Source: a virus. Taken from it: DNA of 64,000 nt. The stretch is from IMG/VR virus record IMGVR_UViG_3300009175_000013, positions 1-64,000 of that record. The stretch is one strand, 5' to 3'. Below the pieces are notes generated by a model. It saw nothing but the letters and a program-made list of their open reading frames with translations. It searched no databases and was not told where the DNA came from. This document shows positions 1 through 64,000 of the stretch, one piece after another. How positions within the stretch are numbered: position 1 is the stretch's first letter; every line of letters begins with the position of its first letter. Position numbers and translations under genes: made by a program.

Positions 1-223
1 GTGATGGGGTCTTCTTGCCCCACCGCCTTTTCTCCGCACTCCTCCTACTCATCTCCATATTCACCGACCGCATAGTCTCTTCGTCGGCGGAGAAAGACAA
101 CTGCCGCAAGGCTCTCCTAAGTCTGTCATGAAATGCCAGGCTTCTGGGAAGACGACCAAATGCAACAATAACCCGATCGATGTCCCCAGGCGATAACGAC
201 TCGTGAAGGTCCCTAATCTTCAT
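1..223 (-). CDS. hypothetical protein (partial, runs off the window)
   Basis: An open minus-strand frame starts at ATG 223 (MKIRDLHESLSPGDIDRVIV...) and stays open for 74 codons to the window edge. The visible part is basic and Arg-rich with no motif I recognise. An exact TATAAATA box lies 22 nt upstream, which fits expression as a late gene. The function is unknown and the C-terminus is not in the window. Confidence 0.6.
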   Translation of the reverse strand, partial: MKIRDLHESLSPGDIDRVIVAFGRLPRSLAFHDRLRRALRQLSFSADEETMRSVNMEMSRRSAEKRRWGKKTPS

Positions 224-245
224 ACCCTATATTTTCTCGCCCGCG

Positions 246-253
246 TATTTATA
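246..253 (-). promoter_or_regulatory. T4-type late promoter box (TATAAATA)
   Basis: The minus strand reads TATAAATA, the T4 late -10 consensus, 22 nt upstream of the ATG at 223. It lies between two divergent genes. The assignment rests on the match, the position, and the presence of a gp55-like sigma factor in the window. Confidence 0.55.
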
Positions 254-287
254 AATCAAAGCCGCACTATTTAATCAAAAATAAAAT

Positions 288-1025
288 ATGAGAACAAATC
301 AAATTATAAATTGCAGTGATTGCGGATGCCAAATTGTCACCAAGTCTTCCACCCATGCCAGATGCGGCCAGTGCTCAGAGTCTCGAGCGAAAAAACAGCG
401 AAACAATGCCGCCAAAGCGAGATATGCGAGGATTAAAAGCGGTGGCCCACGATATTTAGTGGGCACAAATCAGCAATGCGAATGCGGCGAGAAATTCACA
501 AAGACTTCTCCAACCACCAAGCGATGCCCAAAGTGCCAGACCGCAACACAATTAACTGCGCACACGCAAACAGAAGAGAAAAGGGCCGCGTGGCGTGCTG
601 AGGACTCAGCCACGAAGTATGCCAGCCTAACCACAATCTGCCAGATATGCAATGTGACAGTGCGGCTTGGGAGATACCAAGATTGTAGGAAGTACTGCCG
701 AAAATGCTCTGCTGTAGTTCGGAAATTGAGAAGCTCAATCGCCAGAATTGTGCGATATGAAGCAGTCGATCTCTCCCTCCAGCCACTAATTAATATGTAT
801 ATGTGCCAAAAAGGCAAGTGTGCAATATCCGGCCTCGACATGCATCCCACTGGCCTGTGCGGCATTAGCATAGATAGGATAAGCTCAAACAGACCACACT
901 CATTAGATAACATTCACTTAACATGCGCGTGGGCTAATTGGGGACGAAATAAATATAGCATCGACGAATTTAAGAAGGTGCTGGGAGAAGCGCTCAAAAA
1001 GAACCCCAATTGGTTACCACAATAA
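288..1025 (+). CDS. HNH endonuclease with N-terminal zinc ribbons
   Basis: A 245-residue protein. Residues 1-150 carry several CxxC pairs (CSDC, CGQC, CECG, CPKC, CQIC, CRKC) that look like tandem zinc ribbons. The C-terminal 80 residues form an HNH-type nuclease core: KCAISGLDM, then SIDRISSN, then DNIHLTCAWANWGRNK. Such proteins are usually freestanding homing or nicking endonucleases of phages. The same CAISGL...SIDRI pattern recurs twice in the gene at 13750-14520, so these genes are probably related. It is on the strand opposite most neighbours, as expected of an invading element. Its target site is unknown. Confidence 0.8.
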   Translation: MRTNQIINCSDCGCQIVTKSSTHARCGQCSESRAKKQRNNAAKARYARIKSGGPRYLVGTNQQCECGEKFTKTSPTTKRCPKCQTATQLTAHTQTEEKRAAWRAEDSATKYASLTTICQICNVTVRLGRYQDCRKYCRKCSAVVRKLRSSIARIVRYEAVDLSLQPLINMYMCQKGKCAISGLDMHPTGLCGISIDRISSNRPHSLDNIHLTCAWANWGRNKYSIDEFKKVLGEALKKNPNWLPQ

Positions 1026-1113
1026 TGGGGACGAGGGCGAGCGGCTATCTTGCAGCTCCCTCCGCCAGCGAGAAAGTAAAAGCTGAATTGGTTAAACTAG
1101 GTTATAAGTTTCT

Positions 1114-1731
1114 TCAGGTTCCCTGATCGACCGCATACCGCTGGATTTCCCAGTAGTTCTTGGTCCACTGCATAAATCTTTGCTTGATATCACTAGCGGC
1201 CACATCCGGCACGACCTCACGAATGGTCGCCACTGCGATGTCATCAATTTCCTTATCCTCAGCCAGATACGCGGAGAACATCTCATCGACAATCTGCGAC
1301 TGAAACGCGAGCAAATCGGACTGCTCGATCATCGGGGTGACATCCGGGCCAAAATCCGCGACGACCTCGTTGATGGCATTGTCAACCCGATTCTCAAAGG
1401 ACTCGGAGGTGCGCTGCCCAGTTTTCTCGGCCTTGGCTCTCTCTGGCCTGTTTTGCCAATAGGGGCCACGTATCCGATAGGATTTTCTATGTCGAGCGAG
1501 AGGGGCGCGTTGATGTTTCTTGAATCCGCTCTTCTGGGCGCAACGGGCTGCAACTGCGGCAACATATGGCCACTTGTCTTCAACCTTATCCCGCTTGCCT
1601 GCCCGGTATTTCTTCATTTCACGGGCATAGGCGTCACGTCCGCGCTGCCAGTATTCTTGCATCTTAGACATGGGGATTTCCCCATGTGGATTGATGCTCT
1701 TGGCCCAACTGAAAAAGGCTCTACTAGGCAT
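1114..1731 (-). CDS. hypothetical protein
   Basis: A 205-residue protein with a very basic N-terminal half (Arg/Lys-rich, residues 20-110) and an acidic C-terminal half (residues 115-205, helical in appearance). The start at 1731 has a GGGAG ribosome-binding site and a CAAATATAT promoter-like box 16-29 nt upstream. No family was recognised. The basic half suggests nucleic-acid contact, which is inference only. It is the last gene of a minus-strand run. Confidence 0.7.
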   Translation of the reverse strand: MPSRAFFSWAKSINPHGEIPMSKMQEYWQRGRDAYAREMKKYRAGKRDKVEDKWPYVAAVAARCAQKSGFKKHQRAPLARHRKSYRIRGPYWQNRPERAKAEKTGQRTSESFENRVDNAINEVVADFGPDVTPMIEQSDLLAFQSQIVDEMFSAYLAEDKEIDDIAVATIREVVPDVAASDIKQRFMQWTKNYWEIQRYAVDQGT

Positions 1732-1746
1732 AGCGTCTCCCTATTC

Positions 1747-1760
1747 TACAATATATTTGA
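1747..1760 (-). promoter_or_regulatory. late-promoter-like element CAAATATAT
   Basis: The minus strand reads TCAAATATATTGTA, followed within 6 nt by the GGGAG site of the gene starting at 1731. It matches the AT-rich box seen before many structural genes in this window. Confidence 0.55.
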
Positions 1761-1765
1761 GTAGA

Positions 1766-2487
1766 TTAGGGGAGATCTGCTTTCCCCTCCATGGAATCAC
1801 GCAGACTGGTCAGATTCGAGGAAAAGTCAGCCGAGCGGCACCGCAACGCACTAACCTTGGTCGAGTACCGGTCATAGGCTTCCTTGTCACCCGAGGCGGC
1901 ATAGGCGACTGCCCCCAAGATATCAGAAGACTCCGAAAAGTCATTCAGGACCAGCAGTTTGGTCCCGGCCCGCTCAGCAACTGCGTCCCAGAACAGATTG
2001 CTGCCACCGTTCCGCATGCACTGCATACCGAAGACCTTAGCCTTGGCGCAGAGGTCTTGCAGTTCCTCACGCCAGTCGAGGTGCTCGGTGTTCTGCAGAT
2101 AATCAGGCTCATGCGGGTTGGCATCACCGATCAGCACAAAAGCCCCATTCTTGCCAGACCAGGACATCTGTTTGGCACGCCGGAAGACCAATTCATAACA
2201 CTCATCGGCATCGCCGCCGCTAGTGCCTGGGGCGTTCTCAATGAAGGCCAAAACCGCATCGTGGTCTGCGGTCAGGTCTAAAACCTTGGTATTATGCCGC
2301 CGTATATGATGGGCATGAAAAACGACAGCCTTATCGTCTCTGCGAAAGTCCTTGGCCCAGCCGCCATGAAGGATGGCCAAATAGTTGACGGCCTCGCCCC
2401 CTCCGTCAAGGCCTGGTTCCTAGTACAATGTGACATAATGAGTACGAGGTATGCCGGCCCAAATTCCGCACCATACACCGAGACCAT
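1766..2487 (-). CDS. von Willebrand factor A-like protein, reading frame interrupted near the N-terminus
   Basis: The clear vWA part is 1766-2380. It has a GTSGGDADECYEL stretch (the MIDAS Thr/Asp region) and FVLIGDANPHEPDY, both typical of phage vWA-like proteins. The frame has no good start: it begins only at a TTG at 2380, just after a TAG at 2395-2393. A neighbouring frame starting at ATG 2487 (MVSVYGAEFG...) would join it if one base were added in the G5 run at about 2396-2402. Alternatively the same frame continues upstream through two TAG codons. I prefer an indel or frameshift, because no start codon exists for the TAG reading. Whether the gene is functional is uncertain. The first MIDAS motif DxSxS is not visible in any frame. 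Confidence 0.6.
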
Positions 2488-2600
2488 CCTCTATGATGGC
2501 CAGATCTACCTAAACGTACGCGATGGGGTCTGCATGGGCGGGTTCTGCGTCCCCAGCAAGCTGAGCGCTAAGGTGCTCCGGAAGGCTGTGGCTGGTTATC

Positions 2601-2840
2601 TCAGTGTTCTGCAAAATGAGAACGCAGCGCCGCCAGCTCCTCCGGCGTAAGCTTGGACTTGGCGGCTTTGACCACTTTCTTGTGTGCCCGATACTTTTCC
2701 AGTTCCTCCCGGTACTTCTTCCGGTAGGGCTTCCAAACATTCTCAATAAAGTCCCGCATGGGCACAAACTTCGACCCGCTGCACAATGGGCAGAGGATCC
2801 GCCGTGACATGTCTTTCCATCTTTTGTCTGGTTCTCTCAT
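2601..2840 (-). CDS. small zinc-finger-like protein
   Basis: 79 residues. A CPLC pair lies near the N-terminus, followed by a highly charged helical region (KPYRKKYREELEKYRAHK) and a C-terminal helix (LTPEELAALRSHF). Its ATG overlaps the TGA of the upstream gene (ATGA at 2840-2837), indicating translational coupling. It directly precedes the vWA-like gene. Function unknown. Confidence 0.65.
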   Translation of the reverse strand: MREPDKRWKDMSRRILCPLCSGSKFVPMRDFIENVWKPYRKKYREELEKYRAHKKVVKAAKSKLTPEELAALRSHFAEH

Positions 2841-3256
2841 TTCTCATCCTCAATCTTTTTGGCGACGTCTCTAATTCGTGTGGATATTTCTAGCCTATCT
2901 TGTGCCGAGACAGGGTACTCATGCCCCAGGTTGGCCATAATAAGGGCCACACCCAGGACGCGTTCTGGTTCGAGGCCATGAGCTATGTTAATCTCCCCCA
3001 ATAATTTCTCCGATTGCTCACAGAGGTAATAAGCATGCTCGTCGTCAATCACGAAGAGCTCGCACCAACTGGTGCGGACTAGAAACATGGGCTTACAATT
3101 AGGTGATTCATAGTTCTCAGTTATTAGCCCATCTGAGTCCACCCCCACCAACACTCCAGACGAGAAGACGCGTTTACGCTGTGACCGCAAAGCGTCTCTG
3201 CGCTTCTTCATGTACTCTGCCACGGTAGGGACTACGTTGATGTCTTCTTCGCTCAT
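2837..3256 (-). CDS. hypothetical protein
   Basis: About 140 residues from MSEEDINVVPTV at ATG 3256. I chose this start because the frame upstream of it runs through a terminator-like hairpin. It is mixed alpha/beta in character, with a basic stretch (KKRRDALRSQRKR) at residues 17-29. No motif was recognised. It is the first gene after the tRNA-like region and is coupled to the next gene by ATGA. Confidence 0.65.
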   Translation of the reverse strand: MSEEDINVVPTVAEYMKKRRDALRSQRKRVFSSGVLVGVDSDGLITENYESPNCKPMFLVRTSWCELFVIDDEHAYYLCEQSEKLLGEINIAHGLEPERVLGVALIMANLGHEYPVSAQDRLEISTRIRDVAKKIEDEK

Positions 3257-3272
3257 ATGCTTTGAATACAGA

Positions 3273-3300
3273 AACGGCGGAGTTAGCACACTCCGCCGTT
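3273..3300 (-). terminator. strong hairpin, likely terminator of the tRNA-like transcript
   Basis: An 11-bp perfect stem (3273-3283 with 3290-3300) has a 6-nt loop. On the minus strand it follows the tRNA-like units and precedes the gene at 3256. The following T tract is weak (GTTTCTG), so termination may be partial. Confidence 0.6.
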
Positions 3301-3331
3301 CCGTTGTTATATCGTTTACAAGACGATTAAC

Positions 3332-3504
3332 GTGCTATTTCGACCTGCCAGTGAATCCGTTTAATCCAAGGCCTCAGTCTGAATGCCACCTGCTTTTCCT
3401 CTTAGCTACCCCGACGGAAGGTTAAACGGTAAGCGTCGGGGACTGGATTCGAACCAGTGATCGGTGGTGGAGGGTGCCTTGGAACTCGACCTGGCAACCA
3501 GCAC
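3332..3504 (-). tRNA. circularly permuted tRNA-like unit B
   Basis: The order on the minus strand is inverted relative to a normal tRNA. The T arm comes first (ACTGG-TTCGAAT-CCAGT, 3458-3442), then acceptor 3' strand CCCCGAC (3441-3435), a spacer of about 17 nt, acceptor 5' strand GTCGGGG (3415-3409), D arm GCT...AGC (3406-3392) and stem strand GGTGG (3390-3386). GGTGG pairs with CCACC (3470-3466) upstream of the T arm. The outer flanks also pair in nested order: GTGCT 3504-3500 with AGCAC 3336-3332, TGCCAG 3496-3491 with CTGGCA 3351-3346, and TCCAAGGC 3483-3476 with GCCTTGGA 3372-3365. All of this is direct sequence reading. The anticodon cannot be assigned because the break lies in the anticodon loop. 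That a mature tRNA is made is inference. Confidence 0.7.
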
Positions 3505-3512
3505 TATTGTCT

Positions 3513-3748
3513 GAGTCTGGAGCGATAATCTGAGTCTGAATGCTCTCAACGGGTATTAGCCGCCGCGTCTGCCAGTTCCGCCACCCCGCTATTAGACCCA
3601 CCCGCAGTTTAGGCATGCAAACCGGAACTTCCGGGATCCAAGATCCACTATCTGCACAAAGGGTGGGTCTAATAGCGGGGGCAGGAATCGAACCTGCACG
3701 AGAGCGAAGTTGAGTCTGAATCTTCTGCTCAGCTTACGCTCAAAACTC
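3513..3748 (-). tRNA. circularly permuted tRNA-like unit A (Leu-type, class II)
   Basis: The 3' half comes first: T arm GCAGG-TTCGATT-CCTGC (3697-3681) and acceptor CCCCGCT (3680-3674). After a spacer comes the 5' half: acceptor AGCGGGG (3590-3584), a Leu-like D arm (3581-3565), and anticodon arm GGCGG-CTAATAC-CCGTT (3564-3548). The break is in the variable arm: GAGAGC (3547-3542) pairs with GCTCTC (3705-3700). The acceptor pairing continues into a 20-bp perfect inverted repeat (3680-3661 with 3603-3584). The flanks also pair: GAGT 3748-3745 with ACTC 3516-3513, GAGCG 3741-3737 with CGCTC 3524-3520, TAA with TTA, and CTGAG 3732-3728 with CTCAG 3534-3530. Canonical loop spacing gives anticodon AAT; a one-base shift gives TAA (Leu). 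Amino-acid identity is therefore uncertain. Confidence 0.72.
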
Positions 3749-3766
3749 TACTTGGGCGATCAGTCT

Positions 3767-4504
3767 CTAATTGCCCAAGATAAAGTCAAAAATCTCCTTT
3801 CCGACCGACACGTCAGAGACGGCGATCTGATTAGCAACTTGCTGTGCCGACTTGACCGCCTCCAAAAGCTTCGTCACCTTCTCCAGGAGCTTCTGCCTCT
3901 CAGAGGCGGGAACCGCACCAGACATGTGCGTCGTCGACCAATTGCCGACGAATACATCCTTGGTGATAGTTTTGACCTGCGCCGGGTGCTTGTCCGTGGC
4001 TTCCGACATCACCAGCGGGACTTCCGTCTTGACCGTCTTGTTCTGCGTCACCGGGTCGGTAACATAGAACCCGCGATTCGAGTCAAACTTCCAATCGAAC
4101 GTCGGATCCAAGACCGGCATCTTGTCGATGAAAGTCTTGACGTCAGTAAGCTGCTTGTCCAAGAACAACAAGTGCGTCACCGGGACTTTCGCCAGGATCG
4201 TCTTCCCATCCACCACAACGTCCGCCTTCGCCTCGCAGTTGGCAGTGTCCTGAGTGGCCACCACATCGAGCAGCGAAGTCCAGACCTTGGCCGCTTCCTT
4301 CAGCCCATCCGTGGCGACTTGCTGCACCCGCTTATTCTCAGCGGGAAGCTTCTCGCCGTTCTCCAGGTCCGAGGGGGTGTAGGACCGCGACAGACCCGTG
4401 CACAGGGCTTCCTTGGTCACCCGGTGATGGATCTCCGTGATCCTGGCCTGGGTTTCGGACTTCCGACCATTGACGATGGCGATGATTTGGCACAACCTGG
4501 CCAT
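3767..4504 (-). CDS. DUF7873-like protein
   Basis: 245 residues. The start MARLCQIIAIVNGRKSETQA and the internal stretches NCEAKADVVVDGK, VTHLLFLDKQL and EATDKHPAQV resemble the DUF7873 family as I remember it (actinobacterial and phage proteins of unknown function). No catalytic motif is evident. It lies immediately upstream of the tRNA-like units on the same strand, so they could share a transcript. It ends in TAG at 3769-3767, 19 nt before the first paired flank of unit A. Confidence 0.7.
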   Translation of the reverse strand: MARLCQIIAIVNGRKSETQARITEIHHRVTKEALCTGLSRSYTPSDLENGEKLPAENKRVQQVATDGLKEAAKVWTSLLDVVATQDTANCEAKADVVVDGKTILAKVPVTHLLFLDKQLTDVKTFIDKMPVLDPTFDWKFDSNRGFYVTDPVTQNKTVKTEVPLVMSEATDKHPAQVKTITKDVFVGNWSTTHMSGAVPASERQKLLEKVTKLLEAVKSAQQVANQIAVSDVSVGKEIFDFILGN

Positions 4505-4582
4505 GTTTTCTCCTTAAATTGAGACTATTGTTGGTTTCTTTCGCCGATACCTAGTGCGACCGACGGCTGCGGGCAGCAAATC

Positions 4583-4948
4583 CTACTTAACAGACTCATC
4601 CTGATCGTCGGCGTCAGCCTCGCCGCAGATTGTCTTCAAATACGCTTGAATCGCGTCCACCCCAAGATCATTGTCCATCGGCTTAAACTCGCCCACCGTA
4701 GTCAACCCATAAATATCAGCCAGCAAAAATGGCCTAGTAGAAGCCCCAGAAAATATCGACCCACAAAACATCTCCGCACCCAACACCGTCCGCGCCACCT
4801 CCCCATTATAAATAGCCAGCCGGCCATTGGGTGGCTGAATAATAAACCATGCACTGGGATTATTAGGATCGTCACAAGGGCGGATCATCCCATGGTCGTC
4901 AAGACTGACAATGCCCATAATAGATAAATTAGCCTTGACTTTAGGCAT
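4583..4948 (-). CDS. hypothetical protein
   Basis: 121 residues, beta-rich with an acidic tail (ADADDQDESVK). The N-terminus reads MPKVKANLSIMGIVSLDDHG. Its start overlaps the stop of the gene at 4948-5469 (TAATG), so the two are translationally coupled. No family recognised. Confidence 0.65.
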   Translation of the reverse strand: MPKVKANLSIMGIVSLDDHGMIRPCDDPNNPSAWFIIQPPNGRLAIYNGEVARTVLGAEMFCGSIFSGASTRPFLLADIYGLTTVGEFKPMDNDLGVDAIQAYLKTICGEADADDQDESVK

Positions 4949-5469
4949 TAACGACTCAAATCCTTCTGCAAATCATAATCGATATCGTGGAGCAGCGACT
5001 GTGCAATCAATGCAGTCAAATACTCCTCACGATTAAACTCCCCATGAGTCTGACCCCACTTATCAATAGCCTGGCTAATTATAATCCGGTCCACCGCCGA
5101 TAATTTCGTTTGGCAATCCGGATCAATCCAATAACGATTGCTATCTGTAGCGACAGTTGCCCCAGAGCCGTTCCAATAGATCAATGCCACGATTACAGCG
5201 GCTACCCCATGATTAGGTTTCGTAGCATCAACAGGAAACGCCAACTGTCCCCGATAATCCAGCGCCGCCACCCTCACCACATGGGCGCTGATGATGTTTT
5301 TGACACTCCCCAGATACGGCTTAGGCGTTCTCTTGAAGGCCGCCGGTTCACACCAAAAAGTGGCTTGCATGATGTCTTGAGCCTTTTCTATAGACCAGGT
5401 GCACTTGAGCTTCCTATGCTCACGAGTGCAACAGGTGGCTGACAAATTGACATTGATCTCGCAGCTCAT
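4948..5469 (-). CDS. hypothetical protein
   Basis: 173 residues with Cys residues near the N-terminus (SCEINV, TCCTREHRKLKC). The middle reads VVAALDYRGQLAFP-like, and the C-terminus is helical (EEYLTALIAQSLLHDIDYDL). It is divergent from the plus-strand gene at 5494. No motif recognised. Confidence 0.6.
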   Translation of the reverse strand: MSCEINVNLSATCCTREHRKLKCTWSIEKAQDIMQATFWCEPAAFKRTPKPYLGSVKNIISAHVVRVAALDYRGQLAFPVDATKPNHGVAAVIVALIYWNGSGATVATDSNRYWIDPDCQTKLSAVDRIIISQAIDKWGQTHGEFNREEYLTALIAQSLLHDIDYDLQKDLSR

Positions 5470-5493
5470 ATTAGCCCAGCGTATCTTATAGTG

Positions 5494-6214
5494 ATGAACA
5501 TCTTAGACATAATCCGTGGCCAACACAAACCACCGGAGGATGCCATCGAAACTGACTACTCACCGGCACTTCTAAAATACTTTCTTATCACCTGCGAATC
5601 GCATGAATATGGTGGCCCCACAGAGAAAATGTCCGCCAAGAGCCTCGCCTGCCTAACCAAAGCATTCTGCTCCTCAGACCAACTCCCAGGAGAAGAACAA
5701 TCCGGATATGAACGGCACGACACCTTCGGCGTAGTCAGCACCCAAATCGGGAAACACAAGCATGTCACGGTACTCGACTGCGATAGTACCGACGCAGTTC
5801 TTGCCGCCGCCCACTGGTGCTATCCTCAACATAAAATGCCAGCCAGTCGAGAGCAGCCCAGGCCACTTCTGGCTGATTACCGACCAAGTAGGAACTATCG
5901 GCGACATCATCTCAGATATGCTCCAAATCCCAGGAGTCGACAAAGAATTCACACGCATGAACAACGAGCGGAAAAGCATCCACATCCGCGTCACACCCAG
6001 ACTAAGTGGCGGCAAATCCAAAACCATCATCACACCCAAGTTCAAGGATGACTGCCAGCTGATCCATCCGCTCGCCGTCACCTGGTACAAAACCTTCAAA
6101 GCCCACTTCGAGTCCGACTCCTACAAGATGATGTATAAATCCATCCTACTCCGCCACCACATCAAACATGGGACCGTCAGTACAATCGCCTCTGACCCTT
6201 CTTTCGAGGTATAA
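5494..6214 (+). CDS. hypothetical protein with an apparent +1 frameshift
   Basis: The first part starts at ATG 5494 (MNILDIIRGQHKPP...) and reads well to about 5835 (VLDCDSTDAVLAAAHWCYPQHK). The sensible sequence then continues in the +1 frame (CQPVESSPGHFWLITDQVG... to FEV) until TAA at 6214. The switch falls in AAAA at 5833-5836. Together this gives about 240 residues. It could be a programmed +1 shift, a recent mutation, or a sequencing error in a short homopolymer. Function unknown; the C-terminal half carries a HIRVTPRLSGGKSK stretch. Confidence 0.6.
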
Positions 6215-6215
6215 A

Positions 6216-6770
6216 ATGTTAACCGATAACGACATCGCCAAACACGAAACCATCCTTCGGAAAATCGCAGAAGCACGCTACGACCCCATCGCCCACATGA
6301 CCCCCGACGTGGGCCTGGTAAAACATGAGCAAAGCTTCATCCGGACCTATAACCGAGTGCATCCCCTACACATTAAGAAAATCTGGTACCGCCCACCCTA
6401 CCAGAATTGCCGTAGCCCAGGAGCAGGAGCCATCGATTGCCTCATCGCCGACTTCAGCGATGGCTTCAATCTCATCGACGTCACCCAAATTGGCGCGGTC
6501 AATCCTAAATGGAAAATGGCTGACTTCGATAAGCTCGACCATTACAAGTATGGGGGCATCATCGTGGAACCATCTACACTCTACTACGCCCTAGGCCTAA
6601 TTGAAGACGCCAAGATCACCGACTTCTTATTTTATTATTCCGATAAGCTTCTAAAAGAGGCACGCTTCATCGAAGCTACTACTGTACGCCACTTACTCTG
6701 CGAGCGAATCGCCCAGCGCGTATGCGGTAAGATCAGCGTCCCCTCCATCCATTGGACTAAGAGCTGGTAA
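6216..6770 (+). CDS. hypothetical protein
   Basis: 185 residues from ATG 6216, preceded by GAGG. The core segment (CRSPGAGAIDCLIADFSDGFNLIDVTQIG) is unusually regular and could be a nuclease- or protease-like fold, but no diagnostic set of residues is clear. It follows the frameshifted gene with a 1-bp gap, so the two form a plus-strand pair. It ends convergently, overlapping the minus-strand gene at 6757 by 14 bp. Confidence 0.6.
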   Translation: MLTDNDIAKHETILRKIAEARYDPIAHMTPDVGLVKHEQSFIRTYNRVHPLHIKKIWYRPPYQNCRSPGAGAIDCLIADFSDGFNLIDVTQIGAVNPKWKMADFDKLDHYKYGGIIVEPSTLYYALGLIEDAKITDFLFYYSDKLLKEARFIEATTVRHLLCERIAQRVCGKISVPSIHWTKSW

Positions 6771-7107
6771 CTGAATCACAGAATTTGCGCACCGCCGCCA
6801 CCGCAATCTCCCTCGCACTCCCAGGAATGACACTCCGAGGCCCCCATTCGCCCACCGTTTCGGAAATATTATTCCACCAATACCTAAAACTAGGCTTGAT
6901 GCGCGGGTCAGGATCACACACCATAAAAATTAAAATCGGCGACTCACGAGCACGATCCCCCAAATAAATGTCCGCCTTGACAATATCAATCAGGTGCTGC
7001 CCCTCCTTCAGCCTTTTATTGACCTCGTGTACCAGCCCCTTAGCTGTATGGTACGACAGATCGGCAATGTTAACCGCAAAGATTCTGCCATGAGCCTCAA
7101 TCAGCAT
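6757..7107 (-). CDS. hypothetical protein
   Basis: About 117 residues from ATG 7107 (MLIEAHGRIFAVNIADLSYH). There is no good ribosome-binding site. The frame is continuous with the upstream gene at 7135 apart from a single TAG at 7137-7135, so readthrough or a split gene is possible. The sequence is mixed alpha/beta with a PDPRIKPSFRYWW stretch. No family recognised. Confidence 0.5.
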   Translation of the reverse strand: MLIEAHGRIFAVNIADLSYHTAKGLVHEVNKRLKEGQHLIDIVKADIYLGDRARESPILIFMVCDPDPRIKPSFRYWWNNISETVGEWGPRSVIPGSAREIAVAAVRKFCDSVTSS

Positions 7108-7134
7108 AACCAACCGTGCCGCCGCACCGCGCTC

Positions 7135-7668
7135 CTAGCAACTTCTGTTCACGAAGTCACGCACCGCTCTTTGGGCCACCGCCAACGCCGCTTGCGTTAC
7201 CCGAAATTTACTACCCACATACAGCTGATTCCCATGATAGTTTGTCATCCAGAATTTCCCCCTTCCATTGTATGCCACATTAATCCGGCAATCGTATTGC
7301 GCTATCGACTGTGCCGATTGCCACCTAGCATTGATGTAAAATCGCAAAGATGTAGGGGTGGACATCGGCTGCACCCCCACCAGTTGCGCAGCCATCAAAG
7401 TCGGGTATACGCGGCGGATTGTGGGCATGACCAGCTTCTGCCACTTGACGAAAGAAGCCTGCATGAGCGAGGGGCCATAAGTCGGCTCCGGCCCCAAGAC
7501 AGGCGGCATCCCCCACTGCACCTCCAATGTAAATATTATCCGATCATTCCCAGGATCAGCATAAGCCCCCGAATGTGGAACAATCAGTCCATTTTTCTCG
7601 ACAGCCGCCAAGCCGCCACAGAAAACGCTGCGGAAAGAACGACACGCTGTGGGTTGCGATCTTGACAT
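7135..7668 (-). CDS. capsid-motif protein (gp23-like fragment)
   Basis: 178 residues from ATG 7668. Residues around 85-120 (MPTIRRVYPTLMAAQLVGVQ then PMSTPTSLRFYI) closely match the T4 gp23-family signature also seen in the major capsid protein of this window (LPLIRKSYARLISDNLVGVQ then PMSQPASLIFYI). The rest does not match a full HK97-fold capsid protein, which would be about 500 residues. It could be a truncated capsid paralogue, a decoration or vertex protein, or a decoy. The gene starts back-to-back with the plus-strand gene at 7682 across a 13-bp TATATAATA-containing spacer. Confidence 0.6.
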   Translation of the reverse strand: MSRSQPTACRSFRSVFCGGLAAVEKNGLIVPHSGAYADPGNDRIIFTLEVQWGMPPVLGPEPTYGPSLMQASFVKWQKLVMPTIRRVYPTLMAAQLVGVQPMSTPTSLRFYINARWQSAQSIAQYDCRINVAYNGRGKFWMTNYHGNQLYVGSKFRVTQAALAVAQRAVRDFVNRSC

Positions 7669-7681
7669 AGGTATATAATAC

Positions 7682-8029
7682 ATGACGTTCGACCCATACA
7701 ACCAGTGGTTCATCGGCGGAAACATGAACAATCGCATCGCCTGCGGGTGGAAAGGCTTCTACCTAGAATGGTGCGACGGGAAAACCCTCTGCGTCTATGA
7801 CGTCTTTGGGATTAAGTATAAAATGCCCCTCACCGACTTCAAACTAACCTGCATCGAAACCCGATCCATCATCTTCCCCTGGACTATCGACAAAGGCTAC
7901 CTTAAAATCACCCACCCCAATGGCTCCCTGAGCATCTGCCCCTGGGAAATCTATGAAGCCAGAGCTGGCCTCAAATCCATCCGCCTCCCCCTCGACAACT
8001 TTGAATTTATGATTACTATGCCGCTCTAG
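7682..8029 (+). CDS. hypothetical protein
   Basis: 115 residues, rich in aromatic residues and beta-prone throughout (FYLEWCDGKTLCVYDVFGIKY). It overlaps the convergent gene ending at 8016 by 14 bp. No motif recognised; it ends in TAG. Confidence 0.6.
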   Translation: MTFDPYNQWFIGGNMNNRIACGWKGFYLEWCDGKTLCVYDVFGIKYKMPLTDFKLTCIETRSIIFPWTIDKGYLKITHPNGSLSICPWEIYEARAGLKSIRLPLDNFEFMITMPL

Positions 8030-8540
8030 ATTCACCCAATAGCTCAATCAACTTATCCCGCAATAGTGCCGGAGAGAACAAATAGGGCCGCACCCCCAAG
8101 CATGTGAACTTCTCGTAGAGCGACAGCATTTTCGCCACCAACTCCGAACAAAACCACGCCCTGGCCGATGGCTTGGTGCACGGGAAAACAAACCGCAACA
8201 CCCCATTAATATCGTAGGGGCACCCAATCTCCGGCCCCTTATCCACAAATTCTCCCTGCCCCAACAACCAATCCAAAACCTTCTGGTATGGAAAATCATC
8301 CGGAAGCGGATGAATTTCATATAGCGACTCGTCGTAGATAATGGGAGCCCCAGATGGCCCAATATTAGTAAATACCACCCCACCCTTAAGCACAGCCGTG
8401 GCTCGCATAATTACACCATCATCCCGCTGAAACCACAGATCAACATGCCCAAGATTACTCTTCGTGACCCACCCCACCACCACTTCAAGCCAATAGCCTT
8501 CTTTACGGTCAGCATACGGGAACGCAACGTACATCTTCAT
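8016..8540 (-). CDS. permuted papain-like (NlpC/P60 or YiiX-like) cysteine peptidase
   Basis: 174 residues from ATG 8540, chosen because GGAGG lies 8 nt upstream. An early GHVDLWF supplies a candidate catalytic His. Near the C-terminus, WFCSELVAKML has the FCSEL signature of circularly permuted NlpC/P60 peptidases, where the Cys is the nucleophile. GCPYDINGVLRF lies between them. Such enzymes cleave peptide or lipid-linked substrates at the cell envelope, so a role in lysis or entry is plausible but unproven. No signal peptide is visible. Confidence 0.65.
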   Translation of the reverse strand: MKMYVAFPYADRKEGYWLEVVVGWVTKSNLGHVDLWFQRDDGVIMRATAVLKGGVVFTNIGPSGAPIIYDESLYEIHPLPDDFPYQKVLDWLLGQGEFVDKGPEIGCPYDINGVLRFVFPCTKPSARAWFCSELVAKMLSLYEKFTCLGVRPYLFSPALLRDKLIELLGESRAA

Positions 8541-8560
8541 AGGGGCCTCCGATTGTATAT

Positions 8561-8887
8561 TTAATCGGCGAGCCCATCTATTATCGCAGCCGTCCCGCGA
8601 ACCGCTTCGTCCAAATTTATTATCGGGCCATACTGACTCCCCCAATGCCTCTTTCTATTCCTCAGATCAAATTTCTCCAACTCACTAGGCATCATCCACT
8701 GGATAGTATGTAAATAATCCTGCCCCGCCATCTCTACCCCCACCGCTAAGTATAAAATTGCCTTCGAACCTGGTTTAGTGCTACACCACAATTTAACCCC
8801 AACATCATAGATGTAGGTAACACCAAGTTCGTAGACGCGTGCCGGTGACTTCCACCGACCCAAGTCAAGCATTTTAGAACTTTTCAT
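8561..8887 (-). CDS. hypothetical protein
   Basis: 108 residues. Its ATG overlaps the end of the gene ending at 8874. It is beta-rich in the first half (YIYDVGVKLWCSTKPGSKAILYL) and helical at the end. It lies just upstream of the peptidase gene on the same strand. No family recognised. Confidence 0.6.
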   Translation of the reverse strand: MKSSKMLDLGRWKSPARVYELGVTYIYDVGVKLWCSTKPGSKAILYLAVGVEMAGQDYLHTIQWMMPSELEKFDLRNRKRHWGSQYGPIINLDEAVRGTAAIIDGLAD

Positions 8888-9287
8888 GGTAGAGACTCAC
8901 CGCGTCCCGCACCAGTACCGGATTGGGGCAACACTCGCATTTGGCACTCTCACCAATAGCCATCCTGACAGAGAAATCATAACTCAAATTCAACCCGTGC
9001 ATAGAATTTAGATCCTCAATCAGCCCCGTGGCAAGATTTCCTATGGGAAGCCACAACTCCCCATCAAATAAGAATCGAACCGCATTTGGAATATATGAAT
9101 GAGGATCAAGCTCCAAAGCAAAGCACATCATGAAGATGGGTATATTGTGCGGATTGGTTATGTCCTCGGTGAATTCCCCCTCGGGCGTTCGGGCAATCAT
9201 CTTTTCCACAAAAATGGCGTGCCTAGAATAAGGCTCCACAAATGGAAGAAAATCAATGCGCAGATCTGGTGCGGCGCGCTCGTCCAT
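8874..9287 (-). CDS. hypothetical protein
   Basis: About 137 residues from ATG 9287. A longer GTG-initiated form to 9341 would overlap the divergent GNAT gene. It contains a CECCPNPVLV cluster near the C-terminus that may bind metal. No family recognised. Confidence 0.55.
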   Translation of the reverse strand: MDERAAPDLRIDFLPFVEPYSRHAIFVEKMIARTPEGEFTEDITNPHNIPIFMMCFALELDPHSYIPNAVRFLFDGELWLPIGNLATGLIEDLNSMHGLNLSYDFSVRMAIGESAKCECCPNPVLVRDAVSLYHEKF

Positions 9288-9331
9288 GCGACTCAAATAC
9301 TCGGAGCGGTATTTGACCAACGAGGTGCCCG

Positions 9332-9793
9332 ATGTATACACGCTACGCCGAACTCTCCGAAAAGAACTACATCTACGATGGCATCATCGCCATCTGCAAC
9401 TCCGAAATGCATGAACACGAACCCTTCCACCTCCTCATGCCCAAAATCGAGAAAGCAATCAAAAACAAGGAAATCATCGTCGCCGACTCAGTATCATCCA
9501 ACGCCACCGGCATCATCGGCTTCGTCTGGGGAACTATCGGCTCAAAAATCCCCCACGGCATCGATTATGGATATGAGAACAAATACTGCTGGATCAACTG
9601 GACCTACGTCAGCCCCCACCACCGCCACAGAGGAGTCGCCACCACCCTCTACCGCCGCCTCGAACGCGACTGCGCCAGAGCAGGAATACATACCATGTAC
9701 ATCGACTCGTTCCGCATAAACAAAGAATCAACTAAATTCCACCGCCACTTCGGATATAAAACCAAACTCACCATCTTCACTAAGAAAATATAA
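9332..9793 (+). CDS. GNAT-family N-acetyltransferase
   Basis: 153 residues. Motif A is clear: WTYVSPHHRHRGVATTLYRRL contains the RxxGxA/T acetyl-CoA pyrophosphate-binding loop. It follows a beta strand (IIGFVWGTIG) and is followed by ARAGIHTMYIDSFRINKESTKFHRHFGY, the usual beta5/alpha4 segment of GNAT enzymes. The substrate is unknown; in phages such enzymes may modify host proteins, toxins or modified DNA bases. It stands alone on the plus strand among minus-strand small genes. Confidence 0.8.
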   Translation: MYTRYAELSEKNYIYDGIIAICNSEMHEHEPFHLLMPKIEKAIKNKEIIVADSVSSNATGIIGFVWGTIGSKIPHGIDYGYENKYCWINWTYVSPHHRHRGVATTLYRRLERDCARAGIHTMYIDSFRINKESTKFHRHFGYKTKLTIFTKKI

Positions 9794-9794
9794 C

Positions 9795-10205
9795 TCAATC
9801 CCACGTGCGATGCTTCTCCGCGATGTGCTCCTGTCCATCATACTCCTCAATCGTATATTCCACATCGTCTGGAATCTCCACAATCTTCAATTTCGCATGG
9901 TCCCCATTAGCCTTCTCCTTCAACGCCTTCACACACTCCACCAGTAACGGTTCAGACCGGCAACCCAGATTATTCGTCAGCACCAGCTTCTCGTCCGGAG
10001 AAAAGACTACCGGCGCAAAACCACCACGCTTCCCCGTCTTGCGGTACTTCCTCCACTTCCGCAACTTAGCCGTCAGCTCCCCAGACTCATTATAATAATC
10101 TTTCGCGAGAGTCGCGTTCGCCCTAAACCCATGCTTATACAACCATAGCAACGCCGCTGGCGACAAGCTAAACCCACCGAAACACTTATTAATCACAACC
10201 CTCAT
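9795..10205 (-). CDS. conserved phage protein of unknown function
   Basis: 136 residues from ATG 10205 (MRVVINKCFGGFSLSPAAL). The N-terminal VINxCxGGFxLS and the C-terminal PDDVEYTIEEYDGQEHIAE-then-KHRTW patterns resemble a family I recall from many large phages, with no known function. Its start overlaps the upstream stop (TGATG), indicating coupling. The middle is basic (LRKWRKYRKTGKRG). Confidence 0.65.
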   Translation of the reverse strand: MRVVINKCFGGFSLSPAALLWLYKHGFRANATLAKDYYNESGELTAKLRKWRKYRKTGKRGGFAPVVFSPDEKLVLTNNLGCRSEPLLVECVKALKEKANGDHAKLKIVEIPDDVEYTIEEYDGQEHIAEKHRTWD

Positions 10206-10540
10206 CACTGACTCCACTCGATCACAAAACGATGCTTCCCGCGATGCCCAAGGGGCAACGAACAAAACACATAACTATGCCCATCGGCCTCTGCCCCACA
10301 CGCACACTGAAGCTTCACCACCTTCACCTTCGAGGCCTCCCAATCAGTACTCAAGCTAACCCCATGCTGCTTCGAACAATAACACTTCCGCGCATGCTTA
10401 GCCCCCGCCGCCATCGCCGCCTTGGGATCATCATAAACCGCCCGACTCCGAGCTCTACAATTCTCAGCATCAGGATGAAAGGCTCCCCCGGTCCCGGCGC
10501 TACACGCCCAATAATACTTCCTCTTACTGCCCTTAACCAC
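10205..10540 (-). CDS. Cys-rich hypothetical protein
   Basis: 111 residues with many Cys residues (ACSAGTGGA, ENCRA, CYCSKQHG, QCACGAEADG, FCSLPLGH), suggesting one or two zinc sites. The C-terminal LGHRGKHRFVIEWSQ resembles small phage zinc proteins. It is coupled to both neighbours by short overlaps. Function unknown. Confidence 0.6.
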   Translation of the reverse strand: MVKGSKRKYYWACSAGTGGAFHPDAENCRARSRAVYDDPKAAMAAGAKHARKCYCSKQHGVSLSTDWEASKVKVVKLQCACGAEADGHSYVFCSLPLGHRGKHRFVIEWSQ

Positions 10541-10730
10541 AGTTCATCCTCCGCACAGTCCGCCGAAACCGCCATTTCGATAGCCACCTGCTCCACGGCA
10601 ACGCCACAAATACCATCGAACCATCCTCGCACGGCCTCCCGCTCCACACACGCCACCACCCCTTCTTCCATCCAAAATTCCGCACCACCAACCGACAACC
10701 AGTACAAGTATGCAACTTAAAACCTAACAT
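10533..10730 (-). CDS. small basic CxxC protein
   Basis: 65 residues. CTGC near the N-terminus plus a Trp/Arg-rich body. It overlaps neighbours on both sides by a few bases, as expected of a coupled small gene. Function unknown. Confidence 0.5.
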   Translation of the reverse strand: MLGFKLHTCTGCRLVVRNFGWKKGWWRVWSGRPCEDGSMVFVALPWSRWLSKWRFRRTVRRMNCG

Positions 10731-11011
10731 CCCAACTCCTCAACCATCCCATGCACAGTATCTACCCACTTCTTCCTCACCTCATACCAAGGCACCCGAC
10801 TACCTAAACTCAAATGTAGACCACTAAATACCATAAGCTGCCGATGATAAATCTTACACCTATCCTGATCACTCCGCGTCAACCACCACTTGCCATCACT
10901 AAACACATACCAATGCCAATACTCATTCCGCACCGCCACCGCCGGCCTAATCCCAGAATCCGGAGCCTGCGGCACCTCCACCAACCACCCATTCTCATCC
11001 ACCCCACACAT
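10724..11011 (-). CDS. hypothetical protein
   Basis: 95 residues from ATG 11011. Beta-rich and Trp-rich (EYWHWYVFSDGKWWLTRSDQD). It resembles small structural or inhibitor-type phage proteins only in general character. It ends in TAG overlapping the next start. Confidence 0.55.
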   Translation of the reverse strand: MCGVDENGWLVEVPQAPDSGIRPAVAVRNEYWHWYVFSDGKWWLTRSDQDRCKIYHRQLMVFSGLHLSLGSRVPWYEVRKKWVDTVHGMVEELGC

Positions 11012-11024
11012 CGTCGCCGTATAC

Positions 11025-11186
11025 TCAGCGCGAAGCCCTATCGAATATTGGATTTAACCACTTATAAATAAATACCCGCAAAGCCACCCAACCACCCACC
11101 AACGCAGCAGAAAATAACCCACCCACCAACGCAGCAGAAAATAACAATATTTCAATATTTCTTAACAACGCGGTCTCTCCACCCAC
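11025..11186 (-). CDS. possible small membrane protein with a duplicated segment
   Basis: A short frame that could start at GTG 11186. It encodes a hydrophobic stretch in which LFSAALVGG occurs twice in tandem, followed by WVALRVFIYKWLNPIFDRASR. This would form one long transmembrane helix. The duplication comes from a 27-bp tandem DNA repeat. The start codon and expression are uncertain. The position fits a small gene between two coupled genes. Confidence 0.35.
   Translation of the reverse strand: MGGETALLRNIEILLFSAALVGGLFSAALVGGWVALRVFIYKWLNPIFDRASR
11091..11144. repeat. 27-bp tandem repeat, two copies
   Basis: A 27-bp unit containing CCACCCACCAACGCAGCAG followed by AAAATAAC occurs twice back to back. 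The length is a multiple of three, so it adds nine residues in frame to the short hydrophobic ORF on the minus strand. Confidence 0.75.
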
Positions 11187-11608
11187 GTCCTGATCGCCTT
11201 CGCCAACTCCCCCGGATTGGGGCACAATATGGGCCGACCTCCACGGCCCCGCCCATAATCTAACAACGCCACCAACAACAACTCCAGCGACGCATTAACC
11301 CCCTGACCCTGTAAATCACACAACGCATCATAACAAAACTCCCCCACCGGACACCACACCCCCTCACCCACCAACGCCGCCCGATGCACCATACGAAACG
11401 ACACATTATTAGGCCCACCCTCATGCACCACCAGAAAAACCGGAACACGCGTCCCAGGATTGCACCAATCCACCAACTCTAAATTACCATCCACCCCCAA
11501 ACCCAGCTCCCGCACCACAACCACCGGACCCTCCGAGAACGGAGGACCCATCGGCCTGAAAACCGGCTTAGCAAAATCGCGCGGCTCATCCATAACAACT
11601 CTTGTCAC
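11162..11608 (-). CDS. hypothetical protein
   Basis: About 148 residues (GTG 11608) or 143 residues (ATG 11593, MDEPRDFAKPV). Val-rich and beta-prone in the first half (VVVVRELGLGV, VPVFLVVHEGG). C-terminal helix ends IRTWVERPRC. No motif recognised. Confidence 0.55.
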   Translation of the reverse strand: MTRVVMDEPRDFAKPVFRPMGPPFSEGPVVVVRELGLGVDGNLELVDWCNPGTRVPVFLVVHEGGPNNVSFRMVHRAALVGEGVWCPVGEFCYDALCDLQGQGVNASLELLLVALLDYGRGRGGRPILCPNPGELAKAIRTWVERPRC

Positions 11609-11700
11609 ACCGCCCCGCCGCCAGAAAAGCCCTCAAATACCAAGAAGGCCCGACCGAAGCCGAGCCTCCCAGGACCAAGTGGCCTTGACAATCTCCAAAA

Positions 11701-12096
11701 TCACCCCTCAATCACACCCTTATCCTTACCCACCCCCTCCAACGGAGCCGCCATATCACTCACGCTCCCCGCCGGCTCCCCCCGATCCTGCACTTGCGTC
11801 AACGTCTTGCGCATCAACCCCCTCGTATCCGTATCATCCAACTTCGTCTCCATCCGCAGCAACTCCCGCATCAACACCGACAACGGTGTGGACCCCTCCA
11901 ACCCAAAATCCTCCATCACCTTATGAATTTGATCCGAAGTGGGGTACGGAACCTCAGGGGCCACAGGAGCAGCGGGCTTCACCCACCGACTACTCATCTG
12001 TTGAACCTCTTCCGGAGCGGGCGGCCACCCCTCCCCAGTGTATGCATCCTCCAACAAATCCGCAATGCCCTGAATCTCTTCACGCGAAGCAGCCAT
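11701..12096 (-). CDS. hypothetical protein
   Basis: 131 residues from ATG 12096 (MAASREEIQGIADLLEDAYT). This start is preferred because a GGAG site and a GCAAATATA box lie just upstream. A longer form from 12150 would overlap the methyltransferase stop. Acidic and Pro-rich middle, with a helical RELLRMETKLDDTD segment. The 92 bp on its downstream side (11609-11700) hold no gene that I can see. Confidence 0.6.
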   Translation of the reverse strand: MAASREEIQGIADLLEDAYTGEGWPPAPEEVQQMSSRWVKPAAPVAPEVPYPTSDQIHKVMEDFGLEGSTPLSVLMRELLRMETKLDDTDTRGLMRKTLTQVQDRGEPAGSVSDMAAPLEGVGKDKGVIEG

Positions 12097-12119
12097 AGCA
12101 TAACTCCAAATAGGAACTA

Positions 12120-12134
12120 CACTATATTTGCACA
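12120..12134 (-). promoter_or_regulatory. late-promoter-like element GCAAATATA
   Basis: The minus strand reads GTGCAAATATAGTG about 24 nt upstream of ATG 12096 and just before the TTTGGAG site. It lies at the 3' end of the methyltransferase gene and would give the downstream gene its own transcript. Confidence 0.55.
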
Positions 12135-12146
12135 CATACTTCAAAC

Positions 12147-13763
12147 TCATTTGGTCGCAAACACCAAAATCGGTTCAAACGTCTTTTCCCGCCCCATAAA
12201 GCTCGCCGTCTTCATCTCAATACGATCAACAAGTCTGCGACCGCACTTAGCCGCCACCCCCAAACACATTTCCTCCTGTCTCTTCGGCAAATTTAAAGCC
12301 ACCATTCCCCTAAACTTACTCAAAATATTCTCAACGATCGGCTTCGTCAACGTCTTAGAACTATCAATCCCAAAATAATGCTCAGTATCATCATAGGGTG
12401 GAGAAGTCAACAACAAATCGCCATCAGGAAAATCGCACACAGTAGCATCAGCAACACTAAACTGCGGTTCACTCAAAAACCGAGCACCAACAAATTTCCT
12501 AAGATTAACATGAGAATCAATCACATTCTGATTGAGATCGGACCCCAGATATTGATATTTAGCGTCAATAGTCCCAAGCAATCTCCCACCCCAACCCATA
12601 CAAGGATCAACAATCACACCGCCAGATGGAAGATACTTATCATAAACGCCGCGAGCAACCCACGGTTTAAAGATGGAGACTGCCGCAAAGTCCTTATAAA
12701 ACTTAATGATTGAGCTAATAAATCCATATATGGCGACTTCAGATTTAATCGCCCACGCCCTCTCAATGGCGTTTCTTAGAATTGATGTATTGCCGCATTC
12801 CCACGCCGCAGTAACTGGCAGATACCCTTTGTGGGTAGATCTCCAATAATGCTGGCTAAAATGCTTAATCAGGCTAACCGCGCTATCATTCTGGAAATTG
12901 GCATTAAATTGCGCACCACCTGGCGATTTATATCCATCCAACCCACCACGCAATATGTGGCTCGGATATTGAGGTGGCATAAACCCATAATTAAGAAGCC
13001 AATCGGCACAACTGCCTGGAGTATTCCAGATTAATTTCCAGTTGCAACAATAATATCGATCAGCATCCTGAATCACAATTTTATAATAATCACCAAACTT
13101 GCCGAGATCGGCGGAGTTTGCTGCTGCCACCAGCATATCGCGCACCACTACACGCCGATTCGGCCCTGGCTCATGAGCAATTGAGATACCATCTGGCTCA
13201 ATATAATACTCATAATTACAGTATTTAACTTTAATGCCAGATTTAACCGACTTGCCAGTACTGGGAATAACAAAAGCCTTGACCGGAGCATCCACACTCC
13301 GCTGTGGACTCCTATGCAGTGCTTTTATTCCATACCTAGCCGCCACTGCACAGACAGTATTCGCCCGCACCCCAACCATGGAAGCTATCTTCCTAAATGA
13401 ATATTTATTGGCTAACTCAGCAAACTGCTCGCGATCATTTAGTATGCTTGGCCTCTTAGCATCATCCATGGATCTGAATTTCATTTCTGGTTTATACTTA
13501 AGCAGTTGCCGCTTAATCCTGGCCACTGGCGCGCAATATGCCTTATGAAGAGCATCTAGACTGGCCCCGGCCACATAGGCACCATAAACCTTGGCGATCG
13601 GCAACAATTTTTCGATTGATTTGTGCCGCCCGGCTATGCCATGTTTTTTACAAATTACCGATACAACACCCGGCGCAGTCCCCAATTGTGCCGCAACGGA
13701 TGACATCGATATGCCATCTACCTCAACCATCTGCCTAATCATATTTATATCATACTTGCCCAT
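12147..13763 (-). CDS. DNA methyltransferase with N-terminal helix-turn-helix repeats
   Basis: 538 residues. The catalytic part is C-terminal. DPCMGWGGRLLG (about residue 385) is the S-adenosylmethionine motif I in DPxxGxG form, and LLTSPPYDDTEHY (about 455) is the TSPPY motif IV of N4-cytosine or N6-adenine methyltransferases. The N-terminal third has at least two HTH-like units (SMSSVAAQLGTAPGVVSVIC and SFRKIASMVGVRANTVCAV), which could supply sequence specificity. The middle 170 residues are Trp-rich and unassigned. The start overlaps the stop of the double-HNH gene (ATGA at 13763-13750 region), so the two genes are likely co-translated. Base modified and target site unknown. Confidence 0.8.
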   Translation of the reverse strand: MGKYDINMIRQMVEVDGISMSSVAAQLGTAPGVVSVICKKHGIAGRHKSIEKLLPIAKVYGAYVAGASLDALHKAYCAPVARIKRQLLKYKPEMKFRSMDDAKRPSILNDREQFAELANKYSFRKIASMVGVRANTVCAVAARYGIKALHRSPQRSVDAPVKAFVIPSTGKSVKSGIKVKYCNYEYYIEPDGISIAHEPGPNRRVVVRDMLVAAANSADLGKFGDYYKIVIQDADRYYCCNWKLIWNTPGSCADWLLNYGFMPPQYPSHILRGGLDGYKSPGGAQFNANFQNDSAVSLIKHFSQHYWRSTHKGYLPVTAAWECGNTSILRNAIERAWAIKSEVAIYGFISSIIKFYKDFAAVSIFKPWVARGVYDKYLPSGGVIVDPCMGWGGRLLGTIDAKYQYLGSDLNQNVIDSHVNLRKFVGARFLSEPQFSVADATVCDFPDGDLLLTSPPYDDTEHYFGIDSSKTLTKPIVENILSKFRGMVALNLPKRQEEMCLGVAAKCGRRLVDRIEMKTASFMGREKTFEPILVFATK

Positions 13764-14520
13764 GATTCGCCTTTATATCATTAATCCATTTTATAACACT
13801 TAAATCATCAAACGTTGATCTAGCCCTATTAATGGCTTTCAAAACCAATCTAATATTAGTAACTAGGTATCCGATTTTATTATCAATTCGATCAATAGAT
13901 AAGCTAAGACATGGGTGGGCATAGCATGCCATTTTAACCCCAGCGAGGGCGCATTCGCCATTCTGAGATCTATATAATTCCACTACCTTATCAGTATTAA
14001 TATCATTTTCGGCGAACTTGGCCTGGGCGTTTCGGACACAAGTTGAGATATAATCCCTACTAAACTTCTCTGGTTTAAATAAACTTGGATCTTTAATACA
14101 TTCTACAAAATATATCACATCCGCATTGGTGTGTCGATTCTTAGCTAGGTTAATGCCCCTACACACTAACTGGGTATTAAGTTTAGTGTGCCCAATAGAA
14201 TTGTCAATGCGATCGATCGATAGAGACCAAAGTGAAAAATCGTGCGTGAGAGTTAGACCAGAAATCGCACACTTTTCATTGGTACTATATAACTTATTGA
14301 TAAATCCCAGGTCTAAATCGCAGCCCCTACCCTTGGATTTATCCTCCAGAATCGCCTGCCAAGCATGCCTGGTAATCCATGATCTCCACGTTCTTGTGTA
14401 ATATAAGTGATTGTGTTTGGACTGCTCAATAGACCTGCCAGCCCTACACTTCTTGACATATTCTCTGTTGCGATGCAACCTCTCATCGTTTGTCATAATA
14501 CCTTTAATACATCGCGTCAT
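13750..14520 (-). CDS. endonuclease with two HNH-like domains
   Basis: 256 residues. Two similar HNH-like modules stand in tandem: KCAISGLTLTHDFSLWSLSIDRIDNSIGH (about residues 75-105) and ECALAGVKMACYAHPCLSLSIDRIDNKIGY (about 190-220). Each is followed by an N-rich tail (RGINLAKNRHTN and LKAINRARSTFDD). Single copies of this pattern are typical of phage homing nucleases, so a double copy is unusual. It is transcribed with the methyltransferase and overlaps it, suggesting either a restriction-modification-like pair or a nuclease whose site is protected. The N-terminus is basic. Confidence 0.75.
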   Translation of the reverse strand: MTRCIKGIMTNDERLHRNREYVKKCRAGRSIEQSKHNHLYYTRTWRSWITRHAWQAILEDKSKGRGCDLDLGFINKLYSTNEKCAISGLTLTHDFSLWSLSIDRIDNSIGHTKLNTQLVCRGINLAKNRHTNADVIYFVECIKDPSLFKPEKFSRDYISTCVRNAQAKFAENDINTDKVVELYRSQNGECALAGVKMACYAHPCLSLSIDRIDNKIGYLVTNIRLVLKAINRARSTFDDLSVIKWINDIKANHGQV

Positions 14521-14544
14521 TATAGTATTATGTGCATATATAAA

Positions 14545-14577
14545 AAAGAACCCCGGTTTCTTAGGCCGGGGTTCTTT
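14545..14577 (-). terminator. rho-independent terminator after the major capsid gene
   Basis: A 12-bp perfect GC-rich stem (14545-14556 with 14566-14577) and 9-nt loop. On the minus strand it is followed by a T-rich run. It starts 10 nt after the capsid stop codon. Confidence 0.9.
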
Positions 14578-14586
14578 ACTAAACTA

Positions 14587-16128
14587 TTACAGATTCGATA
14601 CGGTGATGGTGGCATAGTAAAGTCCACCATCTTCTATCAACTTCTTACCATACCGCGTCATGATGCCCTTGCTCGGCGTATAGGAGTTTGGATCCAATAC
14701 GGTCGGGGTCGAGAGGAGGGGGATGTACGGAGCATAGAAGTATCCAGCATCCAGGACCGAATTGCCCTTATAACCCAAGAGGATCTTGCAGTTGGGGAAC
14801 AGCGGGTCCTTGAAGAGCTGGAGTTTGCCCTGGATGGTGCCGGCGTTCATGATGCCGATATCCATGCCTTCGTCGACCATGGCGTCGGAGCCACGGAAGT
14901 CGTTGAGCTGCTCGAACTTGGAGCTGATGTCCGCGGAGGTGACCATCCAGTTGGCGGGGCCACGGAGGGTGGTCCGGTGGATGATGTTGGCAACTTCGAG
15001 GACTTTGTAGAGCAGAGCGATGTTGCGGTCGGTGAAGTTGACGGAGGCTCCGGCGGCGGTGGCGAAGTTGTGGGAGGCCCGAATTGCCGCACTGATAATC
15101 AGGTCGTTGATGATTTCACGGTCGATTTCGGCGACCATTTCATCAGCCATCAAATCGGTGAGGGTGGATTCGGCGTCGATGTTGTGTACGGCCTTGAGGT
15201 CTTGGGCGGCTTCCAGCGACCAGGCGGTCTTGAGCTTGCGGGTAACGGCGGCGACGGAGTCGCTGTCGATGCTCAGGGTGAGTTCGGGCTGGAAGGGGTT
15301 GGCTTCGAGGTCGTATTCGTAGTTGACGCGGGCGAATGCGCCGACTGGGAAGGTTCCAGCATCGAATTTGACTTTGAGTTCGCCGGTGGTGTTGCTGAAG
15401 CTGGAGTAGGAGGTATCAACGGTGATACCGGAGGTGACATCGCAGCCTTCGCCGAGGACTACGACATCGACTGCGCCGTCGGAGTCGAAGGTGACTTGGA
15501 CGCAGGGGACCATGTTTTCGCAGGTGGCGCTCTTCTGGGCGAGGTCGTAGACGTTGAGGACTACGGTGCCGGCGAGTACTGGGCGGTGTTGGAGGATGTG
15601 ATCGACTTTGTTGGCGGCGAAGGTGGTGACGTCTTCGTCACGGACTTGCTGCGAGGAGTAGTAGGGGTCGAGTGCCCAGCCGTTTTGCTTGGCGAAGGTT
15701 TGGCTGGTGTTTTGACGCATGATCTGGGTTCCGGCGACCGTCTGGCCCTTGGTGAGGGCGTAGCGGTAGCGGATGTAGAAGATCAGGCTGGCGGGCTGGC
15801 TCATTGGCTGGACGCCGACGAGGTTGTCGGAGATCAGGCGAGCGTAGCTCTTGCGGATGAGGGGGAGGGCGAACCGGGTGAAGTCGGCGACGTTGCCGGT
15901 GGTGGTGACGTCTTCGAACAGCACGGTGCGGTTTTTGGGGTCCCAGGCCTTGTGCTGGTTTTCAAGCAGGGTGGCCATGAGGCCGAGTTTGCCCTTCTTG
16001 ATTTCGCGGCACTTCTGGAGGACTGGGCTCCAGCGGGCGACGTCCTGGTTTTTCTTGGATTCGGCCAGGACTGCGGCTTTGTGGGAGTCGCGGGTTTCAG
16101 TGATTGTGGTTTTGACGTGTTCTGCCAT
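14587..16128 (-). CDS. major capsid protein (T4 gp23-like, HK97 fold)
   Basis: 513 residues. The signature FALPLIRKSYARLISDNLVG then VQPMSQPASLIFYIRYRYA is the conserved N-arm/spine region of T4 gp23-type capsid proteins. Length matches gp23 (about 520). An LxE sequence (L21-A22-E23) near the N-terminus could be a prohead-protease cleavage site; this is inference. Order agrees with T4: portal, protease, scaffold, capsid. A GGAG site (GGAGAAATACCC before ATG 16128) sets the start, and a strong terminator follows. Assembles into the icosahedral shell around the scaffold. Confidence 0.93.
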   Translation of the reverse strand: MAEHVKTTITETRDSHKAAVLAESKKNQDVARWSPVLQKCREIKKGKLGLMATLLENQHKAWDPKNRTVLFEDVTTTGNVADFTRFALPLIRKSYARLISDNLVGVQPMSQPASLIFYIRYRYALTKGQTVAGTQIMRQNTSQTFAKQNGWALDPYYSSQQVRDEDVTTFAANKVDHILQHRPVLAGTVVLNVYDLAQKSATCENMVPCVQVTFDSDGAVDVVVLGEGCDVTSGITVDTSYSSFSNTTGELKVKFDAGTFPVGAFARVNYEYDLEANPFQPELTLSIDSDSVAAVTRKLKTAWSLEAAQDLKAVHNIDAESTLTDLMADEMVAEIDREIINDLIISAAIRASHNFATAAGASVNFTDRNIALLYKVLEVANIIHRTTLRGPANWMVTSADISSKFEQLNDFRGSDAMVDEGMDIGIMNAGTIQGKLQLFKDPLFPNCKILLGYKGNSVLDAGYFYAPYIPLLSTPTVLDPNSYTPSKGIMTRYGKKLIEDGGLYYATITVSNL

Positions 16129-16144
16129 GGGTATTTCTCCTTAT

Positions 16145-16182
16145 CCTGGCAAATCCCATTTCTTAATTATAGGTTTGCCTGG
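16145..16182 (-). promoter_or_regulatory. imperfect hairpin with an internal TATAAT, upstream of the capsid gene
   Basis: CCTGGCAAA (16145-16153) pairs with TTTGCCTGG (16174-16182) with one mismatch. On the minus strand the loop contains CCTATAATTAAG. It lies between scaffold and capsid genes, where it could be a promoter, an RNA-processing site, or a partial terminator that sets their ratio. I cannot tell which. Confidence 0.4.
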
Positions 16183-16199
16183 AAGTTGTCTTTTTTCAG

Positions 16200-16973
16200 T
16201 TACTCTTCGAGCGATGCGGCGATGGCATCGGGGCTGAAGCTGTCGGCGATGACTGGGGCTTCCTTCTTGGGTTCCACTTTGGTGGCAACTTGGGAGTGGT
16301 CGCTCAGTCTGGTCGTCGCGGGTTCAGCTGACGGTTTGCGCCCTTCGGTGAGGGATTTGGCAGGTTCCTCTTTCTTGGCTTCGGGTTTGCCTTCGGTTTT
16401 CCCTTCGGCGACTGGTTTGGCTGGTTCCACCTTGGTTTCGTTGATGGGTTTGCCGGCTTTGACCAGGGCTTCTTGGAGTTCCTTGGCTAGGACCTTGTTC
16501 CGTTCGAGAGTTTTCCCGGCGATGCTGTGGGCGCGGATGGCCTTTTCGGCGAGCATCTTGGAGTTTTCCTGCTCAGCGTGGAGTTGCTCGGTGAGTTGCT
16601 GTACTTGCCCTTGGGCGGCCTTGACTTCCGCAGTATCGCCTTTGCCATTCACTTCCACTCCCTCGAGCAGAGCTGCGATGGATTGGAGTTTGGCTTCGGC
16701 AGCGGCGTCCTTTATGGCCACTTGCTTGGCAATCTGTTGCTCGATCTTCTCGGAACGGGTTTCGAAGAAAATCTGCACTTTGCGGGCAAGGTCACGCTTG
16801 TAACTTTCGACCTCTTCGAGGCAGAGGGCTTTCGCCTTTTCCAGGCGTTTCTGGTATTCTTCTTTGATTTCGGTGGCGGATTTGTTCTTCCACTCTTCGA
16901 GGGTCTTGACGATGGTAGTCGCGAGTTCTTTGGATCCACCGAGTTGTTCGAGTAGGGCTTTGATCTTTTCCAT
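16200..16973 (-). CDS. prohead scaffold/core protein (gp22-like)
   Basis: 257 residues. Long charged coiled-coil pattern from about residue 20 to 180 (EEWKNKSATEIKEEYQKRLE, LARKVQIFFETRSEKIEQQI), then a Lys/Glu/Pro-rich flexible tail. No globular domain. It sits directly upstream of the capsid gene, as gp22 does in T4. Expected to form the internal core on which the prohead is built and to be degraded by the prohead protease. Identification is by character and position, not by a sequence motif. Confidence 0.8.
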   Translation of the reverse strand: MEKIKALLEQLGGSKELATTIVKTLEEWKNKSATEIKEEYQKRLEKAKALCLEEVESYKRDLARKVQIFFETRSEKIEQQIAKQVAIKDAAAEAKLQSIAALLEGVEVNGKGDTAEVKAAQGQVQQLTEQLHAEQENSKMLAEKAIRAHSIAGKTLERNKVLAKELQEALVKAGKPINETKVEPAKPVAEGKTEGKPEAKKEEPAKSLTEGRKPSAEPATTRLSDHSQVATKVEPKKEAPVIADSFSPDAIAASLEE

Positions 16974-17019
16974 GAGCTTCTCCTCTGTGTCCTTTTAAAC
17001 TACAGACTCTTGGCCCTAC

Positions 17020-17358
17020 TTACTCAGGTTGTGGGCGAACGTCTTTGGTGGCCAGGCCGGACTTGGTGAATCCAGCAACGGAGGTGGTTTTCAGGCCGCC
17101 GCTGTTGCCTTTGGGCATGAGAGCTGGGCCTTTGCCCTTGGTGCCGCAGCACACGCTCTTGCCGCCCAGGTTGGCCATCTTGTGTTCGCCACCGGCGAAA
17201 TGTCCACCGCTGGTGACACCACCGGAGGTGCCGGCCATGGGGCGGACATTGGCTTTGGCGAGGCTCTTGCCGCCGCCGCCGCCGCCGATTGCTTTCATGC
17301 CGATTCCCGCCCCGCCGCTCTTGGTTCCCGAGAATCCAGTGAGAGTTTTGCCGGCCAT
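17020..17358 (-). CDS. Gly-rich small protein in the head module
   Basis: 112 residues with Gly-rich runs (KSGGAGIGMKAIGGGGGGK) and one CC pair. Basic and probably disordered. GGAG precedes ATG 17358, and a GAGCAAATGTAAATT element lies about 50 nt further upstream. Its position between scaffold and protease suggests a head component, but this is inference. Confidence 0.6.
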   Translation of the reverse strand: MAGKTLTGFSGTKSGGAGIGMKAIGGGGGGKSLAKANVRPMAGTSGGVTSGGHFAGGEHKMANLGGKSVCCGTKGKGPALMPKGNSGGLKTTSVAGFTKSGLATKDVRPQPE

Positions 17359-17432
17359 GTTTTGCTCCTCTGTAGATAACGGATGCTAGATGTCATCCTG
17401 TTTCCTAAAATTTACATTTGCTCGGAGGATGC

Positions 17433-17780
17433 ATGAGTAAAATAATGGCCATTGTAGAATCCATGATTGCCCATAAAGCCCATGTCGTAAAATGGCACCG
17501 CAACCTCCAGAATTGCATCCTCTTAACTCAGTGCCGAGTCTGCGGCAAGGATTCCAAAGTCTCTATTGACGCTATCTACCGTCAATACCAGAGGGGCAGC
17601 AAACTTTATAAGTGTAAGTCCTGCTCGAGCTCAATGGGATGGAGTGCATTATCACGCAAGGCCGCCGGCTCCCGCGCACGAAAGAACTGGAAAGATCCTA
17701 ATTATGCTGGGAAAATCGTGGGGAAGGCAATGGCCAGGAGCATTAAGAAGAAAGCTCGCAGTGGGTTGGATTTATTATAG
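17433..17780 (+). CDS. zinc-finger protein, possibly homing-nuclease related
   Basis: 115 residues from ATG 17433 with GGAGG 5-9 nt upstream. Contains CRVC (about residue 34) and CKSC (about 64), a probable zinc ribbon. A basic helical tail (KNWKDPNYAGKIVGKAMARSIKKK) resembles DNA-binding modules found in phage homing nucleases. No catalytic domain. It is on the plus strand inside the otherwise minus-strand head module. Confidence 0.6.
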   Translation: MSKIMAIVESMIAHKAHVVKWHRNLQNCILLTQCRVCGKDSKVSIDAIYRQYQRGSKLYKCKSCSSSMGWSALSRKAAGSRARKNWKDPNYAGKIVGKAMARSIKKKARSGLDLL

Positions 17781-17794
17781 CTCAAAGATAAGGT

Positions 17795-18118
17795 ATGAAG
17801 CTCAAGACTTTATTCGAGGAAGTTCAGCCAGACATCCAGGCTTTTGCAGATTTGTTCGGGCTAACGGTCACGCCAGCGGGGCGTGATACCTATTCCGATG
17901 CTCCTGCTTTTTATTTGAGTGAAGGGCCGCTGGCACGCGCTGGTGAGGGGTTCGCAACTCCTACTTATTATGTATTTCTTCCTGCTGCGTCCAGGAATTT
18001 ATTCATCCAGGGTGCTTTTAATGGGACGCAGGATGCACAGGGCTTTCCGACGCGGTGGCCTTTGACGCGGTTTGCCGAGGCGGGGATGTTGTCGGGTGGG
18101 GATACCATTAAGCTCTAA
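17795..18118 (+). CDS. hypothetical protein
   Basis: 107 residues. Starts with MKLKTLFEEVQPDIQAFADL and ends LSGGDTIKL. It is a compact alpha/beta protein with no recognised motif, preceded by AAGG. It follows the zinc-finger gene on the plus strand and ends convergently with the protease gene, with a shared hairpin between. Confidence 0.6.
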   Translation: MKLKTLFEEVQPDIQAFADLFGLTVTPAGRDTYSDAPAFYLSEGPLARAGEGFATPTYYVFLPAASRNLFIQGAFNGTQDAQGFPTRWPLTRFAEAGMLSGGDTIKL

Positions 18119-18126
18119 ATAAGCCG

Positions 18127-18155
18127 ATGCCCCCGAGCTGTGAGAACGGGGGCAT
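18127..18155. terminator. bidirectional hairpin between convergent genes
   Basis: ATGCCCCCG (18127-18135) pairs with CGGGGGCAT (18147-18155). It separates the plus-strand gene ending at 18118 from the protease gene ending at 18186. No long T tract on either side, so efficiency is uncertain. Confidence 0.6.
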
Positions 18156-18185
18156 GGCGAGAGAGAGGGGGACAAGTGGGCTGTG

Positions 18186-18905
18186 TTATAGTCCGAGTTT
18201 CTGGCGTAATTCCCGCATCAGGGCTGCTCTGGTGTTCATCTGGGAGAGGTTGGCTCGCGTGATGATGCCACGGCGTGGTTTGCCTTGGCGGCTTTCCATT
18301 ACGGAGAGGGTGGCTTCCAGTACGGATGGTTCACCAACTACGTCCCAGGTGACGAAGCGGTAGCCGGGCTGGACGATGTAGCGTTCGTTCTCGGAGCCTT
18401 CGTTGACTACTTCCATGTCGCCGACGCCGCGCGAGGAGATGCCGAGCTTGACCCCAGCGCGGAGGAGTGCGGCGAGGTTTTTACCTTGGTCGGTGCCTTC
18501 GATGACTTCGGCTTCGCCGTAGACGTATTTGCCTTCGGTCCAGACTTTGGTGATGAGGTGGCTGACTCTTTCGAGGTGGATTTTGGCATCGGGCGGGTGG
18601 TCGAATTCGCCCATGACGACGCGGCGGGTGAGGTCGGGTTGGAGGGCTCCTACGGCTTCGCGGATGATTGGTCCGGTGTAGAGGCGGTGATTTTGGTTTT
18701 CTTCGTCCATCTTTTGGAAGATGCCGGTGATGCGGAGGATTTGTTTGGCTGCCGCTCCGGCGGCTTCGGAGAGAACGGACTTGACTTCTTTGACGTCGAA
18801 GGCGTAGGTTTCCTGGAGGAATTTCTTGCCGACGGGGATGATGCCGGTTTGGGCGATGAGGCCGCGATTGAATTCTTGCACGATCCCGGATTGTCTGGTG
18901 ATCAT
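18186..18905 (-). CDS. prohead maturation protease (T4 gp21-like serine protease)
   Basis: 239 residues from ATG 18905. This start is chosen because GGAGAG lies 4-9 nt upstream; an in-frame ATG 21 nt earlier has no such site. VVMGEFDHPPDAKIHLERVSHLI provides the catalytic His, and LGISSRGVGDME the catalytic Ser of the herpesvirus/T4 gp21-type prohead protease fold. Length is normal for gp21 (about 212). It processes capsid, scaffold and internal proteins during head maturation. A CAAAAATAA promoter-like box lies about 20 nt upstream. Confidence 0.9.
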   Translation of the reverse strand: MITRQSGIVQEFNRGLIAQTGIIPVGKKFLQETYAFDVKEVKSVLSEAAGAAAKQILRITGIFQKMDEENQNHRLYTGPIIREAVGALQPDLTRRVVMGEFDHPPDAKIHLERVSHLITKVWTEGKYVYGEAEVIEGTDQGKNLAALLRAGVKLGISSRGVGDMEVVNEGSENERYIVQPGYRFVTWDVVGEPSVLEATLSVMESRQGKPRRGIITRANLSQMNTRAALMRELRQKLGL

Positions 18906-18921
18906 AGTCTCTCCATGTTTT

Positions 18922-18938
18922 GCCAATTTATTTTTGCC
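18922..18938 (-). promoter_or_regulatory. late-promoter-like element CAAAAATAA
   Basis: The minus strand reads GGCAAAAATAAATTGGC, ending 17 nt upstream of the protease ATG at 18905, with GGAGAG between. Confidence 0.5.
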
Positions 18939-18959
18939 GGGATGGGATTATATATACGG

Positions 18960-18987
18960 CGAGGGCGTGCTGTTACACACGCCCTCG
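18960..18987 (-). terminator. hairpin after the 912-residue head-module gene
   Basis: A 10-bp perfect stem (CGAGGGCGTG with CACGCCCTCG) lies 13 nt after the stop of the minus-strand gene ending at 19000. It is followed on that strand by an AT-rich run but no pure T tract. Confidence 0.65.
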
Positions 18988-18999
18988 GTCTTCATCGGG

Positions 19000-21738
19000 T
19001 CATTTGGTCTCGACTGGCTTTGGCTCTTCTTTCTTTGGCTCTTCTGGCTTCTGTGCTGCTACTGGCTCTTTTGGCTCTTCTTTCGCTGCTGGCTCTTCTT
19101 TCTTTCCTGACTTCTTTGCTGCCATTTCTGCTTGCTTCGCTTTCCACCAATCACTGCCTTCTTGCACACCTTCCGGCTTGCCAGCTTCATCAACCGTAGC
19201 TTCACGGCCTTGCGGCTCAGCAGGTTGTTCCGCTGGCTTACCAGTCAGATTGCTTTCCGTAACGCGGAGCGACTCGATATTGGAATCGAGCCATTCCACA
19301 AATTCATCGATCGACGCTTCCTTATCCGAGGCTTCGCTCAGGAACAAAGCACCGCCGACCATCTCAGCAGGAACGGGGACCTCAATAGCCCCATTTTCGC
19401 TGAGGAGCACAAGGGGAGCCTGGCTATTATCCAGAACGAACTTGACGCCCTTGTACTCACCAAGGACGGCCTTCTCTTCGCGTTCCAGCCACTTGAGTTT
19501 CCCCTCATCAAGCTTATTGATGGAGGAACGCTTGAAGCCTTGCCGGCCTAGGCGACCCCGGAAGCGTTGCCACTTATACTGGCCCTCAGAAATAACCGTG
19601 CCGGTATCCTGAACGCTCTCGGGTGCACCCTGGGCTTGCTGGTACTGAGCGAGCAGTTGGCCACTGAGATCGGTCACCATCTGCTGCTGGGCCTTAGGAT
19701 CGGTCACGCCCTGGAGTTGTTGAGCCATACGCTGATTCTTGCGGATGTAGGCTTCAGCAGCCGCCTGTGCCGCCAAGGGGTCCTTAGCAGCATTGGGGTT
19801 GGTGGCGATTTCCTTCTTGAATTCTTCAACATCTTGGGTGCCGACAGCATCCTCGACGAGCGTGTGGTAGTCCCTATTCAGGTCGGATTCTACCATGCCC
19901 TTCGGGAGGCGATAGGGGTCATCCGGGTTTTCTTCATCCACGACTTCCGGCTCAACCTTGTTTTCAGCGACAGGCTCGGCTTCCGGCTGGATGATTTCGG
20001 CCTTGACGCCTTCAAACTTGGCGAACTCTTTCAGGAGATCTGATTCGAGGGACTCAGAGATGGCCGGACCGGCTGGCTCTTTGGACGCTAGGAGATTGCC
20101 TCCACCGCCAGCGCCCGCACCGCCCTTAGGTGCGCCACCGCCCAATCCGCCTTCTTCCTTCTTCTCGCCGCCTTCGCCGCCACCACCGCCCAGATCGCCA
20201 AGGTCGCCAAGGCTATCTAGGTCGAATCCACCCTCTCCTTCACCGCCCTCGCCACCGGGGGCTGGGGCGGGAGCTGCGGGAGGAGCAGCGGCGGCTGCGA
20301 TGGCCTTGGGATCGATACCCACCGTTACCACAATAGGCTTATCGGTAGCACCTGCACCGCTGGTAACTCCAGCTGGTTCTGCTGCTTTGGCTTCGCTACC
20401 GGCTGCGGCACCAACTTCAGCGGGGCCGCTTTCCCCGGCTTGGGAGCCTGGCATTGCGTCAAAATCGTTGAGACCGCCCGCTTCCATGAGCTTCAAGCTA
20501 CGGCCTGCCGCTTCGAGGGCTTCCATGGCCGCGTGAATAGAGGCGGTATCGCCCCTGGTCTCAATATTGTTAATCAATTCGTCGATCTTCTGGACAGTCT
20601 GCCCGCCAGCTTCGCCACCATTCTTGATCTTGTCCGCGAGCATCCGTAGTCCAGCGGCAGCGGCGTTTCGGTCAGTCTCGGTGACTTCCAAGATGGTGGG
20701 GAGGAATTGCTCATAGGCCTGCTCAAAGTTCTCGGCTTTCGCGAGCAAGTCCACATTCTCGAGCATAATGGGGTGCTCGGTCTTTTCGGCGGTCTTGCGC
20801 CAGGCGTCGATCAATTCTTCCCGGTTGACCTTGAGGTTGGTCTTCCGCATCAGGGTGGCCGTATCCCGCACGAGGTCTTCGTTGAAGCAGGCTTTGGTAG
20901 CCAACGTTTCGCCAATCAGTTTTTCCCATTGCGGGCCGTTGAGCAGGCAGAATTCCTGGTGCTCCTTCAGGAATTGCGAACTGAACCCCACTGCGTCAGT
21001 CAACTTATCCTGAGAAACCAGGCCGGCCACGCTCTCGATCATGGTCTGGAAATTGGGGCTGCGGTAGGCGCTGAGAGCAGCTTCCTGCATGTTGTGGGCG
21101 ACGAGCTTACGCGTAGTTAGCTCGGTAATCCCCAGGTCGAAGGATTTGTCTTTGGAGAAGGTGCCTTCGACGCCACCAGATTCACCAATGGTGATCTTAT
21201 CGGCTAGGAGCTCCACAATCTCTTCGGCAAGTGAGCGGCCCAAGCTCTTATTTTCGTGGACGGTGACTTGGCGGATGACGCCATCTTTGGTTTTGACGAC
21301 GCCACTGGAGGGTACGGCGGTGGAACGGAAGCGGCTGGCCGCAACGCGGTTATAGGCCGCATCGATATCCTTGGCACTGCTCTTCTCGATGGATTCCACG
21401 AGAGCGAAACAGGCCTGCTCAAACATCTCAGGCTTGGTGTCTTCATGGAGTTCGAGTTTCACAATGTTGTTGATCTTGACCCTGCCACCCTTCTCGCGTA
21501 CATGGTCGGCGATCAGGAATTCATTGGCAGTAGTATCTTCGATGATGAGCTTGGTAGATTGGAGTGCAGTGAGCTTCCAGGCTGCTCCCTGCTGTTCTCC
21601 CAGTCTCCGCACCGCATCCTCAAAGAAAGCGATTTGGGCTTGGGCTGACCCGTTGATCGCGGACAAGAACTTACGGGTATCCATAGTCACCTTCGCGGGG
21701 ACGGACGCCGAAGTTTCCTGATTGCGCTGTTGGGACAT
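19000..21738 (-). CDS. large head-module protein of unknown function
   Basis: About 912 residues from ATG 21738 (MSQQRNQETSASV), chosen for correct spacing to GGAG. Residues 1-420 are folded and helical. Residues 430-560 are a long Ala/Pro/Gly and Asp/Gly/Glu-rich linker (AAAAPPAAPAPAPGGEGGEG). Residues 600-800 are folded again, and the last 80 are a Lys/Glu/Pro tail. It sits between portal and protease, so it is probably a virion-internal or capsid-associated protein and a protease substrate. T4 gp67/gp68 occupy a similar place but are much smaller. No catalytic motif seen. Confidence 0.7.
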   Translation of the reverse strand: MSQQRNQETSASVPAKVTMDTRKFLSAINGSAQAQIAFFEDAVRRLGEQQGAAWKLTALQSTKLIIEDTTANEFLIADHVREKGGRVKINNIVKLELHEDTKPEMFEQACFALVESIEKSSAKDIDAAYNRVAASRFRSTAVPSSGVVKTKDGVIRQVTVHENKSLGRSLAEEIVELLADKITIGESGGVEGTFSKDKSFDLGITELTTRKLVAHNMQEAALSAYRSPNFQTMIESVAGLVSQDKLTDAVGFSSQFLKEHQEFCLLNGPQWEKLIGETLATKACFNEDLVRDTATLMRKTNLKVNREELIDAWRKTAEKTEHPIMLENVDLLAKAENFEQAYEQFLPTILEVTETDRNAAAAGLRMLADKIKNGGEAGGQTVQKIDELINNIETRGDTASIHAAMEALEAAGRSLKLMEAGGLNDFDAMPGSQAGESGPAEVGAAAGSEAKAAEPAGVTSGAGATDKPIVVTVGIDPKAIAAAAAPPAAPAPAPGGEGGEGEGGFDLDSLGDLGDLGGGGGEGGEKKEEGGLGGGAPKGGAGAGGGGNLLASKEPAGPAISESLESDLLKEFAKFEGVKAEIIQPEAEPVAENKVEPEVVDEENPDDPYRLPKGMVESDLNRDYHTLVEDAVGTQDVEEFKKEIATNPNAAKDPLAAQAAAEAYIRKNQRMAQQLQGVTDPKAQQQMVTDLSGQLLAQYQQAQGAPESVQDTGTVISEGQYKWQRFRGRLGRQGFKRSSINKLDEGKLKWLEREEKAVLGEYKGVKFVLDNSQAPLVLLSENGAIEVPVPAEMVGGALFLSEASDKEASIDEFVEWLDSNIESLRVTESNLTGKPAEQPAEPQGREATVDEAGKPEGVQEGSDWWKAKQAEMAAKKSGKKEEPAAKEEPKEPVAAQKPEEPKKEEPKPVETK

Positions 21739-21769
21739 TGCCATACTCCGATACAATGGACCTTGGATT

Positions 21770-21785
21770 CTGAATTATTTTTGAA
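21770..21785 (-). promoter_or_regulatory. late-promoter-like element CAAAAATAATTC
   Basis: The minus strand reads TTCAAAAATAATTCAG about 31 nt upstream of ATG 21738. The ATAATTCAGA continuation is shared with the box before the gene at 29539. Confidence 0.5.
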
Positions 21786-21788
21786 TAA

Positions 21789-24686
21789 CTATTGGTCTTT
21801 CTGGACCAATATATTATAAATCTCTGTGGCAGCTTTCTTCCGCACTTCCTTAGAGATGCTGTGCTCAATGATGAGCTTCTGCTCAGCACCCTTACGAAGG
21901 CCATCAACTTCATGGAAACTAAGCACATGCTGGTATGCCGAGTTGGTCACGCCATTACGTTTTTCGTCAAGTTTCTCGATGAATTCCCGAATCATCTTGC
22001 CGCGGCGCATCTTCCTCTGCTCCGAAATCAGCCGTTTGTAGTCGTGGTCTAGTCTTTCGCCTAGGCCACCTAGTCCACCAGCTCCGGCACCCGCGCCTGC
22101 GCCTCCGGCACCTGCTCCAGCTCCAGCTCCGGCTCCAGCTCCTAGGCCAGCCCCAGCACCACCAGCTGGCGGTTTGCCGAGACCCTTATCCATCCCGCCC
22201 TCTTTCTTATCCTTATCCCCAGCAATCTTCGGCAACTTATCAGCACCACCAGGAGGCGGCTTGGGTGCTCCACCCAATCCCCCGCCGCCACCGCCCAGCC
22301 CACCCTCTTCATCCTGTAGATCACCAGCTTCCGACATAATTGCAGATAGCTCATCGATCTCATCTGGGCTAAGATCCGAAAACCGCGTGACAATCCATTC
22401 CTTTGGGAACCATCCCAGTTCCTTCAGGTCACTCATCACTGCAGTACGGCTCTGCCAGGTTTCCATACGGTATAGCTCATCGATAGCGCTGGAAGCACTC
22501 ATCCCGATCTCAAACCCTTTGAGATCTTCAATGGTGAATCCCTTCATGGCCAGATGGCAGATAGCAACTTTGGTGAGGCCCATTGCGACTTCGCGCTGAA
22601 CCCATTGTACTGATTTGGCGAATTCGGCATCCGTGGAGGAAAGGGACTTGCCCTGCTCTTCACCCGCGCCCTCACCAATGCCCACTCGCTTAAAGGGGAT
22701 CTTGGTTGGTGCAACCATCTTCTTTTTGAAGTATTCGATGTCCTTGATTTGGTCAAGGTTCTCGGCCCCCTCGAGAGTGTCGATGCTCGGGGCAGTCCCA
22801 TCGGGACGAACCGGCAGGAAGAAATCATCTTCCTGGATGAGTGGGGAGAACCGCTCGTTGAACTGGCCAGTGCGGGGATCGTAGAATTTCTGCTGTTTGA
22901 ACATCCGGGCCACGGCCTGCATGAATTCTGGGATGTCTTTGGCAGCGATATTGCCCACTGGGATCTTGAAGATTCTTTTCTCAGGAGCCCTAGTGATACG
23001 GTAGATGAGGGCCGCATCTTCCATGAGCCGGAGTTGTTTGAAGGCTTTGCGTCCACCTTCCATAATCGCCCGACCATATGGGTGATAGATGTTGGCGTAG
23101 TCGGTCAGGCGGAGGTGCATGACCTGCCATGGGTGCATAAATTGGGGTTCTTCCATTACTTCATCTTGGTGGAAGAATCCTACTAGGTCACCGTGCTTGG
23201 TTTCAATGCGGGTGAAGTTGTACACGTTAACGAAACGAAGGGATGCCACTCCATCGCGATCACGCGTGGGGACGATCTCATATGGGGCGTCGCCATATTT
23301 GCACAGGTACCTGACCATGGGGCGGACGTAATTGTCGATGAGAAGCTGGCTAAAGAACAACTCTTCGAGGGCGTGCTTGACGGCGTGGGTTTTGGCCTTG
23401 ATTACGATGGTGTGCTTGCGTTCGGGATCTACTAAACTGGCTTCGTCACTATTGTGGACAATAATCCATGACGACTCAGTACCGGCTGCAAAGCAATTAT
23501 ATCCATCAACTTCGATATCATATACCTCAGTAGCGGATTCGCAGGGCGTAACCGAGATAACTTTGTGATTACCAACAGCGGCCATTCTAAAATCAACTAG
23601 ATTAGTATTATGCCTTTCAAACAGCCTAAGAATAACTCGCTGAGCACATCCCAGATTGTGTGCTATTTTGCGCACGCTACCCAGATCGCCACCATTATTA
23701 ATGTAATTTAATAAATCATCCCAGGTAACCACTGAATATTCGGCTGTCCTGCGGAAAGATTTACCACTTAGGTTCAATTGCATTCCGCGATTGCGGCAAT
23801 GTGGAGCCATTTTGCATCTATATTCTGAGTTTTGCCATTTCAATTTGGCCGCCTCAGAACACTTAATACGCTTTGATTCGCGGGCCTCACCAGTTAATTT
23901 ACCAAGACCTCTGTGCAACTCGGCATGGTCTGCCCACGTCATCAATTTGAAATTTTCTGGTGAATTATTATACTTATTTAAGTCACAATGGTGTATTACA
24001 CCCTTGCGCTCACCAAACAATTTCTCCCACACCCATTGGTGGGTGGCCTGCCACCTCTGATCTTCTAATTGAATAAATTCATATTCACGATTTACCAACC
24101 CATCATGCAATTTTGATAGGGGCGGCTTTCTGGTTTTATATAATGGAACGACTGATTCGCCAGCGCTTAACTTAGCCGCCTCGACCCAGCCATTTTTCTT
24201 AGTTAAAATTTTATGGTTAGGGGTGCATTTAATAGTCAATCCATCATCAAATAACACTTCAACCATTTTAGCATTGCGACCAGAAACATGGGGGTTCCTG
24301 GCTTTAGCTGGCACATACCGCCCATTTGTAACGTCATAGGCATACACCCAAAATTCGGCATCTATCCCTTTGCTAGCTAATTCTCTAATAGTTGGGTGTG
24401 TTCCATCAAGCAGTGGGATTATGGTATCACCATGCAAACAATATAGATCGAGGGCCAGGGACATTTCCCCGGTTTCATCCATTTGGTCGTAGTCTTTGTA
24501 CCGCTCCAGCCGGTTGATTTGGAGGTTGGTCTGGTTCAGGAGCATCTGCTGCTGGTTGAAGTTCAGCAGTTCATTGCCTGCCATGATGCGTAGCAGGTCA
24601 GATTGGTCCTGGAATAGACGCTCTTGCTGATAGATATTAGCTGAGCGTGCTAGGGATCTGATTCTATCAAATAAATGCCAGCTCAT
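21789..24686 (-). CDS. portal protein (T4 gp20-like) with an intein
   Basis: 965 residues as read; about 635 after intein removal. The N-terminal extein (residues 1-82) ends in SLALDLY, and the C-terminal extein starts SDEASLVDPE, together restoring the LDLYSDEA motif of T4 gp20-type portals. Further portal features: RKHTIVIKAKTHAVKHALEEL, then a long central domain with the DDFFLPVRPDG stretch. Residues about 830-880 are a Gly/Ala repeat (GAGAGAGAGAG), and the C-terminus is a charged coiled coil. The portal forms the 12-fold vertex for DNA entry and neck attachment. It ends in TAG. Confidence 0.93.
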   Translation of the reverse strand: MSWHLFDRIRSLARSANIYQQERLFQDQSDLLRIMAGNELLNFNQQQMLLNQTNLQINRLERYKDYDQMDETGEMSLALDLYCLHGDTIIPLLDGTHPTIRELASKGIDAEFWVYAYDVTNGRYVPAKARNPHVSGRNAKMVEVLFDDGLTIKCTPNHKILTKKNGWVEAAKLSAGESVVPLYKTRKPPLSKLHDGLVNREYEFIQLEDQRWQATHQWVWEKLFGERKGVIHHCDLNKYNNSPENFKLMTWADHAELHRGLGKLTGEARESKRIKCSEAAKLKWQNSEYRCKMAPHCRNRGMQLNLSGKSFRRTAEYSVVTWDDLLNYINNGGDLGSVRKIAHNLGCAQRVILRLFERHNTNLVDFRMAAVGNHKVISVTPCESATEVYDIEVDGYNCFAAGTESSWIIVHNSDEASLVDPERKHTIVIKAKTHAVKHALEELFFSQLLIDNYVRPMVRYLCKYGDAPYEIVPTRDRDGVASLRFVNVYNFTRIETKHGDLVGFFHQDEVMEEPQFMHPWQVMHLRLTDYANIYHPYGRAIMEGGRKAFKQLRLMEDAALIYRITRAPEKRIFKIPVGNIAAKDIPEFMQAVARMFKQQKFYDPRTGQFNERFSPLIQEDDFFLPVRPDGTAPSIDTLEGAENLDQIKDIEYFKKKMVAPTKIPFKRVGIGEGAGEEQGKSLSSTDAEFAKSVQWVQREVAMGLTKVAICHLAMKGFTIEDLKGFEIGMSASSAIDELYRMETWQSRTAVMSDLKELGWFPKEWIVTRFSDLSPDEIDELSAIMSEAGDLQDEEGGLGGGGGGLGGAPKPPPGGADKLPKIAGDKDKKEGGMDKGLGKPPAGGAGAGLGAGAGAGAGAGAGGAGAGAGAGGLGGLGERLDHDYKRLISEQRKMRRGKMIREFIEKLDEKRNGVTNSAYQHVLSFHEVDGLRKGAEQKLIIEHSISKEVRKKAATEIYNILVQKDQ
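23451..24440 (-). other. intein in the portal protein, with HNH homing endonuclease
   Basis: 330 residues (portal 83-412). Block A is CLHGDTIIPLLDG with Cys1. Block B is LTIKCTPNHKILT (TxxH type). Block F/G is ATEVYDIEVDGYNCFAAG then SSWIIVHN, with His-Asn at the end and Ser as the +1 residue. All splicing residues are present, so it should splice. Between them lies an HNH nuclease (GVIHHCDLNKYNNSPENFKL then MTWADHAELH, intein residues 148-176) and an HTH-like segment (LGSVRKIAHNLGCAQRVI). Insertion is inside a conserved portal motif. Confidence 0.9.
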
Positions 24687-24709
24687 TTATACTCCGGTCA
24701 CTCCGGCAT

Positions 24710-25360
24710 TTATGGTTGGTCTTCATTTATGTCCGATGCGGGAGCGTCGCGCAACAGACCGACCAGATCCATATTCTGGCCCTCGGTTTCAATATTTTTG
24801 ATGGCTGCAGCCATCTTGGCCATCGAATCAAGTAGTTTACTCGAGTTCATAGAAGTTGCCGCTCTGGTAGCTACCAGAGTGGTGATAGCCTCGATGTACA
24901 TCTGTTTGGTCTCAGCGGGAACGTCGATCCTACTAGTAAATAAATTTAGGTAGTAGTCGATCTTCGCTCGGTCATCCTTAAGATTGGACCAGATTGCCCC
25001 CTGGATACCAGAAAATTCAGCCGCGATTTTGTGCATTAGGGATGCGATCTGGTCGTTGGCTTTACCAGAGGCTAGTTGCTCAGCAGTGATTGGCGCAACT
25101 CTAATTTCTTGGGGAGTCTTGGCTTTGGCCAGTACTGGATCCTCTTTAACCTCCTTGGGCTCTTTCCCTTCCTCCTTTTTGTCGTCCTTCTTGACTAGGC
25201 TGGGGCGTTTGGATTTGGCTGGGGATCCGGATGGCGATGTGGTAGGGGCCTCGGGGGCTTCAAGTTCCTCTTCCTCTGGGCCTAGATTTGGGTCTGACTC
25301 GTCCAGGGCGGACAGCAGCTTCTCAAGGTCATCCTGGTCTTTGTCTGGGGTATCAGCCAT
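24710..25360 (-). CDS. hypothetical head-module protein
   Basis: 216 residues. The first 90 are acidic then Lys/Pro-rich and disordered (LGPEEEELEAPEAPTTSPSG), and the rest is helical (IASLMHKIAAEFSGIQGAIW). Located between terminase and portal, divergent from the terminase gene. It could be a terminase small subunit by position, but no motif confirms that. Confidence 0.55.
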   Translation of the reverse strand: MADTPDKDQDDLEKLLSALDESDPNLGPEEEELEAPEAPTTSPSGSPAKSKRPSLVKKDDKKEEGKEPKEVKEDPVLAKAKTPQEIRVAPITAEQLASGKANDQIASLMHKIAAEFSGIQGAIWSNLKDDRAKIDYYLNLFTSRIDVPAETKQMYIEAITTLVATRAATSMNSSKLLDSMAKMAAAIKNIETEGQNMDLVGLLRDAPASDINEDQP

Positions 25361-25387
25361 TCGTTACGACTCCTGCTTTAAATTTGA

Positions 25388-25402
25388 CCAAATATAATAT
25401 AG
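25388..25402 (+). promoter_or_regulatory. late-promoter-like element CAAATATAATATA in the terminase/head divergent region
   Basis: The plus strand reads CCAAATATAATATAG, 15 nt before ATG 25417, with GGGA between. Only 27 nt separate it from the divergent gene starting at 25360, so the region probably serves both directions. Confidence 0.55.
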
Positions 25403-25416
25403 TATTGGGAAATAGT

Positions 25417-27738
25417 ATGGCCAATCACGAAGAAATTGCGAAATTCATCGCGGACTGCCGACAATCTGCCACCTTCTTCATGGAAAACAGTTGCCGCATC
25501 AAGCATCCCCTTATTGGTATCATACCGTTCAAGCTTTTTGGATACCAAAGACAAAGTCTGTTCAGCCTCCGGAAAAACCGCTTCAACATCTTCAAGAAAT
25601 GCCGCCAGTGCCTCGCCGAAGGATCCCCTGTCCAAGCCCCCGGTGGAGACATCCCCATCGAGAACGTAAGAGCAGGCGATACAGTATTTACACTCAACCG
25701 AAAGTCAGAATCCATAGAGCTGGCCACCGTCGAGCAGCTCCATGATAACGGAGTCGCCCAATGCTATCAAATAACCATGGCCTCGCGCCGTAAAATCATC
25801 CTGACCATGGACCACCGCATTCTCACCTACGAAGGCATGAAAGAAGTCGCAGAGCTCCGCGTCGGAGACCACCTGGTAGAACTGAATGCACACACTACCA
25901 GCAGAATTGCAGAGATCGCGGCAGTGGGCCAACGCCGCGTCTATGATCTCACCATCCCACCCCACCATAATTATATCGTCAACGACCTAATCGTACACAA
26001 CTGCGGAATTTCCACCTTGACTGGGATATACGCCCTCTGGGTGGCAATGTTCTTTGGGAATAAAAAGATTCTGATCGTCTCGAAGCGTGACTTGGACGCC
26101 AAAAGCTTCCTCGATGACAACATCAAGCTGGTATACAACAACTTGCCGGCATGGATGCGGGAAATCTGGAAAACTCCTATCCTTAACGAGCATGAATTGG
26201 GATTCCAGAATGGTTCAATAATCCGCTCACTAACTTCCAGCCCGGACACCCTACGGTCCAACGCTTCATCATTGAATATCATCGACGAAGCTGCGTTCAT
26301 GCCCGACATGGAAACGATGTGGTCTGGCGGCTGGTCTACCCTCCAACACGGCGGATCGGCTGTAATCATCAGCACGCCCAATGGCCAGGGTAACTGGTAC
26401 TGGGATAAATGGACGGACGCCGAAGACAAGACCGGCATCTTTAACCCACTCCTCATCAACTGGTGGGATATGGACTGGGTCATTCAGTCCAAAGACCAGA
26501 TCAGCGGCAACACTATTCGGATCGCCCCAACCGATGGCATTAGAAAATGCACAACACCAGCCGAGCGCGATAAATGGGGTCCGTACTGGTCGCCCTGGCT
26601 CGAGAATGAGTATAAGGGTCTGCAGGCCAGAGGCGAAGCCCATCTCTTCAAACAAGAAATCCTCGGACAGTTCATTGGTGGCGGCGGCACCATTATCACT
26701 ACTATGGCTCTTGAGAACGTAGGTAAGACAGTCGAAGCCTCAGAGGACCCACAAACTGTAGCTGAACCAATTAGCTGGACCAATCAAGGCACAGGAACAA
26801 CCGAATATATTGATTTTTCTCCCAACGAGCCTCGTGAGGGCCTCTGGATCTGGAAAAAGCCAGATGCCGGAAAGCCCACCAAATATCATAATGGTAGAGT
26901 AATAGACCCAGGTGAGCCAGGCCATGCCTACGTAGCTGGGGTCGATACCGCCACCGGCGAGAACAACGACTACCACGCTATTGAAGTGTACGACACTTCG
27001 ACGATGGAACAAGTAGCTGAATACATGGGGCGTGTCCCCATTGCCCAATTCGCTAAGATGGTGGATTGGATAGGCAGATGGTACAACGATGCCTTAGTTA
27101 ATCCAGAACGCACTGGCGTAGGTGCAGCTCTCGTGCAAGAATTGCGCGGGATGCTCTACCCAAATCTGTGGCGGATGAAGCGGTCTCGATTGATTAGGCC
27201 AGGAGTACACAGCCCCACCGGTCCGGGCATCTCACTGGGACCCGAGGGATTTTCCACGACTCCAGCGAGCAAACCAGCTCTTAATAAGGCCCTGATCGAG
27301 TTCATCGGCGAGAAGGAGGATGAGGGGTATGCGATCAGAAGCCCACGGCTATACAAGCAACTACAGATTTATATTCGGCATAAGAATCGCCAGGGCATCG
27401 AAACCAAGCGGACTGGTGCTCAGACTGGAAGAGGCAACTTCGACGATTTGGTTATTGCCACTGCTCTCGCTTTTATCGCCGCGCCTGACGTGATCGATAT
27501 AAATCCGATTGGCTTGATCCCAACACACAGCAAGCAAGTTGGTACTTCACCGATTCCTACCAGGCCAGATATGAGTACGGTGACGGACCAGCGGGTGTTG
27601 ATGCCTTTAACCTATTCAAGTATTAGTCGGAATGCCCCCACCGTGGCCGAGCAGGTAGATGCCTTCGCTCGTCAACTGGTGGCTGGCCAGAGCCAGGTCC
27701 TCCCAGCTTCCCGCCAACCCAAAAAGTTCTATAGATAA
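25417..27738 (+). CDS. terminase large subunit (T4 gp17-like) with a mini-intein
   Basis: 774 residues as read; 643 after splicing. Exteins join to give FKKCRQ-CGISTLTG, a variant Walker A that the intein interrupts. Walker B is SLNIIDEAAF; the coupling motif is IISTPNGQG. The nuclease domain has AYVAGVDTATGENND (first acidic cluster), NPERTGVG (second) and NFDDLVIATALAFIA (third Asp). The protein is the ATP-driven DNA-packaging motor and headful nuclease. It is the only head gene on the plus strand. The start at ATG 25417 follows GGGA and a late-promoter-like box. Stop TAA, followed by a strong terminator. Confidence 0.95.
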   Translation: MANHEEIAKFIADCRQSATFFMENSCRIKHPLIGIIPFKLFGYQRQSLFSLRKNRFNIFKKCRQCLAEGSPVQAPGGDIPIENVRAGDTVFTLNRKSESIELATVEQLHDNGVAQCYQITMASRRKIILTMDHRILTYEGMKEVAELRVGDHLVELNAHTTSRIAEIAAVGQRRVYDLTIPPHHNYIVNDLIVHNCGISTLTGIYALWVAMFFGNKKILIVSKRDLDAKSFLDDNIKLVYNNLPAWMREIWKTPILNEHELGFQNGSIIRSLTSSPDTLRSNASSLNIIDEAAFMPDMETMWSGGWSTLQHGGSAVIISTPNGQGNWYWDKWTDAEDKTGIFNPLLINWWDMDWVIQSKDQISGNTIRIAPTDGIRKCTTPAERDKWGPYWSPWLENEYKGLQARGEAHLFKQEILGQFIGGGGTIITTMALENVGKTVEASEDPQTVAEPISWTNQGTGTTEYIDFSPNEPREGLWIWKKPDAGKPTKYHNGRVIDPGEPGHAYVAGVDTATGENNDYHAIEVYDTSTMEQVAEYMGRVPIAQFAKMVDWIGRWYNDALVNPERTGVGAALVQELRGMLYPNLWRMKRSRLIRPGVHSPTGPGISLGPEGFSTTPASKPALNKALIEFIGEKEDEGYAIRSPRLYKQLQIYIRHKNRQGIETKRTGAQTGRGNFDDLVIATALAFIAAPDVIDINPIGLIPTHSKQVGTSPIPTRPDMSTVTDQRVLMPLTYSSISRNAPTVAEQVDAFARQLVAGQSQVLPASRQPKKFYR
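25609..26001 (+). other. mini-intein in the terminase Walker A motif
   Basis: 131 residues (terminase 65-195). Block A is CLAEGSPVQAPGG, block B is RKIILTMDHRILTYEG, block F/G is RRVYDLTIPPHHNYIVNDLI then VHN. Cys1, the TxxH-type His, the terminal His-Asn and Cys+1 (CGIST) are all present, so it should be splicing-competent. There is no endonuclease domain; only the Hint fold remains. This is close to the smallest size known for contiguous inteins. Confidence 0.92.
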
Positions 27739-27739
27739 T

Positions 27740-27778
27740 TTAACGCCCCTATTGGCGACGCGCCTTTAGGGGCGTTAA
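27740..27778. terminator. bidirectional terminator
   Basis: A 12-bp perfect stem (TTAACGCCCCTA with TAGGGGCGTTAA) starts 2 nt after the terminase stop and ends 18 nt before the end of the convergent minus-strand gene. It serves both directions. Confidence 0.85.
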
Positions 27779-27796
27779 TGAAGTGGGTGGTCACGC

Positions 27797-29539
27797 TTAT
27801 TTAAAAGCGAACCAGTACCGCCCGCCACCGTGGATCGGGAAGCACCGCGAATACTTGTGCAAACCACCCTTGGCTTTCTCTTTGCCTTCGGTGATGGCCA
27901 GGCTCTCGTTCAGAGCCTCACAGAGTTCCAGGAAAGTGTCCTGGTCACCAAGGAATTCCACCGCGTTCGGCATCTTGGCCGCACGCAGGGCCGGTTTGAT
28001 CTTCAGTTTTTCTTCGGCCAGGGCCGCGACTTCATCTTCGAGTTTGGGTTCGGCTGCGGGAGCCGGAGTCGCCTCTTCCTTCACTGGCTTCCGCTTCGGC
28101 ATCTTGCCTTTGCATTTCTTATCGCACTCGGCAATCTCACCGACTGGCTTCATCACTGACTCGGTGGGATGTTCAGCCGCTTCTTCGGCGGGACTTTCCG
28201 CAGCTTCGTGAGCCGGACCTTCAGCAGCTTCCTGAGCGGGGGTCTCCCCACCTGGTGCTGGAGGAGTTGAAACTGGGGCTGCTGGGGGTACATCACCAGC
28301 CGAGGCTTCTACTGGGGGAACTGGAGGCCCCGCCCCACCAGGAGCCGCCCCAGGAACAGGAGGAACCGCACCTGCGCCGGCACCCTCCCCTGGCATGGCA
28401 CATCCTTCACAAGATCCAGTTTCAATAGTCTTGCCACAACTCGGGCACTTGACGATTTCGCCCTTGATGGCAGCTGGGAACATTTGCTGCTTGATATCGG
28501 GGAGATCGGCCATAGTGAGCGAGCCCTTAGTCGCACTTAGCGAGGCTAGCTTGGTGGCAATAGCGTCACAATCGCATCCACCACCGCCACCGCCGCCCAT
28601 TGGCGGTTCTTCGCCCAGTGGGGCATCGTCTACTGGCTCATCCTCTCCATCCTTGGGAGGGCCGTCGTCTTCCTTGTCTTCCTTGGGAGGACCGTCTTTC
28701 TTGTCTTTCTTGGGTGGGCCGTCCTTCTTGTCCTTCTTAGGAGGACCATCTTCTTTCTTATCCTTCTTGGGAGGGCCGTCCTCTTTCTTGTCTTTCTTGG
28801 GTGGCCCGTCTTCCTTCTTGTCCTTGGGACCGTCCTCTTTCTTGTCCTTGGGTGGGCCATCCTCTTTCTTGTCCTTCTTGGGTGGGCCGTCTTCCTTCTT
28901 GTCGTCCTTCTTGGGAGGGAACTCTTCCATGATCACGTTGCGTGTGCCTTCACGGCATTCGCGGACGTCTTCCTCGCTCACTTCAAGCTCATCGTCGCTA
29001 GGCATTTCGTCCTCGGATTTGCCTTCTGCGCCGCCCGCGCCTTCGCTCTCACCTTCACCGCCCATCGGAGGGAGATCGTCCTCTCCGGGTTCTTCTTCCA
29101 TTTCGCCTGGCTCACCCTCCCCGCCTGGCTCGACTGGGGCCTCGGTGCCAATGGGTGGCAACCCTGTGGGTTCCGGTGCACTACCTTGGCCATCTGCTAC
29201 CATACGCAGAATTTCGGCCAGGAGGTCACGGTCGATAGTGACAGTCTGTGCTGATACCGCAGCGGGCGCTGCACCAGGAGCAGGAGCCGGGGCCAATGGA
29301 TCAACCTTAGGAGCTGCCGGGCCAGCAACTGGAGCCGGGACTTCGGGAGGAGTGTCGATGGGAGCCTCAGCTGCAGGGACCGCAGACTGGGGGGCAGCTG
29401 GGGCACCGGTGCCATCTACTCCGGGAGTTGCCTCAACCTCGTCGTCGAATCCTGGAATACCACCGCCACCACCGGCCCCGGCAGGTAGCTCCTCTTCCAT
29501 TCCTTCGGCGATAATGCGGACATCATCCAGGCTTGCCAT
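27797..29539 (-). CDS. low-complexity acidic/lysine-rich protein with a zinc ribbon
   Basis: About 580 residues from ATG 29539 (spacing to GGAG favours this over the ATG at 29551). The N-terminal third is Ala/Pro/Gly/Glu-rich. Residues about 205-310 are an array of KKDKKEDGPP-type repeats. Next come GGGGGGCDCDAIATKLASL and a probable zinc ribbon (KCPSCG ... CEGC), another Pro/Ala linker, and a folded end (LKIKPALRAAKMPNAVEFLG). Mostly disordered. Its position between terminase and sigma factor and its late-type promoter suggest a virion or assembly protein. Not identified. Confidence 0.6.
   Translation of the reverse strand: MASLDDVRIIAEGMEEELPAGAGGGGGIPGFDDEVEATPGVDGTGAPAAPQSAVPAAEAPIDTPPEVPAPVAGPAAPKVDPLAPAPAPGAAPAAVSAQTVTIDRDLLAEILRMVADGQGSAPEPTGLPPIGTEAPVEPGGEGEPGEMEEEPGEDDLPPMGGEGESEGAGGAEGKSEDEMPSDDELEVSEEDVRECREGTRNVIMEEFPPKKDDKKEDGPPKKDKKEDGPPKDKKEDGPKDKKEDGPPKKDKKEDGPPKKDKKEDGPPKKDKKDGPPKKDKKDGPPKEDKEDDGPPKDGEDEPVDDAPLGEEPPMGGGGGGGCDCDAIATKLASLSATKGSLTMADLPDIKQQMFPAAIKGEIVKCPSCGKTIETGSCEGCAMPGEGAGAGAVPPVPGAAPGGAGPPVPPVEASAGDVPPAAPVSTPPAPGGETPAQEAAEGPAHEAAESPAEEAAEHPTESVMKPVGEIAECDKKCKGKMPKRKPVKEEATPAPAAEPKLEDEVAALAEEKLKIKPALRAAKMPNAVEFLGDQDTFLELCEALNESLAITEGKEKAKGGLHKYSRCFPIHGGGRYWFAFK
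28650..28915 (-). repeat. tandem degenerate repeats encoding KKDKKEDGPP units
   Basis: Around ten imperfect copies of a 27-30-bp unit (minus strand AAGAAGGACAAGAAAGAGG-like) encode Lys/Asp/Gly/Pro decapeptides. Unit length stays in frame, so copy number can vary without breaking the gene. Confidence 0.8.
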
Positions 29540-29540
29540 G

Positions 29541-30419
29541 TTAGTCTCCATATGCGATCTGAATTATATTTGCACGGTCGTTAGATAGAATTAGATGTCT
29601 ATCATCCATCCCCCTACGCTCAGCAAATACCTCACTCGGAGCACCGTCGTAACAGGCCTTATATACTATGCAGCCTGGTAACTGTACCCTTTCGATCCAC
29701 GCCACTCCGTCGCCCCAACCCTTCAGCTCCTCAAATAAAACGGCCACCTTATCAAACAAGGCCAGCTCGTTCTCCATCGTGGGAGCACACATCCCAGCGT
29801 ACCGCTCGATCAAGCGGCTCGCCCACACATTCTTAATCAACTCAGCAGCACGCGGGCATGACTCCACAATCTGCTTATAATCAGATACCGGATCATCCAA
29901 CTGCTCCGCCAGCAGCACTGCCTGCGTCGGATCATCTAATGACTTAATAACGTCGTCAGCTACGACGGCTTTAGCCCCATGTTTTTTGAATTTCGCTGCA
30001 TTCCTCTTGTTCTTCAATCCCTGCCGCCGCACTGACATCTTGCCCCTACCAGTTTTAGTTGGATCATTGTTTGCTGGTCTATGCGGGGTCTGGTCGAAAT
30101 TGCGTTCTGTGGGTTCTGGATTGGGCAGCCGAGTGTGGCGGTGGATTCTCTCCAGAGTGCTCTTGGCCGTGGCCTCCAGCATGTTCTGACCCGCTGGTCT
30201 AGGCCCATATTTTACATCCAGGATGCGGGGGGCGTTTTCATGGACGTAATCAACCATATGGCTTTTGGTGAGGTAGCAGACTTTGCCCTCGGTGGTGGAT
30301 ACGACGTAGGCTTTTCCATCCTCAGCAATCTCCGGCCCCTCCACGTCAGTTTTTTCGAGCTGCCCCAGCTTAGCTTTGAGGATACGATGGAAATCGTTGA
30401 CTTCACTCTTCCATGTCAT
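29541..30419 (-). CDS. hypothetical protein downstream of the sigma factor
   Basis: 292 residues from ATG 30419, overlapping the upstream stop by 17 bp. Contains a basic stretch (GRGKMSVRRQGLKNKRNAAKFKKHG, shown here only as residues about 135-160) between two folded parts. The C-terminal half is helical then beta (CIVYKACYDGAPSEVF). It could be a transcription co-factor given its linkage to the sigma factor, but no motif supports this. Confidence 0.6.
   Translation of the reverse strand: MTWKSEVNDFHRILKAKLGQLEKTDVEGPEIAEDGKAYVVSTTEGKVCYLTKSHMVDYVHENAPRILDVKYGPRPAGQNMLEATAKSTLERIHRHTRLPNPEPTERNFDQTPHRPANNDPTKTGRGKMSVRRQGLKNKRNAAKFKKHGAKAVVADDVIKSLDDPTQAVLLAEQLDDPVSDYKQIVESCPRAAELIKNVWASRLIERYAGMCAPTMENELALFDKVAVLFEELKGWGDGVAWIERVQLPGCIVYKACYDGAPSEVFAERRGMDDRHLILSNDRANIIQIAYGD
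29561..29575 (-). promoter_or_regulatory. late-promoter-like element GCAAATATAATTC
   Basis: The minus strand reads GTGCAAATATAATTC, 21 nt before ATG 29539 and followed by TGGAG. It lies within the 3' end of the preceding gene. Confidence 0.55.
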
Positions 30420-31284
30420 ATCGGTTATCCTCTGTAGCAACGGAGCGTAACTTCTGTTGCTTGTCGTGGAGAGGGGAATCGGTGAACTCGTTGCTCCGCA
30501 AGCGTATCATCTTCAGGAATCCGGCAACTTGCGCCCGCGACTGTCCCGAAATCCTGACCAATTTCCCGATAATTCCCTCATATGGCCTGTCGTCAGTCTT
30601 AGAGATATACTCCAATGCCTCCAAGACTGCGGCATAATTCTTATTATATTTGAGAAGGTGTCGGGCCTCCGTCAGGAACCGCTGAAGAGCCTCGTTGGTC
30701 TTTGGCGTTGTCTTATGATCCAAATGGCTACGATAAGCATCACTGTTCTTGTAGTCGCGGCTCTCCTTCTTAATATATGCCAGGATGACCGTGCGGGCGA
30801 CCTGACTCCATAAATTGAACACCTTTGAAGTTCCGCGATAGACTATCCTGGAGGGGATCTCGCCGCATTGGGGGCAGTGTATCTTCTGCTTCGCCACATC
30901 GTGCGGCTCTATGATATCGTATTGATGAATAGCTGGATTAAAGATACAGGAGTCCATGGGGCGGATGGTGTTGTAGCACTGAGCACAGTGCACGCGCGCC
31001 TTATACTTATACAATGTTTTTTCAATTTGGCACCAGCCTGTTTGGAACAGATCCATAAAAGCTGATTCTTCTTGCCCTGGATAGATGCGATGCAGGTTGT
31101 GTGCTCGGATGATTTGGCGGATTAGTTCCTCGGTATTGGTCATGATCTGGTCGCGGAGAGTGCGATCAGTGCATCCCGTCCACCGGTACTTGAGCATGAG
31201 GTCTTCGACTTTATTATTGTCGAAGTATAATTTTCTGCCTGGGGTGGTTGTAGTAGGGAAAATAACGACTTCAGGCGACTTCAT
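30403..31284 (-). CDS. late-transcription sigma factor (T4 gp55-like) with an inserted zinc ribbon
   Basis: About 293 residues from ATG 31284 (a TTG at 31305 is an alternative). Region-2-like segments are visible: EELIRQIIRAHNLHRIYP, AFMDLFQTGWCQIEKTLYKY, and VFNLWSQVARTVILAYIKKE, with the aromatic-rich helix typical of gp55 and other minimal sigma factors. Between them lies a four-Cys insert (HCAQC at about 106 and HCPQCG at about 142), a zinc ribbon not found in T4 gp55. The C-terminal part has an HTH-like stretch (LVRISGQSRAQVAGFLKMI). It would direct host RNA polymerase to the late promoters noted in this window. Confidence 0.75.
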   Translation of the reverse strand: MKSPEVVIFPTTTTPGRKLYFDNNKVEDLMLKYRWTGCTDRTLRDQIMTNTEELIRQIIRAHNLHRIYPGQEESAFMDLFQTGWCQIEKTLYKYKARVHCAQCYNTIRPMDSCIFNPAIHQYDIIEPHDVAKQKIHCPQCGEIPSRIVYRGTSKVFNLWSQVARTVILAYIKKESRDYKNSDAYRSHLDHKTTPKTNEALQRFLTEARHLLKYNKNYAAVLEALEYISKTDDRPYEGIIGKLVRISGQSRAQVAGFLKMIRLRSNEFTDSPLHDKQQKLRSVATEDNRYDMEE

Positions 31285-31384
31285 AATCTTACTCGATTCT
31301 GGCAAGAGGTGCCGGCCATGACTGTGGCGATATATTATAAATACTGACCCGTAATTCTATTATGCCACTTTAGATACCCACAAG

Positions 31385-32926
31385 TCAATATTTGGGCCGC
31401 CGGAACCTGGAACGGATAAATTTATAAACATCCACCACGCCATTCTTAAACACGATCTTGGCATCATATCCCATGCTGGCCACCGCCCTAATCCGGCTAC
31501 GAGAATGATCATATAGATAGTGGTTGCACAGAAAGAAGAAATCATAGATCGTGGCGTGGCCACGCTTATTCACCCGCACTGCCCTCCCTAACTTCTGACT
31601 AAAGTCTGACTCTAACTTGCCGCCAGTGGCAATGATCAGAGTCTCGCACCCGCCCTTCAAATCCATGCCTCGTTTAACGATCTTACCGCCAATGAGCACA
31701 TTGACATGCCGCGACTCGAAATTCTTAATTGCCTCCTTTCGATCTTTCATCGAGTGATCGCCACAGATAAACTTAGACCCCGCAATGGCCAGCTCCAGAG
31801 CGTAGCCGAGAGGCTTACTCTCTACTAGAATTAGCACCCCGTGGGTTGGATCGCCCCTGGTGCACTTCGCCACCAGCTTCGCCACCAGGCTGTGGAATTG
31901 CGTATTGCCGATTAGATGTTCCTGAACAGCAATGTCGAAGGCCGATTTGTCCTTGATCAACCCTTCATCGCCGAACGCGATCGCAATATAATCAACTGGA
32001 ATAATACGATGGATCTCTTCGAGACGGTCCTTGCCCACATGAAAAATGACCGAGCCCAAATGCTCCTTAAGCACTATGGCTTGAACTGGCTTACTCTTAT
32101 CGTAGGGAGTCCCACTAAAGCCAAAACGGTATCGACCCTTGAACCAATGCCAGAAAAGGTTCTTCCATTGAGCGCTGACGGCACAATCACATTCGTCAAC
32201 CAACAATAGCTCACACCGCGCGATAATCTCACGCAGCTTCTTAGCGTTGTTCCTCCGCGTCTTCCAGGCTGCCATCTTCTTGGCGTAACTCTCCGGGGTA
32301 TCCTTCTTCAAATGGTCGGGCGGCGGGGGAATGATCAGCGACTGAAACGACCCTACAATAATCTGCTGGCCATTGGGACGCTTACCGGCATAGAACATGC
32401 CGATTTCCTCGGCGGCTTTCCGTAGCTCTAGCCTTTCCTTGATCTGATCTACCACCACGGTCATGTCACAAAGGATTACAGTGGGGCAATTGTAGGCCTT
32501 GGCGATGCCGGCCATCATTTCGGTCTTCCCACCCCCAGTCTTGCAGGAGATAGTCCCAACCTCCTCCTTGCAACATACCTGGATCGCCTCCACCTGGTGA
32601 TCATCTAGTATGATATTGTGCAAATAATCTTTGGTGATGGTAGCAGGATCCGGCATAAGATGCTTGGCCGGGCCACGCTCATCACGAACCATAAGCGGCA
32701 TCCCATGCTTATCACAGACCCGCTTCAACTCCCCCAACAATGGCCTGGCTAGCCGGTGGTGGGCCTTATTATACTTGTGATAAACGCCATCAAAGAATCC
32801 GCTAGATAGATCCAAGTATTGCTGCCGAGGGTGGCGGACACTAAATTCCTTATCTAGAGTACTCTCCTCCTGGGCAGTGATCTGCTCAATGTAGATCCAC
32901 TTATTATCAAAGATCCGAGCGAGCAT
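31385..32926 (-). CDS. SF2 DNA helicase (UvsW-like)
   Basis: 513 residues. Motif I is ISCKTGGGKTEMM, motif II is LLLVDECDCA, motif III is RFGFSGTPYD, and motif VI is SQKLGRAVRVNKRG; RGMDLKGG and IIATGGK lie between. Such helicases in T4-like phages unwind R-loops and branched DNA and remodel recombination intermediates. Its start overlaps the upstream stop (TGATG at 32928-32924). Length is close to T4 UvsW (about 500). Confidence 0.88.
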   Translation of the reverse strand: MLARIFDNKWIYIEQITAQEESTLDKEFSVRHPRQQYLDLSSGFFDGVYHKYNKAHHRLARPLLGELKRVCDKHGMPLMVRDERGPAKHLMPDPATITKDYLHNIILDDHQVEAIQVCCKEEVGTISCKTGGGKTEMMAGIAKAYNCPTVILCDMTVVVDQIKERLELRKAAEEIGMFYAGKRPNGQQIIVGSFQSLIIPPPPDHLKKDTPESYAKKMAAWKTRRNNAKKLREIIARCELLLVDECDCAVSAQWKNLFWHWFKGRYRFGFSGTPYDKSKPVQAIVLKEHLGSVIFHVGKDRLEEIHRIIPVDYIAIAFGDEGLIKDKSAFDIAVQEHLIGNTQFHSLVAKLVAKCTRGDPTHGVLILVESKPLGYALELAIAGSKFICGDHSMKDRKEAIKNFESRHVNVLIGGKIVKRGMDLKGGCETLIIATGGKLESDFSQKLGRAVRVNKRGHATIYDFFFLCNHYLYDHSRSRIRAVASMGYDAKIVFKNGVVDVYKFIRSRFRRPKY

Positions 32927-33555
32927 CAGTCAGTCCTAAAATCAGCACCCAGAATAGCCCTAATTCTACATTTCAGCGAAGCATTTCGATAGAGTTTGCA
33001 CCTAATATGGAATAAATCGGCATAATTAGGTACCATTCCTCTTTCTACCCCGCATAGCCGATCAATTGCCATGCCCGCTTTTCTAGATACAGCCAGGAAA
33101 TTCCTGGATATCTCCCCACGCATATACCATCGCACAATGTTGGGCAGGCCACGCGGGGTATTCCGTGCTGAGGCGTCGGCTGAATTAAAAAGAGCCAGGT
33201 CTGACTCCAATTTGGTCAACAGCCCATATTGGTGCCCCTGAGCCTCAGCGGCTATTTTCGTGCACTCCTCCAGTATCTGATCGTTGGTTAGTAAGGCCAG
33301 ACCCTTGCGAAGCTGCTTATGGGTCATAGCATACTGAACAACTGCTTCGACGATCCGAATGGTTGCCTCTTCACTGGCACCCAATTCTTCGACTTTCAGA
33401 GCAAAATTGACTAAATACCGCCACTTGTAGGTCTTCTCGGGAGGAGTGTCCGCAGGAAACGCGATCACCACGCCCGCCTTCCGAAAGGCATCCTGGCAGT
33501 ATTTGAAGAGCCTGAAGATTTTAACCTTGTCCGGAGCTATCACAATGTCTGACAC
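32926..33555 (-). CDS. hypothetical protein
   Basis: About 209 residues from GTG 33555, or a few residues shorter from an internal GTG. Helical throughout, with a basic C-terminus (LCGVERGMVPNYADLFHIRC). It overlaps the start of the divergent gene at 33545. Coupled to the helicase gene downstream, so a replication or recombination accessory role is possible. Confidence 0.6.
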   Translation of the reverse strand: MSDIVIAPDKVKIFRLFKYCQDAFRKAGVVIAFPADTPPEKTYKWRYLVNFALKVEELGASEEATIRIVEAVVQYAMTHKQLRKGLALLTNDQILEECTKIAAEAQGHQYGLLTKLESDLALFNSADASARNTPRGLPNIVRWYMRGEISRNFLAVSRKAGMAIDRLCGVERGMVPNYADLFHIRCKLYRNASLKCRIRAILGADFRTD

Positions 33556-33838
33556 GCCAACCTCCGAACCTCAAAATACGACGCCGACACCCCCAGACCG
33601 CCTCCACCCAGGCGGGACACCGCTGACTGATGGGGCGTCAAAGCGTGAATTATTCTTCAAAGGATTTTCCGAGCAGCTAGAAGCCCAGGGGGTCAAAGTA
33701 GCCTTCGCTTTCATCTACGACCAAGACGCCAAAGAGCCACTAGTCTTCTGCAAAGGCAATCTATATCAAGTCACCAAGGCGGCGGTGGAATTCGCCCGCT
33801 TCATGAAGCATAAACTCGACGAGGATCTAACCGTATGA
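33545..33838 (+). CDS. hypothetical protein
   Basis: 97 residues. Pro/Thr-rich N-terminus, then a compact alpha/beta part (GVKVAFAFIYDQDAKEPLVF). Its TGA overlaps the ATG of the methyltransferase (ATGA), so the two are coupled. Confidence 0.6.
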   Translation: MSDTPTSEPQNTTPTPPDRLHPGGTPLTDGASKRELFFKGFSEQLEAQGVKVAFAFIYDQDAKEPLVFCKGNLYQVTKAAVEFARFMKHKLDEDLTV

Positions 33839-34587
33839 ACACCAAGCTCTGCTGGACCAGTACCTGCCTCCACGGCGATAGCCTAGGTTGGATGCGCCAA
33901 CAAATCGTGCCATTCGCCGATCTGATTATCGCCGACCCGCCCTTCAACATCGGGTGGAAGTACGATGCATACCAAGACAAACGCGCTTCCGGGGACTACC
34001 TGGGCTGGACTACTGAGTGGATCACCGAAGCGAAGCGGCTGCTCAAGCCAACCGGGAATCTCCTCATCTGCATGGGGGACGAATACGTCTCGGACATAGA
34101 TGTTATCTGCCGCCACACCCTGAAGCTGAGCCGCCAGAACTGGATAGTCTGGCACTACTCTTTCGGGCAATCTGGCACCCTCGAAAGCCGCACAGGCTTT
34201 ACTCGCAGCAAGACCCACGTGCTGCGATATTCCTTGGGGAAGCCATATTTCAATGCCGCCGCTGTCGCCGAGCCGTCTGACCGCCAATTAAAGTATCACG
34301 ACAAAAGAGCAGACCCACGGGGTAAGTGCCCAAATGATGTGTTTATCTTCAAGCGCGTCTGCGGCACCCACGTTGAGCGAGTGCGTGGTGTTAGCACCCA
34401 AATGCCTGTGGCCCTGCTCGAGAAATGGGTTAAGGCGATGTGCCCAGAAGATGGCTTCGTGTTCGACCCATTCCCAGGCAGTGGGGCCAGCTTGATAGCC
34501 GCCAAGCGGCTCAATCGACAATATGTGGGGGTAGAGCTAAGCGAAACCTACCACCGGCTAATCCTAGCCAGACTGGCGAAGGCCTAG
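33835..34587 (+). CDS. DNA methyltransferase (N6-adenine or N4-cytosine, beta-type motif order)
   Basis: 250 residues. Catalytic motif IV is IADPPFNIGW near the N-terminus (about residue 30), and the AdoMet-binding motif I is FDPFPGSGASLIAAKRLNRQ near the C-terminus (about 215). This order is the beta class. No partner nuclease is adjacent, so it is probably an orphan phage methyltransferase that protects DNA from host restriction. It ends in TAG and overlaps the convergent gp6 gene by 4 bp. Confidence 0.88.
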   Translation: MNTKLCWTSTCLHGDSLGWMRQQIVPFADLIIADPPFNIGWKYDAYQDKRASGDYLGWTTEWITEAKRLLKPTGNLLICMGDEYVSDIDVICRHTLKLSRQNWIVWHYSFGQSGTLESRTGFTRSKTHVLRYSLGKPYFNAAAVAEPSDRQLKYHDKRADPRGKCPNDVFIFKRVCGTHVERVRGVSTQMPVALLEKWVKAMCPEDGFVFDPFPGSGASLIAAKRLNRQYVGVELSETYHRLILARLAKA

Positions 34588-36170
34588 CGGACTTCGTAAT
34601 AGTACCGGATTTCCTTGTTGCCGAGCGTGAGCAATTCGTTCACGTCCACGCCGGTTCCACCTTCCGTCCCAGCAGCCGTATTCACATCGTTGGTCGGCAA
34701 AATATTGTTCGCGGGGGCGAATAGATCCACATACTTCACCCCATCCACGCTGCCAATAGCCTGCTGCAGCTTAGAAGTGAATAGCCCCTGCCCCATGCTC
34801 CAATTGGCAATGTTAAAGAAATCGGCAATGGCCTTCTCAACATTGACCTTAACCACGGAAGCGTCAGCACTCCGGCTCATAACTACTGTCAAATCCAGAT
34901 CGACGGCCTTGATCTTGCCATCCAGCACCGATACGCTATCGGTCAGTGTATTCAGCTCATCCACATAGCTCTGGACGGCCCGCTTTAGCCCCTCATTGGC
35001 GGCGATTGGTTGATCTGGACCGATCGCCAGAACGTACAGCTCAACCAAATTGGTATTGATGTCCGTCCGTACTGTCGCGGCGGCCTTGGCTATCGAACCA
35101 TATACAGGATGGCTATATGACCCAACCAGTTGCGCATAATCCGAGCCAGTGACAATCGAATTGTGGGTGGCAAAATCGCGTGGGGCACGTGATTTGGCCT
35201 GGTCGATGGTCTCAGCGTCAACCCCGCCAGAACTAGGAGTGACATTCCGGAAGAGCACGGTAACGGGGGCAGTATACGGGTAATTCGGCGTGACCGGCCT
35301 GGTCTCACTAATCACCCCGACGCCAATTCTGCCAATGGCCCCACCACCGAGGCGATAGGTGCATTTGATATCCGCCCCCGCTTGCGGGATAGCTCCGGTT
35401 ATGTTGTCTCCGAATATAAATTCGATTCGCTTGCTAAAAATCCTAGCTTCAAACACCTTATCGTTGGCCCCCGCCTTCTCGATGGCATCAATCTGGTTCC
35501 ATTCAGTAGTGATGCTATCGAGAATAACCTCCACCTTCAGGGGCGATTCTAGGATATTCTCGCTGGTATTGACGGTGATGATCTGACCGGCTGACCCGTC
35601 ACTGGAAGACACAGTAAAATCGGTTACTCCCTGTACCCCATATGCGATTACAGCCCGTTTCCCCGCTGGGATCACAATATCGCCAGCCAGGTCGGTGGGT
35701 GATCTGAACACTTCATAGCCAATCGAGGCCCCCGTGCTCCCTTTGATGGTGAACTTCTGTGCAGCTGAAATGGCGACATCTGAACCAACTGGGCTGGACA
35801 CTGAGCACTCAATATCCACCACTGCTGGTGTGGCACGCCTGATGGTCTGGCCGATTAGGACTAGGTGATTGGCCACTGCTTCCGGGTCGGTCGCAGTGGG
35901 TAGGAATCCCTGATTGCCCTGCATATCGCCGCGAAGACTGAGCACGCCGGTGAGATAAGAGATGAGTTCCAACAGCATGATAATGCCGTTATTGCTCACG
36001 AAGTCGTTGAAATCATTGGGAAAGTAGGTCTTGATATACTCTACAGTAGCCCGCCGCGCGGTGGCAAATTCCAGGGCACTGAAGTCGATCTTGCGCAGCT
36101 CCGAGGGAGGCAGCAAGACGCTGAATTCCTCGGGGCTAGTGGGTAGTTTAAAGAGGGTTTCTTCAGACAT
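34584..36170 (-). CDS. baseplate wedge protein (T4 gp6-like, Baseplate_J)
   Basis: 528 residues. The N-terminal DFSALEFATARRATVEYIKT then YFPNDFNDFVSNNGIIMLLE matches the gp6/Baseplate_J start. The central part is beta-rich, and the C-terminus has the ...VYVLAIGPDQPIAAN-like and SVSVLDGKIKAVDLDLTV segments of that family. It forms the inner ring of the baseplate wedges. Adjacent to gp25, as in many contractile systems. Confidence 0.85.
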   Translation of the reverse strand: MSEETLFKLPTSPEEFSVLLPPSELRKIDFSALEFATARRATVEYIKTYFPNDFNDFVSNNGIIMLLELISYLTGVLSLRGDMQGNQGFLPTATDPEAVANHLVLIGQTIRRATPAVVDIECSVSSPVGSDVAISAAQKFTIKGSTGASIGYEVFRSPTDLAGDIVIPAGKRAVIAYGVQGVTDFTVSSSDGSAGQIITVNTSENILESPLKVEVILDSITTEWNQIDAIEKAGANDKVFEARIFSKRIEFIFGDNITGAIPQAGADIKCTYRLGGGAIGRIGVGVISETRPVTPNYPYTAPVTVLFRNVTPSSGGVDAETIDQAKSRAPRDFATHNSIVTGSDYAQLVGSYSHPVYGSIAKAAATVRTDINTNLVELYVLAIGPDQPIAANEGLKRAVQSYVDELNTLTDSVSVLDGKIKAVDLDLTVVMSRSADASVVKVNVEKAIADFFNIANWSMGQGLFTSKLQQAIGSVDGVKYVDLFAPANNILPTNDVNTAAGTEGGTGVDVNELLTLGNKEIRYYYEVR

Positions 36171-36557
36171 TTAGGCCTCCGTAGCCTGCTGCATTGGCAA
36201 ATTAAGTTCGATCTCGAAGGTTTGGTTGGGCTGGTCAGTAAATGTACCACTCACGGTAATGTTGACCATGTGCTTTTCTTCATCGGTTGTAATATTAACT
36301 GCCGCCTGCACCCTTGGCTCATATTGAGAAATAGCAGACTGAATATTGGATATTAGTCCGCTAATCCCTTGCTGGTCGATATTCTCGAACAAGTACTGCT
36401 TAATGCCAGTCCCCCAAGTGGGGCGCATCATCCGTTCTCCCGGAGACGTCATCAGCAGCTGCAGCAGGTCATTCTTGATAATTCTATCGCCCGATTGCTG
36501 CGACAGAATGTTCTGCTGACCGCCAATAAATGGTGGGTTCCACCCTTTGTAAATCAT
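36171..36557 (-). CDS. baseplate wedge protein (gp25-like)
   Basis: 128 residues. DRIIKNDLLQLLMTSPGERM then MRPTWGTGIKQYLFENID is the conserved GPW/gp25 signature (T-xPGER-x-x-P-x-G). It is the nucleation site of sheath polymerisation in contractile tails. It follows gp6 with no gap and overlaps the upstream stop. Confidence 0.92.
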   Translation of the reverse strand: MIYKGWNPPFIGGQQNILSQQSGDRIIKNDLLQLLMTSPGERMMRPTWGTGIKQYLFENIDQQGISGLISNIQSAISQYEPRVQAAVNITTDEEKHMVNITVSGTFTDQPNQTFEIELNLPMQQATEA

Positions 36558-37270
36558 TAATCCACCAACGCAGCTAGTGCACGTAGCTGATCCTGTTTTT
36601 GCTGAACCTGGGCTGGAATAGCATTTAGTTCAGCCACCACAGCATCTAGGCTGCTCTGGGCCTGGGTCTGGGCAGCCACCGCTTTGGCCTTGGCATTTTG
36701 GATAGGCACATTGCCCGAATCGGTGCTCAAGATCACATCCAAGCCACTGATAACCGTGGTAGCTTCATTAATGGTCTTCTGGTAGCTGACGGCGTCAACT
36801 CCCAGTAAATCCTTGTGTCTCTGCAACTCACCAAGCTCCGCTAGGATTACCTGTTGGGCCTTGGCGGCCCCTGCCGACACGCTAGCCATATCAGCACTGT
36901 CCAGCCCAACATCCTCTCCGTTGACATAATACTGGTCGTGCTGGGTATCAATGGAGGAGTCTACCGAGGTCACGGTTGCGGTTGCTACCGTATCGAACCC
37001 CAAAACCTGCCCAACATAAAATAGGGAATTGCCAGACACAACATCGCTGGGCCTATTATCCTTGGTGGTAAAGACCAAGGCACCGAGCGCGGCCCGGTTG
37101 ACCGGCGGGACATCCCTCTGACGTGCCCCAATACCAGATGGGATCTGGCTGAAATTCAGCGACGATCGTGGCGGGTCATTATTGCTGATGGTATAGACTA
37201 CACTGGTGTCGTCCGAGGGAGTCTTCGGAAGAACATTACTATATGAACCTGTGGGGTGGCTTAGGATCAT
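36557..37270 (-). CDS. baseplate-region protein of unknown function
   Basis: 237 residues. N-terminal 120 residues are Ser/Thr-rich and beta-prone; residues 125-235 form an Ala/Gln-rich coiled coil (AKAVAAQTQAQSSLDAVVAE). It lies between gp5-like and gp25-like genes and overlaps both. Probably a baseplate or fibre-attachment component. Confidence 0.6.
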   Translation of the reverse strand: MILSHPTGSYSNVLPKTPSDDTSVVYTISNNDPPRSSLNFSQIPSGIGARQRDVPPVNRAALGALVFTTKDNRPSDVVSGNSLFYVGQVLGFDTVATATVTSVDSSIDTQHDQYYVNGEDVGLDSADMASVSAGAAKAQQVILAELGELQRHKDLLGVDAVSYQKTINEATTVISGLDVILSTDSGNVPIQNAKAKAVAAQTQAQSSLDAVVAELNAIPAQVQQKQDQLRALAALVD

Positions 37271-39417
37271 TCACCTAACCTATTCGTAGGCTGCGTAGCC
37301 GATGGTACAGTCTCTAGTTCTACATTTGATACGGGGTAACCACCTCCAGATTGGGCACCAACTCCCTTCCCACTTACCTCCTTGGGTTTATCAATGGTCG
37401 GGAAGAAAGCAAAAATGTTCTTGGCGTGAATGTCGGCATTGGTCTTCAGAGCGTTGGCATCTAGGGTGAAGCTGGTCCCGCCGGACTCCAGTCTGATTTC
37501 ATTGGCCTTCATTTCTATAACGTTACCCTTTAGCTTGAGAGTCTTACCCGCCACCACCTCAACATCCCCACTGCAGTAAATCTGTACCTTACCATCGGTG
37601 CCGTTATGAATGACCACCTTATTCTTACTATCATCCATCCAAATTAGCATGTCTTTGCCATCTTTGGCACGCCACACGCCCAGCGAGTTCTTGCGGCTAA
37701 ACCACATCCCACGCTTATCGTGGTCTATCACCTCCGTCCATGGGTCATCCTGGGGGGCGTCATGAATTTCTAGGCCGGCAAATTCGCCGCTGGCTGCCTC
37801 GCCCAGTTTCTTGCCCTTCGACGCGTCCCCGTGCCCAGCCCTGGTCTTAAGACGAATCAGTTCGCGTCCGTGGTCGATGATGAGGTGATGGGTTTTGGCG
37901 GCGGCTTCCTGGCTGTCGATGGACTTATCTAAAAATTCATTGTCGTCAAGATATTTCCACTTGGTCGGGACGTCGGGGAGCCGCGAGCAGATCGTGAGCG
38001 ACTCTTCGTTGTCGTCCATTCCCATGACTTGGCCAAGCGGTGTGCCCCATGCCGTATGGTTCTTGCTTGGACGCTCGTCGAACTGCCAGAAGTACCCCCT
38101 GGGATCACCGCTCTTTTTCGCATAGTCTGCCTTCGCACCGGGGGTAGCCCTGCCCTTAATTAGAACACCAATTCCTATTTCCTGATTGAGTCGAGCTGCG
38201 GCGGACGAGCTAAATGGGGCTAGATATTTCCCTCCGTCGTGGCTGCCGCGGTCATCGGCGACTATCTTAATCCCGCTCCGAGTAACGAAACGGAGCATCC
38301 GCATGTCGCGGCTGCCATATTGATTCCAGTCTGACTTAGTCTTGCTATACTGATCCTCCCGATCCAAGTAGGTGTTCTTGGCTTCGTCCAGGAGGAGCCG
38401 CGAGACAAACTCATCGTTCTCGGGGTCGAATCCAATATCGCACAGCTCAATCAGCATCCCGCCCTTGGTACGCAATTTAACCCATCGCTGATCGTCACCG
38501 CTGCCGATGGTCTTTTTCTGGTCAGACCACTCGCCTGGCCGAGAGCTATTCCAGCCGACGTCGCGCATTTCCAGCTTATTACCATATCTGGAAAGGAACA
38601 TGATCTTGCGCATATCATAGCTGGTGGGGTGATCTTCGTGGATGATCTTCTGGAGATCTAGCCAGCGCTTGATTTCGAATTTTTCATCTTTATCGAAGTC
38701 GCCGCTGAACTCACCCTTATCCCCATTTAATTTCCAGTTATACCCGACATCAGACTGGAGAAGAATCATGCCATACTTGGTGGCACGCAGCATCATCTTG
38801 GAGTCTGGGTTGTTGGCAATAGGTTTATTGGCGGCTTGGGAGAATTTACCCTTTGAGAGAGGGTCAGCTTCAGCCGGAGGTGGTGTAATATCATGCTCGG
38901 TTGGGAAGAAGCCGGTGGCATCATGCATGTCCAGATTACCGTAGCGATCCTGCCACCCATGGCTCATGGGCCTGCCATCTTTAGGGAGATAATCCTTGTT
39001 GTAATCTTGAGGCTTATCGGCTATATCACTATTTTGGCCGACCGGGATCTGAGTCTCGCCGTATAATGATGGTAGGGCGTAGAATTTTCTCCTAGTGGGG
39101 GTGGCGAAACCAGTGCAGATCGGCCCATATGGATGATTCTTCTCAAATGAGATCCAGACCCAGTCTCCGATACATGGGTAGGAGAACCTTCCGGCCCGCT
39201 TTCCGCCAAGATCTGAGGCAGTTACAGCCCACGGGCAATCCTCTGGTTTTAGGTCCCAGTCGTGTAGATCTGGGATTTTAAATTTAATGCGGCGGGATTG
39301 TAGTGCATCATTGGTCTCTACGACTACAGCTCGATAGGAGCCAGGGAAGCGAAGGTTAAGCGGCTTGGTCCTAGTCTGGAAGAACGCGTTCCAAGCTGCT
39401 TCAAATGAGTCTTGCAT
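37267..39417 (-). CDS. baseplate hub spike (gp5/VgrG-like)
   Basis: 716 residues. The N-terminal 100 residues look like an OB fold (GSYRAVVVETNDALQSRRIK, with PCIGDWVWISFEKNHPYGPI). The end is a beta-helix-like repeat of VKIYCSG-DVEVVAGK-TLKLKGN-VIEMKAN type, as in phage spikes. The long middle (about residues 130-600) has DMHDATG- and LRTKGGMLIELCDIGF-like repeats. It punctures the outer envelope when the sheath contracts. No lysozyme domain is apparent. Confidence 0.75.
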   Translation of the reverse strand: MQDSFEAAWNAFFQTRTKPLNLRFPGSYRAVVVETNDALQSRRIKFKIPDLHDWDLKPEDCPWAVTASDLGGKRAGRFSYPCIGDWVWISFEKNHPYGPICTGFATPTRRKFYALPSLYGETQIPVGQNSDIADKPQDYNKDYLPKDGRPMSHGWQDRYGNLDMHDATGFFPTEHDITPPPAEADPLSKGKFSQAANKPIANNPDSKMMLRATKYGMILLQSDVGYNWKLNGDKGEFSGDFDKDEKFEIKRWLDLQKIIHEDHPTSYDMRKIMFLSRYGNKLEMRDVGWNSSRPGEWSDQKKTIGSGDDQRWVKLRTKGGMLIELCDIGFDPENDEFVSRLLLDEAKNTYLDREDQYSKTKSDWNQYGSRDMRMLRFVTRSGIKIVADDRGSHDGGKYLAPFSSSAAARLNQEIGIGVLIKGRATPGAKADYAKKSGDPRGYFWQFDERPSKNHTAWGTPLGQVMGMDDNEESLTICSRLPDVPTKWKYLDDNEFLDKSIDSQEAAAKTHHLIIDHGRELIRLKTRAGHGDASKGKKLGEAASGEFAGLEIHDAPQDDPWTEVIDHDKRGMWFSRKNSLGVWRAKDGKDMLIWMDDSKNKVVIHNGTDGKVQIYCSGDVEVVAGKTLKLKGNVIEMKANEIRLESGGTSFTLDANALKTNADIHAKNIFAFFPTIDKPKEVSGKGVGAQSGGGYPVSNVELETVPSATQPTNRLGE

Positions 39418-39418
39418 A

Positions 39419-39736
39419 TTATTGTCCAGACTGGCTGGCGTCCATGGATAGAACCGATGCTCGGTCTGGGATTGCGACCTGGTCTCCAGCCCTGGGCCAG
39501 TTAATATCTGTGATTTTATTATAATACATAATGACCCACCAGAGGTCAGTCGAACCTAAGTACCGCATGGCTATTAAATCACACCTGCCAACCAGGTCTG
39601 AAGTCGCAATAACATATTGCCCAGGCTGATCATTAACCCAATTAAACCCCGGCCATACTCCAATGGTATCATGGCCTTTGTGGCTAATGGCTGCGGTGTA
39701 GCGGTATCGCGAATTTATCGGCAGAGACACTGGCAT
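39419..39736 (-). CDS. gp53-like baseplate wedge protein
   Basis: 105 residues. DLIAMRYLGSTDLWWVIMYY then NKITDINWPRAGDQVAIP has the W-x-I-x-x-x-N-x-I...P-x-x-G-x-x-I-x-x-P pattern shared by gp53 and LysM-like tail proteins. Position in the baseplate cluster fits. Confidence 0.7.
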   Translation of the reverse strand: MPVSLPINSRYRYTAAISHKGHDTIGVWPGFNWVNDQPGQYVIATSDLVGRCDLIAMRYLGSTDLWWVIMYYNKITDINWPRAGDQVAIPDRASVLSMDASQSGQ

Positions 39737-39737
39737 A

Positions 39738-40406
39738 TTAATACCACTCCGGATTTCCTACCAATTCATTGGCTGACTTGAGCCATTCCATATTTAGCAT
39801 CGCCTTTTTGTTTTTGTCTTCCGCTTTGGACCACAATTTCAGCTTCATAGAGAGGTCTGTCCGCAACGGGAATATGGTTCCAGCATCGTTTATGAGAACA
39901 TCGCCATACTTTACGTCAACCCCATCGGATCTAAAGCTGAACGATGATATACCAGCATGTGGCGACCCAACGACGTCATATGCCCTGAACTGCACTGCCA
40001 TGCTATTCTGAGTCAACTCAGAGAACATGGACATGTAGAAGAAACCCCTGATCTTTTTCACTATACTAGCAATGCTCTCCGCAGTCCATGACTGATCCCC
40101 ACGGCCAATGCTGCTGCCAGTTACAATGTAGTGCCACTCTATGTGTATTTCTCTTGCTTTTGACCCCTTAAAGACAACCAGTGGCTCGATGTTTCTAAGG
40201 TTGGTCTCCTCCCACTCTATTTGTTTATTGTCGGATTTAACAATCAGTGGGAACTGAAACGGCACCCACCCGCCAGAGCCAGGCAGCCCAACGTCAGCTC
40301 CACGCTTAACCACATTGCCTTTCTTATCAGTGGCGTCGCCATGTAGCAGCATCATGTAGCAGCCTCTACTTAGTGTTGTATCTATTGGCGCAAAGCTAAA
40401 AGACAT
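39738..40406 (-). CDS. tail/baseplate protein downstream of the tape measure
   Basis: 222 residues, beta-rich (WVPFQFPLIVKSDNKQIEWE, FSFRSDGVDVKYGDVLIND). It starts 3 nt after the tape-measure TAG and in the same frame. It is likely a tube-cap or hub-linker protein by position; no specific family recognised. Confidence 0.65.
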   Translation of the reverse strand: MSFSFAPIDTTLSRGCYMMLLHGDATDKKGNVVKRGADVGLPGSGGWVPFQFPLIVKSDNKQIEWEETNLRNIEPLVVFKGSKAREIHIEWHYIVTGSSIGRGDQSWTAESIASIVKKIRGFFYMSMFSELTQNSMAVQFRAYDVVGSPHAGISSFSFRSDGVDVKYGDVLINDAGTIFPLRTDLSMKLKLWSKAEDKNKKAMLNMEWLKSANELVGNPEWY

Positions 40407-40409
40407 ACC

Positions 40410-43400
40410 CTACCCCTGGTTAGAATTCCATTGGTTCAATGAACTACCAAATCCCCGACTGCCACCATCGGCGATCTCTGGCAGCCAAGTGGAAACCACC
40501 CCCTTAATTTCATCTAGCTTCTCCACAACCTGCGTCTGGCTTAGTTTGCTGTCAATCGAGGCGACCAGTTTGGTAATCCCATCTTTAATAGCATTGAGGG
40601 TTTCAGTCTGTTTGTCCTGGCGATCAACATCACGCTTCCTGTCTTCCACATCTGTCTTCACCGAGACGATGGCCGCAGTCCGGATCATCTCGTCCATGCC
40701 AGTAAGTTTCAAGAGGGCCATACTCCCAGCAACCATGAGTAGCGACTTGGAGATTCGAACAGCTGCTCTTTCCACGAAGAAGGCATAGATATTTAATCCA
40801 ACAGCCATTGAGGCCAACATAACTGCAAGATTGCGAGCGAATGAGAGCATAGCATCACCGCCAGCCATGCCCTGTGCCACTTTGCCTACTCTCTCCAAGA
40901 AACCAACAATCTTCTCCAAAGACGTCGAGAATAACGCAAAGAAGAATAGGGCCGGGGCAAATGCCAGTAAACCGCGAGAAATCGCCAGCGCGGCAATAAC
41001 AAATTGGAAATACTTCGCACCAACTAAAATGTCAATGCCCTCTCTTAGTGGCTTCATTAGCTTGGTGAATTCCATTAGCCCTGATACATCCAGTTTGGAC
41101 GCTAGCCACAGCAAAAGCAGCCCAGCAGTAAGCGGGATGGCCGCCATTGCCAGCCCATATGCGCCTATTAGTAGAGCCGGGGCAGCCGCAGCCAGCATAT
41201 ACCCAAATACAAATAATTGACCACCGAGTTTGATTAAATTTAACCCGGCCAGTGTTGCCATGGCCTGGGCAAAAACCCATACGGCAGCCGCCATGATCAG
41301 CATACCGTACGCCAGAATCACAATCGCCGCCGCGACCAGCAACATAATTGGGACTGCTGGTGGGAAAAATGATAATGCAATTGCTAGGCCAACAAGTACG
41401 GCACCGAGATAGGCGACCGCAATCGCGAACAGGATTATTGTAACTGGATTCACACCCTGCACAATTCTCATAGCTATAGCCATTGGTATCATGGCAAGGC
41501 CAAGGATGCCCACGGCCAGGGCGGCTTTAATTATATCTCCCTCGGCACTCGCCACAATCTTAGACATCAGCCACATAGCACTAGCAAATCCAATCAGGCT
41601 AGTCCCAATCATACCCAATTGTGGCAAGGTCATGTCAACTACGGCCTGATGGAATACCCACAAAGCCCCACCCAAAATGGCGAGGGCGACCGTCGCCTGG
41701 ATTAGTCCATCCCAATTAATGCCGGCAATCTCATTGACAAAATTCTTGATTCCAGTGCCAATGCCCTTTAGTCCGCTCGTAAGGCCACTGCCCTTGGTAA
41801 CAGCCTCGGTCGCGCCCTTAACCGCATCCTTAATGCCGAAGAGGGTCTGCCAGGCCACTTTGATAGATGCTACGAACTTCAATGCCCACGCCAACGCAAC
41901 AAAGGCACTTCCCAACGCCACAATCCATATGATTGTCTCTTTTATTACCGGGTGGGCCTTCATCTGTTGGGTGAACCATTGTAAGCCATGGGCAATCGCA
42001 ATTGCCAATGGTTGAATCAGCTCCACGAATGCATTCTTTAGAGAATCGGTAGCAGAACTTAAGGCATAGGACGCGTCTTCCTGCATCCGCAGGTTCTCTT
42101 GTACATTCTCAAAATCTTTAGCCGCGTCCTTCATCGCCTCATCGCCATTGCGAATGCCCTCAGCTATCCGGTCCCAATCTGCGCCATACTTCTTCTTGCC
42201 CCATTCCTCCATCTTATCGTTTACTTTGTCCATCTGCGTTAGCATCGTGAACGATACACCATAAATCTCCTTGGCCAGCTTATTTTTCAAGAAGGTGGGC
42301 AAATCCTTTAATGTCTCCACTGCCTGCTTGGCGTTTCCAGCCATAACCATGAACTGGGCGCTGGGCTTATCAAGCGAAACGGCCCCACCCAGTAACACGG
42401 CATATTTAAGGGCATCATTGGCAAGAGTATCAAAAACCTCGGCAATCTCGGACATTTCCATGCCAGCAGCCTTAGCCGCACCAGCCACCATGCCCATATG
42501 CAGAGTCGCCATCTGCACGCCTTTAGCTCCACCACCCCATGCCTCTGCGTATATCCCTATGTCTTTACTGAGCATCTTCATTAATGTGTCGACATCACGC
42601 CCAGTTAAACCAAACTGGGCCATAGACATTCTCAGGCTATTAAAAGACTTCTGTGTTTGCCCAGATGTTGCCCCCATAACCTCCATCCTCTTGGCAAACA
42701 TGGCGGCGGTTTCATTACTAACCCCGGTGGCTGAGGCGAATGTCCCAACCGCTTCCGTCAATACTTGGAAATTCTTTCCAGATATCCCAACGTCGGCTAA
42801 AGCCTTGGCCGCTGCTGTAGCTTCTTTTTGCAGCATTCTGGTGTTAGCCTGAGCGTTGCGAACGGCAGTTGATATCTGGTAGATACTCCCATATAGTTCA
42901 TAGTTTTGCATCCGCCATTCAGAGGCCTGCGCAACCGCCTCCGACAGATGCTTCGACCAGAAGTTAATTACCCCGCCAACAGTAGCTAGTTTGAGGGCTG
43001 AATCATAGATTTTATCAAGGCCTACCTCTTTGAGCGTTGCCGCCCATTTACTAGAGGCCTTGTCGACGTCCTTGATCTTCCCGCCAATTGAATCCAACTC
43101 GATAAGCATTCTCCCACAGTCATCGAGCTGGGTAGTTAGCATGCTATCTTTCGCTGTCTTATGCAATTCGATTAATGCATCCCTCTGCCCAAGCAGTTGA
43201 TCGTATATCTCCTTCTGCTTCTCAGCATTATCTTTATGGATATTCTGCTGAACCCTTAGCTCAGCCACTTGCTTCTTGAATTGCTGGAGGGTATTTTCAG
43301 TATCCGCAGCCTGTGTGTGCAGGCTCTTGGAAATATCCTTCCCGATTTTGGATATGTCGCCCATGGCGGAGCAGGCCATTTTCAGGCCCTTGACCAGCTC

Positions 43401-43448
43401 CTCATCCTCGAGCATCAGGATGAGTTTTAGTTCTTCAAAACCTTCCAT
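40410..43448 (-). CDS. tail tape measure protein
   Basis: About 1012 residues from ATG 43448, whose start overlaps the upstream stop (TAATG). The N-terminal 200 residues are coiled coil. The centre has several long hydrophobic segments (about residues 480-820, for example LALAVGILGLAMIPMAIAMR and ILFAIAVAYLGAVLVGLAIA), and the C-terminal part is again coiled. This is the usual tape-measure architecture: a length ruler, chaperoned scaffold and membrane-inserting component. One residue corresponds to roughly 0.15 nm, implying a tail of about 150 nm (rule of thumb). Ends in TAG. Confidence 0.9.
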   Translation of the reverse strand: MEGFEELKLILMLEDEELVKGLKMACSAMGDISKIGKDISKSLHTQAADTENTLQQFKKQVAELRVQQNIHKDNAEKQKEIYDQLLGQRDALIELHKTAKDSMLTTQLDDCGRMLIELDSIGGKIKDVDKASSKWAATLKEVGLDKIYDSALKLATVGGVINFWSKHLSEAVAQASEWRMQNYELYGSIYQISTAVRNAQANTRMLQKEATAAAKALADVGISGKNFQVLTEAVGTFASATGVSNETAAMFAKRMEVMGATSGQTQKSFNSLRMSMAQFGLTGRDVDTLMKMLSKDIGIYAEAWGGGAKGVQMATLHMGMVAGAAKAAGMEMSEIAEVFDTLANDALKYAVLLGGAVSLDKPSAQFMVMAGNAKQAVETLKDLPTFLKNKLAKEIYGVSFTMLTQMDKVNDKMEEWGKKKYGADWDRIAEGIRNGDEAMKDAAKDFENVQENLRMQEDASYALSSATDSLKNAFVELIQPLAIAIAHGLQWFTQQMKAHPVIKETIIWIVALGSAFVALAWALKFVASIKVAWQTLFGIKDAVKGATEAVTKGSGLTSGLKGIGTGIKNFVNEIAGINWDGLIQATVALAILGGALWVFHQAVVDMTLPQLGMIGTSLIGFASAMWLMSKIVASAEGDIIKAALAVGILGLAMIPMAIAMRIVQGVNPVTIILFAIAVAYLGAVLVGLAIALSFFPPAVPIMLLVAAAIVILAYGMLIMAAAVWVFAQAMATLAGLNLIKLGGQLFVFGYMLAAAAPALLIGAYGLAMAAIPLTAGLLLLWLASKLDVSGLMEFTKLMKPLREGIDILVGAKYFQFVIAALAISRGLLAFAPALFFFALFSTSLEKIVGFLERVGKVAQGMAGGDAMLSFARNLAVMLASMAVGLNIYAFFVERAAVRISKSLLMVAGSMALLKLTGMDEMIRTAAIVSVKTDVEDRKRDVDRQDKQTETLNAIKDGITKLVASIDSKLSQTQVVEKLDEIKGVVSTWLPEIADGGSRGFGSSLNQWNSNQG

Positions 43449-44785
43449 TATCCAGGTCCAGGAATAGACGCCGCATTGTAGTCTAGGCGGCTCAGATATA
43501 CATCTGTCTCCCAGCCGCGAGCTTCTGTCAGGCGATGGTGCCAACCGTATAGAAGCCAATCACCATCGATAAATCTAGGCTTTACCCCAGCTTGATCCTC
43601 CGGGGGCTTAAGCCAACTTAATTTAACTTTGGTTCTACCCAGTTCAGTCGAATCGAACAGCCTTGGCTGACCCCTAGCCGTCACCCGCATCCTCATGACC
43701 ATGTTGATCATTTCTAGATATTTCTGGCGGGCACGGCCATCTATATATTTACTATATTTAGCCCCTATCTCGCCCGCACTATAGATTTCTGGGATTGACG
43801 GTATGTGTGTAAATCCGCGATCATCCTTCTTGGGCTTAGCAAAGCTTTGGTCACCCTTCAGGCTTGGATTAACTTTATTTTGAGTATTCTCATCCTTAAC
43901 AAAGATTACACTTTCATCTTTATCTGTTACCTTATCCCAGTATTCACCGGAAATGGCAGACATACCAGAAGTAAGAAGCTTCAGTTCAACGGCTGATAAG
44001 AAATTGTTGGTTAGTAATTCCCACTTCTTAACTGACGCGACAGGAGCGCTATCAATACCACCATACGCTAAGATATATGGCCCATCGTCACCCTCGATAT
44101 TAGCTGGATATTTAAGATCTGGAGTATATGACTCCTTAATCTCAATACCCAATGTGGTATCTTCTTGGCCATTGGCAACCACCCAGGAAGTCTTATGCTT
44201 TGTGAATGCACTCGACCAATCTATTAGTGATGCGATGAAAGTACGCGGGTCCTGCCTCATCATCCAATAGATATTGGGCTGATCGTCGGTCTCACCAATG
44301 TCGAATTTAACGTTATAGCTGCCTATCGTTGACGGCACATACTCCTTTAGAACCTGGCTAATCACACCAGAATCGCCGCCGAGCTTCCCACGATACGCCT
44401 TCCCGGACGCCTTCCCAGAGTTCACATAATAAGAAATCGGATCCATGGCAATGAATTCGAAAACACCCTTGAAAGCTTCCTTTCCGACGGCTCTAATATC
44501 CGATATCAGCGCAACCCTCTGCTTACTCTTCACCCCACCCTGCCACTCAAGTTGAAACACCATTAGGGCCGGCTTGTCGTATTGGCGGCCAGTGATCAAA
44601 TAATCGCTACCCTGCTCCTCAATTATTTGGTCCAAAGTCTGAAAGAATGGGTCCTGAACACAGCACCGCACGACATACCCGCCATTGACCATGCTCTTCC
44701 ACTCAAAAGTGGACACAAAAGCAGTGACGTCAATGCCATTAATCTTGCAATTGGCGATCCAGGATACGCCAGATGGGCTGGGCAT
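43448..44785 (-). CDS. baseplate hub protein (gp27-like)
   Basis: 445 residues from ATG 44785 (MPSPSGVSWIANCKINGIDV), chosen because GAGG lies 5 nt upstream. VTAFVSTFEWKSMVNGGYVV and PRTFIASLIDWSSAFTKHKT are typical of the gp27/VgrG-N fold, as is the C-terminal WLLYGWHHRLTEARGWETDV. Forms the trimeric hub that links tube and spike. Coupled to the tape measure gene. Confidence 0.75.
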   Translation of the reverse strand: MPSPSGVSWIANCKINGIDVTAFVSTFEWKSMVNGGYVVRCCVQDPFFQTLDQIIEEQGSDYLITGRQYDKPALMVFQLEWQGGVKSKQRVALISDIRAVGKEAFKGVFEFIAMDPISYYVNSGKASGKAYRGKLGGDSGVISQVLKEYVPSTIGSYNVKFDIGETDDQPNIYWMMRQDPRTFIASLIDWSSAFTKHKTSWVVANGQEDTTLGIEIKESYTPDLKYPANIEGDDGPYILAYGGIDSAPVASVKKWELLTNNFLSAVELKLLTSGMSAISGEYWDKVTDKDESVIFVKDENTQNKVNPSLKGDQSFAKPKKDDRGFTHIPSIPEIYSAGEIGAKYSKYIDGRARQKYLEMINMVMRMRVTARGQPRLFDSTELGRTKVKLSWLKPPEDQAGVKPRFIDGDWLLYGWHHRLTEARGWETDVYLSRLDYNAASIPGPG

Positions 44786-44790
44786 AAATA

Positions 44791-44810
44791 CCTCAAAGTA
44801 TATTTTACAC
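44791..44810 (-). promoter_or_regulatory. late-promoter-like element TAAAATATA
   Basis: The minus strand reads GTGTAAAATATACTTTGAGG, ending 5 nt before ATG 44785, with the ribosome-binding site at its end. The divergent plus-strand gene starts at 44837. Confidence 0.5.
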
Positions 44811-44836
44811 CCCATACCCTCCGTGTATATACAGGT

Positions 44837-45151
44837 ATGAAACTGGCCTGGATAAAGTATGCTCCACCCGGCACCAAGCCAAAGTACATGCTGGTGCTCA
44901 CCCTGGGCACCAAAGACGATAAATTTTACTGCCTCGACGCCAACATGCCAGAAAAAGCCCGCGAATTCTTCAAATCCAAATCAACCTACCTAAGCGGCCT
45001 AACCCTGGAAGAACGAATCCAAATAATTAGGGATCAACGCCCCGAAGCCATGGCTGGGTATAAGACCATCCACGCCAGCAACGTAACCATTGAACGAGAG
45101 TATGAGGTCAATGCTTCTTCTTCACGGCCAGCAAAATCTGGATCATCTTGA
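44837..45151 (+). CDS. hypothetical protein
   Basis: 104 residues from ATG 44837. Beta strand start (KLAWIKYAPPGTKPKYMLVL) with a charged helical middle and a Ser-rich end. It is convergent with the LAGLIDADG gene, overlapping its end by 9 bp. Function unknown. Confidence 0.6.
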   Translation: MKLAWIKYAPPGTKPKYMLVLTLGTKDDKFYCLDANMPEKAREFFKSKSTYLSGLTLEERIQIIRDQRPEAMAGYKTIHASNVTIEREYEVNASSSRPAKSGSS

Positions 45152-45919
45152 TAGATCTATGCATTTTTCAAAATTGCGACGCTTCCTATGGAGCCACACT
45201 GTTGCGTCATCATAAAGATATTGGTATGCCTTTTTGCACCCACTCCCCGCTTTATCCCATCTCCATACACCACGCTGCCAATGGATAGAAGCATCAAGCC
45301 CAATTAGGCCGCGAACCGTCTCAACCGGCCCGCGAAATGGATTGCAGAATCCAATCGTTAAATATCCATTGGCTGGTATTGAGGCCCATCCATCACCATC
45401 AAACAACCCACGAATAAAATGCCTAGTAAGATTGGCATCAACAGTCGGCCAGACACCTTCCTTTTTATAGGTTACTATCCCATTATTGATTAGACCCCCA
45501 ACCAACTCGGCTGAATTAATATTTAGTCTGGACGAGCACGTGCTACTATCGCGCCTAATTGGGTGGTTTGACCCCACAGACACCCTAAAAGACCTAAGAT
45601 GCTGTTCATCTTTTCTTGCTAATTTTATTACAAGTCTTTTGTCAACATGCCCATTCTTGCGCTCAGCATGTTGTACATATCCATCAGATGCAATAAAACC
45701 AAACCAATAAGCTTTATGCTCTGTGTCTATTGCATCAAAGAAATGCCTATCTATAGCATATGTTGAGCACTGCTCGCTAAGCGCTCTATGGCCGCCATTG
45801 GCGTTTATTAATTTAAGTACATTATAATAAGAGATGTCACATTGTAATGATATGGCCCTGGATGACATTCCAGATCTATGCAACTTAATTATATAATCAT
45901 TTGTAATGAGGTGTTTCAT
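45143..45919 (-). CDS. LAGLIDADG-family homing endonuclease
   Basis: 258 residues. Two LAGLIDADG-type helices: AYWFGFIASDGYV (about residue 70) and HFIRGLFDGDGWAS (about 168), each with the catalytic acidic residue. The N-terminal 60 residues carry an HTH-like segment (SSRAISLQCDISYYNVLKLI). Monomeric two-motif enzymes cut asymmetrical sites. It starts 1 nt after the primase stop, so it is inserted beside a replication gene. Confidence 0.85.
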   Translation of the reverse strand: MKHLITNDYIIKLHRSGMSSRAISLQCDISYYNVLKLINANGGHRALSEQCSTYAIDRHFFDAIDTEHKAYWFGFIASDGYVQHAERKNGHVDKRLVIKLARKDEQHLRSFRVSVGSNHPIRRDSSTCSSRLNINSAELVGGLINNGIVTYKKEGVWPTVDANLTRHFIRGLFDGDGWASIPANGYLTIGFCNPFRGPVETVRGLIGLDASIHWQRGVWRWDKAGSGCKKAYQYLYDDATVWLHRKRRNFEKCIDLSR

Positions 45920-45920
45920 G

Positions 45921-46943
45921 CTATATTTTTGATTTCGAATTAATTATAATTTTACAGATAACCCCAAGGTCCAACGGTCTCACCGAATTTTCAAACATCG
46001 TACGTATTTCCTTCCGATCCATATGAACATGTTCATATAGCTCATTAAAGTCCTTCGTCACCCCACCGTCATATTCAAGCTTCGGCGGCACCGCATAATA
46101 GACCTTGAAATAGGGCGACAGCAGCTTATAGTTCGCCACCAAACTCACCAATCCTGGATCATCATTGTCCGGGGCTAAAATTACTCCATTGGCTGGGTTC
46201 AACGCCCGCAACTTCTTGACCTGCCTCTCCACTATCGAAGCCCCACCCGTAGCCACCGCCTGATCGCCCAGAGTCATGCTGCCAAAGATAGCCTCCGTCA
46301 CAATCACATAATCACCCGGCTCCACCATATCAAAACCATACAGAAACATTCCCTTGCTCACCCCCACACTCTCGGGCGGAAAGCGGAAAGACTTGTTGAG
46401 ACGATCTCTCTCCTGCCAATACACCAAAGAGCCATACTCAAAATAGGGCCAGACCACGTACATCGAGTGGTAAGACAGCTTATGCCGCTCCACCATTTCT
46501 AGCGTCACCCCTCTGGTCTGTAGCCACCCCAGCAGCCCTTTGGCGCACCCGTCCTGCTGATTCTCAAACAATAGCTTAGAGCCGGTAGGCAAAGCGACGC
46601 TGGTCTGGGCTTCCTCTTCTTTCTCCTCCTGCTCCTGCCGCCGGAGTTTACGATAGATAGAAGAGAGGCTTGTGTCTTGCCCACAGACCTCACGAGCCGC
46701 CTCCACGTAGGAGCAATTTCGATAGAGCTGCACAAACCGCAGGAAAGTGCAGCCCTTCCCACCAGCCCAGGTATCACCACGCCAATCGTGAAGCACTGCT
46801 TTTGAACAGCTTATTTCCAGCTTTTTACTATCGTTCTCATACCACGGATTGGCTATGAGCAATTCGTCGCCACCTTTCCGTGACTTATAATCGAAATTCT
46901 TGGTCACCCAAGCATAGATCTGTTCGGGAGTGGGTTTATGCAT
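45921..46943 (-). CDS. DnaG-like primase with TOPRIM domain
   Basis: 340 residues. The TOPRIM core is VIVTEAIFGSMTLGDQAVAT then GG ... ILAPDNDDPG: first Glu, then the DxD-type acidic pair. The N-terminal 110 residues resemble the start of phage primases but lack a clear zinc ribbon. C-terminal helicase motifs are absent, so this is primase only. Lies between two homing endonuclease genes; its start overlaps the end of the zinc-HNH gene. Ends in TAG. Confidence 0.75.
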   Translation of the reverse strand: MHKPTPEQIYAWVTKNFDYKSRKGGDELLIANPWYENDSKKLEISCSKAVLHDWRGDTWAGGKGCTFLRFVQLYRNCSYVEAAREVCGQDTSLSSIYRKLRRQEQEEKEEEAQTSVALPTGSKLLFENQQDGCAKGLLGWLQTRGVTLEMVERHKLSYHSMYVVWPYFEYGSLVYWQERDRLNKSFRFPPESVGVSKGMFLYGFDMVEPGDYVIVTEAIFGSMTLGDQAVATGGASIVERQVKKLRALNPANGVILAPDNDDPGLVSLVANYKLLSPYFKVYYAVPPKLEYDGGVTKDFNELYEHVHMDRKEIRTMFENSVRPLDLGVICKIIINSKSKI

Positions 46944-47661
46944 CTACAACCTGCTTGTGCGGGCAAGTACCCCCATTTATGCTTCTACCAACGTTACAAT
47001 TAAAACACAATACTTGGAATCCAGCTGGGTATTTGTGTCGCTTCAGCCAACAATACATTGTACTACCACCACGCCTTTTGCCTAATAAACGACGGTGCTC
47101 AGCCCCATTGTTATGAATATGGTCAATAGTAAGAAATTGTAGAATAATCTCACCGCAGCAATTGCACCGAGACCCACCATACGCCGCAAACGCTGCAATT
47201 TTGCGGCGAAGGTCACGCGACTTAGTTGCCTTATTGTTATTCAGGGCACAGAGTGGGCAGCATTTTTTGCCTGGCTCGGCCTTGGTGCTCCCGCATTTAA
47301 CACACATTCCATTTGCAAATCTAGATTTATATTGATTTTGCGCCCACTTTACCTTACTTTTCTTGCATTGCCTACATTCGACCCCTTCGCTACCTTTCTC
47401 GCGTGGCCTTCCACAGTTCATGCACAGGCCAGATGCCACCTTCTTAACACGCCTTTTGCGTGCTGACTCATTGTGCTTATCTTTACACAACACACACAAC
47501 CGCCCCGAGTCAGCAGGATTGCGTCCGCAAAAACTACATAGTTTATTCTGTATTCTCAATAGCCGCCTATTTCGCAATGTCTCGTTGTGTCTATCTGCGC
47601 ACTCGATACACTGCCTAAGCCCGTCACGGGCTTCATTCTTACGACAACACACACATTTCAT
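46936..47661 (-). CDS. HNH homing endonuclease with tandem zinc ribbons
   Basis: 241 residues. Residues 1-150 hold repeated CxxC pairs (CVCC, CIEC, CSFCG, CVLC, CMNCG, CRQC, CVKCG, CPLC), i.e. about four zinc ribbons. The last 80 residues are an HNH core: CNCCGEIILQFLTIDHIHNN, HRRLLGKR, and VLCFNCNVGRSINGG. It overlaps the primase start by 8 bp. The promoter box and TGGAG site upstream show it has its own start signals. Confidence 0.85.
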   Translation of the reverse strand: MKCVCCRKNEARDGLRQCIECADRHNETLRNRRLLRIQNKLCSFCGRNPADSGRLCVLCKDKHNESARKRRVKKVASGLCMNCGRPREKGSEGVECRQCKKSKVKWAQNQYKSRFANGMCVKCGSTKAEPGKKCCPLCALNNNKATKSRDLRRKIAAFAAYGGSRCNCCGEIILQFLTIDHIHNNGAEHRRLLGKRRGGSTMYCWLKRHKYPAGFQVLCFNCNVGRSINGGTCPHKQVVDA

Positions 47662-47680
47662 ATCATCACTCCAAATATAT

Positions 47681-47694
47681 TAAGATATTTGACT
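47681..47694 (-). promoter_or_regulatory. late-promoter-like element CAAATATCTTA
   Basis: The minus strand reads AGTCAAATATCTTA, 19 nt before ATG 47661, followed by TTTGGAG. It shows that the zinc-HNH gene may be transcribed with the late genes. Confidence 0.45.
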
Positions 47695-47733
47695 GGAGTG
47701 GTGACGCTGATCGGCCATGTTTTTAGAATACGG

Positions 47734-48117
47734 CTAAACGATGCGGTTCTTCAGAATTCCGCCGCGATTAATGGCATTGAGTACCGCCGTCTCCGAGGTG
47801 TGAGTGGTCCTCTTGACTGCCACAACTGTTGGCCCATTATAATAATACGCCACCACATCATAGTTCATGGGAGCATTGTCCAGAGATGTGCCGGTGTAGA
47901 TGAAAGCATAATACTCATCTGGGTTCAGCCCGAGCTTCCAAAGCATCTCCTGAATAGTCAGCGAAGTGAAATTCGCACGCGCAAATAGCTCTCGCTGCAA
48001 CTTCAAATAGAGGCGCTCAGTGGCAGTGGCTTCAGATCCACAGACACATTCAAGCGTCTCCGTCCCCTGCTGAACGGTGATCAACTCCAACCACTGATTT
48101 TGCGCAACTGTAATCAT
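47734..48117 (-). CDS. hypothetical protein upstream of the fibre-like genes
   Basis: 127 residues. Mixed alpha/beta, ending KRTTHTSETAVLNAINRGG then ILKNRIV. Starts 3 nt after the stop of the PKD gene, so co-translated with tail genes. Ends in TAG. No family recognised. Confidence 0.6.
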   Translation of the reverse strand: MITVAQNQWLELITVQQGTETLECVCGSEATATERLYLKLQRELFARANFTSLTIQEMLWKLGLNPDEYYAFIYTGTSLDNAPMNYDVVAYYYNGPTVVAVKRTTHTSETAVLNAINRGGILKNRIV

Positions 48118-48120
48118 CCA

Positions 48121-48948
48121 TCATTCCGTTATCAACTGATCAAACGGGATTGTGCCAATCTTGGGCCTATTAATGTCGCGGCTGGTCACCAGAATCGAGG
48201 CAAAATCGACCTCGCCAGAGACGGCGATGTCTGAAGTACCGTCTCCATCGGCTTGCTCCTGAACCGATGCGAATCCTGTCGTCACCAACGAAGTTGTGCC
48301 ATACGCCAGAACTGTTTCCAGGTACAGCACAATGCCATATGCATAAAGCGTCGTGGTGCCGTAGGAGGATACTGCTTCAGTATATCTGAACACTGGAGAT
48401 ATGTTGGCAGAGACTGTATCGCTACCGTCAGAGATGGATAATACCACGGTATAATGCGGCGTGGTTGTGCCCGATTTGGCATAAGTGTGTGAGCTGGAGT
48501 AGCTCCCCGATCTACCAGTAGACCATATCGTTGAATGCCCATCTCCCCAATTAATAGTAATGGTATAGATCTCGGTAGTACCAACATCGGTGAAGGTATA
48601 ATTTAGAGCTGCAGCCCCAATGGAATTGAACACAACAAGCGAAGTGCTAGTGATTACCGGTGGCACATTCTGGACTTGCACAAAAGTGCCGTTGGTTGTG
48701 CTATTGTTGATGTCCTGAACGGTGGCCGATATATCAAATGAGCCACCCCTGGTATAAATGTGATAAAAGTCATAGGAGTAGTTCGGCGGGGCAATGGGAA
48801 TATCCCGCATCGTGGCCGTATTATCCCCCCATTGCATCATTACTGTCTGATCGCGGTTTAGGGCATTGACCCAAGTGACTATAAAGTGGGCCAAAGACCC
48901 CTCAACTGGGATGCCATCAGGCGTGATTACAACATTGGCGATGGCCAT
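48121..48948 (-). CDS. tail protein with PKD/Ig-like domains
   Basis: 275 residues. Two PKD-type domains: VTWVNALNRDQTVMMQWGDN ... YDFYHIYTRGGSFDISATVQ, then YTITINWGDGHSTIW ... SSHTYAKSGTTTPHYTVVLS. The WGD and HxY/HTY motifs mark the fold. Such domains are common in surface-exposed phage fibres and bind carbohydrate. A Tyr/Thr-rich repetitive stretch follows (SYGTTTLYAYGIVLYLETVL). Likely part of a receptor-binding or decoration fibre. Confidence 0.75.
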   Translation of the reverse strand: MAIANVVITPDGIPVEGSLAHFIVTWVNALNRDQTVMMQWGDNTATMRDIPIAPPNYSYDFYHIYTRGGSFDISATVQDINNSTTNGTFVQVQNVPPVITSTSLVVFNSIGAAALNYTFTDVGTTEIYTITINWGDGHSTIWSTGRSGSYSSSHTYAKSGTTTPHYTVVLSISDGSDTVSANISPVFRYTEAVSSYGTTTLYAYGIVLYLETVLAYGTTSLVTTGFASVQEQADGDGTSDIAVSGEVDFASILVTSRDINRPKIGTIPFDQLITE

Positions 48949-49733
48949 TACGATACCCCGACGGTCACTGCATTCGGCGCGGTGAACTCCATGGAATCAG
49001 CAGCACTAATGCTGCGCGCAACCGGCAAGGCCAAAGCATACAAGAGATTTCCGGCAGTAGATGTATCCCAAAGACCGAGATGCGAAATCAGACCCCACTG
49101 GGCAGTCGCTGTAAAAACCGCCGTCGGGGCGGAGACCCTACGAATCCCATTCGCGACAGACGCAAACGAAGTCGCATGGACTCTAAAATATCCGCTAAGT
49201 GTTGGGGGCTCAGTCAAGGAAGACAATATGGTATCAACCGCGAGGCCCACCCCCATATACACGGTTGCCGGCGGAGTTAAAGTGCCTCCCTTGAACAAGA
49301 AATTTAGCACTCCATTTCGCAAATATGCACTAAACGCCCCGGCTAAGCCCAGCTCAAGCATTCCTGCATAAATCTTGAACATCGAGCTAAGAGCAATAAA
49401 CTTAGGAATGGCCAACGGGCTATACCACAGCAGATTCCCAGTAGTAGATGAATTGAATAGGCCAATATACCTGGCCGTGCCCCAATTCGATAAAGCCGCC
49501 GCCCACGAAAGATTGCCCGTAGTAGCGATCGACCCATTAGAAGCCGAGCTGAAGCTCCCCGAGGGGGCTAAGACCCGCGTGTAGCCATTCGCGCCAGGAG
49601 TCTGAATCTCAGTATATGTGACATCATCGCTCACACCACTCAGAAGAGCCAGATAGGTGGGGCTAGGAGTATACGTACCCAACCCCAGCGTGTGCTTGAT
49701 CAGCTCTTCCCGCAGATACGCAGTCATGCCCAT
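48948..49733 (-). CDS. tail protein with two related domains
   Basis: About 261 residues from ATG 49733 (AGGG 6 nt upstream). Residues 1-125 and 130-261 are similar. Each starts with a helix (TAYLREELIKHTLG; SAYLRNGVLNFLFK), then Thr-Pro-x-x-xYxxL/MG, then a GYTRV/GYFRV motif, a SxASNGS/SVANGIRR turn, and W...LSHLGLWDTSTAGNL-type ends. This repeat is found in small phage tail proteins. An internal duplication is therefore clear from sequence. Confidence 0.7.
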   Translation of the reverse strand: MGMTAYLREELIKHTLGLGTYTPSPTYLALLSGVSDDVTYTEIQTPGANGYTRVLAPSGSFSSASNGSIATTGNLSWAAALSNWGTARYIGLFNSSTTGNLLWYSPLAIPKFIALSSMFKIYAGMLELGLAGAFSAYLRNGVLNFLFKGGTLTPPATVYMGVGLAVDTILSSLTEPPTLSGYFRVHATSFASVANGIRRVSAPTAVFTATAQWGLISHLGLWDTSTAGNLLYALALPVARSISAADSMEFTAPNAVTVGVS

Positions 49734-49741
49734 ATGCAACC

Positions 49742-50500
49742 CTACGAAATAGTTAGTATGAAATCACCACTAACCCTAGTGGTGCCATCCGGTAAAGTGG
49801 CCGTCACGCGGTATTTGTAAGTACCCTTAAGGAATGTCGAAGTATCGAGCAGATAGCTGATCACATAGGGATTGCTGCGGTATGCCCCCTGCCGCAACTT
49901 CAGGAAGCACGGGGCATCTTCGACAATAGACTCGCAGTTCTCAGTCCAAATCGAGACAGTATAAGTTAGATAGGGGATTAGAGGTGCCACCAAGTTGTAG
50001 TTATAATCGTACAACGGAAGCGGCATGATCCCAACTTCCAGAGGCCGCAGCTCCGGCTTGTGGAACTTGATGTCGAGCGGCTCAAAAGCGAACCGGATTG
50101 TGTCTAAACCACCGTCGGCGTACCAACCAGCAGGATAGACCCAAAACCGATTACACTGCTTCAGCAGTTCACTGGTGTGGCCGGACAGGGGCTCAGCCAC
50201 TGGACTGCCATACCAATACCATTGGTCGAAATAGATATCAGGAACCACCGCGTCTATTGGGACAGTCCAGTTTAGGGTAAACTTCCCGGCACCCGAGGTG
50301 ACGAGCGGCGATGGATAGCCAGACTCTGATGGGTCCACTATATCAATGGCATCTACAATATTGGCGTCGGCCACGGAGCCACGATAGATTTCCACTCGGT
50401 AGACGGCAAATGGGTTGGCCGCCACGCCCCCATTATAGAAGTCTGAGTTAAGGGCAACTACTTCTCCGCGCCGAGCCGAGATGCGGTTATAGATAGTCAT
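49742..50500 (-). CDS. tail protein, fibre-like
   Basis: 252 residues, entirely beta-prone. The C-terminal PYVISYLLDTSTFLKGTYKY then RVTATLPDGTTRVSGDFILT looks like an Ig-type domain. It starts after a GGAG site and a TTCAAACATA element. Coupled to the fibre genes downstream. Confidence 0.6.
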   Translation of the reverse strand: MTIYNRISARRGEVVALNSDFYNGGVAANPFAVYRVEIYRGSVADANIVDAIDIVDPSESGYPSPLVTSGAGKFTLNWTVPIDAVVPDIYFDQWYWYGSPVAEPLSGHTSELLKQCNRFWVYPAGWYADGGLDTIRFAFEPLDIKFHKPELRPLEVGIMPLPLYDYNYNLVAPLIPYLTYTVSIWTENCESIVEDAPCFLKLRQGAYRSNPYVISYLLDTSTFLKGTYKYRVTATLPDGTTRVSGDFILTIS

Positions 50501-50530
50501 ACAGCTCCTCTTTAGAGTATGTTTGAATTG

Positions 50531-50824
50531 CTATCTAGATGGCAAACTCGGCTTGGGTACGGACGGCCTTGATGGCATAGACGGCGCGGATTGTTTGGAA
50601 CGCCGCTCCTGCTCTTCGTTATACTTATTGATTCGCTTAATCCACCATGAGCGGTCTTCAGCAGTTAGGGAATCTATCTCTGGGAAAGATAAATTCCCAT
50701 GCGTCTTGAGCTGGAACATCTGCTCAAGCAGATGCTCGTACTCGTTCTCTAATTCACTCGGATTTTCGACTGCCCGTTGGGCGAAAGAAGCTTTCCGTGA
50801 TTGGAAGCTCCGTTCTGGACTCAT
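50531..50824 (-). CDS. small hub-associated protein
   Basis: 97 residues. Helical (ENEYEHLLEQMFQLKTHGNL, AEDRSWWIKRINKYNEEQER) with a Pro/Ser-rich tail. It overlaps the 3' end of the gp26-like gene by 71 bp in another frame. In contractile systems a small helical protein often follows the hub/tape-chaperone gene, so a tape-measure chaperone role is possible. Ends TAG CAA in the same frame as the next gene. Confidence 0.55.
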   Translation of the reverse strand: MSPERSFQSRKASFAQRAVENPSELENEYEHLLEQMFQLKTHGNLSFPEIDSLTAEDRSWWIKRINKYNEEQERRSKQSAPSMPSRPSVPKPSLPSR

Positions 50825-51776
50825 TGCCGCAATCGGGACATTCGAGCTGAATCGTCGTGTCGATTCCTGGCGAGTAATCCTTCAAGTACTGCCGGATGGT
50901 CGAGCTGTCCTTGGCGTGCAGCTTCTCCACCAGCTGCTTTAGCCGAATGCGATCCTTCACTTCACCCGACATCCCCTCCCCGCCAAAGGACTCAACAATC
51001 AGGGCCAGGTTCTCAGTCACAGTCTGGTCAATGATAATCTCACGCTGGCGTCCCGGCCCAGAAGCAACATTGGCCCCATGAGCACGTTTATTGAATCGCA
51101 CCCGGTTGGCCATGAAAGTCAAATCCTTACCACGCATGAACCGGACTTTCACCCAGACCTTCTTCTTGAGGCTCTCAGAAGTGTATGGCAACTCGACCTT
51201 AAACGGCTCAAGGCCAATGGACATGTCGGGGTATTTGGTCGTGCCGGCCAATTCATTGAGATCATACTTGTGGGCGCTGCTGGCTTCGCAATTCGGACAC
51301 TTCATCACAAATTCATAGATGTTACCGTGCGTCATCCCACGCAAAGCATAGAGCAAGAAGACCCGGTCACCTACCAGCAGCTCACTCTGATCGAACCCAT
51401 CTGGCAGCTGGATACAGTGATTAAACAGGTAATCAATCGACTGACCAGAAGAGGCTAACCGCTGAGTGGCCAAGATCTTCTCGGCATGGATACCCATGGC
51501 CCGGATCTTGACCACCCCACCAGGCAGCTTTTCACCATAATAGACACCCCGGCTAGGAAGTCCGATTTCCTCCCAGGGAATCCACTCGTCCTCAGAAGTA
51601 GTAACGATCTGCTGAAGAAGCGATTCGGCAGTCGTCAGCCCTTCCGTCTTCTTGGAGAGGTCTGGCGTAGCCGAATTCATGTCGGAGACCTTGGCCGGGG
51701 CCTTAGCCGAAGCGGCTGGATTGTCCAGATCGACCACTTCTTCTCTGGGTGTGCCGGGTGTGCCTTGCTCAGTCAT
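50754..51776 (-). CDS. baseplate hub assembly protein (gp26-like), with zinc site
   Basis: 340 residues. Two CxxC pairs (KCPNCEASSAHKY at about residue 160 and LECPDCGNESRTELP at about 320) flank a conserved helical core (DRVFLLYALRGMTHGNIYEF). The ending LPITESFFRP matches the T4 gp26 family C-terminus. Needed for hub assembly. A CTCAAACGTACATAG element and GGAGG precede it. Confidence 0.7.
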   Translation of the reverse strand: MTEQGTPGTPREEVVDLDNPAASAKAPAKVSDMNSATPDLSKKTEGLTTAESLLQQIVTTSEDEWIPWEEIGLPSRGVYYGEKLPGGVVKIRAMGIHAEKILATQRLASSGQSIDYLFNHCIQLPDGFDQSELLVGDRVFLLYALRGMTHGNIYEFVMKCPNCEASSAHKYDLNELAGTTKYPDMSIGLEPFKVELPYTSESLKKKVWVKVRFMRGKDLTFMANRVRFNKRAHGANVASGPGRQREIIIDQTVTENLALIVESFGGEGMSGEVKDRIRLKQLVEKLHAKDSSTIRQYLKDYSPGIDTTIQLECPDCGNESRTELPITESFFRPTGSRKSE

Positions 51777-51793
51777 ACATAACCTCCATTTCT

Positions 51794-51810
51794 GCTATGT
51801 ACGTTTGAGC
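51794..51810 (-). promoter_or_regulatory. late-promoter-like element CAAACGTA
   Basis: The minus strand reads CTCAAACGTACATAGC upstream of ATG 51776, with TGGAGG between. It deviates from the consensus at one or two positions, so confidence is limited. Confidence 0.35.
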
Positions 51811-51822
51811 AGCGATTCGATC

Positions 51823-52356
51823 TTAAGCGTTGCTGTTAGAGAACTCCGCCCAGGAATAGGCAACTGTGACATTGGCGGTATTTATCCCACTGGTTTCATA
51901 GGTCAATTTGCTGAAGTTAATGCCCTTGATCCAGCTATTCTTCAACGACCATCCGTAGGCGAAGCTATCATCGGCGTAAAGGCCATTAATCGTGGTCTCA
52001 GCCATATATTCATCAGCTGGCCTAATACCACTTGTAGAATTCCACACTTTCTTCTTCAGATCCTCTAACTGCTTGCCCAGTCCGTCGGTATCATAAAATG
52101 CTAGCTTGATGTCTTCCCATTTTATGGACTTTGCAAACTCATATGTAGTATGCCCAGTCTTTACCGTTTCTGCCTCAATTGCGAACCCTGGAAAATTTGC
52201 TTCCTTGAGGTAGATCAGCGCCCCAGCCGCGCCGCCGATGATGATAGGGCTACCAACTAAGTTGGTTACATCCCAAGTATAGGTGTATACTACCAGCGCT
52301 GGGGCAGCTGGCTGCTTGTCCTGCATATGGGTCGGAGCTACCTTGAATCCAGGCAT
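51823..52356 (-). CDS. tail tube protein paralogue 3
   Basis: 177 residues starting MPGFKV, with YTWDVTNLVG... and a late KLTYETSGINTANVTVAYSW. The MPGF start, Tyr/Thr-Trp-Asp strand, central IKWEDIKLAFYD motif and C-terminal I..VTV.Y.. strand match the two following genes and the T4 gp19/T6SS tube family. More diverged than the other two, so it may cap the tube. Confidence 0.8.
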   Translation of the reverse strand: MPGFKVAPTHMQDKQPAAPALVVYTYTWDVTNLVGSPIIIGGAAGALIYLKEANFPGFAIEAETVKTGHTTYEFAKSIKWEDIKLAFYDTDGLGKQLEDLKKKVWNSTSGIRPADEYMAETTINGLYADDSFAYGWSLKNSWIKGINFSKLTYETSGINTANVTVAYSWAEFSNSNA

Positions 52357-52917
52357 TTATCTTACCTGCACTTCGCCGCCACGGACATCTTCTTCTTCAC
52401 ACGCGTCATATTGAAACGTTACACCTATCGTGGAGATTGCTGTATCAGTATATGTAAATTCAGCTGGGTCGATCTTACTGGGCCATACATTATATAGGGT
52501 ATATTTATGGTATCTGGACCCCAACCCATCCTCAGTATAAATTCGGCAAGTAGTTCTGAAGTTTATCCCCGCCGAATTGTTCCTAACTACTAGCTTATTG
52601 GTCGTATACTCCATCACATTCGACCAATAGATCCAGATTGCTTGAGCTGTGGCGGTATCCACCCCATCAATGACTTCATAGAACTTTACATTAATGGGAT
52701 TCCACTTAATCTTACCAGGCAGGTTTATCTTAGCCTGCTTATGGTGCATATACTGAACTTCAAACTCTGGAGAGGGCCGCTGCACTGAGAGGGCGTAGAG
52801 AGCCACGTCGATCATTGGGCCGATGGAATCGAATTGTAGGGTCCAACGGTAGACACGGGCGGTCTCGGAGGTGGCCTTAGGCCCAAACCCTTCTCCATTT
52901 ATGATGAAACCCGGCAT
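52357..52917 (-). CDS. tail tube protein paralogue 2
   Basis: 186 residues. MPGFIINGEGFGP, RVYRWTLQFDSIG, MHHKQAKINLPGKIKWNPIN, and TISTIGVTFQYDACE line up with the paralogue at 52998. Tube-type fold by family. A hairpin terminator precedes it on the minus strand, separating it from paralogue 1. Confidence 0.85.
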   Translation of the reverse strand: MPGFIINGEGFGPKATSETARVYRWTLQFDSIGPMIDVALYALSVQRPSPEFEVQYMHHKQAKINLPGKIKWNPINVKFYEVIDGVDTATAQAIWIYWSNVMEYTTNKLVVRNNSAGINFRTTCRIYTEDGLGSRYHKYTLYNVWPSKIDPAEFTYTDTAISTIGVTFQYDACEEEDVRGGEVQVR

Positions 52918-52932
52918 TTTTCACCAAAAATT

Positions 52933-52965
52933 TGGGCATCGAGGGCGTCTAGCCATCGATGCCCA
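52933..52965 (-). terminator. hairpin between tube paralogues 1 and 2
   Basis: TGGGCATCGA (52933-52942) pairs with TCGATGCCCA (52956-52965). On the minus strand it is followed by AAATTTTTGG. Located after the stop at 52998 and just before the start at 52917. It should limit transcription from the first, probably main, tube gene into the others. Confidence 0.7.
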
Positions 52966-52997
52966 TTTATTTATCGAGGGCCGCCAATCTGGACGGT

Positions 52998-53531
52998 TTA
53001 TAGTACCTTCACAGCGCGGTCGAACCGGTACTTGACCTCAATCAGCTGCAGCTCCGTCGAGGTGTAGTCAATGGCACCCCAGTTCATGTTCTGCGGCCAG
53101 CCATTGTAAATCGCCCAAGTCTCGTTGGGGACTCCCTGACCGTCTTCCATGTGTAGGTTGACCGTCTGAGCCTTGTAGGCCTTAGGAGGCTGTACAGAGG
53201 CGGCACCACCCGGCTGCTGGTTCCCGGTCAGTGACATGCAAACCGTCATCCACTTCCACATGGCTGCGGAAACGTCGGGATCCTGCTCCACATCATAATA
53301 GGTCATCCCAACCGATTCCCAGCTGTGCTTGCCAGCGAAGTAGACCTGTTCCTGATTGTGGTGCATCACAGGCTCTTCGAAGGTCAAGTTGGGCCGGTTC
53401 GCCTTTTGCAGGACCAGCATCACTGGACCCGACACGCTGGGGTGCCCTTCGAAGGTCCACCGGTGAGTACGACGGACTTCCGACAGGGAATTGGGTCCCC
53501 GACCTTCGCCGTGAATATTGAAGCCAGGCAT
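52998..53531 (-). CDS. tail tube protein paralogue 1 (main tube candidate)
   Basis: 177 residues. MPGFNIHGEGRGPNSLSEVR, THRWTFEG, MHHNQEQVYFAGKHSWESVG then MTYYD, ending TSTELQLIEVKYRFDRAVKV. It follows the sheath gene directly, as gp19 follows gp18 in T4, and is followed by a terminator; both points suggest it is the main, highly expressed tube subunit. Confidence 0.88.
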   Translation of the reverse strand: MPGFNIHGEGRGPNSLSEVRRTHRWTFEGHPSVSGPVMLVLQKANRPNLTFEEPVMHHNQEQVYFAGKHSWESVGMTYYDVEQDPDVSAAMWKWMTVCMSLTGNQQPGGAASVQPPKAYKAQTVNLHMEDGQGVPNETWAIYNGWPQNMNWGAIDYTSTELQLIEVKYRFDRAVKVL

Positions 53532-53562
53532 TGAAAACTCCTTGTCACAGCCGCTTGGCGGC

Positions 53563-56403
53563 TTAGGCTGACACTACACCACCAGCCACGAGGATCTCCT
53601 GCGCCCCGAAGCTAGCCCCGGTCCGCAGAATCACCAAGTTCAGGACGATGAATTCTGCGGAGCGGTTGGGCTTGATGAACACCGAAACCCAGAGTTCGTT
53701 CCGATCGATTCTCTCCGGAGTGTTGTTAGTCTCGTCGCAAACCACTTTGAAGGCAGTCAGGCCACGCCGCGCTGCCACATCACCCAGATATGGTTCGATC
53801 AGGTTCCGGATCTGCGCCCGCGTCGAGCCGTCATTGAACTCAAACACGAAGTTACGCAACGTCGAGGACAAATTCTTCTTCAGGGAGATACACAGCATCC
53901 GGACGTTGACCCGGTCCAGAGCCGTGGATTGCCGCTGCAGCGTCCGCTGGCCCCATACCGTAATGCCCTGCTGGATGAAGTTCACGATGGCGTTGACCGC
54001 ATTGCCGCTGCCGTACAGAGCGTCACGCTCACTCTGAGTGGGATTGTATTCCACATCCAAAGCCGAAAGCACGCTGCCACGGTTCAGGCCAGCGGGAGCA
54101 TACCACTGTTCCGCCACCCGATCTGTACGGGCAAAGACCGCCGCGATGTGGCCGCTTGGCGGAACCCAGATGGTCCCACCATTGTACTGATCGCTAATCT
54201 TGAGCCAGCTCCAGTACAGGGCCGCATAGCTGGTATTCAAGGCCGTTGCCAGATCGCTGGTTAACATCCCATTGTGCCAATCGATCACTTCCTGTGGCCG
54301 CAGACCAACTGGCGGATCGATCAGGTACAGGACGTCGCCACGGTTTTCGCAGAACTGAATGCCCTGAGCCAGCACGGGACCGCTCGAGAATCCGGGGGTA
54401 GCCAAGAGGTTGAAGTCGAACGCTTCTGGATTCTGCAGGGCGTAGATGCCAGTGGAGAGAGCCGGGTTACCGATGACCTTCTGGTCCAGGTAGATGCTGT
54501 CTTCGGTTTCCGTCGGGATCCCGTTTTCGCCGCCCACAAAAGCCGTATTGGTGAATGGGCTTGGATTCCGTACATCAACCCCAAGGTAGGAAGGACGAGC
54601 TTCCCACTGGAAGTAAGTATTGCCAGTCACGCCGCCAATTGGGCTGCCGGCATTGACCACATTGCCAATATACCGGGTGGCGGCTGGATCAAAGCTGACA
54701 TCCTGGGTCACATCAACGGCCATGCCGTTGCCATCCTTCACCGTGACCTTGTACCGTCCCGCCACATCGCCCACGCCCTCGGTGAACACTTCCAGCGAGA
54801 TGGTGTAGCCACTGGACCAAGTCCCAGCATATTTCGCCACGACCCAGCCCACAATGTTGTCATAGTAAGCGGAGTCGGTGACGCACTGAGTCCCACTGGG
54901 GGCATCGATACAGGACTGGGGAGTGGTGGGATCGCCCGAGTTACCTTCAGGGAGCCAGAGCCGTGCGTCGGTGAAGGTCCGGTAGATGGAGGTGTACGGC
55001 GGCAGGATGCCGATTTCGTTGGCAAACTGCATAGTCTCGAAGTGGCTGTAGCTGGCCAGAAGCTTCAGCTGATCGGTCATTCTGGCGTCGGAGGTCTGGA
55101 CCACCACCAGCTTATCGCCGCCTGGGATGGTCAGAGCGAATGCGGTGAAATAGTCGGTCCCGCCGTAGTTGGAGTTCGCTTCAAGAGCCGCAGCCAGGGT
55201 GGTTGCATCCGTCCCCGAGACCGCAGGAACCACGAAGTTGAACTCAACCGTGTTGGCCGACCCAATGCAGTCGAGAACGACGCGGTTGTTCGAGCTGGAG
55301 AAGTTGTAGGGGCCAGCATTGGTGCCCAGAAGGTGGCTGCGGGGGATATCATAGGTGTATTGGGCCACGCCGACTTCAGCACAAAAGGCACAAGTCCCAG
55401 CCAGCTGAATCCAATCGCCGACCGTATCGGTTTGGAGAGCCACCACTTCCACGCCGTTGGCATCGAAAGAGGTAGTCGCAGCCAAAGTGGTTACGCCGAG
55501 CACGACGTTAATGGCATTGATCAAAGTCGTGTTGGAGGAGTAGGTGGCCGCAGGCACTACCACGCTGGTAACTGCCCCACCGTCGACTTGGTAGGTCAGG
55601 GTGCGGTTGTCGGGTTTGGAGGTGATCACCAAGGTGTCATTCACACCAACCTGGGTAGCATTGGTAATGGTCACAGTGAAGGAAACCCCGAGGCTTACGC
55701 TGTTGAGGGCCAGATTGATTTGGTTGCTGACAGCCCCAGTGGTGGTGAAAGTGCCAGAGGCGACTTCATCACCTGAGCTGTTAGTGACCACGTAGGTGGC
55801 TCCGTCCCACAGGTGGGTGCCGGGGTCGCCAGTAATGGTAAGGGTGAAGACATCGTCAAGGCAGCCGCTGTACAGAGTCGCGCCACCCACAAAGGAAACA
55901 GTAGTGGTGACTGCGCCGACTGAGGGATCGGCAACTTCGGCGTCATTCCAGGATCCGGCAGTGCTGAGGGCTGCGTGCAGAACAACGGGGGCCGGATTGC
56001 CACCAGTGCCATCGCCAACTGGGCGGAATTTGACACGGCCAAAATCCATGCCCTTGAAGACTGGGATGCGGCCCCAACCCTGCTTGCGTGTACCGGCAGT
56101 GTCGATAGCAATCGGCTCTAGGGTGCTTTTGATGCCGTTGTAGTACTCGACACCTACACGGAGTACATAGCAGGAGTTGCCTTCCTCAAGATACGCCAGG
56201 GTGGCATACCCTAGGTAGCTAGTCGGGAACGGATCCCCGAAGGTGTCAACGAACTGCGCAGCACTGGTGATCAGCGTGGGCACATTGAGAGGGCCTTTGC
56301 TGGCGGCACCAATGAAAGCTGGCCTGAGCGTCCCCAGGTTGCTGGGCAGAAGGCTGAGGTCAATCTCTCTGGTAAATACGCCTGGGCTTAGGAAGACTGC
56401 CAT
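53563..56403 (-). CDS. tail sheath protein (gp18-like), with inserted surface domains
   Basis: 946 residues, much longer than T4 gp18 (about 660). The N-terminus (MAVFLSPGVFTREIDLSLLP) and C-terminal domain (GITVWGQRTLQRQSTALDRV then NVRMLCISLK, and GASFGAQEILVAGG) are conserved sheath features. Residues about 160-480 are inserted, beta-rich and repetitive (TLTITGDPGTHLWDGATYVV; LTYQVDGGAVTSVVVPAATY), and probably project outward. The sheath contracts to drive the tube. Promoter box CAAATATAA and GGAG precede ATG 56403. A short stem (53549-53554 with 53558-53563) lies at the stop. Confidence 0.93.
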   Translation of the reverse strand: MAVFLSPGVFTREIDLSLLPSNLGTLRPAFIGAASKGPLNVPTLITSAAQFVDTFGDPFPTSYLGYATLAYLEEGNSCYVLRVGVEYYNGIKSTLEPIAIDTAGTRKQGWGRIPVFKGMDFGRVKFRPVGDGTGGNPAPVVLHAALSTAGSWNDAEVADPSVGAVTTTVSFVGGATLYSGCLDDVFTLTITGDPGTHLWDGATYVVTNSSGDEVASGTFTTTGAVSNQINLALNSVSLGVSFTVTITNATQVGVNDTLVITSKPDNRTLTYQVDGGAVTSVVVPAATYSSNTTLINAINVVLGVTTLAATTSFDANGVEVVALQTDTVGDWIQLAGTCAFCAEVGVAQYTYDIPRSHLLGTNAGPYNFSSSNNRVVLDCIGSANTVEFNFVVPAVSGTDATTLAAALEANSNYGGTDYFTAFALTIPGGDKLVVVQTSDARMTDQLKLLASYSHFETMQFANEIGILPPYTSIYRTFTDARLWLPEGNSGDPTTPQSCIDAPSGTQCVTDSAYYDNIVGWVVAKYAGTWSSGYTISLEVFTEGVGDVAGRYKVTVKDGNGMAVDVTQDVSFDPAATRYIGNVVNAGSPIGGVTGNTYFQWEARPSYLGVDVRNPSPFTNTAFVGGENGIPTETEDSIYLDQKVIGNPALSTGIYALQNPEAFDFNLLATPGFSSGPVLAQGIQFCENRGDVLYLIDPPVGLRPQEVIDWHNGMLTSDLATALNTSYAALYWSWLKISDQYNGGTIWVPPSGHIAAVFARTDRVAEQWYAPAGLNRGSVLSALDVEYNPTQSERDALYGSGNAVNAIVNFIQQGITVWGQRTLQRQSTALDRVNVRMLCISLKKNLSSTLRNFVFEFNDGSTRAQIRNLIEPYLGDVAARRGLTAFKVVCDETNNTPERIDRNELWVSVFIKPNRSAEFIVLNLVILRTGASFGAQEILVAGGVVSA

Positions 56404-56427
56404 TGGTAGCTCCTGTTAATTTTCGCT

Positions 56428-56443
56428 GCCTTATATTTGAGTG
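56428..56443 (-). promoter_or_regulatory. late-promoter-like element CAAATATAA before the sheath gene
   Basis: The minus strand reads CACTCAAATATAAGGC, 24 nt before ATG 56403, with AGGAGC between. Confidence 0.6.
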
Positions 56444-56460
56444 ATGACGGTAGATTTAGA

Positions 56461-56676
56461 TTATTCTTCGACTACCGCGATATCACCACGGCCTTGGCAG
56501 TTCTTGATCTGAGACCAATTCAAAAAGTTGCGCGGTACTTTGAGCGACTTACCAGGCATTAGCCGAAACTGCTGCTCTTCATAGAAGAAGTCACCATTCG
56601 GCGGCTTAACTTGGATCGGGATGCACTGCCGTGTGCGATTGGTGATGTGGATGTTGGAAGTGGTTTTATTAGCCAT
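56461..56676 (-). CDS. small conserved tail-region protein
   Basis: 71 residues, beta-rich (NIHITNRTRQCIPIQVKPPN, FRLMPGKSLKVPRNFLN). Small proteins of this type sit before sheath genes in several large myoviruses. Start follows AGGAGG. Function unknown. Confidence 0.6.
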   Translation of the reverse strand: MANKTTSNIHITNRTRQCIPIQVKPPNGDFFYEEQQFRLMPGKSLKVPRNFLNWSQIKNCQGRGDIAVVEE

Positions 56677-56706
56677 TAGAACCTCCTGGCTCTGGGTAAA
56701 GACAAC

Positions 56707-56720
56707 TTCTTATTTACACT
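56707..56720 (-). promoter_or_regulatory. late-promoter-like element TAAATAAG
   Basis: The minus strand reads GTGTAAATAAGAAG, 31 nt before ATG 56676. It overlaps the stop of the preceding gene. Confidence 0.4.
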
Positions 56721-57535
56721 CGTCTATTTAGCATTTCAGATTCATCAGCAACAACTTTACCCAGAATCACCGGCATAATCTTCGGCGGAATCGATAGCCA
56801 AGCCTCCGCCGTATACACCACCTCATACTTTACCTTGGCGTATTGCTCCGAGGTAGCTTCCTTCTCGCTGGAATCAGCCGAAGAGTCCATCTTCATCTGC
56901 ACGCATCCCACCGAAATCCCGTCAGAAACCCGCAACTCGGCTAAAGGATTGAAACGCGTCAGCATCTGATATAGCACATACTCAGCGTCACGCTTGTGCT
57001 CGGCCCAGATGCTAATGGTGTAATTCACATTATAAGGAACCGGACGATAGAACGCTGCCGCCATGGTCCGCTGCCGATTCACAAACCTCTTATGCAGATT
57101 GCGATATGGCGGCGAAAACTTCTGCGGATTATAAGTGTGGCCAGTGCGGCTAATGGAGATCACCGGCAATTTTACCCGGCCATGCTTTAAATCTTCAGTC
57201 CAGACTTGCAAGCTGGTCCGCATGCCAGCTACCTTGGCACGAGCGAAGCGATATGAATCTTTTGACGGCACTCTGATGTCTGACCAATAAGCCTTCATCC
57301 CGGCGTCCAAATAGTGAAAGGCCGCGTCGATGGAGTCTTCCACATAGCCTGGCTCGACCCGGCTCTGCTCCCACTGATTAGGAACTCTACCGCTTTGGGC
57401 ATCAGATAGCTGATACGCAGCTACCGGCACCATAGGGCTAATGGGATTGTTAATAGAGCCGCCTGGCACCTGCCCGGCCACAACGCCCCTGGGCACGTTT
57501 TCAAAGGTGAAAGAACTACCAAATTGATGAATCAC
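56714..57535 (-). CDS. tail completion/sheath stabiliser protein (gp15-like)
   Basis: 273 residues. The core LPVISISRTGHTYNPQKFSP then PYRNLHK, VPYNVNYTISIWAEHKRDAE then YVLYQML, and RFNPLAEL, matches the gp15/gp3-type tail terminator pattern (P-V-I-S-I...P-Y-x-x-xY-x-I-x-I-x-x-x). Located between neck and sheath, as in T4. It caps the tail and joins it to the head. Overlaps the upstream stop. Confidence 0.75.
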   Translation of the reverse strand: MIHQFGSSFTFENVPRGVVAGQVPGGSINNPISPMVPVAAYQLSDAQSGRVPNQWEQSRVEPGYVEDSIDAAFHYLDAGMKAYWSDIRVPSKDSYRFARAKVAGMRTSLQVWTEDLKHGRVKLPVISISRTGHTYNPQKFSPPYRNLHKRFVNRQRTMAAAFYRPVPYNVNYTISIWAEHKRDAEYVLYQMLTRFNPLAELRVSDGISVGCVQMKMDSSADSSEKEATSEQYAKVKYEVVYTAEAWLSIPPKIMPVILGKVVADESEMLNRRV

Positions 57536-57810
57536 TTAAGCACCGTCGGGAAAAGAGCCTTGGCCCTGGTAATCAGTTTGAGTTTGGATGCCTCCGCCAT
57601 TTCGCTGGCTGGAATGGTAATCTCATATCCATCTTTATCTTTCCGCTCAGTCACCTGAGGATGGACTTTGCCATTACCCATAGTCTCCATCATCTTGACC
57701 ATTTTCTCCGCAGACTCCTTCAGCTTCTCCATGGCCTTTTTGCGGTAGAATTCGGCCACCGCCTTCTGGCGGTTATTGTCTGCGAGATCATTCCGTACAA
57801 TCTTAAACAT
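57532..57810 (-). CDS. hypothetical neck-region protein
   Basis: 92 residues. Helical and charged first half (YRKKAMEKLKESAEKMVKMM), then EITIPASEMAEASKLKLIT. It overlaps both neighbours by 1-4 bp. Possibly a head-tail connector subunit; unproven. Confidence 0.55.
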   Translation of the reverse strand: MFKIVRNDLADNNRQKAVAEFYRKKAMEKLKESAEKMVKMMETMGNGKVHPQVTERKDKDGYEITIPASEMAEASKLKLITRAKALFPTVLK

Positions 57811-58379
57811 TATTTATGGTCAATATCGATGGTTTCGTCGTTGGTGATATTCTCAACTTGGCACGTCCAGTACAGCCAGTTATACTTGAAGTTGCCAGCG
57901 TCGGCGGCATTCAGAACACGATAGCGATCCGGTTTGATCCCACTCCCACCATAGGGTAGCTCAATGATATCGCCGATGCGGATCATTCTCTGCCCAAACT
58001 CCTTGAAGACCTGCTCCTTACTAAATGAAACCTTGGTTTGGTTGGGCGCGTCCACGCCCCAGGGGGTAAGCTGAGCCTCAATCGGCTGAGGGGCGAACCA
58101 GGCCTTAAGATGGTGCCCAGACCCGTAAGTGGGATCGGGATCTTCCTCCCACACATCATCATAATGCTCGCTGCTCGTGCGTGGATAGACTGTAACATCC
58201 CCGCCAGCAATATTCACGATTTCTTTGGCGATAGATCCAGCCAGAATATGATCCGCACTGCCTGCGTCATGTAGCTGGATTAGAGGGTGCTCCTGCTCCA
58301 TATCCGACCTAGCCTGTAAGCGGCCCTGGCTCGGAGCTACCCTTGTTGCTTCAGAATCTTGCGAGAAGCGATGGATCAT
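57810..58379 (-). CDS. neck protein (gp14-like by position)
   Basis: 189 residues. N-terminal helix, then a beta-rich domain (HHLKAWFAPQPIEAQLTPWG; MIRIGDIIELPYGG; DRYRVLNAADAGNFKYNWLY). The last resembles head-tail joining proteins with a DxYRVLNA strand. Lies between the gp13-like and gp15-like genes, which is the gp14 position in T4. Confidence 0.6.
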   Translation of the reverse strand: MIHRFSQDSEATRVAPSQGRLQARSDMEQEHPLIQLHDAGSADHILAGSIAKEIVNIAGGDVTVYPRTSSEHYDDVWEEDPDPTYGSGHHLKAWFAPQPIEAQLTPWGVDAPNQTKVSFSKEQVFKEFGQRMIRIGDIIELPYGGSGIKPDRYRVLNAADAGNFKYNWLYWTCQVENITNDETIDIDHK

Positions 58380-58795
58380 TTACTTCTCCAGGCGCGGTCT
58401 TCACTCTGCACTTGGCAAGGATCAGCCGCGAACGCATCGCAATTAGCATTGATCAAAGCCTCCTCATCCTCGGTGGCACCACGCGCCAAACCCCGGATAA
58501 TTGAATAGTAATCCGTGAGAGGAGCGCAAGGGCAAGTTTGGTCCACCGCCGGAAGGACCAGTAGCCTTCTATTTCCTGTGAATCCCATGTTGGGGAGAAG
58601 CTCAATATATGAGCCTGGGATAGCCTCAAGGATATCGTTCACATCAGCGATTGATCCCTTGCATAAGCCTTGTAGGCGGATTTGGTTATCCATGGTCACG
58701 GAGGTAATGGTGGTCGAAGGCTCACACCCTGGAACTAAAATGCTACCACCATTCGGGCTTTGAATGACGTTGAACTTAATGCTCTTAGTGATCAT
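58376..58795 (-). CDS. neck-region protein of unknown function
   Basis: 139 residues. Beta-rich N-terminal half (ILVPGCEPSTTITSVTMDNQ) and a Cys-containing C-terminal half (TCPCAPLTDYY, NANCDAFAADPCQ). Coupled by 4-bp overlap. No family recognised. Confidence 0.55.
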   Translation of the reverse strand: MITKSIKFNVIQSPNGGSILVPGCEPSTTITSVTMDNQIRLQGLCKGSIADVNDILEAIPGSYIELLPNMGFTGNRRLLVLPAVDQTCPCAPLTDYYSIIRGLARGATEDEEALINANCDAFAADPCQVQSEDRAWRSK

Positions 58796-58796
58796 A

Positions 58797-59558
58797 TTAG
58801 TACCGGTAAATCATGCTGGCATAGGGGTCATCTGACAACAGTAGGGCTTTCTCGTAAACCTCTTTCTGCAGCTCATACCCCTTAGTCTTCATGGCATCAC
58901 CATCCAGTGTCAGAGAGCCACCATCTGGACTTGGGATGCCACCGAACTTCCCACGGGCGTTGCCGAGCATGATCATGGTCTCGGCTAGCATAAGATCATA
59001 CACTAGCAGTTTGTTGGCCGGCGTACGCCATGTTGAGATCGCTGGGATATAGATCACGAAGACTGGAAACGATCCCTTGGGCGTGGGATATAGCCGGATC
59101 TTATTGTCGCCCAAACACTCCCAGTGACCCTCATTACCCAAAATGCGTTGGCTGAACCGGCGATATTGTTGCAGTAGTGTGTAGTCAGTAAGGATGGTCT
59201 GGATGCCAGTGATGTTTCCAATGTTTGCTGCGATAGACTTGGGGATACCGAGTCTTCGCCGATTTTTGTCCATTAAATCAGAATGCGGTGGAACCGAACC
59301 ACAAGATCGCAGGCACGCTTCTTCCCATGATTTCCCATGGTTAGCATCACCAGAAATAAAGTGGGCCATTTCGTCAGCCACAACATCGCCGGCGGCAGCA
59401 GTACAAAATTTATATTGTGATAAGAATATCTCCCCCGTGTTTAAGTCAGTAAACGCTCCCACATTTGCAATTGGAGCGAGCCTTATTTTTAGATTTCGGT
59501 ATAAATTTGCATTTGTAGTAACATCCTGCTCTCTGGGAATAGGCATAGTGGTGTTCAT
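58797..59558 (-). CDS. neck protein gp13-like, C-terminal part of a fractured gene
   Basis: 253 residues from ATG 59558 (GAGG at 8 nt). Residues about 115-253 look like the C-terminal part of a gp13-type neck protein: NIGNITGIQTILTDYTLLQQ, RILGNEGHWECLGDNKIRLY, LMLAETMIMLGNARGKFG then GIPSPDGGSLTLDGD. The first about 110 residues (including DVVADEMAHFI and ACLRSCGSVPPHSD) are unrelated as far as I can see. The start overlaps the 3' end of the endonuclease gene by 113 bp in another frame. The N-terminal half of the neck protein is encoded at 60460-61173. Confidence 0.7.
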   Translation of the reverse strand: MNTTMPIPREQDVTTNANLYRNLKIRLAPIANVGAFTDLNTGEIFLSQYKFCTAAAGDVVADEMAHFISGDANHGKSWEEACLRSCGSVPPHSDLMDKNRRRLGIPKSIAANIGNITGIQTILTDYTLLQQYRRFSQRILGNEGHWECLGDNKIRLYPTPKGSFPVFVIYIPAISTWRTPANKLLVYDLMLAETMIMLGNARGKFGGIPSPDGGSLTLDGDAMKTKGYELQKEVYEKALLLSDDPYASMIYRY

Positions 59559-60423
59559 GCGATACCTCGCTGAGTTCTTCTTTACTTTTGAACCATAATG
59601 TATAAGTTGTCTCTGGCTTAAGAGCTACCGGATTAACAAACTCAATCATGTTGGCATTAAACCCACCCAAGAATAATTCGTACCCAGCTTCACGCTCTTG
59701 TGCTGTCACTCCACGAAATTTTGCCCCAGCGTTTTTTGCAGCTTGAGATGCGTATAGATATTTATCTAGTGGTATCATGTTTTCGGCTGGTTTGACTTCA
59801 ATCCAACAATCTCCATTCGGTGATTGCACCGAAAAGTCCACAAAATACGTTCTTTGTTTGCCAGTTAACCTGTCAGCATATGGCACTCTAATTAGCTCAT
59901 AGTCCCAATTCTCAACAGATGTGTCGCTATCGAGTAGCAAAGCATAAGATAGCTCGTGAAGCGACTTGAAAAGATGAGGTCCATATCCATATCGTGACTT
60001 AGCTTTGTTGATTTTCTTGATGGTTTCTGGATTACACCCTGGGTGCCTATAACCAGTCTTCAACAAATACCTAAGCTGCATAGCCGCCGCCGCATGCTTG
60101 GGAGGCTTCTTTAGACCATATTTTCGAATTTTAGACCGGACAGTGTTAAAATGCAACCCCAACGATTCGGCTATGGTCTTTGCGTCTTTGTTCGCAATCA
60201 AGTATTCATTATATAAATATTTAGGGGTTAGAACTGATGTGTCTTTTCTGGTTTTAATAAACTCGGCATAGGCTATAGAGCTGTGGTTATGAAGCGAGGT
60301 ATCAACACCCAACTCCTTTAACTTACGTTTAACTGTTATTGGTGCACAACCGAATTCGCTTGCGCATTGCTTTAAAGTATGAGATGTGAAATACGCAACA
60401 AGTCGTGAGCAATCAATATTCAT
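59446..60423 (-). CDS. PD-(D/E)XK homing endonuclease inserted in the neck gene
   Basis: 325 residues. Two N-terminal HTH-like units (TLKQCASEFGCAPITVKRKL and DAKTIAESLGLHFNTVRSKI). The nuclease core is LHELSYALLLDSDTSVENWD ... RTYFVDFSVQSPNGDCWIEV then KP, giving Glu, Asp and the ExK pair expected of this fold. Freestanding nucleases of this kind between split gene halves are known from fractured-gene arrangements with split inteins. Start lacks a strong ribosome-binding site. Confidence 0.75.
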   Translation of the reverse strand: MNIDCSRLVAYFTSHTLKQCASEFGCAPITVKRKLKELGVDTSLHNHSSIAYAEFIKTRKDTSVLTPKYLYNEYLIANKDAKTIAESLGLHFNTVRSKIRKYGLKKPPKHAAAAMQLRYLLKTGYRHPGCNPETIKKINKAKSRYGYGPHLFKSLHELSYALLLDSDTSVENWDYELIRVPYADRLTGKQRTYFVDFSVQSPNGDCWIEVKPAENMIPLDKYLYASQAAKNAGAKFRGVTAQEREAGYELFLGGFNANMIEFVNPVALKPETTYTLWFKSKEELSEVSHEHHYAYSQRAGCYYKCKFIPKSKNKARSNCKCGSVY

Positions 60424-60459
60424 ATACTATGTTTGATTGCCCATTGTGTTATTAATATA

Positions 60460-61173
60460 TTAATGCACCAGTATCGGCTGGCCACCATGGCATCCGTAAA
60501 AACAATGTGCACCAACCACATATATTGTTGTGGTCGGCCCAAACCCAGCGGCCTTAACGTTTAAAATCTTGTTCTTGCAACCAACACCAATCGCCTCCCC
60601 AGTCACCGCTTTGGCTTCAACCCAATCATTGATCATGTCGTCGATACCATTGATTTTGATTGGGTGGTTCGGAGTGCACTTTAGCAGGCCACCCTCGTAC
60701 ACAACCTCAACCAGTTCTTGGTCTTGTTCGTGACGTTCTAAGATTAATTTGCGAGGTCCATATGGCGTTTTGGCTTTGAATTCGGGCTTCCACTCAGCCA
60801 AGTCCACAAGCACCCCATCGTCACGCAAAACCATCATCCCATCAGCAAAACAGAACAAGAAGCTCTCGGCCCCGAACACGTCGCCAATATTGGTTGAAAC
60901 TGGATCCCAAGCCACTTCTTGGACCCAGTAGGCATCATTGGGGAGTGGGTAGGTACTCACCAACGGGGTGCTGTAGAAAACGGCGAAACGCTGCTCTTTG
61001 GAGAGATAGTGGGCGATGAAGTTGCCCGTGGTCTTGAGCACGGTCTCCCACTGGTCTTCGCTGACTTCTACTTCTACGGAGGATAGACCTAATTTGGATA
61101 GGACATACTTTTTGATTGGTTCGCTGTCAACCTTCAAAACGTACGGCAGTTCAGACGGTCCCAGAATAGCCAT
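60460..61173 (-). CDS. neck protein gp13-like, N-terminal part fused to a Hint (intein) domain
   Basis: 237 residues. Residues 1-107 are the neck-protein start (SELPYVLKVDSEPIKKYVLS, AYWVQEVAWDPVSTNIGDVF then GAESFLF). Residues 108-237 are a mini-intein: CFADGMMVLRDDG (block A), LLKCTPNHPIKIN (block B), TTTIYVVGAHCFYGCHGGQP then ILVH (block F/G). It has 130 residues and ends in His-stop, so the final Asn and the +1 residue are missing. Normal splicing should not be possible as read. The Cys1 step and N-terminal cleavage could still occur. Confidence 0.75.
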   Translation of the reverse strand: MAILGPSELPYVLKVDSEPIKKYVLSKLGLSSVEVEVSEDQWETVLKTTGNFIAHYLSKEQRFAVFYSTPLVSTYPLPNDAYWVQEVAWDPVSTNIGDVFGAESFLFCFADGMMVLRDDGVLVDLAEWKPEFKAKTPYGPRKLILERHEQDQELVEVVYEGGLLKCTPNHPIKINGIDDMINDWVEAKAVTGEAIGVGCKNKILNVKAAGFGPTTTIYVVGAHCFYGCHGGQPILVH

Positions 61174-61184
61174 AGTTACCTCCG

Positions 61185-61198
61185 CTTTATGTTTGCAA
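61185..61198 (-). promoter_or_regulatory. late-promoter-like element GCAAACATAAAG
   Basis: The minus strand reads TTGCAAACATAAAG, 11 nt before ATG 61173, with CGGAGG between. Confidence 0.5.
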
Positions 61199-61227
61199 CG
61201 CGAAACTCAGCGGCTAGGCTGACCGGA

Positions 61228-61773
61228 TTATAAGGGGAAGTGCATCCCGCCGTGCCCGTAGATGACCCCGCCGACATCCATCTTGATCGTCTGCACGTCC
61301 ACAGAAGTAATGGCCGCTTCAAGCGATGTCTTCAGGGCTTTGCACGCAGCAGCGTTAGCAGCACTCGGCATGGTGTCAGTACTATACCCCTTTGGCCCAG
61401 ATGCGGGACCCTTCCAAACTTTCCCCACACTAATTAATGTCTTTTCGCCGTAGGGCACCGCGGCGCTGTCGTCATCGTAGAATCCCACTACGGTCACAGT
61501 GTCAGGAAATTCGCCCATTTGCGGCTTAACCGAGACAGCATTAACGGTGCTCGCCAGAGAATCAGCATCTACTGCCAACCCCCAATGTACTGCCCCACCA
61601 GGCGCTGCCATATTGATGCCAGGGCCAGTGCCAGACTCATTTTCGAGTGTGGTATAGAGATCGCCCCAGATGAGGTGGGCAATCCGCTCGCGGCTGCGCA
61701 CGATCTCAAACCGTTTCCCGCTACCCCGTTCCGGTACGATCTTGAAATAAGCCACGAATGGGATTCTATTCAT
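61228..61773 (-). CDS. hypothetical head/neck protein
   Basis: 181 residues from ATG 61773 (GGAG 7 nt upstream; an upstream TTG-type start has none). Mixed alpha/beta with Gly/Ala-rich loops (NESGTGPGINMAAPGGAVHW), and a C-terminal GVIYGHGGMHFPL. Possibly a head completion or decoration protein by position. Confidence 0.6.
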   Translation of the reverse strand: MNRIPFVAYFKIVPERGSGKRFEIVRSRERIAHLIWGDLYTTLENESGTGPGINMAAPGGAVHWGLAVDADSLASTVNAVSVKPQMGEFPDTVTVVGFYDDDSAAVPYGEKTLISVGKVWKGPASGPKGYSTDTMPSAANAAACKALKTSLEAAITSVDVQTIKMDVGGVIYGHGGMHFPL

Positions 61774-61785
61774 GTTTCGTCTCCA

Positions 61786-61808
61786 GTACAATATATTTGC
61801 ATAATCCC
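61786..61808 (-). promoter_or_regulatory. late promoter: GGGATTATGCAAATATAT
   Basis: The minus strand reads GGGATTATGCAAATATAT. Almost the same 18-mer (one difference) is found at 62051-62073 before the next gene. The box ends about 12 nt before ATG 61773. Confidence 0.65.
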
Positions 61809-61811
61809 ATA

Positions 61812-62039
61812 TTAGGCGTTCTCGATGGGAGGATCCAGCGGGGGAGCGTCGGCGGCTTCTTGGAACAGATCGCCACCGACACTATTTGGCTGCTCTTCTA
61901 CGAACTTGTCTGCACCCACTTCAAAAATAGTGACCTTACCAAAGGTGGCTGGATCATTGGGGCCAACCATAGCCGATAGGTCTTTCTGAGCTGCAACATC
62001 CACAGTAACTGGAAGGCCACGGTTTCTGCATCTTGACAT
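61812..62039 (-). CDS. small protein, paralogue of the C-terminal domain of the next gene
   Basis: 75 residues from ATG 62039 (AGAGG 6 nt upstream). RGLPVTVDVAAQKDLSAMVG, GADKFVEEQ, NSVGGDLFQEAADA and PPIENA match the C-terminal half of the protein at 62137-62565 nearly residue for residue. Probably a duplicated small structural protein. Confidence 0.75.
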   Translation of the reverse strand: MSRCRNRGLPVTVDVAAQKDLSAMVGPNDPATFGKVTIFEVGADKFVEEQPNSVGGDLFQEAADAPPLDPPIENA

Positions 62040-62050
62040 ATTGCACCTCT

Positions 62051-62073
62051 GATGATATTTTTGCATAATCCCC
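62051..62073 (-). promoter_or_regulatory. late promoter: GGGATTATGCAAAAATAT
   Basis: The minus strand reads GGGATTATGCAAAAATAT upstream of ATG 62039. Its near-identity with the 61786-61808 box outside the coding regions points to a conserved control site. Confidence 0.65.
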
Positions 62074-62080
62074 AGATACA

Positions 62081-62108
62081 CCAGTGGCCCGGAATTCCGG
62101 GCCACTGG
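62081..62108 (-). terminator. 28-bp perfect palindrome, terminator after the 62137-62565 gene
   Basis: A perfect palindrome (CCAGTGGCCCGGAA and its complement) forms a 13-14-bp stem. It starts 28 nt after the stop codon of the upstream gene and lies just before the promoter of the next. Confidence 0.75.
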
Positions 62109-62136
62109 CTGGGGTGTTTCTGAAAAGCCTGCTTGG

Positions 62137-62565
62137 TTAGGCGTTTTCGACTGGCGGAACGATTGGGGCTGCAGCGGAGGCTTCGGCGAAGAGGTCGCCG
62201 CCCACGCTGGCCGCCTGTTCCTGGACGAACTTGTCGGCACCAATCTGGAAGGTCTCGACCACGCCGACCAGAGTCGGGGCGTTGAGGCCAACCATCGCCT
62301 TCAAATCCTTCTGCGCCTGGAGGCCAACGGTGACCGGCAAGCCACGGGTAGCTCCCGCGCTGGCATGGCCCATGAACGGGCTGAAATCGGTCACAGTGGT
62401 AGTCCGGCCATTGTACTGGGTCCGGAATTCCGACCCTGGGACAACCAGGATCAGCTTACGCAGATGTCCGGTGAGGTTCTTGATCGAGTCGCCGCGGAGG
62501 TACTCACGCTGCGAACGAACGGTGCGGAAAATGTGAATTGCTGTGTTTAGGGGTTGGTCTGCCAT
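62137..62565 (-). CDS. virion-type protein, first gene of the minus-strand tail/neck run
   Basis: 142 residues. N-terminal half beta-rich (HLRKLILVVPGSEFRTQYNG, RTTTVTDFSPFMGHASAGAT). The C-terminal half (RGLPVTVGLQAQKDLKAMVG, GADKFVQEQAASVGGDLF) is shared with the protein at 61812-62039. Preceded by GGAG and a CAAAAGTATTTA box, followed by a strong terminator, which suggests high, separate expression. Confidence 0.7.
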   Translation of the reverse strand: MADQPLNTAIHIFRTVRSQREYLRGDSIKNLTGHLRKLILVVPGSEFRTQYNGRTTTVTDFSPFMGHASAGATRGLPVTVGLQAQKDLKAMVGLNAPTLVGVVETFQIGADKFVQEQAASVGGDLFAEASAAAPIVPPVENA

Positions 62566-62610
62566 GATCTTGCTCCTTTACTCAGGCATGTCCTTTACTC
62601 AGGAAACACT

Positions 62611-62629
62611 CCATAAATACTTTTGCCCG
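62611..62629 (-). promoter_or_regulatory. late-promoter-like element GCAAAAGTATTTA
   Basis: The minus strand reads CGGGCAAAAGTATTTATGG upstream of ATG 62565. The divergent lyase gene starts at 62672, with TTGCAGTATTTAACC in the opposite direction. Confidence 0.45.
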
Positions 62630-62671
62630 AAACCCGTACTCTTGCAGTATTTAACCCAGCACGGAGGACCT

Positions 62672-64000
62672 ATGCACGACACATACCAGTCACCCCTAGT
62701 CACCCGCACCGCATCTACAGAAATGTCCCACATCTGGAGCGACAATAACAAATTCAAATTATGGCGTGGACTATGGTACGAGCTAGCCGCCGCTCAAGCC
62801 GCCCTCGGGATTCCCATTACCCCAGCTCAATTGGCAGAGCTCGCAAAGGCCATCAATATCCCCATTAACCACGCCAAGGCTGCAGAGTACGAAGCCAAAA
62901 CCAACCACGATGTCATGGCCCACATTAAACTGCTCGGAGACGACGCCCCCTCTGCGGCTGGCATTATCCATTTGGGTTCGACCAGCCAATTCGTAGTCGA
63001 CAACGCCGACTCGATCAGAATCAGATCATCCATCCAACTTATATTATCTAAACTGCGCAGCCTAGTCATATCAGTAGGCACCTTCGCCCAAGAACACCGC
63101 AGCGTCGCCACTTTGGCCTTGACCCATTTCCAGCCAGCCACGCCGACCACAGTCGGACGCAGAGCCGCATCGTGGTCATATGGTCTATACCTAGTTTACA
63201 CTGAACTGCTCGCCAAATTCCAAAACTTGCGAGCACTCGGAGCTAAAGGCGCGACCGGGACACAAGCCTCCTTTCTTGAACTATTCAGCGGGGATAAGGA
63301 AAAGGTTGATGAACTCGACCGGCGTGTCTGCCGGGCGATCGGTTTCGATGAAATCTACATGCTCAGTGGCCAAACCTATCCTAGAGTAGATGATAGCGTT
63401 CTTACCTGCCTGATCGCAAATTTGGCCGCCGAATGCCAGAAAATCACCACCGACATTCGGCTCCTCAGTGGTAAGGGAGAGATGGCCGAGTCCTTTTCTA
63501 AGGATCAGGTGGGCTCGTCCGCAATGCCCTATAAGAAGAACCCGCTCACGTGTGAACGTGTCTGCGGCCTATCCAAATTCATCATCGGCCTAGCAACTTC
63601 CTCTCTCTTGGTTACAAGCGAGCAATGGCTTGAACGCACCCTCGATGACTCCAGTGCCAGGAGATTAATCCTTCCAGAAGCCTTCCTCGCAATCGACGGC
63701 ATCCTCGAGTCTATGAATAAGATCTTCAAAGGTCTAGTCATCAACAAACGCGTAATTCAAGCACACCTGATGGATGAAATCGGATTCCTGGTCACTGAGA
63801 AAGTGCTAATGATCGCCTGCAAACACGGAGCTGACCGCCAGAAAGTACATGAGGCCATCAAGCAATGCGCCCTAAGCTGCCAAGGCGACACCTTCCTCCG
63901 GGAATTGCAAAAATTGCCAGAATTGGCCAGCATCGATATCGCCAAAGAATGCGCCGCCAGCAGTCTAATCGGCCTAGCCGAGGAGCAGACCATAAGATAT
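62672..64000 (+). CDS. purB: adenylosuccinate lyase (partial, runs to the window end)
   Basis: 443 codons visible, still open at the window edge; bacterial PurB is about 430-480 residues, so it is nearly complete. Start ATG 62672 follows GGAGG. Key motifs: EAKTNHDVMAHIKLLGDDAP (catalytic His region), IIHLGSTSQFVVDNAD, THFQPATPTTVGRR (second His), and the superfamily signature SSAMPYKKNP. It cleaves SAICAR and adenylosuccinate in purine synthesis, in the host cytoplasm. As a phage auxiliary metabolic gene it would raise purine nucleotide supply for replication. On the plus strand, divergent from the structural genes. Confidence 0.95.
   Translation, partial: MHDTYQSPLVTRTASTEMSHIWSDNNKFKLWRGLWYELAAAQAALGIPITPAQLAELAKAINIPINHAKAAEYEAKTNHDVMAHIKLLGDDAPSAAGIIHLGSTSQFVVDNADSIRIRSSIQLILSKLRSLVISVGTFAQEHRSVATLALTHFQPATPTTVGRRAASWSYGLYLVYTELLAKFQNLRALGAKGATGTQASFLELFSGDKEKVDELDRRVCRAIGFDEIYMLSGQTYPRVDDSVLTCLIANLAAECQKITTDIRLLSGKGEMAESFSKDQVGSSAMPYKKNPLTCERVCGLSKFIIGLATSSLLVTSEQWLERTLDDSSARRLILPEAFLAIDGILESMNKIFKGLVINKRVIQAHLMDEIGFLVTEKVLMIACKHGADRQKVHEAIKQCALSCQGDTFLRELQKLPELASIDIAKECAASSLIGLAEEQTIRY

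Follow-up and report, generated by a model that had tools for sequence, protein, structure and literature searches.

We found that a phage locus first read as a circularly permuted tRNA gene is a single RNA of ~400 nt with two long arms, each ending in a tRNA-like tip. The RNA contains two covarying permuted tRNA-like domains and is tightly linked to a gene for a DUF7873 protein in phages and bacteria. No rotation of the sequence is needed. Since each domain is anchored at the anticodon stem or at the variable arm and its acceptor is capped, its halves are necessarily read as "permuted". The best reading of the locus is a predicted new tRNA-mimic ribonucleoprotein.

The window, by which we mean the whole 64,000-nucleotide stretch analysed, is part of a 74,637-base record of a tailed myovirus with recognisable genes for tail sheath, baseplate and head closure; a search of viral_contigs returned no homologues of the tail sheath. 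Directly upstream of the RNA lies a gene whose product matches the DUF7873 (PF25283) profile with 310.8 bits (cut-off 27). A second, independently assembled contig (L003, from metagenome 3300025316) has exactly the window's sequence over this region, and an assembly chimera was rejected on this ground. Past the RNA, the hairpin at 3273-3300 has its T-rich tail on the plus strand, yet the flanking genes and the RNA are on the minus strand. Elsewhere in the window, three minus-strand genes drew attention: an endonuclease VII/HNH part fused to a region matching Srd anti-sigma factor/decoy-of-sigma70 families (13750-14520), a LAGLIDADG homing-endonuclease-like protein adjoining a DNA primase gene (45143-45919), and a head-closure-like protein whose N-terminal region matches HNH endonuclease/DNA-binding families (59446-60423).

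Features of the DUF7873-RNA locus in the window (minus-strand elements in order of transcription)
Feature	Coordinates	Strand	Details
DUF7873 (PF25283) gene	3767-4504	-	245 aa, directly upstream of the RNA; Pfam E 9.5e-93
Hairpin at DUF7873 stop codon, between gene and RNA	3751-3779	-	CTTGGGCAATTAG/CTGATCGCCCAAG, 85% inverted repeat; also in fold
Non-coding RNA	3330-3748 (ends approximate)	-	two arms, each with a permuted tRNA-like cap domain
Arm A, 5' strand	3700-3748	-	GAGT, GAGCG, CTGAG ... GCTCTC; pairs with 3513-3547 in free fold
Unit A, T arm	3681-3697	-	GCAGG-TTCGATT-CCTGC
Unit A, acceptor 3' strand	3674-3680	-	CCCCGCT, 7/7 pairs with 3584-3590; discriminator A at 3673
Unit A, cap/linker	3591-3673	-	83 nt; with its ends the acceptor helix reaches 20 bp
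Unit A, acceptor 5' strand and D arm	3565-3590	-	AGCGGGG (3590-3584), U8 G9, Leu-type D arm
Unit A, anticodon-like hairpin	3548-3564	-	loop CTAATAC; free fold; not conserved in homologues
Arm A, 3' strand	3513-3547	-	GAGAGC ... CTCAG, CGCTC, ACTC; free fold
Arm B, 5' strand	3476-3496	-	TGCCAG, conserved loop motif GTCGAG (RTCRA), TTCCAAGGC
Unit B, T arm	3442-3458	-	ACTGG-TTCGAAT-CCAGT
Unit B, acceptor 3' strand	3435-3441	-	CCCCGAC, 7/7 pairs with 3409-3415
Unit B, cap/linker	3416-3434	-	19 nt
Unit B, acceptor 5' strand and D arm	3392-3415	-	
Arm B, 3' strand	3346-3390	-	GGTGG, GCCTTGGA, conserved TTAAACG (TYAAAYG), CTGGCA
Perfect hairpin past the RNA	3273-3300		11 bp; terminator-like on +, no clear T run on -

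The sequence-only reading had described unit A, which spans 3697-3565, and its layout holds up. The T arm and acceptor 3' strand (3697-3674) precede the acceptor 5' strand and D arm (3590-3565), the D arm is of the Leu (class II) type it had named (TG-GCGGAACTGGCAGACGC, 3583-3565), and the 20-bp inverted repeat (3584-3603 with 3661-3680) is present with a 100% match. The variable-arm strands GAGAGC (3547-3542) and GCTCTC (3705-3700) pair as it proposed, joining unit A to its arm through the variable arm, and the nested flank pairs GAGT/ACTC, GAGCG/CGCTC and CTGAG/CTCAG are seen in the free minimum-energy fold. Downstream on the minus strand we identified a second permuted unit, B (3458-3392), in which an internal loop and a helix leading into the arm take the place of the anticodon loop. 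Searches of the unrotated window with ARAGORN and Rfam gave no tRNA, and at the gathering score no Rfam 15 family was found in the window, nor over the RNA in 24 homologous loci.

To look for the same layout elsewhere, we scanned 2.9 million viral contigs with a sequence-only pattern (T arm, CCCC, gap, GGGG, D-arm start). The scan returned 17 stretches; three conventional tandem tRNA arrays (L006, L009, L017), one stretch cut at the locus edge (L021) and one duplicate were set aside, leaving 12 further distinct permuted loci. All 12 have 7/7 acceptor pairs, no ARAGORN tRNA at that place and, as in the window, a DUF7873 gene in the same locus as the permuted unit. In the reverse direction, we collected DUF7873 homologues by protein similarity alone from annotated phages, plasmid-collection replicons, bacterial genomes and viral contigs. 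Relatives are encoded in annotated phages of Gordonia, Rhodococcus, Arthrobacter, Rhizobium, Klebsiella, Vibrio and Pseudanabaena and on at least 562 bacterial and at least 388 viral stretches, the best 80 of each kind being retained. Enough downstream sequence was available in 183 loci, most of them chosen by DUF7873 homology and a small part by the pattern; a strict permuted unit is present at least once in 169 of these and twice in 107, and several of the other 14 have a unit with one mismatch. These units number 276 on the RNA strand and one on the opposite strand, five sets of dinucleotide shuffles of the 183 loci gave a mean of 0, and the 1.1 kb upstream of DUF7873 holds a unit in 4 of 146 loci, bearing out the earlier view that the arrangement is not due to chance. 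The layout occurs in phages of actinobacteria, cyanobacteria, rhizobia, Klebsiella and Vibrio, in some of them inside tRNA arrays, and also in Actinomycetota, Planctomycetota, Chloroflexota, Myxococcota and other bacteria, so it is not a phage oddity. In 80 bacterial loci, DUF7873 is the only conserved neighbour of the RNA.

Covariation of the permuted unit among homologues is very strong. Of 219 units picked for their T and D arms alone, whether or not the acceptor strands pair, 203 have 7/7 acceptor pairs, compared with 1 when one strand is slid by a single base, and GC, CG, AT and TA pairs are all used at every acceptor position. An alignment of 40 divergent units has 99.2% of cells paired and 154 double-sided changes over 11 of 12 pairs, with a covariation score of 0.903 (0.21 when shuffled, 0.13-0.23 when slid). 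The slid test on the 219 units is the unbiased one of the two, because the short-cap units of the alignment were found with acceptor pairing required.

The flanks of both units belong to the same structure. Free folding of 3748-3330 gives -162.5 kcal/mol (z -4.41), with none of 100 shuffles as good, and yields two arms, each tipped by a tRNA-like domain: arm A forms between the stretch leading up to unit A and the first part of the middle segment, arm B between the last part of that segment and the stretch following unit B. Because a whole-RNA alignment with RNAalifold did not align the arms, we compared the pairing of each locus's own flanks with that of GC-matched flanks from other loci. For arm B, own flanks beat swapped ones in 99% of loci (mean z -2.2); for arm A they did so in 82% (z -1.1), and an unrelated pairing, used as the control, gave a z of 0.02. 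In unconstrained folds of 78 non-redundant loci, domain A reappeared 57 times and domain B 47 times, and the T arms of the two units lie 142-239 nt apart (median 152). Two conserved, unpaired motifs mark arm B: RTCRA in the middle segment (102 of 108 loci) and TYAAAYG past the D arm of unit B (88 of 108, mostly at 25-28 nt). A group I permuted intron-exon arrangement, with TTAAACGG and GTCGAG as P7-like elements, was considered and rejected: the motif lies only ~20 nt from the 5' half, which leaves no space for P3-P6, and Rfam gave no intron match. The arm strands of the window (3748-3513) and its homologues also contain many CTNA-type words ~6 nt apart (CTGAGGCTGAGG, CAGACTCAGATTCAGACTCA), a spacing that could reflect helix periodicity or a protein-binding repeat.

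The sequence-only reading had taken unit A for a permuted tRNA gene, whose transcript would give decoding tRNAs after being closed into a circle or joined in trans, either at the variable arm or at the anticodon loop. The permuted order, the class II D arm and the variable-arm stem fit such a gene, and there is precedent in algae and archaea (PMC3978253): as in the algal and Thermofilum genes, the 3' half precedes the 5' half and the acceptor strands match. Rotated sequences give tRNA-like matches whose anticodon is doubtful. The test for an intact anticodon arm, with a 7-nt loop and U33 after rejoining, came out negative. Hairpin loops of Leu-type A units vary in length and sequence among loci, from CTAATAC in the window to CCTAAGTTA, GAAA and GTAA tetraloops and others, so that GNRA tetraloops are included, and in unit B an internal loop stands in the anticodon's place. 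The attachment point varies as well: Leu-type A units are held by the variable arm and other homologues by the anticodon stem, which in actinobacterial forms continues into the arm. In contrast to the algal and Thermofilum genes, there is no conserved anticodon and no evident mature tRNA, two units are linked, the arms run far past the break and covary, and the carriers are bacteria and phages, where a splicing endonuclease is not expected. RNA ligases are inconsistently encoded in locus-bearing phages, RtcB and T4-type ligase both being absent from several complete ones (Phendrix, Ziko, Klebsiella KpLz-2_45). We therefore regard a true permuted tRNA gene as very improbable; unit A is one of two tRNA-like domains in a single RNA, and the lack of anticodon-arm conservation argues that these are tRNA mimics rather than decoding tRNAs.

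We interrogated the caps that close the acceptors, the commonest length of which is 7 nt. Of 238 distinct caps, 83% carry C74, and the share is still 82% among those of at least 15 nt, whose interior is compositionally flat. An encoded CCA falls exactly at 74-76 in 71 of the 238 (30%), compared with 0 and 3 at the adjacent offsets; 46% have U(-1) and 83% a purine at -2. The C74 and U(-1) frequencies are near those of conventional tRNAs of the same loci (90% and 51%), and U(-1) with A/G(-2) are RNase P determinants (PMC9433436). Discriminators are unit-specific across loci, unit A being mostly Leu-like with A73 and unit B mixed with U73 or G73. From the C74/CCA, U(-1) and purine(-2) statistics, the caps look like two pre-tRNA ends joined together, and such ends in the cap loops, which a purely structural mimic could do without, are a point against the ribonucleoprotein reading favoured below.

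These signals raise the question of whether the RNA might be opened at its caps to give two putative true acceptor ends. RNase P and tRNA 3' processing would then open both caps into a multi-piece RNA, like two-piece tmRNA, with CCA ends putatively aminoacylated for the ribosome or EF-Tu. All of the above signals, including the different discriminators of the two units, speak for this. However, unit A of the window has ATTA in place of NCCA and an acceptor prolonged to a 20-bp helix, which together argue against opening of its acceptor; such a helix should hinder RNase P, since leader-RCCA pairing is an anti-determinant (PMC9433436), and long extended caps are found at other loci too. We consider opening of both caps a possible but clearly disfavoured reading. 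The permuted two-piece tmRNA of cyanobacteria and alphaproteobacteria (RF04321) does share permuted acceptor halves and an intervening cap with tRNA-like processing signals, whereas our RNA has no recognised tag-coding region, D and T arms of the ordinary tRNA type, and two acceptor domains. ARAGORN and cmscan found no tmRNA in the window. A widespread ribonucleoprotein working as a "double tmRNA"-like device, in which RNase P and CCA processing would yield two different aminoacylatable ends on one RNA with a dedicated protein, seems doubtful. Separately, Gordonia phage Phendrix (MN096369.1; L022 572-1100) encodes a full tmRNA (RF00023, 89 bits) among its annotated tRNAs; it is a gene distinct from the DUF7873-linked RNA and is missing from the listed features of that stretch.

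In form, the element resembles the Y-RNA-type tRNA mimic YrlA (RF02553), the partner of Ro60/Rsr. In both, the tRNA-like domain runs from the T arm through acceptor, cap loop and acceptor again to the D arm, and sits at the tip of a long stem made by the ends of the RNA (PMC8394870). The YrlA model aligns at full length to bacterial units with 30-47 bits. These scores are below the cut-off of 69 bits, as they are everywhere, and in the window the model reaches 10.9 bits over the T arm only. The TROVE (Ro60) gene, which is the partner of YrlA, is absent from the 74.6-kb window record (a fragment), from four complete phages and from 8 of 11 genomes with the locus, where the neighbour is DUF7873. 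The element thus fails two defining YrlA tests, score and TROVE. It also differs in having two domains and two arms in ~400 nt, compared with one domain in 90-150 nt, and in caps that keep pre-tRNA-like ends with C74/CCA. That the locus is an ordinary YrlA/Ro60 particle is hardly credible. One Nannocystis genome (G007) that carries the DUF7873 locus also has five tandem YrlA-like RNAs (L197 729-1636), which score 49-65 bits, just below the cut-off, beside a TROVE gene.

DUF7873 itself offers few clues to function. Two AlphaFold2 models (pLDDT 82.5 and 91.5) gave no Foldseek match at E<=0.001 and VIA-align Z scores of at best 7.1 and 6.7, which is background level, and the fold is not recognised. 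Sequence searches of NCBIfam, PADLOC, PHROGs and PDB gave no significant match. Against viral models, Foldseek paired model m5894b491efe1 with a crAss-like phage protein of 179 aa (A0A7M1RW91; probability 1.00, E 0.019, TM 0.44/0.58), a possible distant relative. The median pI of the family is 6.3, that is, not strongly basic, and with no recognised fold either, genomic linkage is the one ground for proposing that DUF7873 binds RNA. Our literature search, made mostly outside subscription papers and preprints, found no mention of DUF7873 and no phage RNA like ours; an earlier description is possible.

Taken together, the locus is probably a small ribonucleoprotein, made of DUF7873 and the ~400-nt RNA downstream with its two capped tRNA-like domains, that acts by tRNA mimicry. 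The gene product and the non-coding RNA just 3' of it on the same strand would form one particle. Each arm tip imitates the part of a tRNA made up of acceptor stem, T arm and D arm, with the acceptor closed by the cap. DUF7873 may bind the RNA, and the conserved internal loop of arm B with RTCRA and TYAAAYG is a possible site. YrlA offers a comparison: DusA and TruB modify its tRNA-like domain, which also tethers PNPase to Rsr (PMC8394870). The mimicry might also serve as a decoy, soaking up tRNA-cleaving or tRNA-sensing enzymes such as anticodon nucleases, toxins and defence systems and so shielding phage or host tRNAs, a role already proposed for YrlA (PMC7790460). Mimicry without conserved anticodons, frequent occurrence in phages and copies inside tRNA arrays agree with a decoy, but a stable partner protein and two conserved arms exceed what it needs, bacterial genomes carry the RNA without conserved neighbours besides DUF7873, and DUF7873 has no match in the defence library searched. 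We judge the decoy unlikely, and favour the ribonucleoprotein acting through tRNA mimicry.

Hundreds of phages and bacteria carry this RNA next to a DUF7873 gene, which points to an as yet undescribed machine, built of RNA and protein, that mimics tRNA. Rfam 15 lacks this conserved RNA class, which combines two permuted tRNA mimics with a dedicated protein whose fold is not recognised. It occurs in phages of at least five host groups and in several bacterial phyla, and it explains "permuted tRNA" matches that tRNA finders overlook. tRNA-like RNAs are scarce and mechanistically rich, as tmRNA and YrlA illustrate. The predicted particle would be a second, far more complex tRNA-mimic particle, and with it one could test what benefit phages and bacteria draw from tRNA imitation.

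Follow-up and report, generated by a model that had tools for sequence, protein, structure and literature searches.

A non-coding region of this phage genome carries two circularly permuted tRNA units in tandem, and we consider it rather likely that the region makes one structured RNA of about 0.4 kb, linked to DUF7873, whose two permuted tRNA-like domains would be cut by RNase P into pieces and serve as a tRNA mimic. At the level of sequence and covariation, the comparative data show permuted acceptor, T and D modules, a core around domain B (P_C, AUCRA/UUAAAYG and P_B) and a genomic link to DUF7873. This looks like a new RNA family, kept in large phages and in some bacterial replicons, and not like a translating tRNA. 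A literature search that covered few subscription papers and preprints found no description of the element, which does not prove its absence from the literature.

The window, 64,000 nucleotides of IMG/VR record IMGVR_UViG_3300009175_000013, is part of a 74.6-kb viral contig from a large myovirus-like phage, whose gp23-type capsid protein is nearest to that of an uncultured 595-kb phage genome (36% identity). On the minus strand, about 480 non-coding nucleotides between a 245-residue gene (4504-3767) and the next gene (3289-2837) hold unit A (3697-3542) and unit B (3458-3386). In both units the 3′ half is encoded before the 5′ half and a 7-bp acceptor stem is closed by a spacer; unit A is interrupted in its variable arm and unit B in its anticodon region (Table 1). 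The spacer lengths given in the initial annotation, 83 nt in A and 19 nt in B, are exact, and the cut positions proposed there, 3590 and 3673, fall exactly at the acceptor ends of unit A. The acceptor helix of unit A extends beyond the acceptor strands into the spacer, forming a perfect inverted repeat of 20 bp (3584-3603 with 3661-3680). Shuffling the window 20 times never produced a perfect repeat of 16 bp around a loop of up to 100 nt. Folding of 3766-3290 with RNAfold formed the acceptor, T and D arms of both units (z = -3.4) and paired the flanks of the units with each other.

Table 1. Features of the element and its surroundings, in window coordinates.
Feature	Position	Strand	Details
DUF7873 (PF25283) gene, 245 aa, directly upstream	3767-4504	-	Pfam E=9.5e-93; co-occurs with the RNA in tested genomes
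Outer helix of unit A, 5′ strand GAGCG, then YAAG	3737-3741	-	pairs with 3524-3520
(UNANNN)n six-base-period array, upstream of unit A	3709-3735	-	U and A every 6 nt in 30 relatives
Unit A variable-arm 3′ strand GCUCUC	3700-3705	-	pairs with 3547-3542
Unit A 3′ half: T-arm and acceptor 3′ strand	3674-3697	-	T-arm GCAGG-TTCGATT-CCTGC 3697-3681; acceptor CCCCGCT 3680-3674
Unit A spacer (83 nt), caps the acceptor stem	3591-3673	-	between the acceptor strands; 13 more pairs prolong the helix
Unit A 5′ half: acceptor 5′ strand, U8G9, Leu-like D-arm	3565-3590	-	acceptor AGCGGGG 3590-3584; D-arm 3581-3565
Unit A closed anticodon-position arm	3548-3564	-	GGCGG-CUAAUAC-CCGUU
Unit A variable-arm 5′ strand GAGAGC	3542-3547	-	
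Downstream (UNANNN)n array and AUCGCUCCAG	3511-3541	-	conserved in relatives
Unit B element, full-length match to covariance model R1	3335-3500	-	86.8 bits, E=1.5e-20
P_C 5′ strand UGCCAG	3491-3496	-	pairs with CUGGCA 3351-3346; 95.5% paired in relatives
Conserved core, 5′ side GUCGA (consensus AUCRA)	3486-3490	-	
P_B 5′ strand UUCCAAGG	3477-3484	-	one fixed register, 84-98% paired in relatives
Unit B 3′ half: T-arm and acceptor 3′ strand	3435-3458	-	T-arm 3458-3442; acceptor CCCCGAC 3441-3435
Unit B spacer (19 nt)	3416-3434	-	
Unit B 5′ half: acceptor 5′ strand, D-arm, open-helix 5′ strand GGUGG	3386-3415	-	acceptor GTCGGGG 3415-3409; GGUGG pairs with CCACC 3467-3463
UNARNNCURA internal-loop strand and P_B 3′ strand CCUUGGA	3365-3385	-	
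Conserved core, 3′ side UUAAACG	3358-3364	-	
P_C 3′ strand CUGGCA	3346-3351	-	
11-bp hairpin at the element end, possible transcript end	3273-3300		terminator scan calls the + strand only

Finders of tRNA genes expect the halves in their usual order, which is why the element falls in gaps without annotation: ARAGORN and Rfam, including the linear cloverleaf RF00005, detected neither unit in the window, and Rfam gave no group I intron or other family in the flanks of the units. Comparison of the region with phages by blastn returned short matches only, one of them to a tRNA-Leu, and a DNA pattern of the shared motifs gave chance matches only in IMG/VR, apart from a duplicate contig. The latter, IMGVR_UViG_3300025316_000097, is 100% identical to window positions 2517-7504 over the 4,988 bases compared, and is a duplicate assembly of the same phage.

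To find relatives, a DUF7873 alignment was used, which drew 347 from IMG/VR; the best 80 of these 347 were kept. A script scanned the loci for a T-arm, an acceptor 3′ strand, a spacer, a matching acceptor 5′ strand and a D-arm. As a match had to have UUC, U8, GG and paired acceptor strands, conservation of these features is partly selected for, and only P_B, P_C, CCA, A14, synteny and strand bias count as independent. Permuted units lie directly downstream of DUF7873 in 76 of these best 80 viral loci, usually two in tandem. Of the four viral loci missed by the script, two (L128 and L174) gained a unit B in a covariance-model search, and in the last two (L124 and L125) the same model places the element about 9 kb from DUF7873. 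Over all fetched loci, viral and bacterial, the DUF7873 strand carried 208 unit matches; neither the reverse strand, scanned over 1.9 Mb, nor shuffled sequence had any. In L213 (2767-2954, minus strand) a full-length element lies 1.4 kb from DUF7873 and on the other strand, which indicates that the placement of the RNA with respect to the gene can change.

Units were present in ten of the eleven named phages checked: Gordonia phages Phendrix and Ziko, Rhodococcus phage NiceHouse, Arthrobacter phage Mimi, Rhizobium phages RHph_TM21B, RHph_Y1_11 and RHph_TM16, Klebsiella phage FBKp24, Vibrio phage D472 and Pseudanabaena phage PA-SR01, where they lie about 0.6 kb downstream of DUF7873. Some named phages have a single tRNA head instead of two, and in Microcoleus phage My-WqHQDG, which has DUF7873, the script saw no adjacent unit. 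Bacterial DUF7873 loci with units include those of Nocardia, Streptomyces, Frankia, Ktedonobacteria and others, as well as one Streptomyces plasmid, and the synteny spans phages of actinobacteria, proteobacteria and cyanobacteria. None of the deposited records of the named phages annotates the element correctly. The tRNA-Sup-TTA annotated in FBKp24 (46041-46120; L208 4015-4094) lies inside permuted unit B and is probably spurious. In loci of Streptomyces and Streptacidiphilus, ARAGORN calls a tRNA-Phe across unit A; these calls have mismatched stems and are spurious.

The secondary structure of unit B was derived from an alignment of 33 elements of relatives, those with short spacers. RNAalifold gave 32 base pairs, and compensatory changes, one or more for each pair, occur in 29 of them; the share of paired cells is 94.4%, compared with 67.2 ± 1.0 after shuffling and 36-44% when the partners were slid, and the covariation score is 0.778 versus 0.237 in shuffled alignments. 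Besides the acceptor, T and D stems, the structure has two helices outside the tRNA part, P_C and P_B, which share in the compensatory changes and neither of which the scan selected for pairing. P_B is highly paired in its fixed register, while most other registers give 13-62%. The internal loop between P_C and P_B, AUCRA opposite UUAAAYG, is highly conserved, and A14, which the scan did not demand, is invariant in the alignment. Pairing of the flank helices is locus-specific, being present within loci and absent between them (z = 25.6 and 18.7).

Covariance model R1, built without the window sequence, matches unit B over its full length as the sole strong match in 75.6 kb; this match and the neighboring DUF7873 gene place unit B in the DUF7873-linked family. 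Among 28 whole records, strong full-length R1 matches were confined to carriers of DUF7873, and the 11 records without the gene gave at most partial matches, of the same kind as come from neighboring ordinary tRNAs. The AlphaFold model of DUF7873 is confident (pLDDT 91); a search with its fold returned no significant PDB or viral match, so the fold gives no functional clue.

Unit A is of class II (Leu-like), with a closed arm at the anticodon position and a break in the variable arm, in the window and in some relatives; in other relatives the break is at the anticodon position. Its flanks have U and A recurring with a six-base period on both sides, and its outer helix GAGCG/CGCUC is found in many relatives and covaries in a subset of them (GGAGCG/CGCUCC, GUAGCG/CGCUAC and GAAGCG/CGCUUC). 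R1 matched unit A of the window over the T-arm only; the assignment of this unit relies on the pairing within it and on class II units at the syntenic position in L091, L093 and L100. A repeat, TTCAGAC, was considered as a Leu anticodon and rejected, as it is part of the six-base-period motif and stands at a variable distance from the stem. In L188 (the same locus as L100) and L138, the anticodon-position or variable arm of unit A ends in a tetraloop of the GNRA type (GAAA, GCAA), as in structural RNAs.

Would-be anticodon loops were compared in the 75 units whose stem at the anticodon position has 5 bp or more. Of these units, 28 have U33 (37 when taken from either half) and 44 have R37, compared with 265 and 280 of 284 ordinary tRNAs from the same loci; both are near chance in the units. 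The open stem ranges from less than 4 to 9 bp, the anticodon arm of unit A in L188 is a 3-bp stem with a GAAA loop, and rejoining the halves does not restore a canonical anticodon arm (5 bp, 7-nt loop, U33, R37). The elbow and acceptor modules of a tRNA are kept and its decoding features are not, and the permuted units are probably not decoding tRNAs. The initial annotation spoke of a split tRNA; these data do not support a decoding tRNA as the product. As the anticodon loops are non-canonical and the flanks conserved, the flanks would stay in the mature RNA.

The initial annotation had also speculated that such a molecule might escape host anticodon nucleases, for which we found no support. 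The phage tRNAs known to evade anticodon nucleases (van den Berg et al., 2023, PMC10264068) are of the ordinary kind, with alterations in the anticodon loop. They share with the present units a tRNA-derived sequence and a tRNA-rich phage background, but the words 'permuted' and 'split' are absent from that paper.

The ends of the acceptor stems suggest how the RNA may be processed. CCA lies precisely one base past the acceptor strand, after the discriminator, in 64 of 134 non-redundant units (other offsets, 0-2), and base -1 of the 5′ half is U in 65 of 115. Together with the perfect acceptor stems, these features agree with the permuted order and spacer-capped stem described for both units in the initial annotation. 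The commonest spacer is 7 nt, often NCCA followed by three bases. About half of the units have no encoded CCA, among them both units of the window, where addition of CCA by the host would be needed. CCA is also a recognition element for bacterial RNase P, and for this reason an encoded CCA is no proof of charging.

This sequence evidence favors cleavage, and we propose that the RNA is probably cut by RNase P into base-paired pieces, as in two-piece tmRNA. Each acceptor stem would fold and RNase P would cleave at nucleotide +1 of each 5′ half, with 3′ processing exposing NCCA; in a 7-nt loop of the NCCA type, one RNase P cut would both make the 5′ end and leave a 3′ end near CCA. The idea in the initial annotation that cuts by RNase P and at the 3′ end could leave paired pieces with no ligation is compatible with this layout. 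It had the pieces held by the leader-trailer helix; holding by pairing fits the layout, but not by that helix alone, as the acceptor stem, the open helix and the conserved flanking helices P_B and P_C would also keep them together. The CCA ends may be aminoacylated, and the tRNA-like heads may imitate tRNAs, either toward a host factor that binds tRNA or together with DUF7873, rather than serve as adaptors in decoding. More tentatively, and with somewhat less than even confidence, we suggest that phages and mobile replicons have an unrecognized RNA-protein system, in which an RNA of three unligated pieces, with two permuted heads that are matured by RNase P and can be aminoacylated, would play a non-decoding role with DUF7873.

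An alternative that we regard as unlikely is that the RNA is never cut and acts as a decoy. The spacers would be kept, the permutation would hide the tRNA ends, and the molecule would mimic a pre-tRNA that occupies RNase P, a synthetase, EF-Tu or a tRNA-targeting nuclease. Retention of the elbow and acceptor modules with loss of the decoding features is consistent with this, as are the units without encoded CCA and the 13 pairs by which the spacer of unit A lengthens the acceptor helix in the window. However, NCCA at the exact mature end and the predominance of U at -1 resemble selection for cleavage and for a mature 3′ end.

Less probable again is maturation to ordinary tRNAs. Circularly permuted tRNA genes are known from red and green algae and one archaeon, where the transcripts are spliced at bulge-helix-bulge motifs via a circular intermediate (review PMC3978253). 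By analogy, the flanks of the phage units would be excised, the halves ligated to a circle, and an ordinary tRNA freed by RNase P and RNase Z. The gene order (3′ half, spacer, 5′ half, with the acceptor ends facing each other) is identical, and some B units could be joined to canonical loops, that of L111 giving CUUGUAA with anticodon UGU. On inspection by eye, no fixed bulge-helix-bulge motif was apparent at the phage units. Against this stand the frequencies of U33 and R37 and the range of open stem lengths given above, the class II A units broken in the variable arm, and the high conservation of flanks that would be discarded and look part of the mature RNA. Bacteria are not known to have the bulge-helix-bulge endonuclease. 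No RNA ligase was common to these phages, with RtcB in 2 of 16 records and T4-type RNA ligase in 2-3 of them.

Only a slim chance, slightly below that of ordinary tRNA maturation, is given to a tmRNA-like or otherwise ribosome-directed RNA whose charged heads enter the A site. Permuted ssrA genes give rise to two-piece tmRNA (Keiler et al., 2000; Sharkady and Williams, 2004, both cited in PMC3978253). Among well-known RNAs, tmRNA alone carries a tRNA domain that is permuted, in two pieces and set on a long helix of the P2 type (PMC3978253); the open helix of the units resembles P2. In both systems the 3′ half of the tRNA domain is encoded ahead of the 5′ half, a spacer caps the acceptor stem, the pieces can be kept by pairing without ligation, and a long helix replaces the anticodon stem. 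In contrast to two-piece tmRNA, the phage RNA has two tRNA heads rather than one and a complete D-arm, is encoded mainly in phages beside DUF7873, and has no Rfam tmRNA match at the element sites. The G3-U70 alanine signal occurs in 1 of 134 units, a count slightly biased by the scan, which allowed at most one G-U pair. An unsystematic look found no obvious room for an mRNA-like tag frame between the conserved helices, and L119 has a separate tmRNA about 2 kb away. In its working the phage RNA appears most like two-piece tmRNA, yet it fails the tests of Rfam match, G3-U70 and D-arm for one. Degenerate tRNA pseudogenes from tandem duplication would explain why ARAGORN and Rfam do not see the units, but are refuted by the strong covariation, the fixed-register helices and the synteny across actinobacterial, proteobacterial and cyanobacterial phages, and we give them practically no weight.

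Permuted RNAs of the tRNA type had been known from tmRNA genes, one archaeon and a small number of algae; the permuted version described here has two heads and is conserved in many phages, including cultured phages of Gordonia, Arthrobacter, Rhodococcus, Rhizobium, Vibrio and Klebsiella. DUF7873 gains a candidate RNA partner, the covariance model is available to annotate the family, and easily grown phages offer a testable case of a multi-piece unligated RNA.

Some further observations were made in the window and in a related large phage. The window has, besides the main capsid gene (14587-16128), a second, partial Gp23 capsid-like reading frame at 7135-7737 on the minus strand (Pfam E=2e-10). 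HNH or endonuclease VII matches in or beside structural genes (portal, head closure), at 21789-24686, 12147-13763, 13750-14520 and 59446-60423 (minus strand), suggest inteins or homing endonucleases. Among the ordinary tRNA genes of the related phage (L018), a structured stretch at 15605-15770, GGGAGCGTAAG...CTACGCTCCC, has the word GAGCGYAAG in common with the outer helix of unit A and is possibly another non-coding RNA.

Follow-up and report, generated by a model that had tools for sequence, protein, structure and literature searches.

The window, the whole 64,000-base stretch that was analyzed and itself part of a 74,637-base virus record, carries a neck gene that its open reading frames place in two pieces, with a nuclease gene in between, all three on the minus strand. 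The first piece, or N-part (61173-60460), starts with an ATG at 61173 and encodes 237 amino acids: 107 neck residues (the N-extein, codons 1-107, 60853..61173), which end in GAESFLF and were aligned to 23 uninterrupted neck proteins, and a Hint domain of 130 amino acids (Cys108-His237, 60463..60852), which ends in GGQPILVH and was recognized from a structure model and VIA. A TAA stop codon (60460..60462) takes the place of the terminal Asn of an intein. The nuclease gene that follows (59446..60423) encodes a TnsA-like PD-(D/E)XK protein of 325 amino acids (PF08722, E 1.7e-9), and the start of the second piece of the neck gene, the C-part (59558-58797, 253 amino acids), overlaps it by 113 bp. 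The first 111 residues of the C-part (59226..59558) are not neck sequence; they form the zincin-like domain described below, with a candidate zinc site, D62-E63-M-A-H66 ... H74, at 59337..59375. Neck sequence resumes with the C-extein, which runs from Asn112 through the stop codon (58797..59225), aligns to the uninterrupted neck proteins and has GenBank relatives annotated as the neck protein or head-tail adaptor of jumbo phages. We propose a cut before Asn112, at the seam I-A-A|N-I-G (59217..59234). Comparison of the inserts at nine loci sets the limits of the whole cassette, 1,627 bp (59226..60852), between the Phe codon of SFLF and the Asn codon of NIGN. A search of positions 56000-64000 of the window against Rfam gave no hit at E <= 1, and a group I or II intron was rejected as an explanation.

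Scans of IMG/VR with the C-part, and then with profiles of the N-part, the nuclease and the Hint domain, brought the number of distinct fractured loci to nine: the window and eight from IMG/VR (L003, L053, L055, L058, L059, L060, L090 and L094). The C-part scan returned one phage with the same arrangement, L003, at 58 to 67% identity in the N- and C-parts. Two further contigs that repeat L003 and L055 were left out of the count (L004, on another contig, is an identical copy of L003). The order of the four parts, N-extein and Hint, nuclease, zincin-like domain and C-extein, is common to all nine, and the fractured neck gene with a freestanding nuclease between its halves that the earlier note had claimed for the window is a recurring arrangement. 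The cassettes range from 1,564 to 2,024 bp and are inserted at the same codon junction in every locus, between SFLF and N(I/V)GN. Excising them in silico leaves SFLF|N(I/V)GN, with no residue missing or added, in each of the nine, and the joined exteins of the window come to 249 amino acids, a length equal to that of the nearest uninterrupted relatives. The uninterrupted neck gene, reading SFLF|N, is present on 40 contigs that represent 25 distinct sequences; 23 of the 40 contigs were included in the neck alignment and the neck tree.

Several of these loci carry features of their own. Just upstream of the N-part of L003 (1684-3147, minus strand) is a nuclease-like open frame of 487 amino acids, and its start is preceded by a stretch like the one ahead of the window nuclease (ATATACTATGTTTGATT), perhaps a shared promoter. 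L055 has a 79-amino-acid open frame between N-part and nuclease (5701-5940) and, downstream of the C-part, a frame of 561 amino acids with the look of a homing endonuclease (7668-9353). The C-exteins of L053 (7711-8493) and L059 (6935-7627) exceed the rest in length by approximately 17 to 27 residues and share the ending KD(V/I)VC.

Five changes of state, at least four of them forced by well-supported branches, are required to account for the fractured genes on the neck tree. The nuclease of L058 clusters with those of the window, L003 and L055 (100/100) and its neck protein does not; the nuclease of L053 clusters with that of L094 (99/98) and its neck protein falls among uninterrupted genes. 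Hint trees recover the same two groups as the nuclease trees, and one metagenome yielded both a locus with the cassette (L090) and a locus without it (L109). The cassette is patchily spread and has moved horizontally, and we are confident, short of certainty, in regarding the arrangement as a mobile cassette. Profile searches of the records of seven of the nine loci found one cassette per record; beyond the neck locus they returned no zincin match, one weak Hint match (the portal intein of the window) and two partial nuclease matches. In tblastn searches of GenBank phages we found nothing with the window N-part (E <= 0.01) or with the Hint domain of L058, and in the search for the cassette in other genes, in GenBank phages or in cellular genomes, nothing better than chance-level matches came from the L060 Hint domain or from the zincins of three loci (the window, L053 and L094). 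A match of the L094 zincin in LR745206 was rejected, since it is an HNH protein.

The nuclease has helix-turn-helix-like segments at its N-terminus, and its active-site residues (E157, D196, E209 and K211) are intact in all nine loci. A wider nuclease scan returned the same loci and three distant matches to the nuclease domain, and a scan of genome contigs found no relatives of the nuclease. Among the 40 matches listed from GenBank, where 993 records reach E <= 0.1, most are T4-type head-completion proteins, which have the same nuclease fold.

In the model, the only part of the Hint fold that is missing is the Asn. Ten-residue blocks of the model of residues 108-237 have mean pLDDT values of approximately 78 to 96, mostly above 85; VIA aligns the model with the gp41-1 intein 6riz (Z 17.1, rmsd 2.0, 120 aligned) and with the hedgehog structure 1at0 (Z 15.4, rmsd 2.9, 125 aligned), and the top Foldseek match is the BIL domain 2lwy. 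Residue 237 pairs with the residue that precedes the Asn in 6y75 (142, before N143), 6riy (144, before N145) and 9hth (158, before N159); the fourth titled chain, 6zgq (N146A; range ending at 148), misfits that pairing. In all nine loci the domain stops at the position of the terminal Asn of an intein, with TAA in five, TAG in two and TGA in two, the window included. The last residue, in the position of the penultimate His of inteins, is His in eight loci and Ser in L003, the eight domains outside the window ending in ILVS, VVGH, VLVH, VLIH, VLVH, ILVH, VLVH and ILIH. Compared with the portal intein of the window phage, which ends in IIVHN|S, the neck Hints stop one residue short. The shared stop and the model alignment bear out the description of the window intein as contiguous, one residue short and stopped at its catalytic Asn, and no normal contiguous intein occupies the site in any homologue among the neck loci fetched.

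The portal gene of the window (approximately 23465-24460, minus strand) contains a canonical intein of 330 amino acids, the IIVHN|S intein just mentioned, and an open frame of 830 amino acids on the plus strand (at approximately 25987), possibly the large terminase, appears to contain a second canonical intein end, LIVHN|C.

What the neck Hints have kept is selective. Cys1 and T-x-N-H are present in all nine loci, none has a terminal Asn, and none is followed by Cys, Ser or Thr at the +1 position. With columns matched by eye, the block F Asp is absent throughout (T, S, T, S, S, A, S, A and S, vs D in the portal intein) and the usual block F His is found in four of the nine. The fully kept residues are those of the first step only, the roles of the catalytic and block F residues being those given in PMC4031507. 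The first residue of the C-extein is Asn in every fractured locus, as it is in each of the 25 distinct uninterrupted sequences; because this position does not hold Cys, Ser or Thr, no standard branched intermediate can form here, whether or not a terminal Asn is present.

The C-part was searched for the C-terminal fragment of a split intein; none was seen, and zincin matches appeared instead. The earlier note had likewise recognized no intein-C there, but the "strange 110-residue" extension that it described is a domain conserved in all nine loci and, judged by its sequence, a small zincin-like domain (minigluzincin, WLM/SprT-like). All nine carry (H/D)ExxH and a third His, the Glu and both later His being invariant. 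Profile comparison matches the domain to the minigluzincin proabylysin (4jiu; E 2e-5 for the seven-row profile and 1.9e-4 for the nine-row one), and also to selecase and projannalysin, and the zinc ligands line up in these alignments. Foldseek places it with selecase (4qhi; probability 0.97, E 0.24) and with a viral SprT protein (probability 0.99, E 0.068). The window domain by itself has no Pfam match at E <= 10; some other members match WLM, SprT-like and M78 families, all below threshold.

The position of this domain directs attention to the seam. In all nine loci the residues before the C-extein Asn are a hydrophobic residue, Ala or Gly, and Ala, Gly or Ser, so that P2 and P1 hold nothing but small residues and P1' is Asn. 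Within the same alignment only one other of 62 gap-free columns is so restricted, and that column is an invariant Gly. The seam, Phi-(A/G)-(A/G/S)|N, looks like a cleavage site, which we treat as putative. In proabylysin the C-terminal tail occupies the protein's own active-site cleft and touches the zinc (PMC5557861), and the corresponding tail in the C-part runs straight into the seam.

The anatomy of the cassette, its conservation, its spread and the constraint acting on every one of its parts, documented below, are demonstrated and form the ground for the interpretation that we favor. Our best reading, held with belief and doubt in equal measure, is that a homing cassette is taken out of the protein by two enzymes, one on each half. 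The Hint domain of the N-half, its catalytic residues kept in all nine loci, would convert the Phe107-Cys108 bond to a thioester. The zincin of the C-half would then excise itself at Ala111|Asn112, standing in for Asn cyclization. In the third and least certain step, the alpha-amine of the freed Asn112 would attack the thioester to give ...SFLF-NIGN..., with Hint and zincin released; this is the route proposed for A-type BIL domains, in which a free amine attacks the thioester (PMC4031507). The first Asn of the C-extein may sit in the slot of an intein's own Asn. Finally, to judge from its residues and its distribution, the nuclease would cut the uninterrupted neck genes of co-infecting phages, and the cassette would spread as a result.

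The step-1 residues of the Hint domain, the Glu and two His of the zincin and the scarless junction, each without exception among the nine loci, all speak for removal by two enzymes, and self-removal on both sides seems to us probable on these sequence features. Ligation of the neck halves is the bold step; argued by analogy, we give it slightly less than an even chance, and it would require Hint and zincin to meet, a hypothetical encounter. If it does occur, the neck would be the product of natural trans-splicing without Asn cyclization, one that couples a Hint thioester to a zinc peptidase, ligates F|N scarlessly and travels with its own TnsA-like homing nuclease. We offer that full combination tentatively, and ligation at an F|N junction without Cys, Ser or Thr, which it entails, is to be taken as an equally tentative suggestion.

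N-terminal thioesters are also prone to hydrolysis. Were the thioester hydrolyzed instead of attacked, and the zincin still to cut itself away, the neck would be assembled from two chains with correct, clean ends. The sequence evidence for scarless ends fits such trimming without ligation equally well; BIL domains mostly perform N-terminal cleavage (PMC7664689), and two separate peptides make up a working ribonucleotide reductase whose gene a homing endonuclease has split (PMC10448857). For a neck made of two chains, however, a plain stop and restart would suffice, yet the catalytic residues of the Hint domain have been kept in nine diverged loci, and we consider trimming alone unlikely, while taking it seriously.

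Removal by two enzymes also presupposes that the zincin is active. The domain could be a noncatalytic relative that docks on the Hint domain or aids translation or folding, leaving the Hint alone active, in which case it would stay on the C-part or be cleaved off by a protease of the host or the phage. Asp takes the place of the first zinc ligand in four of the nine loci (the window, L003, L055 and L058), and because DExxH is known to us from no proven peptidase, the domain may lack activity in those four. In three loci (L059, L060 and L090) the domain is very short, at 65-66 amino acids, with its first strands missing. Structure prediction of the extension, which the earlier note had suggested, produced a weak model (mean pLDDT 59 for the C-part, approximately 63-83 for the zincin portion) and a middling VIA match to proabylysin (Z 6.9, rmsd 3.2, 80 aligned), with unrelated helical proteins scoring equally high; the VIA list for the zincin part is unusable because helical rows fill it. 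Yet the catalytic Glu and two His persist in all nine loci, HExxH is complete in five (L053, L059, L060, L090 and L094), and the domain ends throughout in the cleavage-like sequence described above. A domain with no catalytic part to play strikes us as improbable.

Decay is a still poorer account. The N-part would then hold the remnant of a contiguous intein that was broken by the nuclease gene and has fallen out of use, with which the missing Asn and +1 nucleophile and the lost block F residues agree. Against it, the same exact end is common to nine loci that reach it with three different stop codons, and every cassette part is under constraint: in six pairs each, pN/pS is 0.29-0.58 for the Hint, 0.42-0.63 for the zincin and 0.36-0.49 for the nuclease, values that are rough because pS is near saturation and that never reach 0.65 in any pair or part compared. 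Nor did a neck profile search find a second copy of the neck gene in any of ten records, two of which represent the same locus and some of which are fragments. We regard disuse as highly improbable. A sequencing error, readthrough or recoding at 60457-60465 that masks a normal continuing intein can be set aside, for while skipping one base of the window stop would give VHN and a short unrelated peptide, comparison of the loci rejects error, recoding and frameshift alike: no error was found at the stop, eight other distinct loci end there too, independently and with TAA, TAG or TGA, the frames from N-part to nuclease vary among loci, and the front of the C-part is an unrelated domain.

Removal by two enzymes builds on what the earlier note had recognized, the broken gene, the short intein and the nuclease, and adds what it missed: a zincin-like domain abutting the start of the C-extein, the mobility of the cassette, and Asn at +1. 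The outcomes listed in that note, two chains, N-terminal cleavage only or an unusual trans reaction, still span the possibilities. In inteins and BIL domains, the C-side of the junction is released by the terminal Asn of the domain itself (PMC4031507). The neck cassette points to a previously undescribed means by which two protein halves may be freed and perhaps joined again; if this is true, a homing cassette would have a further route of survival within a structural gene that the phage cannot do without. Should ligation not occur, the arrangement would still be new, with a Hint domain and a zincin each trimming its own half of a broken gene. In the open-licence literature we found no paper linking inteins to zincins or SprT domains, which is weak evidence of novelty.

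Fractured genes are among the closest known systems. Dassa et al. are said to have described, in 2009, fractured genes in which split inteins occur together with a freestanding endonuclease. Each half of such a gene bears part of the intein. The neck locus resembles them in its broken host gene, in the intein-type machinery on the halves and in the nuclease gene between; unlike them, it has a whole, Asn-less Hint on one half, a zincin-like domain on the other, and a nuclease that is TnsA-like. The break in a split intein falls between motifs B and F (PMC4031507), whereas here the whole Hint domain, as far as the penultimate residue of an intein, is on the N-half, and the C-half holds a different domain.

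As in A-type BILs, the neck Hint lacks Cys, Ser or Thr at +1. A-type BILs end in His-Asn and are cut on the C-side by Asn cyclization (PMC4031507); here the Asn is present in none of the nine loci and the His in eight, and a zincin-like domain stands at the C-side cut. Hedgehog Hint domains carry out the first N-S acyl shift only, with no Asn cyclization (PMC7664689). The neck Hint is like them in dispensing with Asn cyclization, but the hedgehog nucleophile is cholesterol, and that system has no second protein half, peptidase or mobility. The (H/D)ExxH and third His of the zincin-like domain line up by profile with the HExxH and third His of the minigluzincins (proabylysin, projannalysin and MJ1213/selecase), Wss1/WLM and SprT; those proteins are freestanding in the entries examined, whereas this domain is fused ahead of a phage structural protein and has Asp for the first His in four of the nine loci. 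In the gene-in-pieces ribonucleotide reductase, the halves are not known to carry a Hint domain or a peptidase. That gene was split by a homing endonuclease (PMC10448857).

Several features of a homing element are present at the neck locus: intact nuclease residues, a single insertion point, empty sites and horizontal spread. Those of a class 1 intein are there in part, with the N-terminal Cys, block B TxxH and the Hint fold present and both the C-terminal Asn (or Gln, Asp or Glu) and the +1 Cys, Ser or Thr absent. Because it has no Asn and no +1 nucleophile and its intein is not split, the locus falls outside the class 1 inteins, the split inteins and the A-type BILs; it has the build of a fractured gene and a Hint domain of the intein kind.
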